Source of the DNA: Streptococcus parauberis NCFD 2020
GTDB lineage: Bacteria > Bacillota > Bacilli > Lactobacillales > Streptococcaceae
Direction: 5' to 3'
Assembly: GCF_000187935.1 (NCBI RefSeq)
Contig: NZ_AEUT02000001.1
Span: 1,826,001 to 1,890,000 of the forward strand
Length of the DNA stretch: 64,000 bases
The first letter of the stretch is position 1; the number at the start of each line of letters is the position of its first letter. The notes under the pieces are model-generated. The model was not told the origin of the DNA. It saw only the letters and a list, made by a program, of their open reading frames with translations, and did not search any database. Of this stretch, positions 1 to 64,000 are shown in pieces. The position numbers and the translations under genes were made by a program.

Positions 1-1532
1 GCTTCAACATCAACACCTTGATCACGAAGCAATTTCTCAGTCCAATATGCCGGAATATTCCAAGAAGTGTTTAAAGCTTCCTGAAGATTCATCATTGCCG
101 TACCTTCACTGTCAACGTGCATAATTTTTTGTCCACTAGAATAGGTTGTCGGGTAATTAGAAAGCATACTTTCACTCCCCATCAAACCTTGGTCAATAGC
201 AGGGCCATATGCAATAATTGGCTTAATACTTGATCCTGGAGAACGCATGGTATTGAAAGCATGATTATTTTGGTTCATGGTATAATCACGTCCGCCAATA
301 AAACCAATAATTGCTCCATTAGAATTATTGGTTAAGACATTCCCGACCTGAACCATACCAGAGCCATCATCAAGCAAGCCGCCAAATCGGTTAACAGCAT
401 CTTGCATAGCATTGTATACATTCTTGTTGATTGTTGTTTTTACAGTGTAACCACCTTGTTGTAGCTCTTTCATAGCCATCTCTTCATAAGAGGCTTTTAT
501 CTCATCATTTTTCAAATCTCGTGGCGAAATTTTATCTCGTTTAATAAGATAAGTGAACATGGCTTTTTTAGCATCTTCTAAAACAGCATAATAAAGATAG
601 TCATGCTTATTAATTTTGATAGATTCTGGTTTTTTAAAATCTTTACTAATCTGATAGTTTTTATAAGATTCATAATCTTTCTTAGAAAGGAATCCTGTCC
701 GATACATATTATAGAGAACATTATGTTGTCGTGTAATACCGAAAGACATTTCTTTTTCAGATTTTAACTGACCAGTTGCTAAATAAGGTGAATAAACAAT
801 TGGACTTTGTGGCAAACCAGCTAAAAAAGCTGCTTGCGGTACTGTTAAATCTTTTGCTGAAACACCGAATATCCCTTGAGCAGCTTCTTCGATACCAGCA
901 ATATTTTGTCCTTTATTATTACGACCAAAAGGAGAGACATTCAAATAAGTAGATAAAATATCATCCTTATTAATATATCTTTCTAAAGCTAAAGCATAAA
1001 TAATTTCTTTGGATTTACGTTTAAAGGTTGGATCATCCCCAAGCACTTGCTGTTTAATTAACTGCTGAGTTAAGGTTGACCCCCCACTAGATTCTCCTAA
1101 ACCTAGGATAGATCCTAGAGTTGCCCTAAAGACTGCCTTGGGAACAACACCTTTATGTTCTTTAAAGTTTTCATCTTCAGTTGAAATAATGGCATTCTTC
1201 ATATTTGGTGAAATAGCATCATTAGCTACAGGCGTTCTCAATAAATCAGTATCAATCGGAGAAATCATACTATCATCTGAATACTTAAGTTGTGAAATCA
1301 TCGTGATAGTCTTAACTTCTTTGACTAAACTATCCTTACTAGGAACTTTAACCGAGTCAATCTGACTAGCTAAATAGCCAAAAGCCATCCCAGCACCAAG
1401 CATACCAAATAGGAAGATTGTAATATATATAAAATTGGTTAGTAATTTTGCAGTTCTTAAGGCAACAAAGCTAATATCTTTAGCATCCAGATTTTGCTTT
1501 CTACCTGTTTTTTTCTTCTTTAATTGGTTCAC
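1..1532 (-). CDS. pbp1B: Class A penicillin-binding protein 1B, 3' end outside the window
   Basis: Bifunctional peptidoglycan glycosyltransferase/transpeptidase acting on the outer face of the membrane. I translated the minus strand from a GTG at 1532, which has a GAGG ribosome site nine bases upstream. The protein starts with a basic cytoplasmic tail (NQLKKKKTGRK), followed by one membrane segment at about residues 30-55. The glycosyltransferase domain shows the family motifs STEDENFKEHKG and GGSTLTQQLIKQ. The transpeptidase domain is entered with RSPGSSIKP, whose SxxK serine is the acylation site, and then runs off the window at about residue 510. Divergent from tyrS; a TATAAT sits about 20 bp upstream of the GTG. 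The family is usually 750-800 residues, so roughly the last third is missing here. Confidence 0.93.
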   Translation of the reverse strand, partial: MNQLKKKKTGRKQNLDAKDISFVALRTAKLLTNFIYITIFLFGMLGAGMAFGYLASQIDSVKVPSKDSLVKEVKTITMISQLKYSDDSMISPIDTDLLRTPVANDAISPNMKNAIISTEDENFKEHKGVVPKAVFRATLGSILGLGESSGGSTLTQQLIKQQVLGDDPTFKRKSKEIIYALALERYINKDDILSTYLNVSPFGRNNKGQNIAGIEEAAQGIFGVSAKDLTVPQAAFLAGLPQSPIVYSPYLATGQLKSEKEMSFGITRQHNVLYNMYRTGFLSKKDYESYKNYQISKDFKKPESIKINKHDYLYYAVLEDAKKAMFTYLIKRDKISPRDLKNDEIKASYEEMAMKELQQGGYTVKTTINKNVYNAMQDAVNRFGGLLDDGSGMVQVGNVLTNNSNGAIIGFIGGRDYTMNQNNHAFNTMRSPGSSIKPIIAYGPAIDQGLMGSESMLSNYPTTYSSGQKIMHVDSEGTAMMNLQEALNTSWNIPAYWTEKLLRDQGVDVE

Positions 1533-1575
1533 TATAAAATACCTCAACTTCTATTATACCAAACTTTGATAAAGC

Positions 1576-1605
1576 TTGCATAGCAGTTGCTTTTTTTGAT
1601 ATAAT
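1576..1605 (+). promoter_or_regulatory. Promoter of tyrS
   Basis: TTGCAT at 1576-1581, an 18-base spacer, then an extended -10 (TGA followed by TATAAT at 1600-1605). No T-box leader fits: only about 35 bases separate the -10 from the tyrS start. Confidence 0.6.
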
Positions 1606-1640
1606 GATTTCCGTAACTAAAAAGAAAATGGAGAAAGCCT

Positions 1641-2897
1641 ATGAATATTTTTGAAGAACTCAAAGCTCGTGGCTTGGTCTTTCAAACGACCGACGAAGAA
1701 GCCCTTGTCAAAGCACTAACAGAAGGGCAAGTATCCTATTATACAGGTTATGATCCAACAGCTGATAGCTTACACCTAGGTCACTTAGTGGCGATTTTGA
1801 CTTCACGTCGCTTACAGCTTGCAGGGCACAAACCATATGCTCTTGTCGGAGGAGCAACAGGTTTAATTGGTGATCCTTCATTTAAAGATGCTGAACGTAG
1901 CCTTCAAACCAAAGAAACTGTTTTGGAATGGAGTGACAAAATTAAGGGACAACTATCTAATTTCCTTGATTTTGAAAATGGTGACAACAAAGCTGAACTT
2001 GTAAACAACTATGATTGGTTCTCTCAAATTAGCTTCATCGACTTCCTCCGAGATGTTGGTAAGTACTTTACCGTTAACTACATGATGAGTAAAGATTCTG
2101 TTAAAAAAAGAATTGAAACAGGAATTTCATACACTGAATTTGCCTACCAAATCATGCAAGGATATGACTTCTACGAATTGAACGCAAAACACAATGTCAC
2201 TCTCCAAATTGGTGGTTCTGACCAATGGGGAAACATGACTGCCGGAACAGAGCTGCTTCGCAGAAAATCAGACAAGACCGGTCATGTTATGACCGTTCCG
2301 TTAATCACAGATGCAACTGGTAAAAAGTTCGGTAAGTCTGAAGGTAATGCAATATGGCTAGACGCAGATAAAACATCTCCTTATGAAATGTACCAATTCT
2401 GGTTAAACGTAATGGACGATGATGCTGTTCGCTTCTTGAAAATATTTACTTTCTTAAGCTTAGACGAAATTAATGCCATCGAAAAAACTTTTGATGCTGC
2501 GCGACATGAACGTCTAGCTCAAAAAACATTAGCTTGTGAAGTTGTTACTCTAGTCCATGGTAAGGCTGCTTACGATCAAGCTGTCAAAATCACTGAACAA
2601 CTTTTTGCCGGAAATATCAAAGAATTATCAGCAAGTGAATTAAAACAAGGTCTTAGCAATGTGCCAAACTATCATGTATCTTCCGAAGCTAATATGAATA
2701 TTGTTGAGATGTTAGTTACAGCTGGTATCTCCCCATCAAAACGTCAAGCACGCGAAGATGTAAGTAATGGTGCAATCTATGTCAATGGCGAACGCCTTCA
2801 AGATTTAGACTATCAATTACAAGATGAAGATAAAATCGATGGACAATTAACTGTTATCCGTCGTGGCAAGAAAAAGTACGCTGTATTAACTTATTAA
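1641..2897 (+). CDS. tyrS: Tyrosyl-tRNA synthetase
   Basis: Charges tRNA-Tyr with tyrosine in the cytoplasm. The 418-residue protein has full family length. The class I signature is HLGH at 45-48, the KMSKS-like loop is KFGKS near residue 230, and the tyrosine/tRNA pocket includes the IGGSDQWGN stretch. A C-terminal S4 RNA-binding domain starts near residue 350 ([19 protein letters not shown]). A GGAGAAAG ribosome site precedes the ATG. Transcribed singly: pbp1B is divergent and adcB converges across a shared hairpin terminator. No T-box is seen upstream. Confidence 0.98.
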
Positions 2898-2904
2898 TCA
2901 CAAG

Positions 2905-2937
2905 AAAAAATGTCCTACCTCAAGGTAGGACATTTTT
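2905..2937. terminator. Bidirectional terminator between tyrS and adcB
   Basis: Inverted repeat ATGTCCTACCT / AGGTAGGACAT with a two-base loop (2910-2933). An A-run lies on the left and a T-run on the right, so it can end tyrS on the plus strand and the adc operon on the minus strand. It overlaps the last bases of adcB. Confidence 0.85.
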
Positions 2938-3751
2938 ATTTAACTAATTTTTTGAGTATCCCGATAATATTCACAATCAAGAAAATTGTGATAAAAATCA
3001 TTGTGATAGTGGCACTTGCTGGTGTTTCCCAGAAATAGGACAGGAAGATTCCGGCAGTCATACCGACAAACCCAATGCCAATACCTAAGAAAATCACGGA
3101 AGTGAAATTTTTACCTATTCGCATAGCAATACTTGCTGGCAAGACCATGATTGTCGAAACTAGTAAGGCTCCTGCCGCGGGGATTGTTAACGCGATAGCT
3201 ATACCGGTTACAACATTAAACAGAACTGACATCAATCTAACAGGTAAGCCATCGACATAAGCGGTATCCTCATCAAAGGTCAAAATATACATGGGTCTAA
3301 TAAAGAGCATAGTCAAGACAAGGATTAGAATAGCTATAACGAAGAGGGCAATAACCTGCTCCATGCTAATTGTAATGATTGATCCAAAGAGATACTGCTC
3401 TAGGCTAACATTGGAGTTGCTTGAAGATTTGCTCATAATAATGAGCGAGATTGCTAACCCCATTGACATGAGAATGGCTGTTGAAATTTCCATGTAGTGC
3501 TTGTAAACTACACGAAGATACTCAAGAACCACCGCTGCAATCGCTACGACAATAATCGTTGTCCAAGTTGGATTAACACCCAGGACCACGCCAAGTGCCA
3601 CCCCTGCTAAGGAAACGTGACTCAGTGTATCACTCATTAGACTTTGGCGACGCAGAATTAAAAAGATACCAAGTATAGGAGCAAAAATACTAATAGCGAT
3701 AACAGCCATTACAGCTCTCTGCATAAAATCATAAGATAATATCTCTAACAT
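2936..3751 (-). CDS. adcB: Zinc ABC transporter permease AdcB
   Basis: Membrane permease of the high-affinity zinc importer; it moves zinc delivered by an AdcA-type lipoprotein (not in this window), powered by AdcC. The 271-residue protein is of the ABC-3 family with about eight hydrophobic segments. It shows the family stretches LRRQSLMSDTLSHVSLAGVA near the N-terminus and TIPAAGALLVSTIMVLPAS in the middle. It lies two bases downstream of adcC, in the order adcR-adcC-adcB, and is controlled by AdcR from the upstream operator. Confidence 0.95.
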   Translation of the reverse strand: MLEILSYDFMQRAVMAVIAISIFAPILGIFLILRRQSLMSDTLSHVSLAGVALGVVLGVNPTWTTIIVVAIAAVVLEYLRVVYKHYMEISTAILMSMGLAISLIIMSKSSSNSNVSLEQYLFGSIITISMEQVIALFVIAILILVLTMLFIRPMYILTFDEDTAYVDGLPVRLMSVLFNVVTGIAIALTIPAAGALLVSTIMVLPASIAMRIGKNFTSVIFLGIGIGFVGMTAGIFLSYFWETPASATITMIFITIFLIVNIIGILKKLVK

Positions 3752-3753
3752 AC

Positions 3754-4452
3754 TTAAACCTCCTTGCTTTCTTGGTCATGGACATTAAAACAACGCCATG
3801 GGAGGTTTTCATTACGAACCAAATGAATATTACGATCAGCATAATCTTTGACCTCTTCAGGGTCATGGGTAATCATTAAAACAGCTTTACCATGTTTATG
3901 TGCACTATGATTCATTAACTGATAAAATGTTTCAGTCGTTCCACTATCCATACCAGTAGTCGGTTCATCGAGGACAAAAACATCAGGGTCAGAAGCAAAC
4001 ATTCGTGCAATCACAACCCTTTGCTTTTGTCCACCAGATAAACTACCAATCCGTTTGTTACGACTTTCCCACATGCCAACTGATTCCAAGCTAGCTTTGA
4101 TATGTTCTTCATCATGCTTTGTAAGACGTCTGAACCAACCATTACGAGGGTACCGTCCTGATTTCACAAACTCATAGACAGTTGATGGAAACCCAGCATT
4201 AAAACTGGCAACTTGCTGCGGTAGGTAGGCGATTCGAAGTTTTTTTCCTTCTTTATTCGTTTTCGAAAAAGTTACTGTACCAACCTTTGGTGTCAATATA
4301 CCTAGAGTCGCTTTAATTAAGGTTGATTTCGCGGCACCATTTTCTCCGGTTAAGGTAACAAACTCTCCGCTGTCTAAATGATAAGTGACCCCCTCTAGGA
4401 CGGGATCACTTTCATAATAGAAGGAGAGATTTTCAACTGTTAAATATCTCAA
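3754..4452 (-). CDS. adcC: Zinc ABC transporter ATPase AdcC
   Basis: Cytoplasmic ATPase of the AdcABC zinc importer. The 232 residues carry Walker [10 protein letters not shown] (36-44), the Q-loop YLPQQ, the ABC signature LSGGQKQRV, Walker B VFVLDEP and the switch histidine in MITHD. The GAAKST form of Walker A, with Ala in place of the usual Gly, is also what I recall from other streptococcal AdcC proteins, so it is not a defect. It lies three bases after adcR and two before adcB. Expression is expected to rise under zinc limitation. Confidence 0.96.
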
Positions 4453-4455
4453 AAT

Positions 4456-4899
4456 TTACCTTTCTAATTCCTTGGCAAATACAGTCAAGAATTTTTCAAC
4501 GACTGCTTCCTCTTCCTCTGAGAAGTTTTCAAGCAGTCTCTTATAGACATCTAGTGTTTGATCATGATGATGTGTATGTTCTTGGGCAATTGGCATAGCC
4601 AGTTCAGTTAATTCAAAATAGGTAACACGCGCATCTACTGCATCCTTAGATGAAGCCAGCATGCCTTGCTTAATTAAACTTTTAATTGCTTTTGTAACAG
4701 CAGCCTGACTGATATTTAATTTTTTTGCTAATTCAGTATTTGTCAGTTTATCCTGTGACAGGAGCATCAAAATATGTTCCTGAGTATTTGTCAATTTAAC
4801 ATCACTTTGGCATGAGCCAAATAATAGTTCGTGCTGATTTTCAGCCTTCATCAAAATTCGATTAACCAAGCTATCAATTTTCTTTTCTAAAGTCCCCAT
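4456..4899 (-). CDS. adcR: Zinc-responsive MarR-family repressor AdcR
   Basis: Represses zinc-uptake genes when loaded with zinc. MarR-fold winged-helix protein; the HTH is about residues 50-75 (TNTELAKKLNISQAAVTKAI). Likely zinc ligands are in the N-terminal NQHELLFGSC stretch and the HTHHHDQ motif of the dimer helix, as known for AdcR. I chose the ATG at 4899 (MGTLEKK, 147 residues) over the in-frame ATG at 4911. The upstream ATG is embedded in the GAGG ribosome site, and the downstream one has correct spacing. First gene of the adcRCB operon. Confidence 0.95.
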   Translation of the reverse strand: MGTLEKKIDSLVNRILMKAENQHELLFGSCQSDVKLTNTQEHILMLLSQDKLTNTELAKKLNISQAAVTKAIKSLIKQGMLASSKDAVDARVTYFELTELAMPIAQEHTHHHDQTLDVYKRLLENFSEEEEAVVEKFLTVFAKELER

Positions 4900-4915
4900 A
4901 ACACACCTCATTTTC

Positions 4916-4932
4916 TTAACCAGTTAATTATA
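4916..4932 (-). promoter_or_regulatory. AdcR box overlapping the adcRCB promoter
   Basis: Perfect palindrome TTAACCAGTTAA at 4916-4927, matching the published AdcR operator TTAACYRGTTAA. The minus-strand -10 TATAAT (4932-4927) abuts it and shares its last base, so bound AdcR would block RNA polymerase. This indicates autoregulation of the zinc operon. Confidence 0.9.
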
Positions 4933-4967
4933 ACAAAAAGAAATCAAAGAAGCAAGATGAATTGCCT

Positions 4968-5819
4968 CTATAATGTTCTTACTTTATAAACTTCCTTACA
5001 AAATCCTTTTAGACTATTGACGACCCGATTGGCCTGTTTTTCTGTCCGACATAGAGCAAACACTGTTGGTCCACTCCCAGTCATCAAGGCAACATCTGCT
5101 CCCGAAAAAATCATTTTATCTTTTATTTTCTGAATAAATGGCTTTCTTGTAATACTAATATTTTCCAAAGAATTTCCCATGCTAGTAATCAAAGCCTGAT
5201 AGTTATTAGTTTCTAAAGCATTTATTATGGCAGAAATATCAACACGAGAAATTTCTTGACAATCAACCTCAGAAAAAATCGTTCGCGTTGAAATCCCAAA
5301 TTCAGGCTTAACCAGAACAACCCAAGATGACAATTTCCCATCTATACAATCTACCTGCTCTCCCATGCCGCCAACCTGAGCACAGCCACCTGAAATACAA
5401 TAGGGAACATCACTGCCAATACGTTTGCCAATTGCAATCATTTCCTCTTTAGTTAGATTTAATTGCCAAAGCTTATTGAGTCCTCTAATTGTCGCCGCTG
5501 CATCGCTTGAGCCACCACCCATACCTGCACAAATTGGAATTTTCTTGTCCAAATTGATGCTTACTCCTTTTTTTATACCATAATCAGCTTTTATCAGTTG
5601 AGCTGCTTTAAAGACATCATTTTTATCATTTACTGGCATTTTAGGAGAATTAGAAGTTATCACAATCTTATTGTCTTCTCTGTCTGACAATGTAATATAG
5701 TCACATAAATCAACACTTACCATGACCATTGATAAATCATGATAGCCATCATCCCGCTTACCAAGCACATCCAAGCCTAAATTAATTTTTGCAGGAGCTC
5801 TTTCAATTATTGAAACCAT
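4968..5819 (-). CDS. ispE: IspE-like GHMP kinase (4-diphosphocytidyl-2-C-methyl-D-erythritol kinase family)
   Basis: GHMP-fold kinase of the IspE family. The N-terminus APAKINLGLDVLGKRDDGYH and the ATP loop CAGMGGGSSDAAA are diagnostic, and the C-terminal MTGSGPTVFAL glycine motif is present. I use the ATG at 5819 (283 residues) because GAGGGG sits just upstream; the in-frame GTG further 5' contains that site. Streptococci make isoprenoids by the mevalonate route, so the usual MEP-pathway role of IspE is doubtful and its substrate here is uncertain. It lies just upstream of the divergent prenyl synthase. Confidence 0.9.
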   Translation of the reverse strand: MVSIIERAPAKINLGLDVLGKRDDGYHDLSMVMVSVDLCDYITLSDREDNKIVITSNSPKMPVNDKNDVFKAAQLIKADYGIKKGVSINLDKKIPICAGMGGGSSDAAATIRGLNKLWQLNLTKEEMIAIGKRIGSDVPYCISGGCAQVGGMGEQVDCIDGKLSSWVVLVKPEFGISTRTIFSEVDCQEISRVDISAIINALETNNYQALITSMGNSLENISITRKPFIQKIKDKMIFSGADVALMTGSGPTVFALCRTEKQANRVVNSLKGFCKEVYKVRTL

Positions 5820-6048
5820 AAGACCCCTCACTTAATCTTTGATATATCTTAAAATATACACAATATTAATAAAAAACTCAACTATCTGTTATTCCAATTT
5901 TATGTCAACTGACTCTGTCAATTCCTCAAAAGCCAAGTCTATCAATAGCTTATGCCTGCTAATAATACTTTTCTCCGAATATTATTCTAGCAATCACCTT
6001 CTATTTAAGGTAGAATAGAGAGGTAAAAGTATGCAAGGAGAACCATAG

Positions 6049-7029
6049 ATGTCACGTTATTGGAACAAGTTTCCAGAAATCCAAAAAGAAATTGATGCCG
6101 TTGTAGAATTAATCGGTCAACGTGCCAATGTTCGAAATTCGGATATAAAAGCTGCAATTGTAGATTTAAGTACAGCCGGGGGAAAATACCTGAGACCAGC
6201 CTTTTTCTTTTTCTTTTCTCAATTCGGAGACCAAGAACAAAAAAATCGTGACCAACTCCGTCAAATTGCTGCCTCTCTAGAGATTCTCCACATGGCCACC
6301 TTAATTCATGATGACGTCATTGATGATTCTCCGCTTAGACGAGGTCAAAAAACAATTCAAACCCAATTCGGAAAAGATGTGGCCGTATATACAGGTGATT
6401 TTCTTTTCACCATTTTCTTCGAATTAATCCTCGAAAGCATGCAAGATTCTCCTTACATGACCATCAATGCCAAAGCCATGAAACAGATTCTAATTGGCGA
6501 ATTGGAACAAATGGAGCTCTACTTCAATCAAGAACAAGATGTGGAAAGTTACCTAACTGCTATTTCGGGGAAAACGGCAGAGCTTTTCCAATTAGCTAGT
6601 CAAGAAGGGGCTTATTTTGCCGGAGCAAGTCAAGATGTAGTAAGCCTTGCTGGTAGAATTGGCCATCACATCGGAATGACATTCCAGATTTTAGATGACA
6701 TCTTAGATTACACAGCAGACCCTAAAACTTTCAACAAACCTGTATTAGAAGACTTATGCAATGGTGTCTATAGTCTGCCTCTTTTACTAGCAATGAAAAA
6801 AAATCCTGCTGCCTTTAAACCCCTACTCGATAAGCAGCGAGACATGACCTCCGCAGATCGGTTACAAGTCAAAGAATTAGTTTTAACTTATGGTGGTGTT
6901 GAGGAAGCTAAAGCATTGGCTAATAAGTACACCGAAAAAGCACTGGCCGATATTGAACAACTACCAAAAATAAAAGCCCAAAAACAACTCTTAAAAGTAA
7001 CCAAGGAATTGTTAAAACGAAATATATAA
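6049..7029 (+). CDS. Trans-polyprenyl diphosphate synthase (menaquinone side chain)
   Basis: Makes a long-chain all-trans prenyl diphosphate from IPP and an allylic primer. The 326 residues have both aspartate-rich motifs: DDVID at 88-92 (inside HDDVIDDSP) and LDDILDY near 220. GGKYLRP marks the IPP site. An AAGGAG ribosome site precedes the ATG. It faces cydC across a shared terminator and belongs to the same neighbourhood as menA, ndh and cydABCD. The likely product is therefore the prenyl donor for MenA, giving menaquinone/demethylmenaquinone for the bd oxidase. Chain length cannot be read from the sequence by eye. Confidence 0.93.
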   Translation: MSRYWNKFPEIQKEIDAVVELIGQRANVRNSDIKAAIVDLSTAGGKYLRPAFFFFFSQFGDQEQKNRDQLRQIAASLEILHMATLIHDDVIDDSPLRRGQKTIQTQFGKDVAVYTGDFLFTIFFELILESMQDSPYMTINAKAMKQILIGELEQMELYFNQEQDVESYLTAISGKTAELFQLASQEGAYFAGASQDVVSLAGRIGHHIGMTFQILDDILDYTADPKTFNKPVLEDLCNGVYSLPLLLAMKKNPAAFKPLLDKQRDMTSADRLQVKELVLTYGGVEEAKALANKYTEKALADIEQLPKIKAQKQLLKVTKELLKRNI

Positions 7030-7061
7030 AAAGAGCAAAGGATTTCTTCCCTTGCTCTTTT
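7028..7061. terminator. Bidirectional terminator between the prenyl synthase and cydC
   Basis: Stem AAAAGAGCAA / TTGCTCTTTT around GGATTTCTTCCC. The A- and T-runs on opposite sides serve both convergent genes. Its right arm reaches the cydC stop codon. Confidence 0.8.
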
Positions 7062-8805
7062 ATTTACCATCATCGATAGCTTTTAATTGACGGTAACGGT
7101 CATTCGTTTCTTGTAAAACAGAAGGTTCACCTGAAATTTCAATTTGACCATCCTCAATAAAGATGACCTTATCAACTTTTTCAATTCCCTTCAGATGGTG
7201 TGTAATCCAAATAAGAGTTTTACCTTGTAAGGCTTCCAAAACTGTCTCTAATAATGCTTTTTCAGTAATTGGATCCAAACCAACAGTTGGTTCATCTAAA
7301 AGTACAATCGGTGTGTCTTGCAAGAGTATCCGAGCAAGGGCAATCCGATGTCTTTCACCACCTGAAAAACGCAAACCTGCTTCATCAACCATGGTATGGA
7401 TACCGTGGGGTAGTGCTGAAACCATTCCTTTTAAACCAACTTGTGCTAGGACATCCCAGACATCGGATTCACTCGCTTGATTATTGCCAAGGCGAATATT
7501 GTTCAAGAGACTTGTGTTAAAGAGGTAGGGTGCTTGTTGAATCACACCGATATAATCTGAAATGTGTTCTCCTAACTCACCAACAGGTATTCCAGAAAGA
7601 GAAATAGATCCCGCTGATACTAGTAAATCTCCACGTATTAAACTGGCTAAGGTACTTTTACCTGAACCACTTTTACCAAGAATAGCTAGTTTTTGGCCAG
7701 CTGTTATTTCCAAATTCAAGTCAGACAGGACTAACTTATCCGAATCAGCATAATGGAAATCTAAATTTCTGATACTCAAATTAAATGGTGCAGCAGGAAG
7801 CTGTCTAGTGACCTGTTGTTCTTTGATCTGTGGCAAATCGTTTAAACGATTTAAAGATTCTGCGTAACTTGATGATTCTTGACTTGCAGCAGCTAAGCCT
7901 GAAAAGGCATCAATCAGTGGAAAGACTGATAAAACAAAGGCAGCAATCCAGTTAGCCGCACCTCCATGGTCACCTGGGAACTGATTTGAAGCCCAAGCTA
8001 GGGTGACAACTGCTAGGATGGCAAAGGCTAATTGAAAAATGAAATTACGTTTATTATTAAAATGCTTCATTTTGGCTTGAACACTTGCCAACTTCGCTTC
8101 AGATTCTGCATGTAAGGCAACATATTCTTGACCACGTTGACTAAAAATCCAATCTGAAATTCCTAACACATTATCTGTTAAATCTGTATATAATTTACTT
8201 TTTAACTGTTTTTCCTGCTCTTGTCTGGCACCATTAATAATAACTGACCAAAGTGGAAAAAGAAAAACAAGAACTCCCAAATACAGAAGTACAAATAGGG
8301 CAAACCAGATATTAAAGTAACCCAGTCCAACAATAATAAAGACATATAAGACCCAGGCAATAATGGTAGGGAAGACAGTTCTCAAATATAGATTTTGAAT
8401 ATGATTGATGTCTTCAGCTAACAGACCCATGATATCGCCTAGTCGATAATTCTTCCTGAGAAAAATTGCGTCTTCCTCTAATGTTTCATAAAGTTTTAGG
8501 CGCAGCTTAGAAGTCATTTTTAATACCCAATTGTGACTTGTTAGTCGTTCGACATATCGAAAAACAGGGCGACCAATTCCAAAGGCGCGAGTTAAAACAA
8601 TTGGTATGTAAACTAAGAGGATATTGCTTGGTAGTGATGCCGACTTACTGATGAGAAAACCTGAGTTAAACATGAGTGAGCTGGCAGCAAAGAAAGTTAA
8701 AAATCCTAAAAACAAGGCCAATATTAATGATTTCTTATAGCGTTTGAAAAAAGGTTTGACCCATTGATCTTTTGCTAGGGCTTGAATTATTGGTATTTTA
8801 ATCAT
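7060..8805 (-). CDS. cydC: Cytochrome bd assembly ABC exporter, subunit CydC
   Basis: Half-transporter of the CydDC heterodimer needed to assemble cytochrome bd in the membrane (known from E. coli to move thiols or haem-related compounds). About six membrane segments lie in the N-terminal half, followed by an ABC ATPase: Walker A GKSGSGKST, signature LRFSGGERHRIALARIL, Walker B IVLLDEP, switch THH. I start at the ATG at 8805 (MIKIPIIQ, 581 residues), which has GGGAGG upstream and overlaps the end of cydD by eight bases. A longer in-frame reading would run back into cydD and is not credible. Last gene of cydABDC. Confidence 0.93.
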   Translation of the reverse strand: MIKIPIIQALAKDQWVKPFFKRYKKSLILALFLGFLTFFAASSLMFNSGFLISKSASLPSNILLVYIPIVLTRAFGIGRPVFRYVERLTSHNWVLKMTSKLRLKLYETLEEDAIFLRKNYRLGDIMGLLAEDINHIQNLYLRTVFPTIIAWVLYVFIIVGLGYFNIWFALFVLLYLGVLVFLFPLWSVIINGARQEQEKQLKSKLYTDLTDNVLGISDWIFSQRGQEYVALHAESEAKLASVQAKMKHFNNKRNFIFQLAFAILAVVTLAWASNQFPGDHGGAANWIAAFVLSVFPLIDAFSGLAAASQESSSYAESLNRLNDLPQIKEQQVTRQLPAAPFNLSIRNLDFHYADSDKLVLSDLNLEITAGQKLAILGKSGSGKSTLASLIRGDLLVSAGSISLSGIPVGELGEHISDYIGVIQQAPYLFNTSLLNNIRLGNNQASESDVWDVLAQVGLKGMVSALPHGIHTMVDEAGLRFSGGERHRIALARILLQDTPIVLLDEPTVGLDPITEKALLETVLEALQGKTLIWITHHLKGIEKVDKVIFIEDGQIEISGEPSVLQETNDRYRQLKAIDDGK

Positions 8806-10516
8806 CAAAACCTCCCATCGCATGTTGCAGATTATAAAGATGTTCTTTTTTAGCCAACAACTCTTGATAAGAACCCATTTCCACAACCTTTCCTTGATCC
8901 ATAACCAAAATCTGATCCATCTCTTTTAACCAGTGAAGACGATGAGTGGCAAAAAAGACAAGACGATTAGCCATAAGTGGAACCATTTTCTCTTTTAATT
9001 CCAGCTCTGTTTCAATATCTAGGTGAGCACTGGGTTCGTCCAAAAGCATAATACGGCGTTCCTTATCCAGAAAAGCACGAGCTAAAGCTATCCGTTGTGC
9101 CTGACCTCCACTCAAAGGTCTCGCCCCATTACCAATTTTTGTATCTAACCCTTGCGGTAATTCCGCAACTAATTCTTGGAGACCAACGACCGCAATTGCT
9201 TGATCAATCTCCTCTTGGTTTGCATTTGGTGTATAGAAGGTCAAATTGTCTCTTAATGTCATTTCAAAAACATAAGGATTTTGTGGAATATAAAGCATCT
9301 GCTTCTTCCAATCATCTTGATCCATATTTTCTAGTTTCTGACCATCAAGTACAAATTGTCCTTTGCTTGGCGCTAAAAATCCACTAAGGAGATTTATCAG
9401 ACTTGATTTCCCAGAACCACTCATGCCGATGATACCAATCTTTTGAAAACCAGAAATACTAATGCCTGGAATTGACATAAAATGATTACCATCATATGCT
9501 AGTTCAATGTTTTCTAAATCTAACCGACTATTTTGAGACCAACTTTTTAGAGTAACTTGGTCTTTTTTAAAACTATTTTTACTTAAAATGGACTGAATAG
9601 CTTGGAATGCATTTTTTCCGTCAAGAGTTGCATGATAATCACTTGAAAAATCACGAACTGGTGTGAAATAGTCTGGAGAAAGAATCAAGACTGTTAAGGC
9701 AGGGAAAAGTAAGATTTCTTCATTAATTAATCTTAACCCAAGAAAGACAGCTACAATAGCTATTGATAAGGTAGTAAAAAAATCTAAGGCAAAGGTCGAC
9801 AAAATTCCAATTCGTAATGCCGACATGGTCGACTTGCGAAAGTTTTCACTGGTACTATAAATACTTTTAGCATAACGTTTACTTAAACCAAAAAATTTTA
9901 AAGTGTCAATACCTCTTAGTGAATCTAAGAAATGGTTCGATAAGACTTGATAAGAAGCATATTGTCGGTCAGCCTTTGCTTTAGCAGCCAAACCTAGTAT
10001 TATCATAAATAGAATAATTAAAGGAAAAACCAAAGTTAAAATGATCCCTGAATCAATATCCAAATAGTAAATGAAAGCAAGTATGATTACTGGTATTACT
10101 GTCATATTCATCATCTTATTGAGAACAAGATGTAAGTAATTTTCTACGAGTGAGACACCATCTAAAGCCATAGTAATCATATTCCCTGAGCCTTGTTCCT
10201 GCACTACACTTGGTCCTAATTCAAAAACTTTTTTCAAAAGTTGCGTTCGAATTTCTTTTGCGTGCCTAGCAGAGAATTTATCTAAACTTTCATCCTTAAT
10301 ATAGTTAATCAGATGTCGGCAAAAATAAGCTCCAACAAAAAACATTATAGATAGCAACTGAGCATTTAGGCTCTGGCCTTGCCAAAGTCCTGTAATGGCA
10401 CTACTTAAGAAATAAGCTTGTCCTATAATAAAGATTGCTTGAAGGAAATCTAATCCTGCAAGCAATCCTAATATTTTATGAATACCGAACAAGCGCATAA
10501 CTGCTTTATCTAGCAT
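8798..10516 (-). CDS. cydD: Cytochrome bd assembly ABC exporter, subunit CydD
   Basis: Partner half-transporter of CydC; 572 residues with an N-terminal six-helix membrane domain and a C-terminal ATPase. Walker A is GMSGSGKSS, the signature is LSGGQAQRIALARAF, Walker B is IMLLDEP, with THR at the switch position. It shares one base with cydB at its start and overlaps cydC at its end, so it is translationally coupled in the cydABDC operon. Which half is called C or D differs between E. coli and Bacillus; I use the E. coli order. Confidence 0.92.
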   Translation of the reverse strand: MLDKAVMRLFGIHKILGLLAGLDFLQAIFIIGQAYFLSSAITGLWQGQSLNAQLLSIMFFVGAYFCRHLINYIKDESLDKFSARHAKEIRTQLLKKVFELGPSVVQEQGSGNMITMALDGVSLVENYLHLVLNKMMNMTVIPVIILAFIYYLDIDSGIILTLVFPLIILFMIILGLAAKAKADRQYASYQVLSNHFLDSLRGIDTLKFFGLSKRYAKSIYSTSENFRKSTMSALRIGILSTFALDFFTTLSIAIVAVFLGLRLINEEILLFPALTVLILSPDYFTPVRDFSSDYHATLDGKNAFQAIQSILSKNSFKKDQVTLKSWSQNSRLDLENIELAYDGNHFMSIPGISISGFQKIGIIGMSGSGKSSLINLLSGFLAPSKGQFVLDGQKLENMDQDDWKKQMLYIPQNPYVFEMTLRDNLTFYTPNANQEEIDQAIAVVGLQELVAELPQGLDTKIGNGARPLSGGQAQRIALARAFLDKERRIMLLDEPSAHLDIETELELKEKMVPLMANRLVFFATHRLHWLKEMDQILVMDQGKVVEMGSYQELLAKKEHLYNLQHAMGGFDD

Positions 10517-11535
10517 TATTTTTCCCCCGTTACAATAACTGGTAGAGTAATCCGTTTTCTAAAGATATAATATGCCCAAGCTGTGTAAGCAAGTACAAAA
10601 GGTATTAAACCGATAGCTACAAAGGACATCACTTTTAAAGTATATGGTGATGACGATGCATGTTGAATTAGCAAATCATATTTTGAGCCGATAGAGCTAA
10701 TCATTACACGTGGGAATAATCCTTGGAAAATCAAGACAACAACTGCCACTAATGTCAATCCACTAGCAATAAAAGCTTGCATCTCAGCTTTTTTAAAGCT
10801 TGAGATATGAGCAAAAACTGTTAGCCCAACAATTAATAAAACTAAGAGAGTTGTTACTATTGGATGATTACTGAAGAAGTCTGTTTGGAAGAATAAAAGA
10901 ATAGCAAATGCTACTAATCCAAGATAGAGAACAAAGTAAAGAAATTGTGCGAAGTTGTTTGCACGTTCTCTAACAGGTCCTTCTGTTTTTAAAGCAATAT
11001 AATTTAGACCGTGAAGATAAGATAACAAGACCATGGCAACACCACCAACGATAGAGAAGATATTGAAATAATCTCCAAAATGAGCAGTCATATTTGCTTT
11101 AGCATCTAAAGGCATCCCTTGAATTAAACTAATGAACATAACCCCAAAGAAAAAGGGAACAATGGCAGAGCCAATTGATAAAGTCCAATTCCAAATTTGT
11201 TTTTGAGATTTAGGAACATTATGTCTAAATTCAAAGGAGACACCACGAATAATTAATCCAAATAAGATTGTTAATAAAATTAAGTAATAACCACTAAATA
11301 GAGATGCATACCAGTATGGGAATGATGCAAACATTGCACCGCCACCAGTAAGCAACCAAACTTCATTACCATCCCAAACTGGACCAATGGTAGAAACAAT
11401 TTGATCTTTCTCTTCTTCATTATGGGCGAGTGTTTGAACCGCCATACCAACACCAAAGTCAAAACCTTCCAAGAAGAAGAAACCTGAGAAAAGCACTCCG
11501 ATAAGGATGAACCAAAAAATTTGTAAACCGCTCAT
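10516..11535 (-). CDS. cydB: Cytochrome bd quinol oxidase subunit II
   Basis: Membrane subunit of the cytochrome bd oxidase, which reduces oxygen to water with electrons from (demethyl)menaquinol. The 339 residues have about nine hydrophobic helices. The family signature GPVWDGNEVWLLTGGGAMFA is near residue 50 and FFLEGFDFGVG is at the N-terminus. Its start shares one base with the cydA stop (11535), giving tight coupling in the operon. Confidence 0.96.
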   Translation of the reverse strand: MSGLQIFWFILIGVLFSGFFFLEGFDFGVGMAVQTLAHNEEEKDQIVSTIGPVWDGNEVWLLTGGGAMFASFPYWYASLFSGYYLILLTILFGLIIRGVSFEFRHNVPKSQKQIWNWTLSIGSAIVPFFFGVMFISLIQGMPLDAKANMTAHFGDYFNIFSIVGGVAMVLLSYLHGLNYIALKTEGPVRERANNFAQFLYFVLYLGLVAFAILLFFQTDFFSNHPIVTTLLVLLIVGLTVFAHISSFKKAEMQAFIASGLTLVAVVVLIFQGLFPRVMISSIGSKYDLLIQHASSSPYTLKVMSFVAIGLIPFVLAYTAWAYYIFRKRITLPVIVTGEK

Positions 11536-12962
11536 TAGTAGGCTCCTTTCTCAAATGGATCAACAACTGCATTTTTCATAAGTAACAATTGTTCTTCTTC
11601 AAATTCCGGACCTTTTTTCAACTCACGAATAGTCAGATAGACCATCATAGCACCCAGTCCACTAAATAGTAAAAAGTAAACAGTATTAGAAACAAAAAGC
11701 GAGGTTACTGAAACGTTTGGTGAGACACTATCTTTGATTTTGAACAATCCATAGACTGTCCATGGGTAACGTCCTTGTTCTGTAATAATCCACCCAAATG
11801 TATTTGATAGGAAAGGTGCAACTGTTGTTAGGGCAACAATCCAAAGCATCCATTTTTGTCTAAATAGAATTGGATTTTTCTTACGTGTTAAGAATAGTCC
11901 AATTGTTGATACACCAAGCATCAATGTCCCAAATGCAGCCATCGTACGGAAGCCGTAGAATAATAGATTGACCATTGGGTAATAATTGTCTTCGCCATAT
12001 TTAGCAACTAATTCTTTGTTTGCCGTTTCCATCCCCTTAACAGCTCCAGAAGGTTTACCATAGGATAGGATACTCAACATGTAAGGAACTTTAATACCAA
12101 AGACTTGTTCTTTTTTTGCTTCATTTGCCCAAGCAACCACTGTCCATGCTGCAGGGTCACCAGAATCTTCATAGTCACCTTCCATAGCAGCAAATTTCAT
12201 TGGTTGGTCATTAAGCAAAGCTTTCATTTGCAAGTCTCCTGCACCCATAACTGAAATAGATCCAATTAAGGTAACAAGTAGCCCCAATCGTAATGACTTT
12301 TGATAAATTTTTTGAGTAGATTCAGATAAACTATCTTTTTTCAATAATCTAAAGGCAGCCATACCTGCAATAACTGTTCCACCCATTGTAATGGCACCAG
12401 TAATAACATGAGAAAATTCATAGAGAAATTGGTGGTTTTTAATAAGCGCGAAGAAATCCGTCATCTGAGCACGTCCATTGATTACTTCATAGCCCACTGG
12501 ATGTTGCATAAAGGCATTGGCAATAAGAATCCACATTGCTGACATCAATGAACCGAAAACAACTAACCAGATAAAGCTAGCATGCATCTTTTTACTAATT
12601 TTTTTATTGTCCCAAGTAAATATCCATAAACCTAAGAAAGTTGATTCCATAAAGAATGCAAGTAAGGCTTCAATAGCTAAAGGCGCCCCAAAGATGTCCC
12701 CTACGAAACGAGAATAGTCAGACCAGTTCATTCCAAATTGAAATTCCTGGATTATACCTGTAACAACACCAACAGCAAAACTGAGGAGCATGATATTGCC
12801 CCAGAATTTTGTCATCTTTTTATATTCTTCATTTTTAGTGACAACATAACAGGTTTCCATGATTGCAACAACAAAACATGTCCCGATTGTAAAAGGCACA
12901 AAAAAGAAGTGAAAAATCGTTGTCATGGCAAATTGAAAACGTGCAAGTGTTTCAATAGTCAT
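11535..12962 (-). CDS. cydA: Cytochrome bd quinol oxidase subunit I
   Basis: Haem-bearing subunit of the bd oxidase. The 475 residues have about nine membrane helices. The N-terminal FQFAMTTIFHFFFVPFTIG contains the expected axial histidine, and GRYPWTVYGLFKIKDSVSP is the conserved C-terminal stretch. The Q-loop is short, as is known for Gram-positive CydA. Eighty bases separate it from ndh, enough for its own promoter, although I saw no clear operator. Streptococci do not make haem, so activity should depend on an external haem supply. Confidence 0.96.
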   Translation of the reverse strand: MTIETLARFQFAMTTIFHFFFVPFTIGTCFVVAIMETCYVVTKNEEYKKMTKFWGNIMLLSFAVGVVTGIIQEFQFGMNWSDYSRFVGDIFGAPLAIEALLAFFMESTFLGLWIFTWDNKKISKKMHASFIWLVVFGSLMSAMWILIANAFMQHPVGYEVINGRAQMTDFFALIKNHQFLYEFSHVITGAITMGGTVIAGMAAFRLLKKDSLSESTQKIYQKSLRLGLLVTLIGSISVMGAGDLQMKALLNDQPMKFAAMEGDYEDSGDPAAWTVVAWANEAKKEQVFGIKVPYMLSILSYGKPSGAVKGMETANKELVAKYGEDNYYPMVNLLFYGFRTMAAFGTLMLGVSTIGLFLTRKKNPILFRQKWMLWIVALTTVAPFLSNTFGWIITEQGRYPWTVYGLFKIKDSVSPNVSVTSLFVSNTVYFLLFSGLGAMMVYLTIRELKKGPEFEEEQLLLMKNAVVDPFEKGAY

Positions 12963-13043
12963 TAATAAATCCTCCGATTTGTATAGTGTCTTCCTAACCC
13001 ATCACAGCTAAGAAAAACCGATAATTAAATAGTAGCCTTTATC

Positions 13044-14258
13044 TTAATGATATAAATCGAAACGACCTTTGGCTAAGAGTTCTTTCAACCCCCCCATATC
13101 AACTAATGATTTATTCATAATTGCTTTTTTAATGAACGATGCTGGATAACCTTTAACTTTAGTTGATTTACCAACAATACCTAAGCCATGAGTATTACCA
13201 ACAGAGGCAACTGTTCCTTTCGATTCATAAGTAAAGTTCTCAGTAGCTTCATTGTTCAATTGATGCGAAATATTTTTTGCAGCATGCGCACCCATTTGTG
13301 TTGCAATTTGAGCAGTTGTTGGGTAAGGACGATCATTTGAAGGATCGATTAGCGCTGATACATCACCGATGATATAGACATTGTCATATTTAGGGTCACG
13401 TAAATCAGCGTTGATTATAACACGACCACGGCGTTCTGCAAATCCAGACTCTCCCATAACCTTACTTCCACTTACACCTGTTGTCCAGATGATTGTTTCT
13501 GCAGCGATTGATTGACGTTCAGCATTTTCATCAGGACTAGTTGCATATACGACTTCACCTGGTTTGATTTCTTTAATCATAGAACCAAGCATTAAATTAA
13601 TACCAAGTTTTTTAATCAATTCAAGTCCATGATTAGCTAACTCATCATCAAACATTGGAAGGATACGTGTTGCAGCTTCGATACATATGATTTCAATTTG
13701 ATCTGCAGTAACACCAGCAATTTCAGCATAACGTTTCTTTTCGTCAGTAAGAGCACCAGCTAACTCAATTCCAGTAAAACCTGCACCACATACTAAGATA
13801 CGTAAATAATTTTTATCCTTAGTTTCACGGTATTTTTCCATCATTTTAATGATATGACGGTGGATATTTTCTGCAGTGTTGATATCAACCATTTGCAAGG
13901 CATTTTCTTCCGCACCTACAATACCAAAGGTTTCAGAGCAGAAACCTAAAGCAACTACAACGTAGTCAAAATGGAGTGTCCCAGATTTTGCTAATTCAGC
14001 AGTTTTTTCTTCAGGATTAACTTTAACAACACTGTCTTGAATGAAAGTTACTTTTTTTTCATCAATTACTTCTTTGATTGAGAAAGTAATTTTTTCTTTT
14101 GGCTGTGAACCAGATGCTACTTCATGTAATTCAGTTGCTTCATAATGATAATCGTTCCGATCAACAAGCGTAATATGGAAATCACCAGCTTGTTTTTGTA
14201 AACTACGAACCGTTTTCAAGCCAGCGTAACCAGCTCCTAATACTAAAATTTCTTGCAT
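13044..14258 (-). CDS. ndh: Type II NADH:quinone oxidoreductase
   Basis: Single-subunit, non-proton-pumping NADH dehydrogenase feeding electrons to the quinone pool at the inner face of the membrane. The 404 residues have two dinucleotide folds: the FAD loop ILVLGAGYAGLKT at the start and the NADH loop ILVCGAGFTGIELAG near residue 155. The FAD-binding NVYIIGDVSALID lies near 310. The C-terminus carries an amphipathic segment typical of membrane-attached NDH-2. It sits between menA and cydA, linking donor, quinone and oxidase in one block. Confidence 0.95.
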   Translation of the reverse strand: MQEILVLGAGYAGLKTVRSLQKQAGDFHITLVDRNDYHYEATELHEVASGSQPKEKITFSIKEVIDEKKVTFIQDSVVKVNPEEKTAELAKSGTLHFDYVVVALGFCSETFGIVGAEENALQMVDINTAENIHRHIIKMMEKYRETKDKNYLRILVCGAGFTGIELAGALTDEKKRYAEIAGVTADQIEIICIEAATRILPMFDDELANHGLELIKKLGINLMLGSMIKEIKPGEVVYATSPDENAERQSIAAETIIWTTGVSGSKVMGESGFAERRGRVIINADLRDPKYDNVYIIGDVSALIDPSNDRPYPTTAQIATQMGAHAAKNISHQLNNEATENFTYESKGTVASVGNTHGLGIVGKSTKVKGYPASFIKKAIMNKSLVDMGGLKELLAKGRFDLYH

Positions 14259-14290
14259 AATATTCTCCTTGTAATATTAACGTCAATTTA

Positions 14291-15193
14291 TTATTTTAAA
14301 AATATACCAATAAAATAGGTTACAACCTGTGTAAATGATCCTAAAGCTAAAATGCGGACAGCGCAGATAAAGGTTTCTCTTTTGACTTGCTTTTGCCATA
14401 GTAAGCGACTTTGCTTATATATAAATGGTACCAAAAATAAGCACAATAATACAGTCACTGGAGCTAAACCAAGTAAGTATTGTCCTACAATTGCTAAAAT
14501 TGCTATGATATTTCCTAATGCAAATAGCATAAGTCCACCTTTTAGGCCCGTGTAATGGACCAAAGTATAACGGTGATTACTTTCATCTTCTTCTTTATCA
14601 CATAAATTATTTGCTAACATGAGATTTGCTATCCAAAGGGTGTTGGGTAGAGAAATCAAGAAAACAGCTGCTAAGTTAGGTAAATCCCACTTGAAATCTT
14701 GATAAGTATTGAGATAAACACAAATCAGTGAGATGACAAAGCCCATCGTAAAGCCAGAGAAAAACTCACCCAAAGGTAAACTAGACAAGGGTCTCGGACC
14801 ATAGGAATAAAGGATGCCGACACCAAAGCAAAAGAGTCCCATCACAAATAAGGGCCAACCCACTATTGCGGTTAACAGGATACCAATACTAGCTGAAATG
14901 AAGAGAAAGCCAGCCATCAGTTTTTCAATCAAACTGACCGATAAGCTTTCGCGGCCAATAATATTGGTCTTTGCTTGGTAATCCAAGTTAATAGCATTTT
15001 TATAATCGTTATAATTATCCCACATATCGACAAACATGTTGAAAAAGAACATGGCGATAAAGAACAAAAGAACTAAGAAGGGATGAAGACTATCATAGTA
15101 ATAATAGCTAAGGCATAAACCAATCAGAAAAGGTAAAACACTCGCTGTTTTAGCTTTCATTTCCACAAGCTCCAAAAATACAGGAATTGTCAT
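14291..15193 (-). CDS. menA: 1,4-dihydroxy-2-naphthoate polyprenyltransferase MenA
   Basis: UbiA-family membrane prenyltransferase that joins the prenyl chain to dihydroxynaphthoate. The aspartate-rich motif NMFVDMWDNYNDYK lies near residue 65 and a second one (LCDKEEDESNHR) near 185. About eight membrane helices. I choose the ATG at 15193 (MTIPVFLELVEMK, 300 residues), preceded by AAAGG. Other men genes for dihydroxynaphthoate are absent from the window, so the naphthoate precursor may be scavenged, as proposed for S. agalactiae. Upstream of ndh with a 32-base gap. Confidence 0.92.
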   Translation of the reverse strand: MTIPVFLELVEMKAKTASVLPFLIGLCLSYYYYDSLHPFLVLLFFIAMFFFNMFVDMWDNYNDYKNAINLDYQAKTNIIGRESLSVSLIEKLMAGFLFISASIGILLTAIVGWPLFVMGLFCFGVGILYSYGPRPLSSLPLGEFFSGFTMGFVISLICVYLNTYQDFKWDLPNLAAVFLISLPNTLWIANLMLANNLCDKEEDESNHRYTLVHYTGLKGGLMLFALGNIIAILAIVGQYLLGLAPVTVLLCLFLVPFIYKQSRLLWQKQVKRETFICAVRILALGSFTQVVTYFIGIFLK

Positions 15194-15319
15194 AAAAAGC
15201 CTTTCTTTTAGATATCCTTTAACCCTTATATTATACTCCAATTTGTTTCAAGAATAAAACAAATGATTTTGAAATTTTTCATTTTGAAGTCATTTTTGTC
15301 ATTTTTTTACAGAAAGACA

Positions 15320-15360
15320 TGAGAAAAGACATCTCCTTGAAAAAGAAATGTCTTTTCTCA
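15320..15360 (-). terminator. Terminator after the zinc alcohol dehydrogenase
   Basis: Thirteen-base perfect stem TGAGAAAAGACAT / ATGTCTTTTCTCA with a 15-base loop, in the gap between menA and the dehydrogenase gene. Confidence 0.7.
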
Positions 15361-15404
15361 GAATTTTAAAGAATTATGCCCATTTAGCCTAGGTCAATTT
15401 AGCC

Positions 15405-16451
15405 TTATTCAGCAATGACTAACATAGATTTTATGGTCTTACGATCCTGCATATCTTGATAAGCTTGGTTGACATCTTCAAGCGCATAGGTCTGTGTGAA
15501 AACACGTCCTGGATTAATATCACCATCCAAGACCGCTTTTAAAAGAACTTTCTTATCATAAGTCGTCACTGAGGCAGAACCACCAGCCACTGAAATGTTT
15601 TGAGCAAAGGTTGACCCTAATGGACGGTTATTGTAGTGAGGAACACCAACAAAACCGACACGACCACCATTATGAAGAACACCTAAGGCTTGGTCCATCG
15701 CTGCTTCTGTCCCAACACATTCTAAAGCAGCATCCGCACCACCACCAAGGATTTCTCTAACTTTGGCAATACCTTCTTCGCCCCGTTCAGCAACAACCGC
15801 TGTGGCACCAGATGCTAAAGCCATTTCTTGACGATCCTGATGACGGCTCATTAAGACAATTTGAGATGCCCCCATCATTTTAGCAGCAATAACAGCACAT
15901 TGACCAACAGCACCATCACCTATGACAACTACCTTATCACCAGCCGAAACTTGTGCACAACGAGCAGCGTGATAGCCAGTTGGCATAACATCTGCAAGTG
16001 TCAATAATGATTTTATCATTCCTTCAGAGAAGTCTGAAGGTTGACCAGGAACTTTTACTAAGGCCCAATTGCCATAATGGAAACGAATGTATTCTGATTG
16101 GAAACCATTAGACCAATTACTGTAGCCAGGATGATTATCACATGTTCCATCAAAACCAGCTCGACAGGCATCGCAATGCCCACATCCGTGGGTGAAAGGA
16201 ACGATAACAAAATCTCCAGGTTGAACAGTCGTGATATCTGCTCCAACTTCCTCAACAATTCCTAGAGCCTCATGGCCGTCATTAATGGAATGAGCTGCTT
16301 TGTTGTCACCGTGAGCATATGCCCACAAGTCCGAGCCACAAACACATGCTCTGACAACTTTAATAATAACATCGTCAGCCTCTTGAATACTAGGCTTTGA
16401 GACTTCTTCAACTTCAACTAAGCCTGCTTTATGAAAAATAGTTGCTTTCAT
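15405..16451 (-). CDS. Zinc-dependent alcohol dehydrogenase family protein
   Basis: Medium-chain dehydrogenase/reductase of 348 residues. The catalytic zinc site is seen in CVCGSDLWAYAHG and GHEALGIVEEVG. Structural zinc cysteines are in CGHCDACRAGFDGTC, and the NAD(P) loop is GDGAVGQCAV near residue 175. The substrate cannot be deduced: alcohol, threonine-type and formaldehyde or other aldehyde detoxification are all possible. The promoter is of the MerR type (19-base spacer with dyad), like that of NmlR-controlled adhC in pneumococcus. That suggests induction by an electrophile or metal; no merR gene is in the window. Confidence 0.88.
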   Translation of the reverse strand: MKATIFHKAGLVEVEEVSKPSIQEADDVIIKVVRACVCGSDLWAYAHGDNKAAHSINDGHEALGIVEEVGADITTVQPGDFVIVPFTHGCGHCDACRAGFDGTCDNHPGYSNWSNGFQSEYIRFHYGNWALVKVPGQPSDFSEGMIKSLLTLADVMPTGYHAARCAQVSAGDKVVVIGDGAVGQCAVIAAKMMGASQIVLMSRHQDRQEMALASGATAVVAERGEEGIAKVREILGGGADAALECVGTEAAMDQALGVLHNGGRVGFVGVPHYNNRPLGSTFAQNISVAGGSASVTTYDKKVLLKAVLDGDINPGRVFTQTYALEDVNQAYQDMQDRKTIKSMLVIAE

Positions 16452-16510
16452 CTGACTTCTCCTTATTCTTTACCAGTTATGATTTTTAATAATTCTGATA
16501 ACTTATGTTA

Positions 16511-16541
16511 AGTATACACCTTGAAGTGGACTTTAAGTCAA
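16511..16541 (-). promoter_or_regulatory. MerR-type promoter of the alcohol dehydrogenase
   Basis: On the minus strand: TTGACT at 16541-16536, a 19-base spacer, and TATACT at 16516-16511. The spacer holds an imperfect dyad CTTGAAGT-gg-ACTTTAAG (16520-16537). An over-long spacer with a central dyad is the hallmark of MerR-family activation. Confidence 0.75.
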
Positions 16542-16617
16542 GAAAAAATTTGTATATAAAAAAAGACCCGGCTGATTCTTATCAACTGAGCCATTTATGA
16601 AATACACTTTTTACTTT

Positions 16618-16935
16618 TTATCCAATGGCAACTACAACTTGATGCTTGGTCAGGCCATATTCTTGCATCAAGAATTCTCTTAAGCTTTTGTCATTCATTT
16701 TAGACTGGACATTGTAAGAATTACCGTCACTGGTTTTAGAAACAATCCTGACTTTTCCCACCATCTTCTTGTTTTCTTTCAAGTCAATATGTCTATCAAC
16801 ATCATGAAAACTTACGACGTATAGAGCACCGACTGCCTTAGCAGCATCAATATTCCCCTTAAAAGGGAAGTAAACGAGAGCCACTAAAAATGCAAAGCCA
16901 ATAAGAGCAAAAAAGGGTTCCAATATAGTTTCCAT
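16618..16935 (-). CDS. Small membrane-anchored protein of unknown function
   Basis: I do not recognise the family. The protein is 105 residues from the ATG at 16935 (METILEPFF), chosen because AGAAGG lies nine bases before it; two further in-frame ATGs upstream sit too close to that site. One hydrophobic segment at about residues 8-25 is followed by a soluble domain of mixed charge (VDRHIDLKENKKMVGKVRI). Monocistronic between the alcohol dehydrogenase promoter and the methyltransferase. It could be a secreted or membrane-attached small domain; no catalytic motif is visible. Confidence 0.6.
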   Translation of the reverse strand: METILEPFFALIGFAFLVALVYFPFKGNIDAAKAVGALYVVSFHDVDRHIDLKENKKMVGKVRIVSKTSDGNSYNVQSKMNDKSLREFLMQEYGLTKHQVVVAIG

Positions 16936-17080
16936 TCTCATATACCTTCTCATAAATTAATATGAGATGAAGTATACTCTTAAACATAAGGGAAAGCAAG
17001 TGGTTTAGATATCATATTTAACTATAATAAGAGGGTATTTCCACTTAGTTTTTAGCTAATATAGGCTTTCGAAAAAAGAA

Positions 17081-17791
17081 CTAATTTTTTAACCAAATAT
17101 GTTGTAAAAAGCTAATATCTTTATAGGGTTTCAAGTCACAGACAGCTAATTCTAGCTGGGTCATTTCTGCAAACCAATTATCGCCTGTTTTGAAGGCATT
17201 AGGTTGGAGGCTGTAGAAGCAGCGCAATCCCTGATATTTGACCAAGGTCATCTGCGAAGCGTCTAGCAATTCCTCCAAAGAATAAGTAGTGCCTTGCGTG
17301 AAAGACACAGACTCAAAGTCTTCACCGTTAAGTAGACCTAAAGCTTTATCGATTCGATTTTCAAAAACTGCTGCCTGCATGACCTTACCGGCCTGATTGT
17401 GCTTAATAATAGATAGTTGACCATCTGGCTTCAAGACACGCTTTAGTGCCTGCAAATAGGTCGTCCGTTCCTGCGGAGCTACATATTCCAAAACATTGTG
17501 GCAAATAATCAGATCGAAAGACTGAGCTTCTAACTCCTCTACTTTTTCGATGCTTCCTAAAATTTTCTGAAAAGCTTGCGGCGTCTGGGGATCAAGCACC
17601 GCCTCATTTGGCTCGATAGCGATGACCTCATTTTCTTTGGCTAAGAATTGACTGGTCAAGCCAAAGCCAGCCCCGAAATCTAGGACCCTCTGATTTTTGA
17701 TATGGGCAAGCTGGACAAAGGTTAATTCATATTGAATTTTACCCCAGGGTTGAGCAAGCATTTCTTTATATGATTCAAGATTAACTGACAT
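17081..17791 (-). CDS. Class I SAM-dependent methyltransferase
   Basis: Rossmann-fold methyltransferase, 236 residues from the ATG at 17791 (MSVNLESYKEML), with AAAGG upstream. SAM motif I is VLDFGAGFGLTSQFLA near residue 43, the acidic post-I residue is in VIAIEPN, and motif IV is FDLIICHNVLEYV. Substrate unknown. It follows the nucleotidyltransferase-like gene by 22 bases and is probably cotranscribed with it. Confidence 0.82.
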   Translation of the reverse strand: MSVNLESYKEMLAQPWGKIQYELTFVQLAHIKNQRVLDFGAGFGLTSQFLAKENEVIAIEPNEAVLDPQTPQAFQKILGSIEKVEELEAQSFDLIICHNVLEYVAPQERTTYLQALKRVLKPDGQLSIIKHNQAGKVMQAAVFENRIDKALGLLNGEDFESVSFTQGTTYSLEELLDASQMTLVKYQGLRCFYSLQPNAFKTGDNWFAEMTQLELAVCDLKPYKDISFLQHIWLKN

Positions 17792-17813
17792 AGAGTGCCT
17801 TTCTTTTGCGAGT

Positions 17814-18371
17814 TTATTCAGAGAAATAATAAATATCAAGTTGTGGCCAAGACTTTTGCCAATTCTTTTTGAGCATCCTCTGGTTATATACTTTATGACG
17901 TTGGGTATCTTCTTGGTAGAAAGGAGTTGGACTTACCTTAAATTCCAAAATATCACTTTCCCCATAAGGTAAAAAGACTTCTAAACAATTCTCTGGGTCG
18001 AGTCTTGCTGCAATGGCTGTGCATTTTTCCGGAAACTTAGCAATGGCATCACAGGCATTTAGATAGGGTTGCGCATTTGGAGTATGGACGTGCATATAGA
18101 CTTCATTTTTTATTTCCCAATCATACTGCGGGAACTTCTCTTTGATTTCTTGTTCTAAATTTAGAGTATCTTGATAGCTTATGTTTGGATCATAAAATAC
18201 TAAATCCACATCAGTTGTTTGCTCGTTTGCATTATTGGATAGTTGATTCCAAACAAAGTTTCGTAAGGTTCCTGCACAAAGCCATGAATCTTCTAACCCA
18301 ACACTTTTAATCATGGCTAATATATCCATAATTTCTGGACAAGAAGCAATCATATTTTTAATTTTATTCAC
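17814..18371 (-). CDS. Nucleotidyltransferase-fold protein (NTP_transf_6/DUF925 type)
   Basis: 185 residues resembling the DUF925 nucleotidyltransferase-like family. WLCAGTLRNFVWNQL fits the G-containing helix and TDVDLVFYDPN the metal-binding DxD strand. The family has no firmly known substrate. It lies immediately upstream of the methyltransferase and is likely its operon partner. A clean ATG with a plausible ribosome site starts the frame. Confidence 0.75.
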   Translation of the reverse strand: MNKIKNMIASCPEIMDILAMIKSVGLEDSWLCAGTLRNFVWNQLSNNANEQTTDVDLVFYDPNISYQDTLNLEQEIKEKFPQYDWEIKNEVYMHVHTPNAQPYLNACDAIAKFPEKCTAIAARLDPENCLEVFLPYGESDILEFKVSPTPFYQEDTQRHKVYNQRMLKKNWQKSWPQLDIYYFSE

Positions 18372-18546
18372 TTTTTGAACCTGCTTTCATTTCAAGAAAT
18401 CAAATGATTAAAAAATTTTTTCCTACTATTCTTATCATTATACTTCTTTTAACAGTGATCTTATCGATTTACTGAGTTTTTTGACAAAAACACTACTAAT
18501 ATCTCAGTTTCAGATGACAAGTTCTAGCACCAAAAATTAACTAGCT

Positions 18547-18581
18547 AAAAAACCTATGACCTTAATACAGCCATAGGTTTT
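18547..18581 (-). terminator. Terminator after the surface protease gene
   Basis: Stem AAAACCTATG / CATAGGTTTT, 10 bp with a 13-base loop, followed on the minus strand by a T-run. It lies 12 bases beyond the protease stop codon. Confidence 0.8.
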
Positions 18582-18592
18582 GAGATGTTCCA

Positions 18593-21500
18593 CTAAAATT
18601 TTTTACCTTTAATTGGATTTTTTAGGAATATTGCCAGAGACATAACTACACTAAACAGTGCACCAAGCTTAGAACAATCATCTCGGCTTCCAGTTTCTGG
18701 TAAGGTATGTCCTCTGTTACCCTGCACTTTTTGTTGATGTTTTTGAGTTTCCTTTATTTTAAGTGGTATAGGATTAATAATATTTAAACCGTCTTGCACC
18801 TGTATTACTTCCTGACTATTTAAGTCATCTACCTGTTTTTGGCTCTCATCTTCAGTTAGTGGCAAATCTTTAATTTCCTTCTTTTGAATATTATCAGATT
18901 GTGGATCTGTAATAGTGAATGTAAGGATTTGGAATTGTCGTGTATTGCCTTTAAATAATTCAATACTCAGTTTTTTAATCCCTTCTTGCTGTGTTGATAA
19001 TGGTTCTTTAATACTATAAGAAGTGCCTTCTCCAACTTCTATTAAGTCATTGATTGAGTACTCTTTTCCTCTTTCAAGAATACCTTGTTTAACTTTAACA
19101 GGCAGAGTACTTGTTTGATTCCAATAACTTTTTGCCGTTACAAGTGTACTTGCTTGAATCACATCCTTTTTATCTTGGTAAGTCGGATCAATAACAACTA
19201 CATAATGGTCTTCAACGCTATTTCCATACCTATCTTCTAATCTGACACAGATTTTTTGCTTATCTTTAACTGGCATTGTATAGGACACAAATTTTTGATT
19301 TTTTTGATAATAGCCATCTAAACTAAAGGAATCAATCATATCATTATTGACGTATAGTTTCCAAAAATCAAGATTGTCTTTTACACTAAATTTCATAGTA
19401 AGTTGGTTGGTATTTGTTTTGATAATACCTTTATAATATCCTAGTTGTGAGGTATCACTTTCGTTGGCATCTTCAAAATCATCCAAATCGTCAGAATCGT
19501 TAGAAGTATCTAATACAGGAGTTAAATCTTCATCGTCTTTAAAGACCTCTTTGTTGAGTAACTCTAAAGTCGGAGTTTCTAAGTCTACAAAAATGAAATA
19601 ATTTTTGTGAAAGACTGTGGAACCTTTCTCATCAAGAATATCAACATAAACGAGATTATTCCCATTTGCCAATTTGAGCTTATCCGGAACTTTTTTAGTA
19701 TTATACTCCTGACTTTCCTTATTATAAGAGTCGTTTTCATATTTGAGTGTTGTATCATACATAGCTTTGTATGGATCCGAAAGATTGTTTTGAAGGCTGT
19801 TGTATTGAGTATTGATATTTCTAACACGAGCTTGATAGCCTTTCTTAAGATAAATAGCATAGTCTAAAGTTGCTATTTTTGAGTTATCATCATAAGTAAT
19901 ATGATTTTCTTGAAGACTAGCTAGTGTATGCAAAGTAATTTCTTTTCCATGCGTCAATACTATATTATGAGCATCTATATCCGAGTCTTCATCATCCTCT
20001 TCGTCATCGCTCCAGTCATCGTCATCATCATCTGAGTCTGCTCTATCTTCTAGTTCGTGTCTAGCTAGACTATGGAGGTCATTTTCAGCCTCATCATAAT
20101 TATCATCTGATTTTTTAGGCTGATAGTTATAGTTTGAAAGCGTCTCTTCTTTAACCGTCAGTTTCCCATTTTGGTCAAGGACTACTGTTTTTTCACAGGC
20201 GTTCCCTGCAATATCAGTCGCTACAATCCTTAAAGTGACTTGTCCTCCTTCTTTTTTCGGAATTTCGACAACATATGAGTCGTTTTGGTCTTTGCTTACA
20301 TTTAAAGCTTCATATCTATAGCCTTTTTCTAATGATACCTTAACGGATTCAACTTTATGGTTATCTGTCGCACTAATTTGAAGTGTTTGCTTTTTATACT
20401 TCAAGTCAAAGTCTGGTTTTTCATTATCAATTAAAATTGGTAAATAAATAGTTTCGAATTCATCCGATTTCCCAGCTTTAGCACGAATTCTAAAATAATA
20501 TTGGCCCGGATCAGCTTTCTTCAATTCTCCAAAGCTATTTTCATCATGGATTTTACCATCCCATAAGATATCGCTGTCAATATTTTCTAACTTAGCTTTA
20601 AGGTCTGCACTCTCACGGTAAGAACTTTCCATATACTTGAACGGGTAATGTCCAACTTTTAAAACACGGACAAGCTGATCTTTCTGTTCTCCTTTAACAA
20701 TGGCTACATCGTAGTCACTAGCATCTCTTAAAAAGATAAGTCGCGGTCCAACTTTACGATTTAGATTCGTTGTCATTGCATAATCTTTCGGATTTACTGC
20801 TTCGTCAGACTCATGTTTAATTAGAGGTTCATAATCATTTTTATCATGTTCCAGATATTTTTCCTTAACAAGTTCAACAAGATGTGTGTTAGCGTCTTTA
20901 TCCCACGCCGGCTTGTCTAAAACTGCCTCACTATTCCAATCCCCCATAAATCCCATAAATGGAACACTTAAATGTGGATGTTTTCCATCATGTGACTTGA
21001 AGTAAAGATAGCCTTCAATGAAATCATTAATTAATTCCGAACTTTGCAAATTAAAGGTGATTTCCATACTACCCTTGGCTGCTAAAGTAAGCTGTTTTGG
21101 ACCAGACAACTTGACATCACTTAGGATATTCGGAATGACAGCTTTTATTTTAACTGGACCATACTCATCATCTCGAGTGACTTCTTTAACACTTGTTGTA
21201 AAAATATCTCCCATTTCAATGTCAAAAGTTTGGCTTTGGTTACTCATATTATGTAAAGTCAAAGTAAAGGAGTGGTCCTTACCTATCTCACCTAATGATG
21301 CTCCACCACTTCGCTTACTTCTAATTAATACCTCAGAGTTAAAAGCTTTATTCACATTGATAAAACCAGCCCCTTGTTGTCGAGGAGAATGCTCAATCTC
21401 TTTTCCTAGATCAGAAGCTTGATGATTAATTAATGGAGTTGCCGTGTTCATCAATAAAATTTTCATGATGTCACTGTTAGTTAATTGAAAGCGGCTTTTT

Positions 21501-23449
21501 AATTCTGGGTTCTGATTAATCCATTCTTTAACTTTAGGCAATAGCAAAGCTGCTGAAGCGGCAACGTGTGGCGATGCCATTGATGTCCCGGAACTAATGA
21601 AATAGTCATCATCATTCCTAGTAGAATAAATATATTCTCCTTGTCCAAGAAGATCAGGTTTCATTTCTAAACCAAAATTTGGCCCCCAACTACTAAAGCC
21701 AGAAACACCGTTTTGATCAGCAATAATATATGGCTTAAGCTCCGTTTTAAATTGGAGATTTACTTTTTTGTTTCCAAGCTTTTGGACCTTGTCAATTAAC
21801 TCTTTACCGTCATCATGTGATAATGAAATAACCCAATTTTGTTTTAAATCCAAGTCATCATATCCCATAACAGGTGCCCTATGATAATTTCCACGTGTAG
21901 AAGAAACAATCTCATTCACTAAAATAACACCTTTTGAGTTTTTCAAAAATCGCTCAACTTTTGTTTTTAAAGATTCATCTCCACGTTGAATAAGAACGAC
22001 TTTATCCTTATAACTGTCATTATTTGGATTATACTTGGCAATATCCTCCGGTGTCCCTTTTCCTAAATAGATAATGCCGAAGTCTTCTTTGTTTTTTGGT
22101 AAGCGCTTAATAGAATGTGCACCAACTTCTGTGAATGGGTACTCTTTCCCATCAATCAAAACTCTTGGTAGTGGAACAACCATATTGTTGATCGACCCAA
22201 CTCCGATTGCTGATTCTGTTGCCGCAACTCCTACCGCTGTCGAGGTGTCTTTTAATCTATATTCATTATCAACATAAGTATCGTAAGAATTGGTGGAAGC
22301 TGAACCTGCGTAATTCCCCATAGCCGCAACTACAATTATACCTTCATCCGTAGCTTTCTTAACTGCGGCGTAAAAGTCATCATCAGATAAACCACTTGCT
22401 CGTTCACCGATACTCAAGCTAATGATGTCAGCTTTTCGTCTAATAGCGTCATCAATAGCATGGAATTTTGAATCTGGACCGACATAAGATGGATTATCTT
22501 CATCTTTAGGTTCCGTTGAAAAAACACGATAGGATAAAATTTGTGCATTTGGTGCAATACCTTTAAAGCCTCCAGGGATTTTTGAGTTCCCAGCCAAAAT
22601 ACCAGCAATATGCATCCCGTGCGGACGATTACTTCGGTCTTTTATATCGTATGTTCCAGTCAAATAATTAAAACCAAAAGGGATTTTTTCTGTAAAACCC
22701 AAGTCCTTATTAGCTGCTAATTTTAAATGCTTTTTAACATTTGGATCTTGATCAATTGTCATATCCTGACTATTAACGTCTGCACCAGAGTCGACAGAAG
22801 CAATGACAATTCCCCGTCCATCAAACTTTCGATCATTTGTCGATTTAATATAGGAATCAATTAATTTAGTGAGAGCTTCTTTTTCTGACTTTTCTAAATT
22901 TGTATTAGCAATTTCCTTGATATTCTTGACACCAACCAGTTTATTTAAATAATAAGAAAATTGTTCTGGGACTTGAATATTAACCTTGGAATCATTGAGG
23001 CTCTGTTTCCCTTTTTCCTCTTTTTTTGCTAACATTGCAATTAGCTCGTCATTAACATACTTGGTTTTCTGATCAAATTCTATTTCATATTCTTTTATTC
23101 CATGACTAGAAGCCTCATCAGCATTTTCTGACCTTATTGGCTGTTCTAAATTAACATGATTTGTAGGTAGAGGCTCACTCTTATTAGTGCTTTCATTTTC
23201 TGAATTAGTTTGCTCAACAAAAGCAGAAGACTGATTTGTTGCTTTCTCTTCATAAATTGACATAGGACTCGAGGAATTACTAGCATTTTCCACCTCTAGA
23301 GAACGAGACTCATCAGCTTTTACCTTGGAGAGATAATTACTTGTGTTTTCATTTTGTGATTCAGCTGCTGCTGCCTGACTAGTTAAAAGTAAGGTTAGCG
23401 GACAAACTAAACTTAAAATAGCAATTTTACAGATTTTTTTCTCTTTCAT
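18593..23449 (-). CDS. Cell-wall-anchored subtilisin-like protease (CspA/C5a peptidase/PrtS family)
   Basis: 1618 residues from the ATG at 23449 (MKEKKICKI), which has GAAGGAT upstream. Signal peptide about 1-30, then a Ser/Asn-rich pro-region. The S8 catalytic triad is Asp about 220 (ASVDSGAD), His about 277 (RPHGMHIAG) and Ser about 623 (GTSMASPH), with the oxyanion Asn in AAMGN. The long insertion before Ser fits a PA domain. Fn3-like and further beta domains follow. An acidic run of Asp/Glu lies at DNA 19985-20045. LPETG at 1583-1587, a hydrophobic segment and a basic tail give sortase anchoring. Relatives cleave C5a, chemokines or fibrinogen; length and Asp-His spacing favour CspA over SpyCEP. 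The actual substrate is inferred only. Confidence 0.93.
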   Translation of the reverse strand: MKEKKICKIAILSLVCPLTLLLTSQAAAAESQNENTSNYLSKVKADESRSLEVENASNSSSPMSIYEEKATNQSSAFVEQTNSENESTNKSEPLPTNHVNLEQPIRSENADEASSHGIKEYEIEFDQKTKYVNDELIAMLAKKEEKGKQSLNDSKVNIQVPEQFSYYLNKLVGVKNIKEIANTNLEKSEKEALTKLIDSYIKSTNDRKFDGRGIVIASVDSGADVNSQDMTIDQDPNVKKHLKLAANKDLGFTEKIPFGFNYLTGTYDIKDRSNRPHGMHIAGILAGNSKIPGGFKGIAPNAQILSYRVFSTEPKDEDNPSYVGPDSKFHAIDDAIRRKADIISLSIGERASGLSDDDFYAAVKKATDEGIIVVAAMGNYAGSASTNSYDTYVDNEYRLKDTSTAVGVAATESAIGVGSINNMVVPLPRVLIDGKEYPFTEVGAHSIKRLPKNKEDFGIIYLGKGTPEDIAKYNPNNDSYKDKVVLIQRGDESLKTKVERFLKNSKGVILVNEIVSSTRGNYHRAPVMGYDDLDLKQNWVISLSHDDGKELIDKVQKLGNKKVNLQFKTELKPYIIADQNGVSGFSSWGPNFGLEMKPDLLGQGEYIYSTRNDDDYFISSGTSMASPHVAASAALLLPKVKEWINQNPELKSRFQLTNSDIMKILLMNTATPLINHQASDLGKEIEHSPRQQGAGFINVNKAFNSEVLIRSKRSGGASLGEIGKDHSFTLTLHNMSNQSQTFDIEMGDIFTTSVKEVTRDDEYGPVKIKAVIPNILSDVKLSGPKQLTLAAKGSMEITFNLQSSELINDFIEGYLYFKSHDGKHPHLSVPFMGFMGDWNSEAVLDKPAWDKDANTHLVELVKEKYLEHDKNDYEPLIKHESDEAVNPKDYAMTTNLNRKVGPRLIFLRDASDYDVAIVKGEQKDQLVRVLKVGHYPFKYMESSYRESADLKAKLENIDSDILWDGKIHDENSFGELKKADPGQYYFRIRAKAGKSDEFETIYLPILIDNEKPDFDLKYKKQTLQISATDNHKVESVKVSLEKGYRYEALNVSKDQNDSYVVEIPKKEGGQVTLRIVATDIAGNACEKTVVLDQNGKLTVKEETLSNYNYQPKKSDDNYDEAENDLHSLARHELEDRADSDDDDDDWSDDEEDDEDSDIDAHNIVLTHGKEITLHTLASLQENHITYDDNSKIATLDYAIYLKKGYQARVRNINTQYNSLQNNLSDPYKAMYDTTLKYENDSYNKESQEYNTKKVPDKLKLANGNNLVYVDILDEKGSTVFHKNYFIFVDLETPTLELLNKEVFKDDEDLTPVLDTSNDSDDLDDFEDANESDTSQLGYYKGIIKTNTNQLTMKFSVKDNLDFWKLYVNNDMIDSFSLDGYYQKNQKFVSYTMPVKDKQKICVRLEDRYGNSVEDHYVVVIDPTYQDKKDVIQASTLVTAKSYWNQTSTLPVKVKQGILERGKEYSINDLIEVGEGTSYSIKEPLSTQQEGIKKLSIELFKGNTRQFQILTFTITDPQSDNIQKKEIKDLPLTEDESQKQVDDLNSQEVIQVQDGLNIINPIPLKIKETQKHQQKVQGNRGHTLPETGSRDDCSKLGALFSVVMSLAIFLKNPIKGKKF

Positions 23450-23520
23450 ATTTATCCTTCTAATCGGCAAATGTTTTTAACGCCGTTTATTTTATTTATT
23501 AAGCTTACTTAATTTATTAC

Positions 23521-23550
23521 ATTATACACTATCGAAATCGATTTCTGCAA
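23521..23550 (-). promoter_or_regulatory. Promoter of the surface protease with a palindrome in its spacer
   Basis: Minus strand: TTGCAG at 23550-23545, 18-base spacer, TATAAT at 23526-23521. The 12-base perfect palindrome GAAATCGATTTC (23534-23545) fills the spacer and touches the -35, a good position for an operator. Confidence 0.6.
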
Positions 23551-23695
23551 TGCTTATTTCATAAAATTATAAAAGACTTAATATTTTTTAATATTAAAAT
23601 AAACGTCACTCAATGAAGGGAGGGGTTCAAGCCTAGAAGCACATACTTGTAAAACAAAAATACAATAGAAGTCTTCTGAGATGTTAATCATGAAA

Positions 23696-23722
23696 AAAGA
23701 AACAGCCTCTACTGTTTCTTTA
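23696..23722 (-). terminator. Orphan terminator of a truncated upstream gene
   Basis: Stem AAAGAAACAG / CTGTTTCTTT with a six-base loop. It lies just after the short reading-frame tail at 23736-23780 and before the protease promoter. The interval 23550-23786 otherwise holds only AT-rich sequence. Confidence 0.65.
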
Positions 23723-23735
23723 AATTAATATTATT

Positions 23736-23780
23736 TTATCGGTTTATTAATCTCTTTACCAATTCCAAATCCACATCCTC
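23736..23780 (-). pseudogene. 3' tail of a gene cut off by an IS fragment
   Basis: The minus strand reads EDVDLELVKRLINR then TAA, followed 14 bases later by a proper hairpin terminator. No start exists upstream because the IS3-type sequence begins at about 23777. It looks like the last codons of a lost gene; too short to identify. Confidence 0.4.
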
Positions 23781-23786
23781 AGTCAA

Positions 23787-24035
23787 ATGTTCTTAATCCA
23801 TGGGATGAAACCCTCAATGTCTCGTAAAGGCAATAGCTTAGACAATGGCATGATGGAATCTTTCTTTGGAACACTGAAAACAGAAATGTTTTATGGGTTT
23901 GAGAAAGAATTTACTTCCCTTGAAGCACTGAAAAAAGCTATTTCAGTATATATCAACTACTACAATACTAAACGAATCAAACTAACATTAAAAGGACTGA
24001 GTCCTGTGCAATACAGAACTCAATCCTTAGTTTAA
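23787..24035 (+). pseudogene. IS3-family transposase OrfB, C-terminal fragment
   Basis: Only the last part of the DDE transposase survives: SMSRKGNSLDNGMMESFFG with the catalytic Glu region, then INYYNTKRIKLTLKGLSPVQYR, the usual C-terminus of IS150/IS861-like OrfB. The D-D part is missing, so it is inactive. It ends close to an IS terminus (TAACTTTTGGGGGTCA, 24045-24064). Confidence 0.85.
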
Positions 24036-24098
24036 ATATTTAGTCTAACTTTTGGGGGTCACTTCAGTTCTTGTCCAGCCTATAATGTTTTGTATGCC

Positions 24099-24551
24099 TT
24101 ATGTTATTGATTTAATGTATGGTTCTTTGGTAGTGCCAATTGAGTAAACATACTTATGACCTTGCGTCATACTGTGATAGAAACCTTCACCGTCATAGAT
24201 TTGGAATGCTTGCATAGTATTACTTTCTTCGTCAGTATAGATAAAGTTATAGTAGGGATTATTGGCAAAAATGGTTCGCAATTCTTCATTATTAATAGGG
24301 CGAGCCATTCCTTCAATTCGAATAACCTGTGTCAGATAACCATCTTCGACCATGGCTGTCAAAGCAATGCGTTCATCACCCATAAGCTGTTGGTAAAAAT
24401 GCGTTTTAGGACTGGTCATAAAGAAAACACCTTCTTCATTTGCAGCAACAATGTGTGCATGCCGTGCATGTGGTTTTCCATCTTTATCAACTGTAGCAAA
24501 GACTCCGACTTTCATGTCTTCAATGATAGTCATAATTTCTTTAATTTCCAT
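24099..24551 (-). CDS. Pyridoxamine 5'-phosphate oxidase-like flavoprotein
   Basis: 150 residues from the ATG at 24551 (MEIKEIMTII) with AGGAG upstream. Split-barrel FMN-binding fold; typical stretches are MKVGVFATVDKDGKPHARH and VFFMTSPKTHFYQQL. The family includes pyridoxamine oxidase-like and general stress FMN proteins; the substrate is unknown. It is the last intact chromosomal gene before the first tRNA-Leu attachment remnant. Confidence 0.82.
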   Translation of the reverse strand: MEIKEIMTIIEDMKVGVFATVDKDGKPHARHAHIVAANEEGVFFMTSPKTHFYQQLMGDERIALTAMVEDGYLTQVIRIEGMARPINNEELRTIFANNPYYNFIYTDEESNTMQAFQIYDGEGFYHSMTQGHKYVYSIGTTKEPYIKSIT

Positions 24552-24647
24552 AACTTTTCTCCTGTAACCGCTTTTACTATAGTATATCAAATTTTAGGAT
24601 AAGATGTTGTGAATAAAGGTAAATCAAATATTGAACTTTGAAAAATC

Positions 24648-24809
24648 AAAAAAGACAAAGTATAGAAACCTTGTCTTTTCAATTATACCGGCGGTCGGGG
24701 TCGAACCGACACGTCCGTGAGGCACTGGATTTTGAGTGCTACCAAGCACTTTTTAAAGATACCAAACCTTGATTTAACAAGGTTTGAGTTTTGGAAATCA
24801 ACTTAAAAA
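24648..24809. repeat. Degenerate tRNA-Leu attachment site A (outermost left end)
   Basis: 24648-24737 resembles the 3' half of the tRNA-Leu(CAA) gene plus its terminator, ending at TTTTGAGT in the anticodon region. 24738-24809 then matches, base for base over 72 bp, the element-end sequence that follows site B at 47585. The tRNA part has several substitutions and a one-base loss (GAGGCAC for GAGGACAC), so it is older than site B. Not a functional tRNA: the 5' half is absent. The rest of 24591-25149 holds no gene I can support. Confidence 0.85.
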
Positions 24810-25149
24810 GCAAGTGATTTTGAAATTTTAGTAACTTTTTGGTTACCTATTTACATATACCAATAATAGAAAAACTATCCCAACTTTAATGGCTTCTTTA
24901 AATACTAATGTTAACAAAAATAAAGCAGTTATAATTTAACAGGTAACGAAGCACTACTTTGTTCTTATACGGTTACTTGTATTATCAGTCAAAGCAATAT
25001 TATTAGTGAACGACTTGATTTTTGGAGGAAAATGTAGGAATACAATAAATTAGCATATTAAACATTTATATATAATACTTAGTGAACGTTTTTACAATTT
25101 TTCAACATAATTTATAGCTATATCAACCGTCTTAAAAAGACCATATCAC

Positions 25150-25178
25150 TTTACAAATAAGTGGTCACTTGGTATAAT
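25150..25178 (+). promoter_or_regulatory. Promoter of the PepSY lipoprotein gene
   Basis: TTTACA at 25150-25155, 17-base spacer, extended -10 TGG followed by TATAAT at 25173-25178, 33 bases before the ATG. Confidence 0.7.
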
Positions 25179-25210
25179 ATATTTAAATTAAATATAGAAA
25201 AGGTGATTAT

Positions 25211-25732
25211 ATGAAAAAAACATTTACATCTACCCTAGTATTGTTATCAGCTCTAATGTTAACAGCTTGCTCTGAGAGCAATACAGGTAAAAGTATTTCT
25301 GAAGATAAAGCTACTGATATCGTTTTAAAAGATGCTAAGCTAACTAAAAAAGAAGTATCTAATTTCCAAATTAAGTCTGATAAAGAAGATGGTAAAGCTA
25401 CTTATGAAATTGATTTTGATACAGACAAAAAAGAGTATGATTATACTGTAAATGCTGAAACTGGTAAAATTTTAGAAAAATCGACTGATAGCAAAGGATT
25501 ATCCGGAGCTAAAGATTTAACTAAGGACGCTATCTCTCAAGATAAAGCTAAGAGTATTGTTTTAAAAGATGCTAATGTTAAAGAAGAAGATACATCTATG
25601 ATGTCTATTGAAAAAGATATGGATGGAACAACTAGCACTTATGAAGTAACTTTTACAGCTAACAATAAAGAGTATGAATACACTGTAAATGCCAAATCTG
25701 GTGAAATTATGGAAAAATCATCTGAAAACTAA
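25211..25732 (+). CDS. Lipoprotein with two PepSY domains
   Basis: 173 residues. Signal peptide with lipobox LTAC (Cys 20) gives membrane anchoring outside the cell. Two PepSY repeats follow (about 30-95 and 103-170), each with ISxDKAxxIVLKDA near its start and EYxYTVNAxxGxI near its end. PepSY domains are known in peptidase propeptides and secreted lipoproteins and are thought to inhibit or regulate proteases. AAGGTG precedes the ATG. Monocistronic, between attachment site A and IS remnants. A role in controlling a surface protease is only a guess. Confidence 0.88.
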   Translation: MKKTFTSTLVLLSALMLTACSESNTGKSISEDKATDIVLKDAKLTKKEVSNFQIKSDKEDGKATYEIDFDTDKKEYDYTVNAETGKILEKSTDSKGLSGAKDLTKDAISQDKAKSIVLKDANVKEEDTSMMSIEKDMDGTTSTYEVTFTANNKEYEYTVNAKSGEIMEKSSEN

Positions 25733-25787
25733 GATAAGTTATAAAAAAACAACTCTAAAAATAAGGCAATTAAAAATACTCTGAGGA

Positions 25788-26631
25788 AATTTGACCTGCA
25801 CCCCAAAAGTTAAACTCAAGAAAAACACTCCTGATGAATTCTAGTAAAATAGAATCAGGAGTGTTTTTTTATGTTCAAAAAAGCTTGTGCGTTAGAAACA
25901 AAATTAGCATGTATTGAAATAAAAAAAACAGGTAAAAGTGACAAAGTCATTATGGATACACTTGGAATAAAAATTAAAAGTCAGGTCTATACTTGGTGAA
26001 GCTGCTATCAAAAAGGAGAGACTCATCGCTTCTTATAACCAGTAGGCAAACAATATACCTATGGAAAGGTATGGAGCAGTTATCCGAGGTTGAAGAATTG
26101 AGGCTTCAACTTGAGTTTTTAAAAAAACTATCGAAGCTTGATGAGAAAATCGACAAGGTAAGTCTTATCAAGCTCGTTGAACATTATAAAAATCAATATC
26201 CTATAAAATTCATACTTGACTGTTTTAAAGTGTCACGATCTACTTACTATCGTTGGAAATCTGATATGAGCCAACCTACTCATCACGATAGCATCGTTGA
26301 GAAAATTGAGAATTTATCTGTAAAATATGAATTTATCTATGGGTATAGAACTACCAGAATTTTACTGATTGATGAGTATGGGATTGTTGTGAATGTTAAA
26401 AAAGTCTATCGCCATTATGAAGAAAAATGGCTGGTTATATCGCACAAGACCAAAGAAGGATCCTCATTTAGGAAAACTTATTATGTCACTGATAATAAGT
26501 TAGACTGTCAATTTAACGTCGACAAACCACTTCAAAAACTTGTTACAGATATTACCTATCTCCATTTCGGAGGACGTAAACTTTATTTATCATCTATCAT
26601 GGACCTTTATCATCATGAGATTATGTACTGA
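25788..26631 (+). pseudogene. IS3-family element, 5' part with disrupted orfA and truncated orfB
   Basis: The terminal sequence TGACCTGCACCCCAAAAGTT starts near 25788, then a strong hairpin (25821-25870) and the orfA start ATG at 25872 (MFKKACALETK). Within the orfA frame there is an in-frame TGA near 25997 and a shift, after which 25993-26631 reads orfA tail (MEQLSEVEELRLQLEFLKK) joined to orfB N-terminus (STYYRWKSD, TDITYL with the first catalytic Asp). OrfB stops abruptly after SSIMDLYHHEIMY, where a second IS end (TGACCCCCAAAAGTTGGACA) begins. Inactive. Confidence 0.85.
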
Positions 26632-26800
26632 CCCCCAAAAGTTGGACATTATATTTTTAGTTAAGCGAAAACTGTCAATAAAAAGTAGATATGAAATTAA
26701 GGGAATTAGGAGCTGTTTTCTGAGACTAAAAATTATATTTCGCCATAAGAAACCGACCTCAATTTATTAGATTATTTGTCTAACTTTTGAAAATTGGTAA
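26632..26800 (+). mobile_element. Remnant of a second, nested IS
   Basis: Starts with an IS3-type terminus TGACCCCCAAAAGTTGGACA at the point where the preceding orfB is cut. It contains a broken orfA-like reading (VKRKLSIKSRYEIK) and ends near a degenerate partner terminus (GTCTAACTTTTG). About 165 bp, no intact gene. Confidence 0.5.
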
Positions 26801-26828
26801 ACTTTATTTTTTATGATTAAACTAACTG

Positions 26829-28658
26829 TCAATCATCTTTTTCTTGAAACCACTTAAGAGGGTAATAGCCCGGTTTTATCTTTTTATTTGTCATTTTATA
26901 TACATTTGCTTTAAATGTATAGTGATTATTTAAAAGAAAAATACCATCATAATTCTTAATAGTCTTTTCAAACTTTTCCTCAGATGTCATAAAATCAAAT
27001 TTAACATCAACCTTGGAATTCCACAATTGATATCTCGAATAATAACTTAAAAAATAGTTATCAACTAATTCTTTGTTATCAGAAACTATCAAAAATTTCC
27101 CTTTCCCATAGTCTTTTTCTTTGGATAGTTTCTTTAGGATTATTTGATCTTTTGACTGTAGCATATTTTGTTTGATTATACCATTTGTATCAGATATCAC
27201 AAAACCTAGAAAGACAACGATTGCAAGAAGTGTCGCATTCTCGTAAATATTTTTATTTTTAAAATTTTTGAATGATCTATTATCTCTTTTGGAATAATTT
27301 TTCTCATAAAAAAGGTCATCTAATTGTCTAACTCCCTGTATGATAAACATAAAGAAATTAATAACAATGATTGTCAAAATATACCTTTCAAAACCAGCAA
27401 TTCTTTTTGCTTCCTCAACTGGCATTGCAGTAAGATACATTATTAAATTTCCAAAATAATAAAGAAATGTAATTAGTACGTTGGCCCAAAAAACCATTAT
27501 ATTAGTTTTCCAAGTCTTAAACTTTATTCCAATAACAAGACTAAATAATAGAAAAGAAGAAAAAATAACGATAATTTGAAGAGATGTGAGTGTGTGAATT
27601 GAGAATACCGTTTTTAGATAATTATTTAGTATAAGCTGCTGATTGATAGATAGCCTTCCCTCGAACACACTTGTGATTGGGCCAGCTGCAAAATCATGTT
27701 TTTTGCTAGCCATACCAGCAAAAACACTTTTCACATGAACTGACCATAATTGATTAAAAATAATTGGCAGTAGTAAAAGTAAGCTACTTAAATAGAGCTT
27801 AATATTTTTTTCATGTCTATTCTTTCTAATAAAAACACCTAGGTAAGCAATAATAATACATATTACAAAAAATAAAGCACTAGCTTTGACAAGAACTAAA
27901 AATGATAAAATAATAGAAATGAAAAACGATATTTGCAGAAAATTATTTTTCTGCAAATATAAGACCGAAATTGCTGAAATTGCCAAAATAGCAATTAATA
28001 AATCTACTAATAAATTATTAAATCTAATAGAAAAGTTTAAGTAAGTCATTACTCCCAAACTCGCAAAAATGATCGCATTCGGTAACAGCCTTCGATGATC
28101 TTTTACGACTCCAAAAATTGAGAACTGTGCGGCTGCGATTATTAAAAACTGACCAACCAGCATAATTCCTTCACTGAAGCCTACATATTTCGTTATATAA
28201 TATAAATACAATGAGCTCCCAACTGGATAAGTATTATATGATATAATACGATCTGCAACAGCCGGTAGTCTATCTTCTAGAAACAAGAATTTTACAATCG
28301 TAGCCCAATGAGTAAAATTATCATAATGCAAAAGTGATTGATTCCATAATGCTGCTATATAAACACCAACATAAAACAACATCCCAAAGGTAACAAAGTT
28401 TAAACGGTTTAAAAGATTTCCAATTGTTAATCCTTTTGCTTTCACAATACTAAAAATAAACAACAAAATACCTAGAAAATAAATCATTAAAGAAGCAGGA
28501 AATAAGAAATTTACTAATGAAGATAAATAAAGGATTACAACTTGACAACTAATGACAACTATATATATATGATATTTCGAAATACTGGTCATTAATCTAA
28601 TGAAACTTGTATATCCAACTAAAGAAACTATAAAAAATATAAACTTAATGATTTCCAT
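26829..28658 (-). CDS. Polytopic membrane protein, probable GT-C glycosyltransferase
   Basis: 609 residues with roughly a dozen hydrophobic helices in the first 490 and a soluble C-terminal domain of about 120 residues. The first large loop has WNQSLLHYDNFTHWA, an acidic motif placed where GT-C enzymes keep their catalytic acid. I do not recognise a named family. The gene overlaps the PilZ synthase by 14 bases, and a GT2-GtrA fusion lies just upstream. GT2 + GtrA flippase + GT-C is a known three-part extracytoplasmic glycosylation scheme, so decoration of the polymer made by the neighbouring synthase is the best inference. Last gene of the locus. Confidence 0.6.
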   Translation of the reverse strand: MEIIKFIFFIVSLVGYTSFIRLMTSISKYHIYIVVISCQVVILYLSSLVNFLFPASLMIYFLGILLFIFSIVKAKGLTIGNLLNRLNFVTFGMLFYVGVYIAALWNQSLLHYDNFTHWATIVKFLFLEDRLPAVADRIISYNTYPVGSSLYLYYITKYVGFSEGIMLVGQFLIIAAAQFSIFGVVKDHRRLLPNAIIFASLGVMTYLNFSIRFNNLLVDLLIAILAISAISVLYLQKNNFLQISFFISIILSFLVLVKASALFFVICIIIAYLGVFIRKNRHEKNIKLYLSSLLLLLPIIFNQLWSVHVKSVFAGMASKKHDFAAGPITSVFEGRLSINQQLILNNYLKTVFSIHTLTSLQIIVIFSSFLLFSLVIGIKFKTWKTNIMVFWANVLITFLYYFGNLIMYLTAMPVEEAKRIAGFERYILTIIVINFFMFIIQGVRQLDDLFYEKNYSKRDNRSFKNFKNKNIYENATLLAIVVFLGFVISDTNGIIKQNMLQSKDQIILKKLSKEKDYGKGKFLIVSDNKELVDNYFLSYYSRYQLWNSKVDVKFDFMTSEEKFEKTIKNYDGIFLLNNHYTFKANVYKMTNKKIKPGYYPLKWFQEKDD

Positions 28659-30864
28659 TTACACTCCCCATATATAATTCGTTATAAAATCTTTGCATTC
28701 CTCCATTTGCTTTCTCTTCAAAACTTACAACATTATAACATACCAATTGATTAGAAGGGCTGATCATTTTTTTCTGAAGATTAAGTCTGATATCTGAATT
28801 ATCGAAAGTAATATAATCTTTTGGTGTTAACTGAGAATCATAACTCAATTCAATTTCACTAACATTAAATTTAGTTATTCGCATTGGTTCACTATTAAGA
28901 GATACTGGAAAATTTGTTGAAATTTCTGGAAACATGGTATTCCCTCTGGAACTTACTAAATTGTAATTCGTCATTAAATGTAATCGTTGAATTAAATTAT
29001 TATACAGATCATCCCAAATAGTAACCCAATTATCACGTACCTCAGTTAAATATTTATTGGAACGGTCATAGATATAGTAGAAATAAGCCTTTTTATTCTT
29101 ATTGTCTAAATCAACTATTTTAATTCCGTATAGCCATTTTCCCTTTTTACTCACAACTCTTGTAAGTTGACCTTTTATATCAAATTCATATTCACCATCA
29201 TATAATGATATTTGCATACTATCCCTTATGTAAAGCGGTTTTGAACTAACAAACGATAAACCATGTTCAGAAACATCCACAATTTGAATATTTTCTTGCA
29301 GTCCACCAACTGTTAAATTTGCATTTTCTTTAACCAAAAATCTCTCTTCTTTTCTAAAAATAGGTCTTCCTAAAGTCGAAAAAAGAGCAAAAGTTAAATT
29401 TATTAAATGATGCAACAACCAAAAGCTAATCACTGAACCATAAAATAGTTCCGATCCATATTTTCCAATATTAAAACTAATTAATCCATATAAAGATAAA
29501 ATCCATAAAATTAAATATGGTAAGGCGAAAAGATAGTCAAAATTACGATTACTTACTGATTTAGAGGTTACTTTAAATTTTTTTTCACTAATCCCGATTG
29601 ACTCTAAAAAAATAGGGATAACAAGATATGGGGCAAAGACTGTTTCTACTATTTCCCCCCAAGTTTGCGTACGGTAACTATCTGTCACATCTCTCATGGC
29701 TAACTTCGTTAAAATATAGGATGGCAACCAAAAAATTAATAGTAGCCAGACATTAGCTTTTACAATTCTAATATGGAATACAGTGTAAAGTATCGGAGCA
29801 ATAATATAGACTAATCTTCTAAAAAAAGAACTCCAATAAAAATAGCCATTTATATAGATCATTCTTTGTCCCAAAGTTAACTTTGGATTAAAAAAGATAT
29901 TTACATTATAACTACTTTTAATAACTCCTCTTCCCCACCTTATCCTTTGTTTAATGACACTTCTTAGGTCTGTTGGTGTTAAACCGCTTGCCATAGGTTT
30001 TGTGGTTGAATAATTGAGATAACCAGCAATATTCATTCTTACTCCGAGTTCAAAATCTTCTGTTATGGTTTGAGTAGGAAATCCACCAGCATCTTCAATT
30101 GCTTTTCTTCTCAATAATGTATTTGATCCAGTATAAACAGATGCTCCACGTGTATTATTAAGTACATTTACACTTTTTGAAAAAAAGTCCTGCTCATTTG
30201 GAAGTTTATCCTCGGAATAAAAATGAAATTGGAAAATATCTGGATTATAAAAACTCTGCGGTGTTTGAATTAATCCAATCGGCTTAGAGTCTCCTCGGTC
30301 TTTTAAAAAATAAGGGACAGTCTCTAATAAAAAATCTTTGTAGGGAATCATATCTGCATCAAATGTTGCAATATAAGGTGAGTTGGTCAGACTAAGTGCA
30401 TTATTTAGATTTCCTGATTTTGCGTGCTTATTATTTTCTAATCCAAAATAACCAACAGAAAACTCTTCAGCAAGTTTTTTAATTTCTGGACGATTTGTAT
30501 CATCTGCAATATAAATATGTACTTTAGACTTATCAGGATAATTCATTCTTACACAAGCATTCACTGTTTTGTACAAAATCTCGTAATCTTCGTTATGAGT
30601 TGCAATAAACACATCAATATCAGGTAAGTTTTCCTGTGTCATAACACCTTTTTCTAAATTAACTTCCTTACTTTTATTAACAATTAAAACAAAAGCTGTA
30701 AAAAAGGACGTCAGTTCACTAAACCATAGAATCAAACCTGAAATATATGAAAAATGTGAATCTTCCCAAGGTATTGTAAAAAATAATCTCCAAAATAAAT
30801 AAAGAACACTAGTAAGAAAGGCAAAAAAATATAGGATTTTATTAATTTTTGAATTTTTTAACAA
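28645..30864 (-). CDS. BcsA-like processive glycan synthase with C-terminal PilZ domain
   Basis: 739 residues from a TTG at 30864 (LLKNSKINK), chosen because GGAG lies 7-8 bases upstream and this gives a 23-base overlap with the preceding gene. N-terminal membrane helices, then a GT2 domain: IADDTN, HAKSGNLN, DAD at 169-171, TED at 268-270, QRIRW at 306-310. More helices follow. The PilZ domain has both c-di-GMP-binding motifs, RKEER (504-508) and DVSEHG (530-535). This is the architecture of cellulose and related beta-glucan synthases, which c-di-GMP activates. No BcsB/BcsC are expected in a Gram-positive. The polymer (cellulose, mixed-linkage glucan or other) cannot be told from sequence. 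Confidence 0.88.
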   Translation of the reverse strand: MLKNSKINKILYFFAFLTSVLYLFWRLFFTIPWEDSHFSYISGLILWFSELTSFFTAFVLIVNKSKEVNLEKGVMTQENLPDIDVFIATHNEDYEILYKTVNACVRMNYPDKSKVHIYIADDTNRPEIKKLAEEFSVGYFGLENNKHAKSGNLNNALSLTNSPYIATFDADMIPYKDFLLETVPYFLKDRGDSKPIGLIQTPQSFYNPDIFQFHFYSEDKLPNEQDFFSKSVNVLNNTRGASVYTGSNTLLRRKAIEDAGGFPTQTITEDFELGVRMNIAGYLNYSTTKPMASGLTPTDLRSVIKQRIRWGRGVIKSSYNVNIFFNPKLTLGQRMIYINGYFYWSSFFRRLVYIIAPILYTVFHIRIVKANVWLLLIFWLPSYILTKLAMRDVTDSYRTQTWGEIVETVFAPYLVIPIFLESIGISEKKFKVTSKSVSNRNFDYLFALPYLILWILSLYGLISFNIGKYGSELFYGSVISFWLLHHLINLTFALFSTLGRPIFRKEERFLVKENANLTVGGLQENIQIVDVSEHGLSFVSSKPLYIRDSMQISLYDGEYEFDIKGQLTRVVSKKGKWLYGIKIVDLDNKNKKAYFYYIYDRSNKYLTEVRDNWVTIWDDLYNNLIQRLHLMTNYNLVSSRGNTMFPEISTNFPVSLNSEPMRITKFNVSEIELSYDSQLTPKDYITFDNSDIRLNLQKKMISPSNQLVCYNVVSFEEKANGGMQRFYNELYMGSVNGNH

Positions 30865-31921
30865 TTTGATTCTCCGATTTTTTTGTAAAAATATATTTTT
30901 TTTGAATTTGATAACTGAAAATAAATAAAAATACATCAACCAATATTTTCACAAGTGTTAAATTAAATTGAGGGAGTACCTTGTTAATAATGGTTACAAA
31001 AGATGCTGACATTGTAATTTGAATTATCACCAGTAAAAAATACTTAATTAAGCTTGTTTTATCTCCTTTTTTAAATACAAATGCTTTATTCATGAAGAAA
31101 TTAAAGAGAGAAGAAATAAATCGAGATAAAAATGAAGCCAAAAATATAGTATTGATGCTGAAGTTTCTTAGAAGAAATATAAGAAATGCAAAAACTGAGA
31201 TATCGACAATAAATGAACTAGAAGAGGATATGATAAATTTTAAAAAGGTTGAATAGATTTTAAGTGAATCCTTAATAGGATTAAAATGTGATGAGTTATT
31301 TTCATCAATATAAATCGTATCAATTGGTACTTCTACAATTCTGATATTGTTCTCTTTTAAAAATAAAAGCATTTGCATCTCATATTCATAACGCTCACCA
31401 TTTAGTTCCAATAATTTGTTTAAGTATTGCACTGGAATAACACGTAAGCCTGTTTGAGTGTCTGAAATATTAAGTCCCATTGAAAAACTTAAAATATCTC
31501 TTGTCATAAGATTTCCAAACTTACTTCTTAATGGCACATTATCTTCAAAATTACGGGAACCTAATACGACTGGTTTTAATTTATTATTTGTTTCATAAGA
31601 TTTCAAACACCTTACTGTATCTCTTATGGTATGCTGACCATCACCATCAATTGTAACTACTGCATCTATAAAATCTAGTTTCTTCAAAATATATGTAAAA
31701 CCAGTCTTTAGAGCATACCCTTTTCCTCTATTTTCTTGATATGTGATAAAGTGTACATTCTTCTCTATCTCTGAGAAAATTTTCTTATAACCACTACCAC
31801 TTCCATCATCAATGACAATAATTGGACATTTTTTTAAATAATCATCCACTATTAATGTATTTATTAATTCTATTAATTTAAAATCCGGTTGATAACTTGG
31901 TATTAATATAGCGAAATTCAT
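30842..31921 (-). CDS. GT2 family glycosyltransferase fused to GtrA domain
   Basis: 359 residues. Residues 1-225 are a dolichol-phosphate-mannose-synthase-like GT2: VIDDGSGSG, ENRGKGYALKTG, and TIDGDGQH as the DxD motif. Residues 230-350 form a four-helix GtrA-type membrane domain ending in QIQKKYIFTKK. Expected role: charge undecaprenyl phosphate with a sugar and help flip it outward. GGAGAAG precedes the ATG. A 216-base gap with its own promoter-like sequence separates it from the upstream EAL gene, so it may head a second transcript with the PilZ synthase and the GT-C-like protein. Confidence 0.87.
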   Translation of the reverse strand: MNFAILIPSYQPDFKLIELINTLIVDDYLKKCPIIVIDDGSGSGYKKIFSEIEKNVHFITYQENRGKGYALKTGFTYILKKLDFIDAVVTIDGDGQHTIRDTVRCLKSYETNNKLKPVVLGSRNFEDNVPLRSKFGNLMTRDILSFSMGLNISDTQTGLRVIPVQYLNKLLELNGERYEYEMQMLLFLKENNIRIVEVPIDTIYIDENNSSHFNPIKDSLKIYSTFLKFIISSSSSFIVDISVFAFLIFLLRNFSINTIFLASFLSRFISSLFNFFMNKAFVFKKGDKTSLIKYFLLVIIQITMSASFVTIINKVLPQFNLTLVKILVDVFLFIFSYQIQKKYIFTKKSENQIVKKFKN

Positions 31922-32137
31922 CTAATAACTTCTCCAGTTTATTTATTAACTGAGTACATACATACTTTATAAAAAGAAATAATCATAACTCAAGTAAATA
32001 TTGTAATATTTAATGTAAAAACTATCTGCTAAAATTTCGTAGTCTATTATTGATATACATCGATAGATTTTTTTAATTTCAAATATCCTTCGACTATAAA
32101 CTTTCTTGTATTAAGTAAGAATAACTGAAATATCTAT
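31922..32137 (-). promoter_or_regulatory. AT-rich intergenic region with probable internal promoter
   Basis: On the minus strand TTGAGT, 16 bases, TATAAA lies about 35-60 bases upstream of the GT2-GtrA start. An inverted repeat CTATtATTGAT / ATCgATAG (32044-32066) followed by a T-run on the plus strand lies further up. No c-di-GMP riboswitch consensus is visible. Confidence 0.4.
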
Positions 32138-32938
32138 TTAGTTTTCCTTGAGGTGTGGTTTTCCAATGTAATAACCTTGGCGGTTAGACATATCTAATTG
32201 ATCTGCTAAAGACATATCTTCTGTAGACTCAATCTCAGTTAAATCAATACTTATTTGATTTAACTGACTTAGTCTCACCCAGTCACCTATGTTCTTAAAA
32301 TACCATTCTTCATCATTTTTCTTTTGAAATTTGGACAATGGTATTTTAAGCCCAGACACCAGTTTCAGATATTTTTTAACCTTTTGATAATAGTTTTTGT
32401 CTGGACTTATTTGTTCCAAGATGACTTCTACGCCTAAGTCTTTACTTACTTTTAAATTCTTTTTCAGGCGCCAGCTGGTCCAAGGGCTAATAAATTGAGT
32501 TGAAGCAATATGAAATTCTATACGGACTTTCATTGGGTAAATGGCCCCTTTTAACCATTTGATAAAGTAGACATAACGAGGATCAACCAGTTGTTTTAAG
32601 CTAATATTGATAGCTAGAAAACCATTAGGGTATTCCTTTTTTAGTAGACTTTTATGAAGTAGGTAGATAACTTCACGTAGTGTAAAATGATCAATGTCTT
32701 CTGGTAAAGACCAGTTCTTATTTTCTTCATTATATTTCCTAAGTAGGGCTTCAAAGCCACTTACCCGACCATCTCTATCTATAATTTTCTGAAAATGAAA
32801 TGAGTAATTTTTGATATTTTTCATAGTTTTTGGGTAGATAGCATTTTGTCTTTTGGCCCCAATATAACTAATCAAAATTGTAACAATACTAACTATAGTA
32901 AAAATAATTGCAATGAGTAACAAGATTTCAATAAGCAT
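32138..32938 (-). CDS. Membrane-anchored degenerate EAL-domain protein
   Basis: 266 residues: one N-terminal membrane helix (about 4-26), then an EAL domain. GFEALLRK keeps the EAL glutamate, AINISL the metal-binding Asn, and RQGYYIGKP the C-terminal Gln. The DDF motif is replaced (VILEQISP) and the glutamate of the usual EITE motif has no clear counterpart. Loss of the two metal-binding aspartates argues against hydrolysis, so this is more likely a c-di-GMP receptor than a phosphodiesterase. It starts four bases after the pgaC-like gene. Confidence 0.82.
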   Translation of the reverse strand: MLIEILLLIAIIFTIVSIVTILISYIGAKRQNAIYPKTMKNIKNYSFHFQKIIDRDGRVSGFEALLRKYNEENKNWSLPEDIDHFTLREVIYLLHKSLLKKEYPNGFLAINISLKQLVDPRYVYFIKWLKGAIYPMKVRIEFHIASTQFISPWTSWRLKKNLKVSKDLGVEVILEQISPDKNYYQKVKKYLKLVSGLKIPLSKFQKKNDEEWYFKNIGDWVRLSQLNQISIDLTEIESTEDMSLADQLDMSNRQGYYIGKPHLKEN

Positions 32939-32942
32939 CTTT

Positions 32943-34280
32943 TTATTCCTTCTTTAAGCTTTTTCGTGTAGGACTAACCCAAGCTCCATAATCTGTCTCT
33001 TTTCCTAGAAAGGCTCTTACTGCTGGTAGGAAAGTTGTTACGATAGTTAAAGGATTAATCATCCAGAAAAAAATCATATATAATGGTGAAAAAATAAAAT
33101 ACTTTAACTTTTCACCCTTACTGTCTAAAATAAGTGCAGCTAATAATTGAAGACAACCTGCCACCAATTCAAATGTAACAAAAATAAATGACATTATTAC
33201 AGCATGCCAAACTCTTTCAAAATTGCTAGTTGCCAAAAAGTAAGTGAGAGTTACTATGAAAACAAATGAAGAGATAAAAAAGAAGAAAGACCAGATAATT
33301 GAAAATGTCGTATCAACAAACATCGAAAAAACATAACGGTATTTGATTGGATGTTTGATAAACATACTAAAGTTGGTCAGCCATACTTCTGTACCTCCTT
33401 GTGCCCACCGTTGTCTCTGTTTATAAAGTTGTGACAAGGTCTCTGGCACATTCATATGGAAAATAATATCAGGGGCAAATCGAGGCACAATTCCAAACAT
33501 CAAGTGATCCCAAGCAATACTAATATCTTCTGTACTTCTGTCCTGACGAAACCCAGCAACATTAATTAAAAATTCTTTTTTATACATGGTATTAGCGCCA
33601 CTATAAGCATACATAGAATCATTGACCGCCGTCTGACTACGTTTAATAACGCCAACAATACTAGAAAACTCAACTGTTTGTGATTTCCCTAAAAGTGTAC
33701 TCCTATTTTGCACATCCATATTGGCCGTAACAGCTGCCGTATTGACATCTTTATCACTCATAAAATAGTTCATATATTTCATTAAAGCATCCGGTTCGGG
33801 AATGGTATCTGCATCGTTACTCAAAATATACTCCCCCTTTGCAAAGAAAAGACCTAAATTAAAGCCATGTGCCTTACCCTGGTTTTTTTGAATATTGAGA
33901 ACCCGTAACTTGTCATATTTTTCTTGTAATTTTTTTAAAATGTCCAGTGTAGCATCTTTACTGCCATCATTGATGACCAATATTTCGTAGTTAGTATAGT
34001 TTATTTGCGTGGCTAAATAATCGATTGTCTCTTCAATCATAACTTCTTCATTATGAGCAGGAATCATGATTGTAATCATTGGTTGGTCTTGAGGACTTAA
34101 GAACTGGAAATCATTTTCTTTTTTATCTTTTTTTAGAAATTTATAGCTTAAGGCTCCAAAAAACCAGAATAAGGCACCAATTACAGGATATAGACACAAA
34201 ATTAAGAATAAAATCAAAATAATATTATAAAGAAAATTTTCGGTTAAGGATAAATTATTAAAAATGGTATCGTTAATCAT
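32943..34280 (-). CDS. PgaC/IcaA-like poly-beta-1,6-N-acetylglucosamine synthase
   Basis: 445-residue processive GT2 with N- and C-terminal membrane helices. Motifs in order: VINDGSKDAT, DAD at 156-158 (SNDADTIPEPDA), TED at 250-252, QRQRW at 288-292. The pattern RSTEDISIAW and the length match PgaC/IcaA/HmsR. UDP-GlcNAc is the family's donor. It starts three bases after the PgaD-like gene with AAGGAG upstream. In E. coli, PgaC-PgaD together bind c-di-GMP; the GGDEF/EAL neighbours suggest the same control here. No PgaB/IcaB deacetylase or IcaC is in the window. Confidence 0.87.
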   Translation of the reverse strand: MINDTIFNNLSLTENFLYNIILILFLILCLYPVIGALFWFFGALSYKFLKKDKKENDFQFLSPQDQPMITIMIPAHNEEVMIEETIDYLATQINYTNYEILVINDGSKDATLDILKKLQEKYDKLRVLNIQKNQGKAHGFNLGLFFAKGEYILSNDADTIPEPDALMKYMNYFMSDKDVNTAAVTANMDVQNRSTLLGKSQTVEFSSIVGVIKRSQTAVNDSMYAYSGANTMYKKEFLINVAGFRQDRSTEDISIAWDHLMFGIVPRFAPDIIFHMNVPETLSQLYKQRQRWAQGGTEVWLTNFSMFIKHPIKYRYVFSMFVDTTFSIIWSFFFFISSFVFIVTLTYFLATSNFERVWHAVIMSFIFVTFELVAGCLQLLAALILDSKGEKLKYFIFSPLYMIFFWMINPLTIVTTFLPAVRAFLGKETDYGAWVSPTRKSLKKE

Positions 34281-34283
34281 TGT

Positions 34284-34784
34284 TTACTCCTTATTGTTGA
34301 TAACATTAGCCAACTCATTATTCGCTAAGTTTTTCTCTGGCATAACATCATAATATCGAACATTAATCCGATAATCTTCCTTACCAAATCTATCTTCCAT
34401 AAATTGGGAAGCTTTCTTTTGCCTTTCAATGCTTGAAACTGAATCATAGGTTGGCCATTTTTCAACAAAAGATTCTCTACGGTTATTTTGAACGATTGTC
34501 ATTGTGACAGTATAGATCATTGTCATAAAAGCAGCAAAAATGAACAAAACAATTAAAAAGCTAACTAATTTGATCCCTTCTTGATAACTCCAAATTCCCC
34601 AACCAAGTTGATGCTGTGACACAAAGAATATGTAACTACTGACAGTGATAAATGTTGGTAGGATAAAAAAAAACCATCCAAAGAGGGCGTAGAATGTTTG
34701 TTTTATCTTTAACAGATAATGCCCCTCTTCAAAAAATGAATCTGTATAAGCATAGGTTACTTCTTTTTTTTTCATTTTTTCCAT
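34284..34784 (-). CDS. PgaD-like two-helix membrane protein
   Basis: 166 residues with two strong hydrophobic segments (about 33-53 and 72-95) and a basic/acidic C-terminal tail. Size, topology and position directly before the pgaC-like synthase match PgaD/HmsS, the small partner needed for c-di-GMP-dependent PNAG synthesis. Sequence similarity by eye is weak, so the call rests mostly on topology and context. AAGGAAA precedes the ATG. Confidence 0.6.
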   Translation of the reverse strand: MEKMKKKEVTYAYTDSFFEEGHYLLKIKQTFYALFGWFFFILPTFITVSSYIFFVSQHQLGWGIWSYQEGIKLVSFLIVLFIFAAFMTMIYTVTMTIVQNNRRESFVEKWPTYDSVSSIERQKKASQFMEDRFGKEDYRINVRYYDVMPEKNLANNELANVINNKE

Positions 34785-34818
34785 CGTATTTCCTTTTCTA
34801 AAATTGCATTTTTGATAA

Positions 34819-35532
34819 TTATTGATTTAATCTTAAGACTTTAGGAGATTTATTACCCTTGCCCCAATAAAATCCTTGCTGTAATGAGATCCCAATTTTT
34901 TGCAACATTTTCGATTTTTTGCGACTGTCTACTCTTTCCACAACAATTGCAATCTCTCTTTCAGATACAAGTTTTAACCATTTTGTATAGCACACCAGTA
35001 GAAGAATATAAAACAGTGAAAAAGTCCCCGTTAGGCTGATTTTGATGCGATCATAATAGTCTTTATATTTAATATAAAGCAAACAAGTATTAATTTCTTC
35101 CGTAAAATCATCTATGGCAATCGTAAAATGATAAGCTTTTAAGGTTCTTAAAATGTCAGTAAGACTGTCCATCAGCTCAGGTTTATGGCGAGGGCGATGT
35201 TCTGTAATTTCAATAATTAAGCGATCAGAAAATGAACTTACTCGATCAAAGAAAAAAGTAGTTGCTGAAAATTGAAATTGATCAATATCAAAATTTAGTG
35301 AAAAGATAGTCTTAGGATTTTCCTCTAACACCTTAAGAATCTCAATTTGAAACCACTGAAAAAAGTTCTGGTATTTTACCTCGTTTGAGAGAATCTCACA
35401 GAATAACTGGGTCGGAAATTGGTCCTTCTCAGTCGATCTGAGCAGCACTTCATATTCCTCTACGATTATTGAATTTCTTTTTTCGACTTTAACAATCGGT
35501 TGGAAGATCAAATATAATTGGTCTAATGACAT
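34819..35532 (-). CDS. EAL-domain c-di-GMP phosphodiesterase
   Basis: 237 residues, a stand-alone cytoplasmic EAL domain. The signature is YEVLLR (EVL at 28-30), followed by SLNFDI (Asn), IIEITEH (Glu), IAIDDF (Asp-Asp), DRIKISL (Lys), VVERVDS (Glu) and QGFYWGK (Gln). All the metal- and base-binding positions of the active family are present, so hydrolysis of c-di-GMP to pGpG is likely. It lies between the GGDEF gene and the PgaD-like gene and is probably cotranscribed with both. Confidence 0.88.
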   Translation of the reverse strand: MSLDQLYLIFQPIVKVEKRNSIIVEEYEVLLRSTEKDQFPTQLFCEILSNEVKYQNFFQWFQIEILKVLEENPKTIFSLNFDIDQFQFSATTFFFDRVSSFSDRLIIEITEHRPRHKPELMDSLTDILRTLKAYHFTIAIDDFTEEINTCLLYIKYKDYYDRIKISLTGTFSLFYILLLVCYTKWLKLVSEREIAIVVERVDSRKKSKMLQKIGISLQQGFYWGKGNKSPKVLRLNQ

Positions 35533-35605
35533 TCTTTTCCTTTATCTTTCTTTTAGTATGAAGCAATGAATCATTTCCTCATTGATATTCGTTTAACTGA
35601 ATGTA

Positions 35606-36682
35606 TTAGGATAAAGACAGATGAACTCTCTTTTGTGAATTCTTGTGGTTGTACATCTCTTTATCTGCTTGATCCAAAAAGTATATTAAGTCATTACTTG
35701 CAGTATTTTCTGCAAAAACTTTACCAAACGACACAGAGACACCATATTTTTCAAAGTCATCCATGCGCATTTTAATATTGGATTGAATTCCGACAACATC
35801 TTGATAAGTTACATCTGGAATCAGGACACTAAACTCATCTCCACCTATCCGAGAGATGATAGCCTCAGATGGAAATTCCATCTTTAAAATATTTGCAAAA
35901 TCAATTAATAATTGATCTCCTATTTTATGACCAAACTGATCATTAGATTGTTTGAAATTATCTAAATCAAAGACAAAAATCCAGGTTGATTGATTATTTT
36001 TTTGGATTTGGTCTTTGTAATAATCTACCATTTTCCGACGATTAAAGACATTTGTTAACGGGTCCTGATAAATGAGTTCCCTATACTTTTCTTTCTCTTT
36101 GACTTGATCGGAGACATTCATAGTAATACAACAGATGGCATAAGTCTGTCCTCTTCTATTTTTCACTGGTGAATAAGAGGTATAAAGATAAATAGTTTCA
36201 CCATTGTAGTTGAAAGAATCTTGGGAGGTTTGAAAACCTGAAAACAAGGCCTGTTTACAATTTTCTTTCAATAACTGCATATGATTTTCAGATAAATACT
36301 TGGATACACTGTCTCCTTTTTTTGGACTTACCTGATAATACTTTTCCATAAAGTTGATGTTGGATTGATTTAGGTATAAAAATTGATAGTTTAAATCAAT
36401 AATGTAAAGATTGACATTATCGAGGACTTCAAAACTATCTTGAAACAAGGTCTTTTCATTTTCATAAGCTTCAAAGTAGGAGAGAATCCGTTTAACTTCA
36501 AAGAAGATAAAATAAAGCACAAAACCTGCAACCAGAAGATAGATCAGAGTTGATTGATCCCAATCTTTTGTTTCTAGATAGAGAAGTGTGCAAAAAATTA
36601 TGAACAATAGCAAAAATTGCCCATAAATGGTTGTTAATATTTTTCTTCGATAATTCTTAGGGACTATATTTTTTTTAAACAT
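35606..36682 (-). CDS. Membrane PAS-GGDEF diguanylate cyclase
   Basis: 358 residues from the ATG at 36682 (MFKKNIVPK); a TTG four codons earlier is the alternative. Two membrane helices (about 18-37 and 46-62) are followed by a PAS domain (about 85-195) and a GGDEF domain with YQDPLTNVFNRR, FDLDNFKQSND and RIGGDEF (280-284). The active-site motif is intact, while the RxxD inhibitory site expected nine residues earlier is absent (PSEA instead). The enzyme should make c-di-GMP without product inhibition. First gene of the polysaccharide locus, so it sets the signal for the synthases downstream. Confidence 0.93.
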   Translation of the reverse strand: MFKKNIVPKNYRRKILTTIYGQFLLLFIIFCTLLYLETKDWDQSTLIYLLVAGFVLYFIFFEVKRILSYFEAYENEKTLFQDSFEVLDNVNLYIIDLNYQFLYLNQSNINFMEKYYQVSPKKGDSVSKYLSENHMQLLKENCKQALFSGFQTSQDSFNYNGETIYLYTSYSPVKNRRGQTYAICCITMNVSDQVKEKEKYRELIYQDPLTNVFNRRKMVDYYKDQIQKNNQSTWIFVFDLDNFKQSNDQFGHKIGDQLLIDFANILKMEFPSEAIISRIGGDEFSVLIPDVTYQDVVGIQSNIKMRMDDFEKYGVSVSFGKVFAENTASNDLIYFLDQADKEMYNHKNSQKRVHLSLS

Positions 36683-36887
36683 ACTTTTTTCCAATAAATG
36701 GTCTTATTTTTTCAATTTTTAATAATAGATACAATTCTTAGTATAACCCATTTTTATAAAAAAGCTAGCTATATTTTGACCACTTTGTTAAAATTTCAAA
36801 ATTTTATGTTTTATGATAATAAATTAAGCTAAAATACTGATTTACTAACATTCTGCTAGGGCTATTTTTTTTATTTTGTCACATAAT

Positions 36888-36920
36888 AAAAAGGAAATAC
36901 CAATCCAGGTGTTTCCTTTT
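36888..36920 (-). terminator. Terminator after the gluconokinase gene
   Basis: Stem AAAAGGAAA / TTTCCTTTT around a 14-base loop. On the minus strand it is followed by TTTTTATT. It separates the PTS operon from the c-di-GMP locus, although both run on the minus strand. Confidence 0.75.
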
Positions 36921-36946
36921 CTATTTATAAATGACTATTTCTTAGA

Positions 36947-38377
36947 TTATCCTAGCAATCGTTTAAAATTCTGCTCATAGGCTACTGTATAGTGTTTATA
37001 ATTTTCTTGATTAGGATAGTATTCTTGATCCTGTCTTTGACTTATGTAGCTTTGACCTAAAGCTTCTTTTGTTAGTATATAGGCTGCTCGACATCCCACT
37101 TCTTTTTCGTCCGATTGAACAATGATTTTACCACTAATATCGGCTAAAAGTTCAATAAAGAGTTGAGTTTGGAAAAGGCCTCCGCTGACATAAAGGGTGT
37201 CGACAGGGTAGTGTTTCTCAATACTTTCTAAAATCATTCTGAGGTTATAGAAGAGACCCTCTATACAAGCACGAGCAAAGTGAGATTTCTGGTGAGTGAA
37301 GGACAGATTATGGAAAGCCCCTCTGGTTTCAGAGTCCCATAGAGGTGCCCTTTCACCGCCAAGATAAGGTAGGAAACAAAGATTATTTGCTCCAATTGGT
37401 GTCGCTTCTATATCTTGGAAGATAGATTCTAAAGCTTGCCCTTGGTAAAAGGTTTTGTGTAGCCATTCCAGGATATTACCACCTGAATTGCTTGGGCCAC
37501 CAATGACCCAAAGGCCTTTTTTGACGGCATAGGTAAAGAGACTGCCACTTTCTTCTACTTGCAAATCTTGCGATAAGAGGCGAACAGCTGATGAGGTGCC
37601 AATTGTAATAACAGCAGCATTTTCAGCCATTTGGCCAATACCTAAATTTGCCATCGGTCCATCCCCTGCTCCATATATAAAGCGGGTCTCCGAAGTCATG
37701 CCATTTAAGCCTTGAAAAACAGCTGGCAGACATTGAACAAAGTCTAGAGAATCCTTAATTTCTGGCAAAAGAGCAGGCGAAATCTCAAGATAATTAAGAA
37801 TCTTCTGATCCCAGGTCCCTTGCTGCAGATTTACTAAACCAGTCCCCGTCGCTGAGGAAATATCAATAGCATTAACAGCAAAAAGCCGATAGAAGAGATA
37901 GTCCTTGATTCCCATCAGATGAGCAGTTTGGACCATTAAGTCTGGCTTTTCACTTTGAAAATACTTGATTTTTGCCAACCAACTCATAGGGTGAATCGGC
38001 GTCCCAGAAGTGGTCATAAATACCCGTCCCACTTCTGAGTCCTTAATCGCTTCCGCAGCAGCTTTGGCTCGGGTATCAGCCCAGGTTATAGAAGGCGTTA
38101 GCAGAGAATAAGCTTGGTCTAAAAGAATTAAGGAGTGCATCTGGCAAGAAAAAGCCACCGCATCAATTTTATCTTCAGCTTTCAAACTAGTGCAGACTTC
38201 CTGAATCAGTTGAACCAATCCCTGATAAATAGCTTCAGGATCTTGCTCGGCTTGCCCTTGGTCACCTCGTAGCAAGTAGTTTGCTCGACTGTGGGCAGAA
38301 ATAGCCTGGCCATCGTTTTGGTAGAGAATCCCTTTTGTTGCTGTTGTCCCAATATCAATGCCCAAAATATAATTCAT
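36947..38377 (-). CDS. gntK: FGGY-family gluconokinase
   Basis: 476 residues. The ATP-binding start GIDIGTTATKGILYQNDG, the GntK-like stretches MSWLAKIKYF and SWVIGGP-type (LWVIGGPSNSGGNILEWL), and LGGERAPLWDSETRG match FGGY gluconokinases such as Bacillus GntK closely in order and spacing. The reaction is gluconate + ATP to 6-phosphogluconate. Last gene of the PTS operon, 13 bases after a GH1 gene. Together with the 6-phosphogluconate dehydrogenase gene it gives a complete route from gluconate to ribulose 5-phosphate. Xylulokinase-type activity is the main alternative. Confidence 0.85.
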   Translation of the reverse strand: MNYILGIDIGTTATKGILYQNDGQAISAHSRANYLLRGDQGQAEQDPEAIYQGLVQLIQEVCTSLKAEDKIDAVAFSCQMHSLILLDQAYSLLTPSITWADTRAKAAAEAIKDSEVGRVFMTTSGTPIHPMSWLAKIKYFQSEKPDLMVQTAHLMGIKDYLFYRLFAVNAIDISSATGTGLVNLQQGTWDQKILNYLEISPALLPEIKDSLDFVQCLPAVFQGLNGMTSETRFIYGAGDGPMANLGIGQMAENAAVITIGTSSAVRLLSQDLQVEESGSLFTYAVKKGLWVIGGPSNSGGNILEWLHKTFYQGQALESIFQDIEATPIGANNLCFLPYLGGERAPLWDSETRGAFHNLSFTHQKSHFARACIEGLFYNLRMILESIEKHYPVDTLYVSGGLFQTQLFIELLADISGKIIVQSDEKEVGCRAAYILTKEALGQSYISQRQDQEYYPNQENYKHYTVAYEQNFKRLLG

Positions 38378-38390
38378 AGCGCTGCTCTTT

Positions 38391-39827
<1,437 letters not shown>

Positions 39828-40727
39828 CTATTTTCTAGTCACATCATGACCGCCAAAGCCATTTCGTAAGGCTGCCAAAACTTTTCCGGTTACTGTGTCA
39901 TCTTGCAATGAGCGGTTACGCATCATCAATGAAAGGGCGATAACTGGTGCAGGAACCTCTAAATCAAGACTTTCCTCAACAGTCCATTTGCCTTCGCCAG
40001 ATGCTTGAACCCGGCCGATGATATTTTCTAAATGTGGATCTTTAGCAAATTCTTGTTCAGCTAATTCCATTAGCCATCCGCGAATAACTGAACCGTGATT
40101 CCAAAGTTTAGCCACTTTTTCAAAGTCATAGTCAAAAGGACTAGCATCTAATATTTCAAAGCCTTCAGCAATAGCCTGCATCATGCCATATTCAATCCCA
40201 TTGTGGATCATTTTTAAATAATGACCACTACCAACGCGTCCAGTATAGAGGTAGCCATCTTCTTGAGCCAAAGCAGCAATAATTGGTTCTACAATAGGCC
40301 AAGCCTCTTGGTCGCCACCAATCATAAAGTTAGCACCATTGCGGGCACCAGACATGCCACCTGAAGTTCCCGCATCGAAGTAATAAAGACCTGCTTGATG
40401 TGCTACTTCAGCTTGTTTTAAATTATCTTTATAATTAGAATTGCCACCATCGATAATAATATCTTTGGCATCTAAATGTTCAATTAAATAATCAATGGTT
40501 TCATTTGTAATTTGTCCAGAAGGTAGCATGACCCAAACAATACGTGGAGTCGGCAAAGTAGCAATCATGTCATCAATACTTGCTACAGGTAAAATTTTTT
40601 CTGAATAGTCAGCTGCTGTTTTAACAGCTTCTTGGTTAATATCATACACTGCTAGTTCTTGACCATGGTCAACGGCGTTAAATGATAAATTCAAGCCCAT
40701 TTTCCCTAATCCAATAATTCCAAACAT
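39828..40727 (-). CDS. gnd: 6-phosphogluconate dehydrogenase, short (GntZ-like) form
   Basis: 299 residues from the ATG at 40727 (MFGIIGLGKMG), preceded by AAAGAGG; further upstream in-frame starts lie in a hairpin region. NAD(P) loop GLGKMGLNLS, IIDGGNSNYKDN, GTSGGMSGARNGANFMIGG and the catalytic-lysine region HYLKMIHNGIEYGMMQA. About 300 residues marks the short form, often NAD-linked, rather than the 470-residue housekeeping enzyme. It converts 6-phosphogluconate to ribulose 5-phosphate and CO2. In this operon it should serve gluconate released from the imported sugar. Confidence 0.92.
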   Translation of the reverse strand: MFGIIGLGKMGLNLSFNAVDHGQELAVYDINQEAVKTAADYSEKILPVASIDDMIATLPTPRIVWVMLPSGQITNETIDYLIEHLDAKDIIIDGGNSNYKDNLKQAEVAHQAGLYYFDAGTSGGMSGARNGANFMIGGDQEAWPIVEPIIAALAQEDGYLYTGRVGSGHYLKMIHNGIEYGMMQAIAEGFEILDASPFDYDFEKVAKLWNHGSVIRGWLMELAEQEFAKDPHLENIIGRVQASGEGKWTVEESLDLEVPAPVIALSLMMRNRSLQDDTVTGKVLAALRNGFGGHDVTRK

Positions 40728-40752
40728 ATAATCCTCTTTCCTTTTAAAAAAA

Positions 40753-40784
40753 CAAATTGCGCCCAACAGGATGTGCGCAATTTG
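40753..40784 (-). terminator. Intra-operon terminator or attenuator between GH1 and gnd
   Basis: Perfect 10-bp stem CAAATTGCGC / GCGCAATTTG with a 12-base loop. On the minus strand it is followed by a seven-base T-run. Two more short repeats (GACTG/CAGTC) precede it at 40795-40832 and could form a competing hairpin. Confidence 0.65.
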
Positions 40785-40842
40785 ATTACTATTTGACTGG
40801 TCAGCTTTTTCATCTGACTGGCTAACAGTCAATCAAAATCCT

Positions 40843-42252
40843 TCACATTTTGTTCTCTAACTCAAATGACTGATTTTCAATTACTGATTTAAACCAGTAA
40901 GCTGATTTTTTTAAACTTCTTTTCTTATCATTTTCAAGATCAATCGAAACCAAACCATATCGATTTTTAAAAGCATTCATCGGTGAGACACAGTCAGTAA
41001 AGGCCCAGAGCATATAGCCCTCACATTTAGAACCTTCTTCAACCCCTCGAAGAAGATGGTAAAGATGTTGACTAATGTAGTCAATGCGGTACTGGTCATC
41101 AATCATACCTGATTGATTTTTGAATCGATCTTCATCTTCCTGTCCCATTCCGTTTTCCGCAATAAACCAAGGAATATCAGGATAGTTACGATTCATATAA
41201 AGTGATAAGTCATACATAATTTGAGGATAAATTTCCCAACCGCGTGATTGATTCATCTGGCGACCAGGTAACTGAAAATCCTCATAGTATTTTTCTGGAT
41301 GGAAGTGTTCACCTTCTCTCCAAGCAAATCGTTGTGATTTCACACGCTTTGGATAATATTGATTTAAACCAACAAAATCAAGCCTGTTTGTGGAGATTAG
41401 CGCAAGCTCTTCTTCCGTTGGATCAAAATAAATATCATTTTCTTTGCAGAGCTCAATCAATTCCTCAGGATAAGACCCTTTAATCATTGGGTCTAAGAAG
41501 ACCCGATTGTAAAATAAGTCATAGCGTCTAGCCGCATCAAGGTCTTCTTGAGAACTTGATCTAGGATAAACCATTTCCGGATTAATGATACAGCCAATCC
41601 GTCCTGAATAGCCGCCTTCATGGAAAATCTTAACAACTTTAGCAGTGGCTAAAACCTTATGGTAGTTCCAAAGCATCCATTTTTTAGAATTTCTTTCATG
41701 TGGCCATCTAATAGCATCCAGATAGCAGCGGGTTTGACTAACAATTGGCTCATTAAAGGTAATCCAATCCTGAACCCGATCACCATAGCGTTGAAAAAGG
41801 ACTTGCGCGTATTGAACAAATAAGTCAACAACTTTTTTGCTAGACCAAGCATCATATTTTTCCATTAACTGATAGGGAACTTCATAATGTTCCAAACAGA
41901 TAATTGGTTTGACCCCAATGGCTACCAACCCATTAATGACAGCGTCAATATGACTAGCATAATCCTCATCGACAATCAGATTTTCATAATCGATAAAGAA
42001 ACGAGACCAATTGATGGAGGTGCGATAATGACTAATCCCAATTTCTGACATTAAGTCTAAATCATCTTGATACATTTCCATAAAATTGGTAGCTACTTGT
42101 GGGCCCTGCCCTTGATGCCAAACAAAGGGTTCTTCTTGAAACCATTTATCTAAGAAGGAATCTTGACCTGGTTTTTTACCAATCCAACCCTCTGTTTGCC
42201 ATGCTGAAGTGGCAGCACCCAGAATAAAATTTTCTGGGATCTTTATTTTCAT
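40843..42252 (-). CDS. GH1 6-phospho-beta-glycosidase (first copy)
   Basis: 469 residues. FILGAATSAWQTEGW at the N-terminus, acid/base Glu in TFNEPIV, nucleophile Glu in FIAENGMG, and CEGYMLWAFTDCVSPMNAFKNRYG near the end. GH1 enzymes next to lactose/cellobiose-type PTS genes hydrolyse the 6-phosphorylated disaccharide after uptake. It begins ten bases after the EIIC stop, so it is cotranscribed with the transporter. Confidence 0.92.
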   Translation of the reverse strand: MKIKIPENFILGAATSAWQTEGWIGKKPGQDSFLDKWFQEEPFVWHQGQGPQVATNFMEMYQDDLDLMSEIGISHYRTSINWSRFFIDYENLIVDEDYASHIDAVINGLVAIGVKPIICLEHYEVPYQLMEKYDAWSSKKVVDLFVQYAQVLFQRYGDRVQDWITFNEPIVSQTRCYLDAIRWPHERNSKKWMLWNYHKVLATAKVVKIFHEGGYSGRIGCIINPEMVYPRSSSQEDLDAARRYDLFYNRVFLDPMIKGSYPEELIELCKENDIYFDPTEEELALISTNRLDFVGLNQYYPKRVKSQRFAWREGEHFHPEKYYEDFQLPGRQMNQSRGWEIYPQIMYDLSLYMNRNYPDIPWFIAENGMGQEDEDRFKNQSGMIDDQYRIDYISQHLYHLLRGVEEGSKCEGYMLWAFTDCVSPMNAFKNRYGLVSIDLENDKKRSLKKSAYWFKSVIENQSFELENKM

Positions 42253-42261
42253 AAGTTGTCC

Positions 42262-43572
42262 TTAGTTTTGTGCAAGTTGTTCTTTATTTGCAATTTTAAC
42301 AAATGGTAGGTAAATCAGAATTGAGACAACAATACAGATGGCTTGAGTTGCTACAGCACCCCAGTCACCAGCAGTTGCAAGGTATCCATTGATTAATGGT
42401 GGTGTTGGCCATGGAACCATTACAGCAGCTTTAGCAGCAAAACCCACTGCTGTTGCAAAGTATCCGATAGTACCAGTTACTAATGGAGTTATAATAAATG
42501 GAATTGCTAAGATTGGGTTAAGCATGATTGGCATACCAAAGATAACTGGTTCGTTGATATTGAAGATACTTGGACCAATTGATAATTTAGTGATTTCTTT
42601 CATATCATCACGTTTACCAACCAAGAAGATTGATACTAATAGACCAATAGTTACACCTGAACCACCCATACTCATATACATATCCCAGAAAGGCATAGTG
42701 ATAATATTTGGAAGTTCTTTCCCAGCTTGGAAAGCTTCAGTATTGACAGCAATTGCAGCAAGTAACAACGGTTCGCGGATTGGTTTAACCATTTGGTTAC
42801 CGTGGATACCGATTACCCAGAAGACTTGAGCAACAAAGACAAGTAATAAGATACCAGGTAAACCTTGAACAACACCTTCTAAAGGTTTTTGAACAATGTT
42901 ATAGATAATATCGTAAGCATAAAGACCAGTAATGGCTTTGATAATGAAACCGCCAGTAGCAATTGTTGCTACAGTAATAACTGTAGGAAATAACGCTGAG
43001 AAACTTTTAGCAACACTTGGTGGAACAGTGTCCGGCATTTTAATTTGTAATTTATCTTGGCGGTTTAACCAACAGAATAATTCGATGGCTAAAACAGCAA
43101 CAATCATTCCCAAGAAAAGACCTTTTGTATCAGTATATTGTTTTGCTAAAGCATTTGAAACCATAACTGATTTTTGATCTTCAGTGATAAATTCGAAGAT
43201 GGTTGGGTTTACTGATAGGTAACTCATAACGGCTACAATACCTGCAAATACATTGTTTTGGTTATTAAGTTTTGATAATTCAATACCCATTAAGAAAACA
43301 ACGTAAATGGTTAAGAAACTTAAGGTTACATACGAAATAGCAGAAGAAATTGGTTGTAAATCTGCTAAGAAACGTAAAGCTTCAAATCTGGCTAAACCAG
43401 TTTCAGCATTGAAAACCATTGCTGAGAACAAGGTCCCAAAGGCACCCGTGATGATAACTGGAATCAAGGCTGCAAAAGCATTCTTAATTACAATGATGTA
43501 TCTGAGAGAGTTTACCCAGTTGGCAAAGCCTCCCAAGACTGTCGTCATTTTGTCTAAAAATGAATTTCCCAT
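42262..43572 (-). CDS. PTS lactose/cellobiose-family EIIC permease
   Basis: 436-residue membrane permease of the Lac/Cel PTS family with about ten helices. Family stretches include IIVIKNAFAALIPVIITGAF near the start and INEPVIFGMPIMLNPILAIP near residue 330 (substrate region). It works with the separate EIIB and EIIA proteins encoded just upstream and with general HPr/EI, which are not in the window. The substrate is inferred from the downstream genes: a beta-disaccharide whose aglycone is gluconate. Confidence 0.93.
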   Translation of the reverse strand: MGNSFLDKMTTVLGGFANWVNSLRYIIVIKNAFAALIPVIITGAFGTLFSAMVFNAETGLARFEALRFLADLQPISSAISYVTLSFLTIYVVFLMGIELSKLNNQNNVFAGIVAVMSYLSVNPTIFEFITEDQKSVMVSNALAKQYTDTKGLFLGMIVAVLAIELFCWLNRQDKLQIKMPDTVPPSVAKSFSALFPTVITVATIATGGFIIKAITGLYAYDIIYNIVQKPLEGVVQGLPGILLLVFVAQVFWVIGIHGNQMVKPIREPLLLAAIAVNTEAFQAGKELPNIITMPFWDMYMSMGGSGVTIGLLVSIFLVGKRDDMKEITKLSIGPSIFNINEPVIFGMPIMLNPILAIPFIITPLVTGTIGYFATAVGFAAKAAVMVPWPTPPLINGYLATAGDWGAVATQAICIVVSILIYLPFVKIANKEQLAQN

Positions 43573-43581
43573 TTTTTTCTC

Positions 43582-43890
43582 CTAAAACTTTTTATAAATA
43601 TCAATAACTTCTCTTGCTAAATCAAGGAAGGTAATTGCAGTCATTAAGTGATCTTGACTATGAACTAAAAGCAATGAAAAAGTTGTCATCTCACCGTTTG
43701 CTTCTTTGGTGAGCAGTGCTGTTTGTGCCTTATGAGCTTCAGCAATCTCCTGATCAGCTTCCTTCATTTTCAAGGCTGCTTCTTCATGTCTACCTTCTTT
43801 AACTATGGCAATGGCTTCCATGGCTGAAGATTTAGCATTCCCAGCATGGATTATGAGACTCATTGAGCTTTCTAAATCTTTCTGTTCCAT
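43582..43890 (-). CDS. PTS lactose/cellobiose-family EIIA
   Basis: 102 residues, a helical Lac-type EIIA. The phosphorylated histidine lies in LLLVHSQDHLMTA (about residues 74-85), and SLIIHAGNAKSSAMEAI is the typical first helix. It passes phosphate from HPr to the EIIB encoded upstream. Ten bases before EIIC and eleven after EIIB. Confidence 0.94.
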   Translation of the reverse strand: MEQKDLESSMSLIIHAGNAKSSAMEAIAIVKEGRHEEAALKMKEADQEIAEAHKAQTALLTKEANGEMTTFSLLLVHSQDHLMTAITFLDLAREVIDIYKKF

Positions 43891-43901
43891 ATTGCCTCCA
43901 C

Positions 43902-44222
43902 TTATTTTGCCATCAAGTCTTGCGCTTGTTTGACAACATTTGCCCCATTCATCGTTCCGTAGTTTTGAGGTGAAATCAAATCAATTGGAATATTGTGTTC
44001 AGCAAGTGCTTTCTTGAATTGACCTTCCATAAAGCGTACTTGAGGGCCGAGGAGAATAACATTAACCTTATTTTCAACAGCGTAATCTAAAGCCTCGGAA
44101 GAAGCGACAGCATTAACATCATAATCTAAACCAGATGCATTAATGTAGTCCTTCATTTTTGTCACTAATAAACTTGTGCTCATTCCAGCAGAGCAAACTA
44201 ATAGGATTTTTTCTTGACTCAT
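43902..44222 (-). CDS. PTS lactose/cellobiose-family EIIB
   Basis: 106 residues. The phosphocysteine loop is LLVCSAGMSTSLLV (Cys 10) and VILLGPQVRFM is conserved later on. It receives phosphate from EIIA and passes it to the sugar at EIIC. First structural gene of the operon, downstream of a cre-like site and an inverted repeat. Confidence 0.94.
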   Translation of the reverse strand: MSQEKILLVCSAGMSTSLLVTKMKDYINASGLDYDVNAVASSEALDYAVENKVNVILLGPQVRFMEGQFKKALAEHNIPIDLISPQNYGTMNGANVVKQAQDLMAK

Positions 44223-44254
44223 GGTAAAAGTCCTTTCACTTTTTTATAGTTTAA

Positions 44255-44312
44255 TGATAGCGCTATCTTTTAGAGACTACCATAACTCTTTTTACCGTAG
44301 ACTAACGGTAAA
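44255..44312 (-). promoter_or_regulatory. Control region of the PTS operon: cre site and inverted repeat
   Basis: TGATAGCGCTATCT at 44255-44268 matches the CcpA cre consensus TGWNANCGNTNWCA at all but one base and contains a 12-base perfect palindrome. Farther up, TTTACCGT / ACGGTAAA (44291-44312, six-base gap) is a good candidate operator for the PRD regulator encoded upstream. A weak -10-like TATAAA follows on the minus strand near 44246. Confidence 0.65.
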
Positions 44313-44348
44313 AGGGCAAAAGAAAAAACCAAATCCTGAGAAATGGCT

Positions 44349-46208
44349 TTATTTCAGTATTTGAACCAGAGTTTCAAAGGTAGGTACCTTTATCAATTGC
44401 TTAACTTTGGTCTGATCAAACATGATATTACTAGTGCTTTTATAGAAATTTTCCAGTTGTTTATCCTTTTCTTTGCCTATGGACATTAAGAAAATAACTT
44501 GAATTTGGTTGTTTTCCCATAAAATCGGCTCTTCTAAAATAGCAACACAAACAAAACTCTTGGAAGTCATTACCTTGTAGGGGTGAGGAAGGGCAATATA
44601 GCCAAAATCCGTTTGCCCGAGAGCTTCCCTTTTCATAACAGCCTCAAAGAAATCTGCTGGGGCTAAACCGTAATGACTGATGTGTTGGCACATTTGCTGC
44701 AAAGCTTCTTCTTTCGAAGAAGCCTTAAGTTTTGGCATAAAGAGATTGGTTGAATAATAATCTAAAAGATAGTTTTTCTCCCCCTCTTCAAAGAATTGCT
44801 TATACGTCAAAATGTCATTGGTATCAATGAACAAATTGATTTCATAAATCGGTACCGGATATTTTTTATTGAGACTAACTGTCGTAAAAATATAATCAAT
44901 CTGATACCCTTCAAAATCGAAAAAGTCTAAATCTGATATAGAAGATTCGTAAACATGATCAATGTATTCTCCAAAAGCTTGTAAATACTTGTATTTGAAA
45001 AGTTGGGAACTGCTGGTCCCCGAAATACAAACCAAAAGGATATTTTTGCGTGCCAAATCGCGATCACGTTTTTCAGTTGCCAAGGCAAATATCAAGGCAA
45101 TATAGGCAACTTCAGCCAATGGAATTTCTCTTTGATAATACTCACTTAAAACAGTCACAGCTGTATTAGCAATTGTATAAGGAAAAGGGTATTCCTTGAG
45201 AATTTGTTCCGTTAAAGGATTATCCAGTAACATATTGTAGCGTAGGCGAATATCCATGGGGACTAAATGTTGGCTGAGAGACATGCGCAAATCTAGATTA
45301 TTACGAAAATCTAGATTCAAAGCCTTATTAACCTGTTCTAGCATGGAAAAGGCCAGCTGATCAATATGGCTACTAATAATAAAGTTAGGACCAAACTTGC
45401 TTAATGAATTTGAAGATAACTTAGAAGTAAATTGTAAGGCAATATAGTCTCTTTCATATTTATTAAAGTAGACATTATTTTCCTTATTCAAGTAGTTGAG
45501 GTAATCAGAGACGATTTTTTGCGATGCCGGACTAATCTCTTTCCGACCTGCCAATGGTTTTTCAATACTGAAATGCTTTTTTATCCGTCGAATAGCAACA
45601 AAAACTGAATGAATAAATGCCTCTAAGGCAACTTCAGACATATGAACTTGATAAACTTGATTTCCTGCAATAATATATTCCATCAATTTTTTGGTTTCTT
45701 GACTATTCTCAATGCGGTAAAAATTATTGGTAACGATGAAAGTCCTTATATCAAACTCATCGCCCAAAAGCTTAATCCCATAGTGTGGTTTACGATCAAT
45801 TTTCAAATCGTATAATTCCAGTAAGGTTTCTAGTTTCTTGATATGATTAGAAATAATCCCCCGCGACACATACAATTGACTGGCAATATCGTCGATAGTC
45901 ATGTAGTCTTCCGCATCCAAAAGCAAATGGACCACTTCTTCATAAATCACTTGCTTTTGGTTAGACTGACTAAGACTGGAACGATTGACCTTTTCCAAAA
46001 AGAGCTTTTTATCCGAAATCAGAATGGTATAGCCTTTTCCTCTTTTTGAAGGAATAGTGGCCCCAAAATCAGACAAAATAGCATTTAGTTCTTTGATTCT
46101 GGTTCTAACCGTTTTTTCACTGAGCCTAAGCTTTTCGGATAGTTGCACCGATGAACAATAGCTATCTTCGGATAAAAGCTCTACGATTTCAAAATATTTT
46201 TCTTCCAT
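44349..46208 (-). CDS. PRD-containing transcriptional activator (BglG/MtlR/LicR type)
   Basis: 619 residues from the ATG at 46208 (MEEKYFEIVELL), which has GGAGG upstream; longer readings run into the leader. Two N-terminal HTH domains (LSEKTVRTRIKEL; IDDIASQLYVSRGIISNHI), two PRD domains (about 170-380), an EIIB-like domain with Cys in LLVCISGTSSS, and a C-terminal EIIA-like domain with the histidine in ALPHPYKVM. PTS phosphorylation of these sites is known to switch such activators. It sits directly upstream of the EIIB gene and presumably activates the operon. Confidence 0.9.
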   Translation of the reverse strand: MEEKYFEIVELLSEDSYCSSVQLSEKLRLSEKTVRTRIKELNAILSDFGATIPSKRGKGYTILISDKKLFLEKVNRSSLSQSNQKQVIYEEVVHLLLDAEDYMTIDDIASQLYVSRGIISNHIKKLETLLELYDLKIDRKPHYGIKLLGDEFDIRTFIVTNNFYRIENSQETKKLMEYIIAGNQVYQVHMSEVALEAFIHSVFVAIRRIKKHFSIEKPLAGRKEISPASQKIVSDYLNYLNKENNVYFNKYERDYIALQFTSKLSSNSLSKFGPNFIISSHIDQLAFSMLEQVNKALNLDFRNNLDLRMSLSQHLVPMDIRLRYNMLLDNPLTEQILKEYPFPYTIANTAVTVLSEYYQREIPLAEVAYIALIFALATEKRDRDLARKNILLVCISGTSSSQLFKYKYLQAFGEYIDHVYESSISDLDFFDFEGYQIDYIFTTVSLNKKYPVPIYEINLFIDTNDILTYKQFFEEGEKNYLLDYYSTNLFMPKLKASSKEEALQQMCQHISHYGLAPADFFEAVMKREALGQTDFGYIALPHPYKVMTSKSFVCVAILEEPILWENNQIQVIFLMSIGKEKDKQLENFYKSTSNIMFDQTKVKQLIKVPTFETLVQILK

Positions 46209-46269
46209 ATTTGCTTTCCTCCATACAGGATAGTCCTTGGCCAAGCAAGCTGCTGATGAATCGACAAAA

Positions 46270-46337
46270 CCATGCATAAGTATGCATGGATAATTAAACT
46301 TTCTATTTATTATAACCATGTTTCAAGGAATAATCAA
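46270..46337 (-). promoter_or_regulatory. Promoter and leader hairpin of the PRD regulator gene
   Basis: Minus strand: TTGATT at 46337-46332, 17-base spacer, TATAAT at 46314-46309. The perfect inverted repeat CCATGCAT-AAGT-ATGCATGG (46270-46289) would lie about 13-32 bases into the transcript and can act as operator or RNA hairpin. The leader to the ATG is about 94 bases. Confidence 0.65.
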
Positions 46338-46465
46338 TAAAGCGTTTTCGCATTTCCTGGCAAAAAAAGAAATCGACACCGTGCAAAAATAGAGAAAAAC
46401 ATACTTGGAAAAAGCCTTAATTATCGTTTGCCAACAAGTGTTTATTTAAAAACGATATTTTTTTA

Positions 46466-46493
46466 TTGATAATCGATAAAAATGTGCTATACT
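46466..46493 (+). promoter_or_regulatory. Promoter of the DUF2975/YozG pair
   Basis: TTGATA at 46466-46471, 16-base spacer, TATACT at 46488-46493, 28 bases before the ATG at 46521. The rest of 46338-46465 shows no gene. Confidence 0.6.
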
Positions 46494-46520
46494 GAAGTCA
46501 CGAAATAAGGAGATAAATTT

Positions 46521-46988
46521 ATGAAACCCCAAAATTACGAAGATTTTAGTATTGTCTTAACCAAAATTTGTTTGATTTCCCTTTTCATTGGCGCCGTCGG
46601 TTTGCTATCAACAGGAACTTGGGTGGTCGATTAAGCCATTATTTACCCTTCGCCCTTCCTCCACGGCTCTGCCCGCTACCTGAGTATGTTAGTCATCGGT
46701 TATAGCATTGGCTTTATGTCTCTGATTTTTCTCTATCACCTTTACAGCTTGGTTAGTCGCATTGGCAAGGAGCAAATTTTCATTGAGAAAAATGTCCGTT
46801 GCCTGCAAATTCTTGGTTGGGAAGCTGCAGCCATTACCCTCTTATCATTTCTAATGGGGGTCACTTGCTACATTCCCATGTTACTGATTACGGCCTCTGG
46901 CTTGGCGCTCACCTTGGTTATCCGCGTCATCCGTAATGCCTTCGGAAAAGCCGTTCAGTTACAAGACACTGTCGATTTCACCATTTAA
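46521..46988 (+). pseudogene. DUF2975 membrane protein with premature stop
   Basis: AAGGAG precedes the ATG at 46521. The frame reads MKPQNYEDFSIVLTKIC, one membrane helix, then TAA at 46632-46634. The same frame then continues without a shift to 46988, through three more helices and the typical VRCLQILGWEA stretch. The full 156-codon length matches the four-helix DUF2975 family. A single nonsense change has therefore split the gene. The part from 46686 has an ATG but no good ribosome site. Confidence 0.75.
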
Positions 46989-47000
46989 GAAAGGGGACCT

Positions 47001-47246
47001 ATGATACGTATAAACTTAGATCTGGTCATGGCCCAGAAACACATCAGCGCCGGTCGCCTTGCGGAATTGATCGAGCTAACACCTGCCAATTTATCCATTT
47101 TGAAAAACAATAAGGCCAAGGCGATCCGCTTCTCAACCTTAAATGCCCTCTGCCGCGAGTTGGATTGTCAGCCAGGTGATATTTTGGGCCTTCCAACTCT
47201 CCTACCTCCTCTTGGATCTTTAGATAAGCTAGTTAGACTGGATTGA
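47001..47246 (+). CDS. YozG-like XRE-family transcriptional regulator
   Basis: 81 residues, almost entirely one Cro/C1-type HTH (RLAELIELTPANLSILKNN, FSTLNALCRELDCQPGDIL). Small regulators of this kind are usually paired with a DUF2975 membrane protein, as here, 12 bases downstream. AAAGGGG ribosome site. The pair is thought to link a membrane signal to gene control; with the partner broken, the regulator may act alone. Confidence 0.85.
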   Translation: MIRINLDLVMAQKHISAGRLAELIELTPANLSILKNNKAKAIRFSTLNALCRELDCQPGDILGLPTLLPPLGSLDKLVRLD

Positions 47247-47292
47247 TATTTTTTAACCCCATCATTACCTGATAAGTAGATTCAAGCCATAT

Positions 47293-47400
47293 TTATTTAC
47301 TATTCTGGTGTTCTCCACTATTACGACTTAAATAATCTTCGACAACTTTTACTTTAAAATCATAGGAATATCGTTGAAAGTGACTACCGTTTTTGACCAT
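47293..47400 (-). pseudogene. IS transposase OrfA fragment
   Basis: 35 codons on the minus strand reading MVKNGSHFQRYSYDFKVKVV, then EDYLSRNSGEHQNSK and a stop. The YDFKVKVVEDYL segment is the typical start of IS3-type OrfA helix-turn-helix proteins. It lies about 95 bp left of attachment site B and may mark a deletion of the right end of the older island. Confidence 0.5.
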
Positions 47401-47493
47401 GTAAAGAGGTTCTTTTCCATCATCTTGTTTTTTTGATATCAAGAAACATAAGTAATTTTAAGTAACTTTTATCGTTAACTCAGCAAAGAAAAG

Positions 47494-47656
47494 AAAAAAG
47501 ACAAGGTCAATAAACCTTGTCTTTATAAGTATACCGGCGGCCGGGGTCGAACCGGCACGTCCGTGAGGACACTGGATTTTGAGTGCTACCAAGCACTTTT
47601 TAAAGATACCAAACCTTGATTTAACAAGGTTTGAGTTTTGGAAATCAACTTAAAAA
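47494..47656. repeat. tRNA-Leu attachment site B (left end of the 15.9-kb element)
   Basis: 47494-47584 repeats 63432-63522 with one mismatch (47510/63448). It holds the tRNA terminator hairpin and the 3' part of tRNA-Leu(CAA) up to TTTTGAGT. From 47585 the sequence departs from the tRNA and matches 72 bases of the element end also seen after site A. That end carries two hairpins, GTGCT-acca-AGCAC followed by T5, and AAACCTTG / CAAGGTTT. Only the 3' part of a tRNA is present, so it is an att site. 47657-47904 shows no gene. Confidence 0.9.
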
Positions 47657-47904
47657 ACAAGTATTTTTTAGATTTTAGTGATTTTGGAGTGACAAATTTA
47701 TTCGATAAATTTAAGTAATCAATTTCATTAAAAATACACCACAACCGTTTGATTTTATCCTAATAGTAGTAGTATTAATGATACTACAATTTTTAGTTTG
47801 AGGTAATTGATATATTCACTATTCTTAGTACTCAAAAACTAACTAATAATCTTTAATTTGTAATTTCAGAATTTTTTATGATGTAAAATTTTCACGCTTA
47901 AAAT

Positions 47905-50085
47905 TTACTTATTCTTTCTTTGTCTCCTTATAACAAATACTAAAATTGAAATACCTAGTAAAGATAATATTATTGTACTTTTTTCACCTGTAGATGGTAA
48001 TAACGCTTTAATTTTTGAAACTACTCTATTGTAAGGTGATTTCACAATTTTTGTTGGTTTATGATTAGAAGGCATTTTGGGTGTATAGGTGTTTTCAAAG
48101 CTTGTATCCTCATTCTCATATGTGACCTTAGCTTCCAGTTTTCCTTCATCGTCTTCAATAACTGTTACAGTTACAGTTATTGGAGTTGTATCATAAGTAA
48201 TACCTGAAAGTTCTGTATTGGTTTCTTCAATGATATACTTATATGTTCCTGCTTTATCATAACTAATACTTGAGAAGTTTACGGAACCATCTGCTCCATT
48301 TTTAACTGTTTCCACTTTGTTGCCATCTTCACCACTTAAAGTAAATTCAAACTCACCCGATTTTAACTCTCGACCAGTTAGATTTTTTGTCACTGAAATT
48401 TTTGCTTGGGTACTTGTCGGTGTATAGGTGTTTGTTATATTTAATCCCGTAGGATCGTAAGAAACACGGTATCCTTTTGGAACATTAATCTCTTTGACAG
48501 TATACATAATTAAATCACTATTTTCATCATACTTAGGTAAATTTTCGAAACTATATGTATTGTCAGAATTAATTGAAGTTATTTTTCCTTCAACTGCAAC
48601 GTCATTAGCATAGAGTTGCACTTGCAGGGTAGCGGGGCGGTTCTTTTTATTATCATTAACCCAAATTTTTGTTCCCTTCACAGAAATAGTTGAGGTATAC
48701 TTGTTAGTAAATTCCGTTGTAGAGCCATAACTTGTTGCTCCCATGTAGACTCCATTTGCCTCTTTAGTAACTGTTACGGTTACTATAACCTCATTTGTAT
48801 CATAGGTAAATCCCGGCTCCCTATCTTCAGGTGCTGGAATAACCTCTTTTATAATATAGTTGTATGTTCCAACCTGAGAATATTTAATAGCATCAAAAAT
48901 TATTGTTCCATCAGCATTGTTTCCTTTAGTTTGAATTGGCTTAGATAAATCATCTTTATTATATAATTCAAAATGGAATTGATTTTCTGTGAGAACTGCA
49001 TCTTTACCGATTAAATTTTTCTTAGTTTTTAATATTACATTTTCTGATTTACTTGAGGAGGCGTTCCCTGAACCACTCTCATCATTATAATTGGCATTTT
49101 TTGAAACAGTAGAAATATTTGATCCTGAAACACTTATTGTATTATCAAATGATTTCATTTCTCCAGACGTACTTCGATCAATTTTACTTGAATATCTTAT
49201 ATAATATGCATTTCCATAGTCTTTTCCGTTTATATTAGAAATATAACCCACTGAATCCGTAAAAGTCATCTGAGTCTTCTCTGAGTTAAAAATGACTTCA
49301 CTTGCGTGATTCCCTATTACAGTTCTGGATTTTGCCTCTGTTTCATTATCAATTGGATCATCAGCTTTTATTTCAAGTCTATCTAATTTTAGGGATCCAT
49401 CAATAAATGTTTGGTGTTGCCCTAAAGTATCTGAAATTACCATGTTTGTTATGGGTTTTTGTCCCGCATTAACAATAGCTACCCAATGAATTATATCAGG
49501 ATCTACGTTATCTTTATAAGAATATTTTAGAATATTTTGATCTATACCAACTCCTGTACCCGGCTGGTAGGTAAATGCTATTGGAGTACCCCCAATTGTA
49601 GTATTAACTTTTTCCCCAGTAGTTAAAACGTTTTCATTTGCTACCAACTCAAAATTTAAATTCATCTTTTTATTTTCAGGAACTTTTGAAAACTGATCGG
49701 TAAATACAACACTCACACTATTTGGCTGAGTAGAAGCATTTACAGTAGCCACCCCCACAACATCGCCACCATCATTTGTGACGTTAAAAGGCGGAATAGC
49801 ACCATAAAATCGTAATTCTTTGGGGATTGTTAAAGTTAAACTGTCACCAGAAAGAATTGTTTGTTCATCTGGAAAATCAAAACTTGAAGTTATAGAAAAC
49901 CTTCTATATGGCTGTACTGTCTCATTAGTTGTTGTAGAATCTAATGGTTTTCCGCCATATATTACACTAGTATTATTTATATAATTCGTTATTTCTGAAG
50001 CATTTACTTGTTGAATGTTTTCCACACTTAATATAGATGTCATAGCCATTAATAGCAATGCAAATAGTTTATAAAAATTTCTCAA
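47905..50085 (-). CDS. LPXTG-anchored pilin-like adhesin with Cna-B/FctA domains
   Basis: 726 residues from a TTG at 50085, which overlaps the upstream TGA as TTGA and has GGGGAGG seven bases before it. Signal peptide about 1-29. An N-terminal adhesin region (about 60-330) resembles collagen/fibrinogen-binding MSCRAMM folds. Then come an FctA-type isopeptide domain (KKNLIGKDAVL... about 345-460), a Cna-B domain (KIWVNDNKKNRPATLQV), and a second FctA domain (VTKNLTGRELKSGEF... about 570-665). LPSTG at 696-700 is followed by a membrane helix and a basic tail. No sortase or other pilin genes are nearby, so a stand-alone adhesin is more likely than a pilus backbone. Confidence 0.9.
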   Translation of the reverse strand: MRNFYKLFALLLMAMTSILSVENIQQVNASEITNYINNTSVIYGGKPLDSTTTNETVQPYRRFSITSSFDFPDEQTILSGDSLTLTIPKELRFYGAIPPFNVTNDGGDVVGVATVNASTQPNSVSVVFTDQFSKVPENKKMNLNFELVANENVLTTGEKVNTTIGGTPIAFTYQPGTGVGIDQNILKYSYKDNVDPDIIHWVAIVNAGQKPITNMVISDTLGQHQTFIDGSLKLDRLEIKADDPIDNETEAKSRTVIGNHASEVIFNSEKTQMTFTDSVGYISNINGKDYGNAYYIRYSSKIDRSTSGEMKSFDNTISVSGSNISTVSKNANYNDESGSGNASSSKSENVILKTKKNLIGKDAVLTENQFHFELYNKDDLSKPIQTKGNNADGTIIFDAIKYSQVGTYNYIIKEVIPAPEDREPGFTYDTNEVIVTVTVTKEANGVYMGATSYGSTTEFTNKYTSTISVKGTKIWVNDNKKNRPATLQVQLYANDVAVEGKITSINSDNTYSFENLPKYDENSDLIMYTVKEINVPKGYRVSYDPTGLNITNTYTPTSTQAKISVTKNLTGRELKSGEFEFTLSGEDGNKVETVKNGADGSVNFSSISYDKAGTYKYIIEETNTELSGITYDTTPITVTVTVIEDDEGKLEAKVTYENEDTSFENTYTPKMPSNHKPTKIVKSPYNRVVSKIKALLPSTGEKSTIILSLLGISILVFVIRRQRKNK

Positions 50086-50636
50086 TTTAAAGCCTCCCCA
50101 ATCTTAATGTGTGCAGTTGCATTATTTATTATTAATAAAATTTCTTCACTAGATTCAGTACAGTAATTTTTTATCCACCTAAAAACTATAGTTTGAATAA
50201 TTGAAACATAGACATCAAATAAATAATCTGTAGGTATCACCATTGATCTATTTAAGTTGACATAAAAACTTTCCTCTGAATAATTTTGAAATGTTGACTT
50301 TATGAATGCATTACTAATTTTATCAATATCTGGGTAATAATTTATTATATTAAAAAATAAATCTTTATTTGAAAATAAATAGTTTAGAACTTTCTTTGAT
50401 GTTCCATTTTCAAAAATCGTATTATCGTTTAAAATTAAATTAATTTCATCTTGCATAAAAATAATTATTTGTAAATGCAAATCATTTGTTGATGAAAAAT
50501 AATTATAAAATGTTCGTCGACTAATTCCACAAATTTCTATAATATCAGTAACTTTAATTTTTCTGTCAAATATTTCTGAAAGTAACTGACTATAAGCGAT
50601 AAATATTTTGTTTTCCATACTTTCCCATTTTTTCAT
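50082..50636 (-). CDS. TetR-like transcriptional regulator
   Basis: 184 residues. The N-terminal HTH VTDIIEICGISRRTFYNYFSS is of TetR type; the C-terminal domain is helical and diverged. Its stop overlaps the adhesin start by four bases (TTGA), so regulator and adhesin are translationally coupled, with the adhesin probably under its control. The ATG at 50636 sits only about two bases from GGAGAG; the ATG at 50618 (MENKIFIAY) is an alternative start. Very AT-rich, like the rest of the cargo. Confidence 0.78.
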   Translation of the reverse strand: MKKWESMENKIFIAYSQLLSEIFDRKIKVTDIIEICGISRRTFYNYFSSTNDLHLQIIIFMQDEINLILNDNTIFENGTSKKVLNYLFSNKDLFFNIINYYPDIDKISNAFIKSTFQNYSEESFYVNLNRSMVIPTDYLFDVYVSIIQTIVFRWIKNYCTESSEEILLIINNATAHIKIGEALN

Positions 50637-50844
50637 CTCTCCAAAACCCTATCCTTTAAAACAATTAATAATTTTTAGAATATTATAACAAAAATAATAT
50701 TTAAAATATGCACAAAATCATCTTATTTGTAAATAGAGTTGAAAAATAGCTGATTAGTAAATTGATAGATATCTCAAAAATATTATTTACTTATTTATAT
50801 TACCACCTAAGAAATAGCTAATTTTATTTTGATATAATCATCAT

Positions 50845-50879
50845 AAAAAAAGACATAGTTCAGAAACTTTGTCTTTTTT
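50845..50879. terminator. Hairpin terminator in the 50637-51068 gap
   Basis: Stem AAAAAGACA / TGTCTTTTT-like with internal mismatches and T-runs. The rest of this 432-base gap, between the ABC ATPase and the TetR gene, is AT-rich without a supported gene. Confidence 0.6.
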
Positions 50880-51068
50880 ATGTATAAAATAATATTCAGT
50901 AATTAGGAAGAAAATAGGTTCTGAGTTTTACTAATTTCGAAATATCTGATTGGATAGTTTAGAATGAAATATCAGAATATTACTTTTTATTAGTCACTAA
51001 AAATCATTAGATAACTGTTTTTTAATAATAGAACAATTTGCTCCTCTAATATCATAGTCCCTCCAATT

Positions 51069-51722
51069 TTAACTAATTTTGACTAATTCTTTGTTTGATA
51101 ATTCATAAACAAAGTCAGCTTGATTTGCTACAGATTGTTCATGTGTCACAATAATTACTAACTTACCTTCATCATGAGCAATAGTTCTAAAAATATTGAC
51201 AATATCATCAGTTGTTTTTTCATCAAGATTACCTGTTGGTTCATCTGCAATAATTATTTCATGGTTTGTTGCTAAAGCTCTAACAATAGCAACTCGTTGT
51301 TGCTGACCCCCTGATAACTTCAAAACAGGTTTGTCAATTAAATCTTTAGCTATTCCAACTTTTTCGAATAATTTTTCAATTGTCTCATCTTGACTTGATT
51401 TTCCTGAAATTTCTAGTGCTGTTTTTACATTTTCACGAGCAGTCATATAGGTTAGTAGATTATATGCTTGAAAGATAGTTGAAACCGAATTTTGTCTATA
51501 TTTGGTTAATCCATTTTTTTCAATAGTTTCATTACCATACATTACACTACCCTCTTTTGGATTATCTAAACCAGATAACAGTGACAATAATGTAGTCTTA
51601 CCACTACCTGATTGACCTAAAATAGCATAAACTTTCCCACTTGTAAATTCAACCGATAAATCTTTAAATAAATAATCTTCTTTATTTGTATACCAATAAC
51701 TTAATTTTTCAGTTTTTAACAA
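51069..51722 (-). CDS. ABC transporter ATPase (MacB/LolD-like)
   Basis: 217 residues. Walker A GQSGSGKTT (about 36-44), Q-loop STIFQAYNLL, signature LKLSGGQQQRVAIVRAL, Walker B IIIADEPTGNLD, switch VTHE. The LTYMTARENV stretch and the pairing with an FtsX-like permease place it in the MacB/LolD group, typical of export or extraction of peptides or of antimicrobial-peptide resistance. It follows the permease gene by 12 bases. Confidence 0.92.
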   Translation of the reverse strand: MLKTEKLSYWYTNKEDYLFKDLSVEFTSGKVYAILGQSGSGKTTLLSLLSGLDNPKEGSVMYGNETIEKNGLTKYRQNSVSTIFQAYNLLTYMTARENVKTALEISGKSSQDETIEKLFEKVGIAKDLIDKPVLKLSGGQQQRVAIVRALATNHEIIIADEPTGNLDEKTTDDIVNIFRTIAHDEGKLVIIVTHEQSVANQADFVYELSNKELVKIS

Positions 51723-51734
51723 TATCTTTTCCTC

Positions 51735-53201
51735 CTAATTCGATGTTAAAATATCTTTGGGTTTCTGTTTTAATATCCCGATACTAGCAAGGCAAGTAGA
51801 AATAAATGAAATAATCAATGACATTCCACCAAGCTTGACAACATCTTGTGCCCCCATTGTAATATCTAAATCTTTTGTTACACCTTTAGGATTTGCTGTA
51901 GAACCCATACTGCCACTATTAATTCCATGACCAGGAGGTGTTCCATGACCAGGAGGTGTTCCTTGCCCAGGGGGTACATTCCCTTGCCTACTATTTGAAC
52001 CTATTGGTTGCGTTTGTTGAGTTGTATTCTTTGAAATTAATTGATTTCCTAAGACATTTCCAACATAGTTACCTGCTAGGCTTGCTAAACTAAGTGATAC
52101 TAATGTTACAATTAGTAATTCAGTGAAAAATTGTGCAATAATTTTAAATCGATTCTCACCCAAACTCATTAGTACACCAATTTCATATCGACGTTCACGA
52201 ATACTTAACATAACAATTAAAGTCAAAATAATGGCTCCTGCAATTGAAACCAACAAGATAATATTTTGGGCAATTGAGGATATATTGTTTAGTGGCTGTA
52301 GCATTTGTTTATACATTTCTTCACTAGAAACTAAAGAGTACTTCTTAGAATTGATTTCTTTCTTCATGTTTTTCAACAAACTATTTAGTTTATCTGGATT
52401 TGAAACTGTATATGTGGCACTATCAATAGTATCTGTACTTCCTTTAAGGCTATTTACAGTCGCAATATTTGTATAGATATTATTCTGTGGATTACTGCTA
52501 CTATTTTGAAGTTGAGCAGAATTTACGCTACTTGATGACTTATAAATACCAATAATTGTCAATTCTTGGGTAACAGTTTTATTATTTACTGTTTTTGTAA
52601 TGCTGAATTTTCCACCAACTTCTAATTTATTTGAATCAGCAAGATCAGATGAAATAATTGCATAATTATTGGCTGTATCTGATGTAATACCAGTTCCTTT
52701 ACTGATTTTATTAGTGGATGATTTAAATTCACTAACTTTTTCAGTATCTGAAACTCCTGTTATGGTAAAATCACCAGATTCCATCTGTGGACCTTTACTA
52801 TCGGATGTACTTGTGTTATTATTTGCTGAAGTTGAGATAGCTTCAACTCCTTTAGAAGCATTTGCAGTTGTTGTGGTAGAAAAGAGATAACTTGATACTA
52901 CGCTATTTTTTGCTAATTTTTTTGCAACTGAAGTTGGAATTGAAATAATCTTACTATTAATTATAGATGATCCGGAACTACTTGGTGGTTTCATTTGTGA
53001 CATCATATAATCTCTATTTAATTGTAATGATATAGTTGAACCTGTTTCCTTCTTAGCATTTTCAACAGCGACACTTGATGCATTTTTTATTGTTATTCCA
53101 GCTAAAACAAATATCAATATTGCAGTGGTAACTAAAGTTAATAGTATTGATCGACCTTTTTTAGCTTTTGTTGCTAACCAAGCTCTCTTTAAAAAATTCA
53201 T
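51735..53201 (-). CDS. FtsX-like ABC permease with extracellular domain
   Basis: 488 residues from the ATG at 53201 (MNFLKRAWLATKAKKG), preceded by GGAGG; the longer reading has no ribosome site. One N-terminal helix, then a large extracytoplasmic Ser/Thr/Asn-rich MacB-type domain (about 45-290), then three helices near 310-335, 360-385 and 455-475. The second loop carries a Gly/Pro-rich repeat (PPGQGTPPGHGTPPGHG), encoded by short direct DNA repeats at about 51930-51975. Partner of the ATPase; substrate unknown, no two-component system beside it. Confidence 0.88.
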   Translation of the reverse strand: MNFLKRAWLATKAKKGRSILLTLVTTAILIFVLAGITIKNASSVAVENAKKETGSTISLQLNRDYMMSQMKPPSSSGSSIINSKIISIPTSVAKKLAKNSVVSSYLFSTTTTANASKGVEAISTSANNNTSTSDSKGPQMESGDFTITGVSDTEKVSEFKSSTNKISKGTGITSDTANNYAIISSDLADSNKLEVGGKFSITKTVNNKTVTQELTIIGIYKSSSSVNSAQLQNSSSNPQNNIYTNIATVNSLKGSTDTIDSATYTVSNPDKLNSLLKNMKKEINSKKYSLVSSEEMYKQMLQPLNNISSIAQNIILLVSIAGAIILTLIVMLSIRERRYEIGVLMSLGENRFKIIAQFFTELLIVTLVSLSLASLAGNYVGNVLGNQLISKNTTQQTQPIGSNSRQGNVPPGQGTPPGHGTPPGHGINSGSMGSTANPKGVTKDLDITMGAQDVVKLGGMSLIISFISTCLASIGILKQKPKDILTSN

Positions 53202-53312
53202 ATTTTTCCTCCAATTTTTTAATTTGATTGAGTTTAACAAGGAAAACTTAATTTTTACTAAATTCATTATTTATCATCGAAAAAAATTAGGATTAAGATT
53301 AAAAATGTAAGT

Positions 53313-53355
53313 AAAAACCTCTCTTTCAGAAGTAAATACTAAAAGAGAGGTTTTT
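53313..53355 (-). terminator. Terminator after the XRE membrane protein gene
   Basis: Stem AAAAACCTCTCTTT / AAAAGAGAGGTTTTT with a 14-base loop; A- and T-runs on both sides allow use in both directions. Confidence 0.85.
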
Positions 53356-53482
53356 ATATTAAATTATTTTAATTCTATTAGATACATTTCTTTCTTCTAT
53401 TTATTTGGCATTAGTCCTCTTTCCAAATAACTATTAACTATCGCATATCAAAATTATTACTTTATGTAGAGACATTTCATTA

Positions 53483-53869
53483 TTAATTTAAGAGCTTTCC
53501 GATTTCTTCTATAAGTGCAAATAATAAACCGCTAAAAGGAAATAATAACCACCAATATGAACGAAATAAGTCTAAAAGTTTATCAAACCGTTCTTCCTTT
53601 TTCTCATCCGCAATATTTTGAAACTCTTCATACTTGAAACTTTCAACACCCCAAGTATCTTCAAAATTTTTCCCAAAGAGTAGAAATTCTGTTGTTACAC
53701 CAAAAACTTCACCAATTTGTTCAATCTTAGCTAAATCAGGTGTTACTTCTCCTCTTTCCCACTTAGATATTGCTTGTCTACTTATAAAAAGTTTCTCCGC
53801 AAGTTCATCTTGAGAAAAATGCTTTTCTTTTCTTAGTTTTACGAGTTGTTGTGAGAAAATTAGCTTCAT
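53483..53869 (-). CDS. XRE-family regulator with C-terminal membrane segment
   Basis: 128 residues. The Cro/C1 HTH occupies residues 5-60 (FSQDELAEKLFISRQAISKWERG). A charged linker and one hydrophobic segment follow near the C-terminus (YWWLLFPFSGLLFALI). HTH plus membrane anchor is common in Firmicutes regulators that sit beside ABC exporters. It may control the adjacent exporter, but no operator was recognised. AAAGGT precedes the ATG. Confidence 0.85.
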   Translation of the reverse strand: MKLIFSQQLVKLRKEKHFSQDELAEKLFISRQAISKWERGEVTPDLAKIEQIGEVFGVTTEFLLFGKNFEDTWGVESFKYEEFQNIADEKKEERFDKLLDLFRSYWWLLFPFSGLLFALIEEIGKLLN

Positions 53870-54002
53870 TTGGTACCTTTCTTTACTACTATCTATGATG
53901 GATAAATAATAACATTTAATGCTTTATTGTTAAAGAACTTAATAATTGCAATGTGAAATTATAAGTAGCAAACCAAAACTATTAATTGCAAACACGAATT
54001 AA

Positions 54003-54449
54003 TTATTTATAAACTACTTCAAATTCTTCACAGACTACTTCCATATCTTCTTGAAAGTCTTGATTAATTTTTTTCAGCTCATTAGTAAAGAATGTTTTAT
54101 GTACCTCTCTCCAATAATCTAGTGATCTATCCCCTTCACCTTCTTTATATGCATGTTCACTACTAACTTGGTTAAATGGAATAACATTTACTTTAGTCGT
54201 TTTTGTGATACAAAGTGGATTATCTTGTGAGTCTAATATTATATTATAATCGTCAACTTTTGGTAAATCCTCTTGTTCAATGCCATAAAAAACATGTGCA
54301 CTTGCTGTTGCCGTTTTCTTTCCCTCAACCACTAATCCACCTAACAAATCTGCATCAAAACCAAATTGCCAAGCATCATAGTGATTATTATTTATGTTTT
54401 TTTCAGACTTAAACTTTTGCCAGTAATCTTCAACTTTACTATTTTCCAC
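54003..54449 (-). CDS. ASCH-domain protein
   Basis: 148 residues. The pattern WQFGFDADLLGGLVVEGKKTATAS, then CITKTTKVNVIPFNQVS and EGEGDRSLDYWREVHKTFF, matches the ASCH (PUA-like) family, with its GKK-T and E-GEGDRSL-W motifs. ASCH proteins are proposed to bind RNA, and some hydrolyse modified nucleosides (YqfB-type amidohydrolases). It starts ten bases after the methyltransferase stop and is probably cotranscribed with it. Confidence 0.88.
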   Translation of the reverse strand: MENSKVEDYWQKFKSEKNINNNHYDAWQFGFDADLLGGLVVEGKKTATASAHVFYGIEQEDLPKVDDYNIILDSQDNPLCITKTTKVNVIPFNQVSSEHAYKEGEGDRSLDYWREVHKTFFTNELKKINQDFQEDMEVVCEEFEVVYK

Positions 54450-54458
54450 AATTCCCTC

Positions 54459-55235
54459 CTATAGCTTAATCGATAGATTAGCTATATAATCTGAGCCAAA
54501 CTGAGTTAAGCGATTTCTACTATCTTTTGATTCATAAAAGTCAATCATAGCAAAGCCATTTTTCAGCTGACCTTGAATTTGTTCTTCTAAAGTATGACTA
54601 AATTCATATCCAAATTCTGGGTCAATTGTTAGTTGACCTTCTTCTTCTAAAAGTCTTGAGTTGAAAGGAAGGCTATATTTTAATAATAATTCCTTCTCAG
54701 GTTGATCCCAAACCTCATCTCCGTCATACATATAAATCCATGGATTCATATATCCAATCATTAATAAACCACCTTTTCTTAAAACACGGTAGGCTTCTGA
54801 ATACATATTATCTAAATTTTCGATATAGACATTTGAAACTGGGCAGAAAATAATATCAAAACTATTATCTTCAAAAGGGAATGGTTTGGTCATATCAGCC
54901 TGTACAGTTTTAATATGTAAATTTTCTCGTTTTGCTACTTCTACGTCTTTAGAGAGCTGAGATTCCGAAAAATCCATAATGGTAGTATCGTAACCATGCA
55001 TAGCAAACATAGGTCCTTGCTGTCCACCACCACAAGCCAATCCTAATAAACGTTTACCTTTGGCTTTTTCAAACCAGCCTAACGGCACTAGTTTCCCAAC
55101 TGTAAGAGCTACTTCAATTGGTTTATCTTTTAATGCTTGTAATTCTTCGTGACTGTATGGAATTGTATATGGGTTACCTTGTCTACTAGAAACCCTATCC
55201 CATCTTTCTTGATTATGATCAATATAAGCTTTCAT
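54459..55235 (-). CDS. Class I SAM-dependent methyltransferase behind a leader peptide
   Basis: 258 residues. SAM motif I is KRLLGLACGGGQQGPMFA near residue 63, followed by TIMDFSESQL, VQADMTKPFPFEDNSFDII and YRVLRKGGLLMIGYM. The CGGGQQGP form is typical of a Firmicutes small-molecule methyltransferase group of unknown substrate. AAGGAG before the ATG lies just past a hairpin that includes the end of a 12-codon leader ORF. Translation may thus be controlled by ribosome stalling, as for some resistance genes. The next gene downstream is the ASCH gene. Confidence 0.85.
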   Translation of the reverse strand: MKAYIDHNQERWDRVSSRQGNPYTIPYSHEELQALKDKPIEVALTVGKLVPLGWFEKAKGKRLLGLACGGGQQGPMFAMHGYDTTIMDFSESQLSKDVEVAKRENLHIKTVQADMTKPFPFEDNSFDIIFCPVSNVYIENLDNMYSEAYRVLRKGGLLMIGYMNPWIYMYDGDEVWDQPEKELLLKYSLPFNSRLLEEEGQLTIDPEFGYEFSHTLEEQIQGQLKNGFAMIDFYESKDSRNRLTQFGSDYIANLSIKL

Positions 55236-55253
55236 TTTTTTCTCCTTGGGAGG

Positions 55254-55292
55254 TTAAACTAAAAGCAAACCTCCAACTTTATTTATTTTCAT
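55254..55292 (-). CDS. 12-residue leader peptide upstream of the methyltransferase
   Basis: The minus strand reads MKINKVGGLLLV and TAA. A full AAAGGAGG ribosome site lies seven bases before the ATG, stronger than needed for chance. The end of the ORF falls inside the inverted repeat GGAGGTT / AACCTCC (55248-55273), whose right arm abuts the methyltransferase ribosome site. The three leucine codons are TTG, CTT and TTA. Function as a translation-attenuation leader is inferred. Confidence 0.6.
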   Translation of the reverse strand: MKINKVGGLLLV

Positions 55293-55322
55293 AATTTTAC
55301 CTCCTTTCGTCAAATTACTATA

Positions 55323-55350
55323 ATTATAGCACAGACTATTCGAATACCAA
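55323..55350 (-). promoter_or_regulatory. Promoter of the leader peptide-methyltransferase-ASCH unit
   Basis: Minus strand: TTGGTA at 55350-55345, 16-base spacer, extended -10 TGC followed by TATAAT at 55328-55323. Transcription would start about 20 bases before the leader ribosome site. Confidence 0.7.
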
Positions 55351-55396
55351 AAAATCCCTAAGAAATCTTTCTTAAGAATTTTAATAATCTACATTT

Positions 55397-56233
55397 TTAT
55401 TGTTTACTAATTGGTACCCAAAGCTCCATTTCATAATTGGGATCATGAATATCATTTTCGGTATATACTTCAAAATCTGGTAACCCTGAATGTTTGTAGC
55501 CATTTTCTGGGAAAAATTCTTCAAGCAGATATTTCCATGCCTGATGAATGGAATCAGGGACTGATCCTTTAACTGGAACTACTGCATACTCAGTTTCTTT
55601 AACTTCTAAGATATCAAGTCCTAAATTTCTAGCTTTAGCGTCATACAAGACGTTATATCCTGCCATATAATTAATCTTATCATTTCCCTCATTCTCATAA
55701 CAAACACCTAATGACTGACCATTTCCAAAACTTTCTAATTGATCAAAACTATATTTACTATATAATTCATCCCATGTACTTGGACATTGATTAGATTCAA
55801 TGTTTTCTTTTAATATGCCAGCTACTTTGAAGGATGGTTTTGTTTCTATTTTAATATTCATTTGACTTCCTCCTATTACTTTTAAAGCTAATTTCATTTT
55901 AGAAAATAACTTATAGTTTTTCCCTTTTCGAACTTCTGAGGGTGAATTCTCATGAAACTTTTTAAAAGCAAAACTAAAAGCATCAGCTGAATCATAATTA
56001 TATTTCAAAGCAATGTCAATTACTTTTTGATCAGTATTCAACAAATCATCTACAGCTAGTGTAAGTTTTCTATTTCTCAAGTATTCTGCCAATGTAATCT
56101 CTGAGAGAATTGAAAAAATTCTACTAAATAGAGGATATGAATAACCTGATATGTTTTGAAATTTTTTAAAATCAACTTCCGATGTAAGTGTACTTTCTAA
56201 ATAGTCAATTGTTTTGTTAAATTGATGCATCAT
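55397..56233 (-). CDS. AraC-family regulator with GyrI-like effector domain
   Basis: 278 residues from the ATG at 56233 (MMHQFNKTIDYLE); GAGAGG lies eight bases before it, while the upstream in-frame GTG overlaps that site. N-terminal AraC HTH pair (about 1-100, with VIDIALKYNYDSADAFSFAFKKFH). C-terminal GyrI/SOUL-like ligand domain (about 120-278, VPVKGSVPDSIHQAWKYLLEEFFPENGYKH). Such proteins sense small hydrophobic or cationic compounds and often control drug export. Probable role in regulating the neighbouring cargo. Confidence 0.88.
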   Translation of the reverse strand: MMHQFNKTIDYLESTLTSEVDFKKFQNISGYSYPLFSRIFSILSEITLAEYLRNRKLTLAVDDLLNTDQKVIDIALKYNYDSADAFSFAFKKFHENSPSEVRKGKNYKLFSKMKLALKVIGGSQMNIKIETKPSFKVAGILKENIESNQCPSTWDELYSKYSFDQLESFGNGQSLGVCYENEGNDKINYMAGYNVLYDAKARNLGLDILEVKETEYAVVPVKGSVPDSIHQAWKYLLEEFFPENGYKHSGLPDFEVYTENDIHDPNYEMELWVPISKQ

Positions 56234-56349
56234 TTTTATCACCTCTCAAATAGGAGTTTATCAGATAAAGAGATTCAAAACCCAATAATTTTAGTACAAA
56301 TAATAACTGTCAGCTGAATACTTTTTTTTGAATTAAGACTTCCTTATAA

Positions 56350-57618
56350 CTATTTACCTTTTTTGTCTTTTATCAAGTCTATTATATATTTTAGATCAAT
56401 ATCCTCAGTTAAATGTTTTTGGGTCCAAGGTATTTCAATATCTGGTATCACCCCTTTATTAGTCATTCCTTTTCCTACATCGATAGAAAGGCTTCTAGAT
56501 GTTGGATAAGTTAATATATAGTCTGCAAATTCAACACTAGAACAATTAGAGTAGTCTAGAATGCCCATTGTTGCTCTTCCCACAACCGTCACTTTAGGCA
56601 TCCATTTCATCATTTCTACAAAATTTTCACCTGAAGAACCACAATAAACATCAGAAAGAAGAAATATTTGTTTAGGGCTGACTGAAATTCCTTTTAATTC
56701 TGGTAAAAACGAGGAAATATCACTTGGATATCTAACATATCCCTTTTCTTCATTAGTTATCAATTCTTCCTTAAAATTATTAATGAGATCCTTGGTTTCT
56801 TGACTAGTTGCAGGATCATTTAATTGTTCAGTGAACGATATTAATCTTTGTTCTGTATTAAAAGGTGTATAAAGGATTTCCATATCAAAGTCATCTACAA
56901 TATTAAGATCATTAAATCCTTTACCCTCTGGTAAAGCATATTTAAACAATGGAAAATAGAGTGAATCACTTCCTCCTTGATTGTGACGAACATCTATGAT
57001 CAAATATTTTGCTGAAGATAAAGCTTGTTCGCATTCTTTATATAATTGAGAGATCTTATCTTCTTCAAAAAAATTATCCATTCTCATATAAAAGATATCA
57101 TTCTCAATCCATTTACTTTCAAACAATATTCGTTTCTTCTCATTACTAACTGGTTGGTATATGACTAATACTTCTTTGAAGTTGCGACATATGGTAATTT
57201 GTTTTGATTTTTTAACAAAATAGGACCAATCCATGTACCGTCTTTCCTCATTCGTTTGAACAAAAAATAATTTATGTTTTAAATAAAAGTCATATATTGA
57301 TAGACCATCAATATATGTTATTTGATCACCTTTAAGCAAATTTGTTTCAGCATCTGAATCAATAACATATAGTAAACCATTATAATATTTTAATCTTAAA
57401 AAAGATAAATCAAGTTCCTTTTTTGAAATAGCGACATGTCCAATTATTCCAAAACTAGCTAAATATGATCGAACTAAGTAGTAGAATTCATCATCGGACA
57501 TTTCTTCATTTATCTCATTTAGAAATAAATCTGGATTTTTTCCTTTTATGTCCTTTTTAGTAGAAGAATCATTTGTCATAATTCTTATGATTTCCTTAAA
57601 AATATCTATTTTTTTCAT
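56350..57618 (-). CDS. S41-family (tail-specific/CtpA-like) peptidase
   Basis: 422 residues with no obvious signal peptide. LLIDVRHNQGG-type motif (YLIIDVRHNQGGSDSLYF) near residue 230, catalytic-serine stretch DVYCGSSGENFVEMMKW near 335, and VVGRATMGILDYSN after it. A possible PDZ-like part precedes the catalytic domain (GDQITYIDGLSIYD). Lack of an export signal suggests a cytoplasmic enzyme or a diverged one. GAGGATG precedes the ATG. Stands alone between the AraC gene and the element repressor. Confidence 0.8.
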   Translation of the reverse strand: MKKIDIFKEIIRIMTNDSSTKKDIKGKNPDLFLNEINEEMSDDEFYYLVRSYLASFGIIGHVAISKKELDLSFLRLKYYNGLLYVIDSDAETNLLKGDQITYIDGLSIYDFYLKHKLFFVQTNEERRYMDWSYFVKKSKQITICRNFKEVLVIYQPVSNEKKRILFESKWIENDIFYMRMDNFFEEDKISQLYKECEQALSSAKYLIIDVRHNQGGSDSLYFPLFKYALPEGKGFNDLNIVDDFDMEILYTPFNTEQRLISFTEQLNDPATSQETKDLINNFKEELITNEEKGYVRYPSDISSFLPELKGISVSPKQIFLLSDVYCGSSGENFVEMMKWMPKVTVVGRATMGILDYSNCSSVEFADYILTYPTSRSLSIDVGKGMTNKGVIPDIEIPWTQKHLTEDIDLKYIIDLIKDKKGK

Positions 57619-57700
57619 TTATCATCCTCAAATTTTATCTTTATTAATTATTACTACAAGTAATCATTGACAATACTGTAATAAGCAAAGTTGAAGCTGA

Positions 57701-58108
57701 CTACAATTGATTAAGTAAAGTCTCTATTATTTCTTTTTCAATTCCGTTTTTGACTAATATTCTTTCAATCTCAGTCTCTGATACACCTTTTTGTTTAGAT
57801 ACTTGTATTGTTAATAGAATATGATCAATAATTTGTCGGATAAACTTTTCTCTTTCTTCCTGTGGCATTTTTAATACAGATTCAGCGTTTAATTTACTGT
57901 AATCTAAATCAGTTTTCCCTGTTAAGTAGTCGATACTTACATCAAAAAAGATGGCTAAATCAGTAATTTGTGAGATATTTGGTTCAATATATTCTTTCTC
58001 CCATTTTGTAATTGTAACTCGACTGACTCCAATTGCATTCCCAAGATCTTGTTGAGTAATCTTCTTTTCTTTACGAAGTTCTTTTAATCTCGTAGAAAAT
58101 TTTGACAT
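57701..58108 (-). CDS. Element-encoded XRE repressor
   Basis: 135 residues: Cro/C1 HTH at residues 8-62 (ITQQDLGNAIGVSRVTITKWEKE), then a helical C-terminal part. Divergent from the 58.2-62 kb operon across a region with two GTTC-N7-GAAC palindromes, so it most likely represses the element's replication/excision genes and itself. AGAAGG precedes the ATG. Confidence 0.87.
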   Translation of the reverse strand: MSKFSTRLKELRKEKKITQQDLGNAIGVSRVTITKWEKEYIEPNISQITDLAIFFDVSIDYLTGKTDLDYSKLNAESVLKMPQEEREKFIRQIIDHILLTIQVSKQKGVSETEIERILVKNGIEKEIIETLLNQL

Positions 58109-58132
58109 TATAAAACCACCTTCTAATAAAAT

Positions 58133-58206
58133 GTTCTTTTTTTGAACTTTTTTTATTGACTTATGTCCATTTTAAATGTTAGAATGGATTTGTTCAATAA
58201 TTGAAC
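58133..58206. promoter_or_regulatory. Divergent operator-promoter region of the element
   Basis: Two identical-pattern palindromes GTTC-N7-GAAC at 58133-58147 and 58192-58206, 59 bases apart. Between them is a plus-strand promoter, TTGACT at 58156-58161, 18 bases, TAGAAT at 58180-58185. The second palindrome covers the expected transcription start. This fits a lysogeny-like switch bound by the XRE protein encoded at 57701-58108. Confidence 0.8.
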
Positions 58207-58718
58207 TTTATAAAGATTATAACAAAGAAAGAATTAAATTTCAATTTAATATCGAGGAAAATCATATTGATTACAAGTTAATCGCAAAACAGACAAGCAA
58301 ATCAGTATCTACTATTAAGAAATGGCGTTTACGAATAGAAAAGCTTTCTGGATATAGTTTTAAGAAAGCTAAACATAAAGTTAGTCGCTATTCAACACAA
58401 GTCTTTTATGAGTTTACTGATGACGAAGTATCTAAGTTTATCGAAGTAAATCGTTTAGTTAATAAAACTAATAACTTAGATCAAGCTATCAAACAGGTTT
58501 GGGGTGACCTTGATACCCAGCTCGAACAAGATTCAATAGAAATGATTGCTGACTTGAGAAAAGACTTTCAAGCTTATCAAAAGAAAAGCTTGTTATTAAT
58601 CCAATCACTTGGGAAACAGAATCATTCTTTATCGCAACGTCTAACCACTCTTAGTGAACGGTTAGATCAACTAGAAGAGAAAAAAGATAAAACTTTCCTC
58701 TCAAAATGGAAAAAATAG
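58176..58718 (+). CDS. Conserved element protein with N-terminal HTH and coiled coil; start uncertain
   Basis: The frame is open from 58176, but that ATG lies between the -35 and -10 of the promoter and cannot be in its transcript. A better start is near 58265, where GAGG precedes an ATT codon (IDYKLIAKQTSKSVSTIK), giving about 150 residues. The N-terminal part has a MerR-like or replication-protein HTH (YKLIAKQTSKSVSTIKKWRLR). The C-terminal 60 residues look like a coiled coil (LSQRLTTLSERLDQLEEKK). First gene of the element's leftward-to-rightward operon; function unknown, perhaps partition or replication control. Confidence 0.6.
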   Translation: MLEWICSIIELYKDYNKERIKFQFNIEENHIDYKLIAKQTSKSVSTIKKWRLRIEKLSGYSFKKAKHKVSRYSTQVFYEFTDDEVSKFIEVNRLVNKTNNLDQAIKQVWGDLDTQLEQDSIEMIADLRKDFQAYQKKSLLLIQSLGKQNHSLSQRLTTLSERLDQLEEKKDKTFLSKWKK

Positions 58719-58731
58719 AAAGAAGAAAACT

Positions 58732-59091
58732 ATGAGTTTAAAAAATACTGATATCGCAGTGAAGAATTGGGAAGAAAAAGATTACCAATTAGTCGAGGTT
58801 CAAGAATGGTTTGAATACAAAGGGAATGACCGTGAACATGCTGGTTGGAAATATGTTATTGTCTTACCTCGCTTACGTTATGAGAAAGTTGCTGTTAAAG
58901 TTCCAAACCCAAACGGTGAAGTTCCTTTGATTTCAAGTGAAAAATTAGCTGAATTAGGATCTGCTACTGTTACCTTTACTAATCTTAATGTTGGTATGTA
59001 TACACGTACTGCCAAAAATTCCGAATTTGTCTCGCTAGAGTTAAGCGCAAAGGCAGATGGGATTTCATTAGCTAAGGAACCTGCTAAATAA
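58732..59091 (+). CDS. Conserved hypothetical protein of streptococcal integrative elements
   Basis: 119 residues, soluble, no signal peptide or membrane segment. It contains WFEYKGNDREHAGWKYVIVLPRLRYEKVAVKVP and a beta-rich C-terminus. I do not recognise a domain. Position between the HTH protein and the origin/Rep region suggests a role in replication or mobilization. Fourteen bases after the previous gene with an AGAAGAAAA ribosome site. Confidence 0.65.
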   Translation: MSLKNTDIAVKNWEEKDYQLVEVQEWFEYKGNDREHAGWKYVIVLPRLRYEKVAVKVPNPNGEVPLISSEKLAELGSATVTFTNLNVGMYTRTAKNSEFVSLELSAKADGISLAKEPAK

Positions 59092-59212
59092 TCAAAGATT
59101 TTTCATGTGAGTGCGGAGAGTTCACTCACTACGAGCGAGACGACAAAGTCATAGCTCGTAAGGGAGTGAGAAACGTGTCCGCATGAACAACAATGGAAAA
59201 TCTTAGATTGAT
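59090..59212. other. Large imperfect hairpin, candidate origin (oriT/dso) or structured RNA
   Basis: Nested complementary arms over about 120 bases: AATCAA / TTGATT, AAGATTTTTCAT / ATGGAAAATCTT, TGCGGA / TCCGCA, TCACTC / GAGTGA, TACGAGC / GCTCGTA, with a loop near 59142-59153. It lies between two genes, upstream of the Rep gene. CACTACGAG in one arm recalls the nick sequence of pMV158-type origins, but only partly. Confidence 0.65.
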
Positions 59213-59236
59213 TTTGTAAAGAGTTTTCTAGGATTT

Positions 59237-59407
59237 AATTTGCCCAATGTTCAATTATGACGGGCACACCATTCAGGGCTTGTCGACAGAATGGTGTGTA
59301 ACCCAATAATACCAATGATTTCAGCGATTTTCGAAAAATCAAGAATCCTTGAAAATATTGGGCAAATTGATGGGTAAATTAATGGGCAAATTAAACTAAT
59401 TTGCCCA
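59237..59407 (+). other. Iteron-type origin region upstream of rep
   Basis: Three direct copies of TGGGYAAATTRA with an exact 12-base period (59359, 59371, 59383). Inverted copies AATTTGCCCA lie at 59237-59246 and 59398-59407. Between them is a perfect 10-bp hairpin CACACCATTC / GAATGGTGTG (59265-59298) whose loop holds TGTCGACA. The arrangement of bind repeats plus hairpin fits a rolling-circle double-strand origin for the adjacent Rep. Confidence 0.75.
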
Positions 59408-59441
59408 AGAATAATAAAAAAATTCATTAGAAAGGAGTCAA

Positions 59442-60788
59442 ATGAGCCGAAAAAGAACAACAACTTATATCTTTGAGCAACAATTACATGCGGAATATTG
59501 GGATTGGGAAGATGATAAAAAGGCATTATTTTCCAATTGGGAGAGGAATAAGACAAAAATCTTCCAAGAAATTCATCGTCGGATTAAAACCCTTGAAGAA
59601 GACATTCCAGCAAAGGTCGCTTTTATTGTTCATGATAAAGATATCAAGTATGGTATTAAGCCAGTAGAGCCTCATATCCATGCTTATATTGAATTTGCCA
59701 GTCGTAGAGACTTATCTGTATTAGCTAGTACTCTTGGTCTCTTACCACAATATATTGAACCTAGTGGTCAAGGGAAATATGGTAAGGTAAATTCCAAAGC
59801 TTATTTAATTCACGCAAAGAGTCCTGATAAACATCAGTATGCTCCTAGCGAAGTGGAAACTTTTGGAACATTTGACTACGTGGCCTTCATTGAGGATAAC
59901 AGAGCAGACTTTTCGAAGCGCTATGCTGTTGCCAAAAGAGAAAAATCAGACGAAAGTCTGGATAAAGTATTTCAAGAAATTATCAATGGTAATCTAACAG
60001 AAGATGACATCTTTGCGGACGAAGAGTTAACCTTTCTTTGGTCTTATAATCAAACAAGACTTGATGAAGCTTTTAGAGCTTATGGCAAGATAGCTTCTAA
60101 ACGAACCTTAAGGGAGTTAGAGAATGGTGAGTTCAAGCCAACAATTATTTATGTGCATGGTTCCTCTGGAATTGGAAAAACAACACTAGCACTTGAAGTG
60201 ATTGAAGAAATTATCAAGAGAGCTAAAGAACAAGGTCTCAACTGGAAAATGTACAGTGCTGGTGCTAAGAATATTTTTGATGAGTATTTTGGTGAAGAGG
60301 TTATTCTTTTAGATGACCCAAGGTCTGATAGCTTATTGCCAGCAGACTGGTTAAAACTTTTAGATCCTTTAAACAAGTCTTACCTATCTGCGCGCTATAA
60401 GAATAAATTGGTTATTGGTCGACTGATTGTGATTACCAATTATCAGTCTCTTAAGTCTTTCTTTGGAAAGATTCAAAATGAAGATTTAAACCAGTATATC
60501 AGACGGTTTAATAACGTTCTAGAGATTTCTAAGAAAAAAGGAAATCACGACAAAGAAAAAGATAGATTTTATAATCTATCAGAAGTTAAAGAATTGAGCT
60601 ATAACGATTATTACCAAATGGGATATGATCAAGAGATTCAATTACACTTTGGGGAAGAAGATATCTATTGCACTGACAATAAAGCAGATTTTATTAATCG
60701 TGTTTTAGATGAACATATTCTTCCTCGCATTTTACCACAAATAAAAAAGCGTCCCCAAAATCCCGCTAGAGAAAAAGGAAACGCTTAG
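59442..60788 (+). CDS. Rep/relaxase-like HUH protein with SF3-type helicase domain
   Basis: 448 residues. The N-terminal Rep_2-like domain (about 1-170) has the HUH pair in EPHIHAYIEF and the catalytic-Tyr candidate in VNSKAYLIHAKSPDK. An ATPase follows with Walker A VHGSSGIGKTT (about 242-252) and Walker B EEVILLDDPRSD. Proteins of this architecture (PF01719 plus PF00910) start rolling-circle replication and have been proposed as relaxases of streptococcal IMEs. AAAGGAG precedes the ATG, right after the iterons. It should act on the excised circular form. Confidence 0.9.
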   Translation: MSRKRTTTYIFEQQLHAEYWDWEDDKKALFSNWERNKTKIFQEIHRRIKTLEEDIPAKVAFIVHDKDIKYGIKPVEPHIHAYIEFASRRDLSVLASTLGLLPQYIEPSGQGKYGKVNSKAYLIHAKSPDKHQYAPSEVETFGTFDYVAFIEDNRADFSKRYAVAKREKSDESLDKVFQEIINGNLTEDDIFADEELTFLWSYNQTRLDEAFRAYGKIASKRTLRELENGEFKPTIIYVHGSSGIGKTTLALEVIEEIIKRAKEQGLNWKMYSAGAKNIFDEYFGEEVILLDDPRSDSLLPADWLKLLDPLNKSYLSARYKNKLVIGRLIVITNYQSLKSFFGKIQNEDLNQYIRRFNNVLEISKKKGNHDKEKDRFYNLSEVKELSYNDYYQMGYDQEIQLHFGEEDIYCTDNKADFINRVLDEHILPRILPQIKKRPQNPAREKGNA

Positions 60789-60834
60789 GACAAGCCGAGG
60801 AGCTGGAACTCCTCAACCTGTCCTTAATTATACC
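60787..60834 (+). other. Hairpin at the end of rep
   Basis: AGGACA / TGTCCT and GAGGAG / CTCCTC arms with symmetric AGCC / AACC internal loops, overlapping the rep stop codon. No T-run follows, so a single-strand origin or an RNA control element is as likely as a terminator. Confidence 0.5.
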
Positions 60835-60856
60835 ATAGTTATTAAGGAGAATACAC

Positions 60857-61051
60857 ATGATAGCAACCGTAACAAAAGATGATTTAGTAGCCTTAGGTTT
60901 TTCAGAAGGAACCTCACGTTCCATTATTCGTAAGGGGAAACACCTCCTCGTTCAACGTGGCTTCTATGTTTATGACAATAAACGGATTGGAACTATACCT
61001 GCAACAATTGCGGAGGAATTATTAGATTTAAAACTAACTTCCAAGGTATAA
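60857..61051 (+). CDS. DUF3173 protein, excisionase-like partner of the integrase
   Basis: 64 residues: TKDDLVALGFSEGTSRSIIRKGKHLLVQRGF is a small helix-turn-helix-like fold, typical of DUF3173. The family occurs directly before tyrosine integrases of streptococcal integrative elements, as here (four bases). An excisionase or integrase-control role is inferred from position. AAGGAG precedes the ATG. Confidence 0.87.
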   Translation: MIATVTKDDLVALGFSEGTSRSIIRKGKHLLVQRGFYVYDNKRIGTIPATIAEELLDLKLTSKV

Positions 61052-61055
61052 AGCC

Positions 61056-62189
61056 ATGGCAGTACGTAAAGCAAAGAATGGGACTTGGACTGTTGATGTT
61101 TCTGGCGGAATAGATCCTGTAACTTTTAAAAGAATTCGTATAGTTAGAAAAGGACTAAAAAGCAAAAAAGATGCTATTGAGTTGGAGTATCACTTAAGAG
61201 TTGTTGAATTAAAAGAAAAGAACAGAGACACATTTGTAACTAGTGATATGTTATTTTCAATGCTTGAAAAAGAGGACAATCAGAATCACAGAAAAATTAG
61301 TTACTTAACGACTCAAAGGAACAACTATGACCGACATATAAAGACATATTTTCAACAAGTAGATATGAAAAAATTAACATATGAACATATCTACAGATTT
61401 AGAGAGTCACTGAAGGAAAAAAGTACTAAACAAAATAGTGAAGAAAAACTAAGTAATAATACAATCAATAAAATAATGATATTAGTAAAAAAAATGTTTG
61501 ATTCTGGTATAAGAAATGAATTAATCACTAAAAATCCTTGTCAAAATTTAAGAAAATTACCTATAAAAAAACCAGAATTAAATTTTTGGGGAATTGAAGA
61601 ATATTTAAAATTCAAAAGTTTAATTACTGAGGATGAATATCAATATAATTTATTTTTCACTCTGGCATATTTTACTGGTATGAGAATGGGAGAAATCCTT
61701 GCTTTAACTTGGAATGATATAAACTTTTATACCTCTACTATTCATGTTACTAAATCCGTTTACTACGTACATAAAACCAACCATGTTAATAGTACAAAAA
61801 CAAGAGCTGGAACAAGGTATATTACTTTAAATCAGAAACTCTTAAATACACTGAAAGAGTGGAAAAACAAGCAAGGTGAAATACTCAGTCAATTTACCAA
61901 TTCAACACAAAACTTGCAAGTAATTCAGTCAACACCGGTAACAGTTACTAAAAATATGATTGATAAAAAGTTTAAACAAATACTTCAAAGAGATCCCAAC
62001 TTAAAGACAATAAGAATCCATGATTTTAGGCACTCTCACGCTTCATTATTGATTAATCAAGGAGAAGATTACCTAGTTGTAAAAGAACGTTTAGGACATG
62101 CCTCTATCACAACTACAATTGATACCTATTCCCATCTATATCCCAGCAAACAAAAATCAATTGCTGACAAATTAGACGATTTATATTAA
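61056..62189 (+). CDS. int: Tyrosine recombinase (integrase) of the tRNA-Leu element
   Basis: 377 residues. N-terminal arm-binding domain (KAKNGTWTVDVSGG), SAM-like core-binding domain (about 70-165) and catalytic domain. Arg I is in FTGMRMGEILALTW, the HxxR box in IHDFRHSHASLLI, the second His in LGHASITTT, and the nucleophile Tyr in IDTYSHLYP. All catalytic residues are present. It is located 1.3 kb from the tRNA-Leu end and should cut within the 91-bp repeated segment. It follows DUF3173 with AAGG in the overlap. Confidence 0.95.
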   Translation: MAVRKAKNGTWTVDVSGGIDPVTFKRIRIVRKGLKSKKDAIELEYHLRVVELKEKNRDTFVTSDMLFSMLEKEDNQNHRKISYLTTQRNNYDRHIKTYFQQVDMKKLTYEHIYRFRESLKEKSTKQNSEEKLSNNTINKIMILVKKMFDSGIRNELITKNPCQNLRKLPIKKPELNFWGIEEYLKFKSLITEDEYQYNLFFTLAYFTGMRMGEILALTWNDINFYTSTIHVTKSVYYVHKTNHVNSTKTRAGTRYITLNQKLLNTLKEWKNKQGEILSQFTNSTQNLQVIQSTPVTVTKNMIDKKFKQILQRDPNLKTIRIHDFRHSHASLLINQGEDYLVVKERLGHASITTTIDTYSHLYPSKQKSIADKLDDLY

Positions 62190-62253
62190 TTAAAATTCAA
62201 AGAACTATTTATCTTAATAGTTCTTTTTTATATAATGAAAAAAAGGAGAAAAA

Positions 62254-63399
62254 ATGGGAAAAGATATACAACAAGTAAATGGCAATTCTAAAAATAATCA
62301 TAATAATTTAAACCTAAATGAAATACTGAAAAATACTTCACTTTCCAAAAATCTAAATAACTTTAGTAAAATATCCAGTCAGTTTGTTAACACAAGTCTA
62401 TACACTGAATTACAAAGACAAAATATGATACATGGGAAAATGTTGAAAAACAATTATATTAATATAATTGATACTAGTAATATTAAAAATACTGCCTTAC
62501 TATACAATAAGAATCTATTAAACCACAACAATACAAACTTATTTAACATACCAAAAAATTTTTACAAAAATAATATTCCCAAAAACTCAATTAATATAGA
62601 TTCTAAAATAATAAAACAGTTGAATATACCAAAACTAAAATTTGAAACTCAAAAAATAATTAACAGTAATATCTTTGAAAATACAATTAAGACTTTACAC
62701 AAGATAGATATTAAAAAAATTATTGAAGAGTTAGATTTAATAAACAAATCAAAAATACCGATTTGTCTAGAATATGATATATATCTTCCTTTACAAATAT
62801 TAAAAGAAATCCCAATTACATCAGAATTTAATTCACAAGAAGAAGCTGATGATTATTTGTCACACTTATTAGAATATCTAGAATCAATAAATTTTACTGT
62901 ATATGATTCAATTCCAGAAACTGAAGAAACCAAAAATGAGGTTGCGCAAATAAAGACATTGTATGAATTTAATTATAAAAAATTAATTATACTATTCTGT
63001 TTCGAGAGAATAGAACATTGTATGCATCAGCTTAGATTTTCATACACAACAAAAACTATTAAAAATAGGACTACACAAATGAAATCAGTTCAAGAATATA
63101 TGAAAATCTTAACTGAAACAACTAATGATGATTTGAAAGAAATATTGAATCAAATTTTAAAACTTAAAGAAAAAGATCCTAAAAAATATCTCAAATTCAA
63201 CATATATAGAGATTTTTCAGAAGATCCTTTAGTAGCAACATCAATAGACAATGGTTATATACCACTAAATAGAAATTTATTTATGAATGGCCATGTAGAA
63301 GATGAAAAAATCACAGATTTACTAGTAAAAAAGGCAATTCTAGCATATGGATTTTTTTTGACATTAAATCAATTAAGAATTGAAAAAGGTAACCTTTAG
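62254..63399 (+). CDS. AT-rich cargo protein of unknown function, possible HEPN-type C-terminus
   Basis: 381 residues, AAAAGGAG ribosome site. The first 190 residues are Asn/Ile/Lys-rich low complexity without a recognised fold. The second half is helical; near the end is LNRNLFMNGHVEDE, which has the R-x(6)-H spacing and the context of HEPN RNase-type abortive-infection proteins (the common form is NRHxxxHG). The base composition is far more AT-rich than the integrase next door, pointing to recent acquisition. The site between integrase and att is a usual cargo spot. A defence role is only an inference. Confidence 0.6.
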   Translation: MGKDIQQVNGNSKNNHNNLNLNEILKNTSLSKNLNNFSKISSQFVNTSLYTELQRQNMIHGKMLKNNYINIIDTSNIKNTALLYNKNLLNHNNTNLFNIPKNFYKNNIPKNSINIDSKIIKQLNIPKLKFETQKIINSNIFENTIKTLHKIDIKKIIEELDLINKSKIPICLEYDIYLPLQILKEIPITSEFNSQEEADDYLSHLLEYLESINFTVYDSIPETEETKNEVAQIKTLYEFNYKKLIILFCFERIEHCMHQLRFSYTTKTIKNRTTQMKSVQEYMKILTETTNDDLKEILNQILKLKEKDPKKYLKFNIYRDFSEDPLVATSIDNGYIPLNRNLFMNGHVEDEKITDLLVKKAILAYGFFLTLNQLRIEKGNL

Positions 63400-63431
63400 G
63401 TACCATGTAATAAAAAATGTTAAATTAAAAC

Positions 63432-63463
63432 AAAAAAGACAAGGTCATTAAACCTTGTCTTTA
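63432..63463 (-). terminator. Terminator of the tRNA array
   Basis: Stem AAAGACAAGG / CCTTGTCTTT with a TCATTAAA-type loop, followed by a T-run on the minus strand, just after the tRNA-Leu 3' end. Confidence 0.8.
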
Positions 63464-63522
63464 TAAGTATACCGGCGGCCGGGGTCGAACCGGCACGTCC
63501 GTGAGGACACTGGATTTTGAGT
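63432..63522. repeat. tRNA-Leu attachment site C (right end of the element)
   Basis: The 91-base segment shared with 47494-47584, one mismatch. It covers the tRNA terminator and the 3' part of the intact tRNA-Leu gene, so integration keeps the tRNA functional. Confidence 0.9.
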
Positions 63523-63553
63523 CCAGCGCGTCTGCCAATTCCGCCACGCCGGC
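63470..63553 (-). tRNA. tRNA-Leu (anticodon CAA)
   Basis: Anticodon loop CTCAAAA flanked by CTGGA / TCCAG; acceptor GCCGGCG / CGCCGGT with a G-U end pair; T-arm GCCGG-TTCGACC-CCGGC. CCA not encoded. Reads UUG. Integration target of the adjacent element. Confidence 0.93.
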
Positions 63554-63575
63554 ATTTAAAATTTTCATTTAAAAA

Positions 63576-63647
63576 CTGGGGTAGCTGGATTCGAACCAAC
63601 GCATGAGGGAGTCAAAGTCCCTTGCCTTACCGCTTGGCTATACCCCA
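63576..63647 (-). tRNA. tRNA-Gln (anticodon UUG)
   Basis: Acceptor TGGGGTA / TACCCCA, discriminator G, anticodon TTG in loop CTTTGAC, T-loop TTCGAAT. 22 bases upstream of tRNA-Leu in the transcript. Confidence 0.94.
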
Positions 63648-63655
63648 AAAAAATA

Positions 63656-63729
63656 GGCGAGTGATGGGAATCGAACCCACGAATGTCAGAGCCACAATCT
63701 GATGTGTTAACCACTTCACCACACCCGCC
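63656..63729 (-). tRNA. tRNA-His (anticodon GUG)
   Basis: Acceptor GCGGGTG with the extra G-1 pairing C73, as expected for tRNA-His; anticodon GTG in loop TTGTGGC. Confidence 0.94.
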
Positions 63730-63739
63730 ATATTCCAAA

Positions 63740-63810
63740 CACGGGCAGTAGGAATTGAACCCACACTGAAGGTTTTGGAGACCTTAGTTCTACCTTTAAA
63801 CTATGCCCGT
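63740..63810 (-). tRNA. tRNA-Trp (anticodon CCA)
   Basis: Acceptor ACGGGCA / TGCCCGT, discriminator G; anticodon loop CTCCAAA. Confidence 0.94.
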
Positions 63811-63815
63811 TAGGA

Positions 63816-63896
63816 TGGAAAGAGAGGGATTCGAACCCCCGAACCCGAAGGAGCGGATTTACAGTCCGCCGCGTTTAGCCTCTTCGCTATCTTTCC
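63816..63896 (-). tRNA. tRNA-Tyr (anticodon GUA)
   Basis: Acceptor GGAAAGA / TCTTTCC, discriminator A, long variable arm typical of tRNA-Tyr, anticodon GTA in loop CTGTAAA. Confidence 0.94.
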
Positions 63897-63916
63897 AAGT
63901 AAAATATTAAATTTTA

Positions 63917-63989
63917 TGGCGCGAGACGGAATCGAACCGCCGACACATGGAGCTTCAATCCATTGCTCTACCAACTGAGCTACCGAGCC
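63917..63989 (-). tRNA. tRNA-Phe (anticodon GAA)
   Basis: Starts GGCTCGGTAGCTCAG; anticodon GAA in loop TTGAAGC; discriminator A. The acceptor stem has one U-C mismatch (GGCTCGG against TCGCGCC). The array probably continues beyond the window. Confidence 0.92.
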
Positions 63990-64000
63990 ATCAACAAATC

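Follow-up and report, generated by a model that had tools for sequence, protein, structure and literature searches.

An eight-gene c-di-GMP and polysaccharide synthase locus

The window analyzed here is a 64,000-nucleotide stretch of the Streptococcus parauberis NCFD 2020 genome. As the preliminary description had claimed, eight complete, intact ORFs lie collinearly on its minus strand, at positions 26829–36694, and encode a GGDEF protein, an EAL protein, a PgaD/PgaC-like pair, a degenerate EAL protein, a GT2-GtrA protein, a BcsA-PilZ protein, and a 609-aa membrane protein. The right end given earlier, 36682, is an ATG within a longer ORF that starts with TTG and reaches 36694. Pfam profiles were matched above their curated cut-offs for GGDEF (99.6 bits), EAL (61.5 and 43.7 bits), and PilZ (38.2 bits), and also for GT2 and GtrA; profile scores this strong in adjoining genes are not chance. 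These assignments of the preliminary description were confirmed, whereas the two synthases that it had likened to PgaC and BcsA fell below the cut-offs of the corresponding equivalog profiles.

Genes within the locus overlap or are separated by gaps of 3, 4, 34, and 73 bp, and a 216-bp gap (31922–32137) separates two synthase blocks, an arrangement compatible with one or two transcripts. Promoter-like sites (54, against a shuffle mean of 60.6) and terminator-like sites (5, against 3.6) stayed near the shuffle level. Control by a c-di-GMP riboswitch was considered and rejected, as only six tRNAs reach Rfam gathering scores within the window. PADLOC, applied to five proteins, gave no match.

The predicted diguanylate cyclase (35606–36694, minus strand; likely start ATG 36682) combines two N-terminal TM-like stretches, seen by hydropathy, with a PAS_4 domain (23.4 bits, cut-off 23.1) and the GGDEF domain. 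Its RIGGDEF motif is present, with no RxxD just upstream. The EAL-only protein (34819–35532, minus strand), when aligned to PDB 3kzp, keeps the catalytic positions as EVLLR, N80, E108, D141-D142, K164, E199, and Q219. With these motifs read in their usual roles, as are those of the degenerate EAL and BcsA-PilZ proteins below, the cyclase probably makes c-di-GMP and the EAL protein, a predicted phosphodiesterase, degrades it.

Two polysaccharide synthase modules

The first synthase block is a trio of PgaD-like, PgaC-like, and degenerate EAL genes. The PgaD/GtsA-like protein (34284–34784, minus strand; 166 aa, with two TM-like stretches by hydropathy) has only a sub-threshold Pfam match (12.1 bits) and is 53% identical over 159 aa to a Lactococcus petauri protein encoded upstream of a PgaC-like gene. 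The PgaC/GtsB-like GT2 polysaccharide synthase (32943–34280, minus strand) is 74%–79% identical to Lactococcus/Lactovum counterparts and scores 314.8 bits against TIGR03937 (PgaC/IcaA poly-GlcNAc synthase), below the equivalog cut-off of 422.3, which the L. petauri (304.8) and L. reuteri (295.8) homologues also miss. The third gene (32138–32938, minus strand) encodes an N-terminally membrane-anchored, PdeB-like protein with a Pfam EAL match. By alignment, this protein retains E63, N111, E141, K198, and Q254, and its Asp pair reads EQ, or EK in some relatives; EALLR, N111, K198, and Q254 are conserved in ten aligned relatives. It is a putative c-di-GMP receptor. In the loci read from Lactococcus, Lactovum, and L. 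reuteri, the degenerate EAL gene adjoins PgaC; it precedes the PgaD/PgaC-like pair in genome G386. The window's degenerate EAL protein shares only 26% identity with the one encoded at the equivalent position in L. reuteri, and the protein cluster to which it belongs (representative 99% identical) is found on 335 public contigs.

The second block begins with a GT2-GtrA protein of the Dpm1-GtrA type (30842–31921, minus strand; PF00535 and PF04138 above cut-off), a putative polyprenyl-phosphate sugar synthase 46%–63% identical to those of other streptococcal loci. BcsA proteins are recognized by DxD, TED, QxxRW, gating-loop, and PilZ motifs, and the BcsA-like synthase with a C-terminal PilZ domain (28645–30939, minus strand; likely start TTG 30864) carries all of these, as DAD, TED, QRIRW, FKVT, and DVSEHG; its PilZ R-box is readable as RPIFR or RKEER. 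It scores 363.4 bits against TIGR03030 (UDP-forming cellulose synthase; cut-off 699.1), a profile that the BcsA homologue of locus L031 likewise misses (337.3). Because both the PgaC-like and the BcsA-like proteins score below curated equivalog cut-offs, the polymer assignment of each synthase is putative. Identity of the BcsA-like protein to those of other streptococcal loci is 57%–61% over 614–700 aa; it reaches 68% over 543 aa with G151, 65% over 367 aa with a fragment of the broken copy in G082, and 91% with a homologue labeled Streptococcus uberis. The block ends with the 609-aa polytopic membrane protein (26829–28658, minus strand), which is 56% identical to its G151 counterpart and 82% to one labeled S. 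uberis. Simple hydropathy gives it ten hydrophobic stretches, some spanning enough for two helices. It has no Pfam match and 112 homologues among the matches listed. A PDB profile search with its family gave one meaningless match (E 0.41), so its putative assignment as a GT-C-type glycosyltransferase draws on hydropathy and genomic partners.

Distribution across the family

The genus Streptococcus is usually described through c-di-AMP, and the preliminary description had called c-di-GMP gene sets rare in it and the present set self-contained. Both statements were borne out in an analysis that covered 335 family genomes (284 Streptococcus and 51 non-Streptococcus) and the window's own genome among them. 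The set is self-contained because the genome's only matches to GGDEF (one), EAL (two), and PilZ (one) all fall within the locus. Matches above cut-off occur in 14/284 Streptococcus genomes for GGDEF, 3/284 for EAL, and 11/284 for PilZ, and 11 of the 14 GGDEF-positive genomes have no EAL match above cut-off, which makes a locus with its own dedicated breaker rare among streptococci. The PgaD-PgaC-degenerate EAL trio is present in 1/284 Streptococcus genomes, the window's own, and in 0 of the 283 others; it is thus not a genus-wide trait. Outside the genus, 4 of the 51 family genomes have the trio, and a fifth, G301, lacks PgaD/PgaC matches but keeps a cyclase gene together with a degenerate EAL gene that is truncated. 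The BcsA cassette was absent from these five genomes (E up to 1e-30). The phyletic search for the whole locus accordingly found the trio and the BcsA-type set together only in the window's genome among the 335. Judged by flanking sequence, the closest genome is G152 (94.4% over about 10.7 kb), whose contig stops near the site and in which neither a GGDEF match nor a close PgaC is present.

A tRNA-Leu-bounded segment beside an integrase-bearing element

The locus lies within a 22.8-kb segment (segment A) bounded by tRNA-Leu 3′-end repeats and situated beside an integrase-bearing element (element B). The integration site is an intact tRNA-Leu(CAA) (63469–63554, minus strand). Partial copies of its 3′ end form the outer repeat of segment A (24666–24737, minus strand; 67/73 aligned positions match the tRNA site) and the junction between A and B (47489–47584, minus strand; 94/96 positions identical to 63427–63522), and an 87-nt exact repeat (24723–24809, equal to 47570–47656) is a terminal sequence common to both. 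Element B encodes a tyrosine integrase (61056–62189, plus strand; PF00589, 88.7 bits) and a plasmid-type replication protein (59442–60788, plus strand; PF01719 and PF00910 above cut-off). Segment A also carries a sugar operon (36947–46319, minus strand) with an FGGY kinase, two GH1-type ORFs (the second, 40843–42252, named by eye), 6-phosphogluconate dehydrogenase, a lactose/cellobiose-type PTS, and a PRD regulator. IS3-family remnants adjoin the locus.

Cis-mobilizable elements have attL and attR sites and no recombinase. Segment A has att-like repeats at a tRNA 3′ end and no integrase among its listed ORFs, and it could possibly be moved by the integrase of adjacent element B. In one relative, the site is nearly empty, with 0.95 kb from the tRNA to the flanking gene versus 38.9 kb in the window. 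The repeats and this near-empty site support the gain by transfer that had been proposed earlier. The locus has a low G+C (29.9%), but this is not taken to prove transfer, since 138 further stretches of equal length in the window span 29.4%–39.0%.

A composite of two known module types

The window cyclase is a PAS_4-GGDEF protein like that of G151, which is also accompanied by an EAL gene and a BcsA cassette. The two group in a cyclase tree with support of 100/99, and the window cyclase falls with other Bcs-cassette cyclases with support of 99/99; the tree left out the broken cyclases of G082 and G231, and several branches are long, with possible long-branch joins flagged by treekit. In Lactococcus and L. 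reuteri, the cyclases that adjoin the trio stand apart from the Bcs-cassette cyclases, and PAS_4 is absent from those scanned (L. petauri and L. reuteri). Around the L. taiwanensis trio, the 20 kb fetched contain no cyclase match. Based on these relationships, the locus appears to join a streptococcal-type PAS-GGDEF/EAL/BcsA set to a lactic-acid-bacterial PgaD-PgaC-degenerate EAL trio. All components of the complete locus proposed earlier are there, but as a composite of two published module types and not as one unit of an unknown kind; the composite would be the new part, and an open-access literature search did not find it in print.

GC3 is 29%–32% in the first five locus genes and 20%–23% in the last three, a split that would pair the cyclase and EAL genes with the trio and not with BcsA, counting against the division into modules given above. 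The argument is weak, because 13 nearby chromosomal ORFs span 21%–42%.

For streptococci, c-di-GMP has already been published (Liu et al. 2020, ACS Infect Dis, as told in PMC10333796). All four types in the streptococcal module described there (DGC, Dpm1-GtrA, cellulose synthase-like, and multi-TM) also occur here, as PAS-GGDEF, GT2-GtrA, BcsA-PilZ, and polytopic membrane proteins. That module is inserted at tRNA-Ser between trmB and rimP. The present locus is not, and it adds a predicted EAL phosphodiesterase and the trio. A TrmB-type gene family lies beside the cyclase in nine other fetched loci, with the RimP family too in eight (blastp clusters; Pfam checked on L031); membership of a trmB-rimP module was rejected for the window locus, whose site is tRNA-Leu. 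A cassette of GT2-GtrA, BcsA-like (47% to the locus BcsA), and large membrane protein genes is also present on pKB290-1 of Levilactobacillus brevis KB290, and is probably the plasmid glycosyltransferase operon of this strain that Fukao et al. reportedly described in 2019. The gene table of the 17.9-kb pKB290-1 stretch, which is incomplete, lists neither a cyclase nor an EAL gene.

The trio and the EAL-only protein resemble L. acidophilus La-14, in which dgcA-pdeA and gtsA-gtsB-pdeB include a degenerate-EAL receptor (He et al. 2018, PMC6123363). As described there, PdeA is EAL-only, GtsA has two TM helices, GtsB is PgaC-like, and PdeB is a membrane-anchored degenerate EAL protein, with PdeB binding, PdeA activity, and EPS effects reported. 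DgcA has a five-helix N-terminus, in contrast to the two TM-like stretches and PAS-GGDEF of the locus cyclase. As PMC6123363 gives no sequence-predictable c-di-GMP receptor besides PdeB, L. acidophilus would have no BcsA-PilZ. The gene order of the locus trio (synthase partner, synthase, EAL) recurs on an L. reuteri plasmid. In E. coli, c-di-GMP binds PgaC and PgaD (PMC10519070); the locus likewise has a GT2 synthase and a small two-TM partner, but its synthase misses the TIGR03937 cut-off and a separate degenerate EAL gene is present. From the S. uberis literature, the passages of PMC8138050 that mention c-di-GMP concern Staphylococcus aureus.

A proposed two-output circuit

We consider it probable that the locus is a laterally acquired composite operon in which a single membrane-bound cyclase controls two exopolysaccharide synthases, both gated by c-di-GMP, via two receptor types. 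The membrane PAS-GGDEF protein would make c-di-GMP and the EAL protein would break it down, with the messenger acting locally. At the BcsA-like synthase, the PilZ domain would relieve the gating loop and a cellulose-like polymer would start, for which the GT2-GtrA protein may supply a polyprenyl-phosphate sugar and to which the 609-aa protein may in turn add that sugar. At the other synthase, the degenerate EAL protein would act as a receptor that binds c-di-GMP but does not cleave it, turning on the PgaC/PgaD-like pair, as proposed for PdeB and GtsA/GtsB of L. acidophilus (PMC6123363). By analogy, the output would be exopolysaccharide or biofilm. If the trio joined the PAS-GGDEF/EAL/BcsA set without its usual adjoining multi-TM cyclase, one cyclase would therefore serve both synthases.

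The composite may have formed elsewhere, because Lactovum miscens-labeled homologues of the degenerate EAL (57%), BcsA (61%), and 609-aa (39%) proteins have a longest contig of 97,395 bp in common; the Lactococcus-genus genome G300 (genus g6) also has a BcsA cassette, with a cyclase that falls in the window cyclase's tree group and an EAL match beside it. Nevertheless, assembly in another genus, such as a Lactovum-like relative, and arrival whole with no grafting in Streptococcus is rather unlikely. For BcsA and the 609-aa protein, G151 has closer counterparts than the L. miscens-labeled homologues, L. miscens DSM 14925 has no BcsA-cassette match, and the window's degenerate EAL protein is closer to Weissella/Leuconostoc-type (61%–63%) than to Lactovum/Lactococcus proteins (55%–57%).

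We find it improbable that only BcsA-PilZ is under c-di-GMP, with the degenerate EAL protein as a scaffold and the PgaC/PgaD-like pair controlled otherwise. The degenerate EAL family has lost the metal-binding Asp pair, its binding is shown only for the L. acidophilus protein (PMC6123363), and the L. taiwanensis trio stands with no cyclase match nearby; yet the EALLR, Asn, Lys, and Gln positions are retained in all ten relatives, and the gene stays with the synthase pair in the loci read. It is very doubtful that the locus is cargo that is silent or in decay and now without a role. In favor of that reading, G082, G231, and G151 carry broken copies of the related cassette, G301 has a broken trio, and the locus sits beside IS3-family remnants in a segment with no listed integrase. 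Against it, every one of the eight ORFs is intact, and the cluster of the degenerate EAL protein occurs on 335 public contigs.

Under the two-output circuit that we favor, output modules may act as plug-in parts. It is possible, and we suggest this tentatively, that a synthase pair entered a locus whose cyclase was unrelated to it, bringing along its degenerate-EAL receptor but no cyclase, with the shared second messenger being the only interface. This would have given the sole two-output c-di-GMP circuit seen across the 284 Streptococcus genomes, carried on a tRNA-Leu segment movable by a neighboring integrase. With one source, one sink, two receptor types, and two synthases at one locus in a single-cyclase genome, local c-di-GMP wiring is cleanly testable here, and the locus would show how a signaling circuit gains an output by horizontal transfer.

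Gene content of the c-di-GMP locus

The c-di-GMP locus comprises eight minus-strand genes running from 36694 down to 26829, in the order PAS-GGDEF cyclase, EAL protein, PgaD-like protein, PgaC-like synthase, degenerate EAL protein (dEAL), GT2-GtrA protein, BcsA-PilZ synthase, and a 609-aa membrane protein. Gaps of 73, 34, 3, and 4 bp separate the first five genes. A further 216-bp gap lies between the dEAL and GT2-GtrA genes, the latter overlapping the BcsA gene by 98 bp (23 bp with the BcsA start at TTG 30864), and the BcsA and 609-aa protein genes overlap by 14 bp. In the Pfam scan, cut-offs were passed by those locus domains for which this is stated. In the 2.16-Mb single-contig genome, a genome-wide profile search matched GGDEF once, EAL twice, and PilZ once, in every case within the locus. 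The preliminary description had proposed a complete c-di-GMP gene set in one place, and this is upheld, the genes being real and intact.

By alignment, the EAL protein retains E28, N80, E108, D141-D142, K164, E199, and Q219. The usual loop-6 motif is absent, as it likewise is from Lactobacillus acidophilus PdeA, which is reported to be active (PMC6123363). In dEAL, EALLR, N111, E141, K198, and Q254 are retained and the metal-binding pair is replaced by EQ; an AlphaFold2 model built from 10 sequences (mean pLDDT 79.6, pTM 0.71) predicts a single long N-terminal helix followed by alternating strands and helices. The putative receptor and polymer steps of the proposed mechanism draw on L. acidophilus PdeB, for which the same paper includes a measurement of c-di-GMP binding (PMC6123363), on motifs, and on a passage of a review of the streptococcal module (PMC10333796).

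Distribution within Streptococcus

Across 284 Streptococcus genomes, one per species, the GGDEF cut-off was passed in 14 (16 at E up to 0.001), the EAL cut-off in 3 (5 at E up to 0.001), and the PilZ cut-off in 11. All three were exceeded only in the window's genome and in one other, G151, bearing out the suggestion that c-di-GMP gene sets are rare in streptococci. In G151, an insert containing an IS3-type transposase splits the BcsA gene. An intact cyclase with the Bcs cassette (GT2-GtrA, BcsA-PilZ, and membrane protein) was present in 8 of the 12 other GGDEF genomes (loci L028-L032, L034, L035, and L038); two held broken versions (G082 and G231), one locus was cut by a contig end (G003), and G051 had cyclases and no cassette. 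The genomes of the eight intact loci combine a cyclase and a PilZ synthase without an EAL match over cut-off. A generic GT2 match to the PgaC-like protein occurred in every one of the 284 genomes; apart from the window's genome, the highest had 30% identity and 165.6 bits, versus 998.9 bits in the window's genome itself.

The PgaD-PgaC-dEAL trio outside Streptococcus

Lactococcus and Lactovum loci carry the trio at identities of 74-79% (PgaC), 52-55% (PgaD), and 55-57% (dEAL), and dEAL homologues labelled Weissella soli and Leuconostoc lactis show 62% identity. At E up to 0.001, the dEAL profile matched 7 of 335 family genomes, six of them strongly (at least 290 bits): the window's genome, four of the Lactococcus genus (g6), and one of genus g7. 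As dEAL is truncated in one of these four (G301), and neither PgaD nor PgaC was matched there within the 19.9 kb fetched, the trio is counted in 4 of 51 non-Streptococcus family genomes. An order-level sample (183 genomes, own included) gave 19 matches at E up to 0.001, with the own genome alone exceeding 93.3 bits. BcsA matches at E up to 1e-30 occurred in 7 of the 51 genomes (best G300, 59%) and in none of the five non-Streptococcus genomes with strong dEAL matches; the set of 51 includes some incomplete genomes. A Limosilactobacillus reuteri plasmid carries PgaD-like (37%), PgaC-like (64%), and EAL (26%) genes in a row, with a divergent GGDEF gene. Besides its trio, the Lactococcus taiwanensis genome analysed has a second cluster (L090, G314:C6) with cyclase, EAL, dEAL-like (28%), and PgaC-like (25%) matches.

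Origin of the cyclase

Pfam identified PAS_4 in the cyclases of the window, G151, and L031, a locus at the trmB-rimP site of the published streptococcal module, and did not find it in the trio-adjacent cyclases of Lactococcus petauri and L. reuteri. In a 17-row cyclase tree, which is limited by long branches, the window's cyclase pairs with that of G151 (100/99), and both nest among the Bcs-cassette cyclases used (99/99), a group that also takes in one G051 cyclase without a cassette; the Lactococcus trio and L. reuteri cyclases fall away from it. The G151 cyclase and EAL genes come after the BcsA cassette, and near the L. taiwanensis trio there is no cyclase match, although that genome has a cyclase match in another cluster. 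These sequence comparisons suggest that the trio was added without a cyclase. The GC3 split, 29-32% in the first five locus genes versus 20-23% in the last three, disagrees with the grouping of the cyclase by tree and PAS_4, and we gave it less weight because GC3 spans 21-42% across 13 chromosomal-side ORFs.

Insertion at tRNA-Leu

ARAGORN placed a tRNA-Leu(CAA) at 63469-63554. Copies of its 3' part lie at 47489-47584 (94/96 positions identical) and 24666-24737 (67/73), and an exact 87-nt repeat is shared by 24723-24809 and 47570-47656. Matched without gaps against the 73-nt tRNA end, the real sequence reached 73 at best, compared with 39 for the best among 50 mononucleotide shuffles of bases 1-60000. 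The stretch 24666-63554 comprises two tandem segments at tRNA-Leu, with terminal repeats common to both. Segment A (24.7-47.5 kb) carries a sugar operon besides the c-di-GMP locus, with no integrase among its listed ORFs, and segment B (47.6-63.4 kb) encodes a plasmid-type replication protein along with a tyrosine integrase. This arrangement looks like site accretion, with segment A as a putative cis-mobilisable passenger.

Segment B also encodes an LPXTG surface protein that combines Collagen_bind, Cna_B, and FctA-type domains (47905-50085) and, between integrase and tRNA-Leu, a 381-aa Asn-rich protein with no Pfam or PADLOC match (62254-63399). IS3-family transposase remnants with terminal-repeat-like ends, at 23787-24035 and about 25792-26656, flank a PepSY lipoprotein gene.

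Among relatives, tRNA-Leu closes the same tRNA array in G163, where it lies 0.95 kb from the pyridoxamine-oxidase-like gene, versus 38.9 kb in the window. About 2.9 kb separates the tRNA from a second repeat in G010, a stretch whose ORFs read as transporter-like genes, and in G152 a repeat adjoins the pyridoxamine-oxidase-like gene with no tRNA in view. The array was seen in two of five relatives fetched at length (G163 and G010; not in G152, G275, or G016) and, among 30 short loci round that gene (L092-L121, own included), in the G163 locus only, so the near-empty insertion site rests on one genome. One other short locus shows a different tRNA-Leu.

Status of the locus

We infer that the composite, in which the PAS-GGDEF/EAL/BcsA set and the trio share one locus, may be shared by S. 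uberis strains; the dEAL cluster lies on 335 contigs, and the cluster that contains the window's 609-aa protein on 7. The c-di-GMP locus is real, intact, rare, and mobile-looking. It joins two published parts in a new way and is not a system of a new kind.
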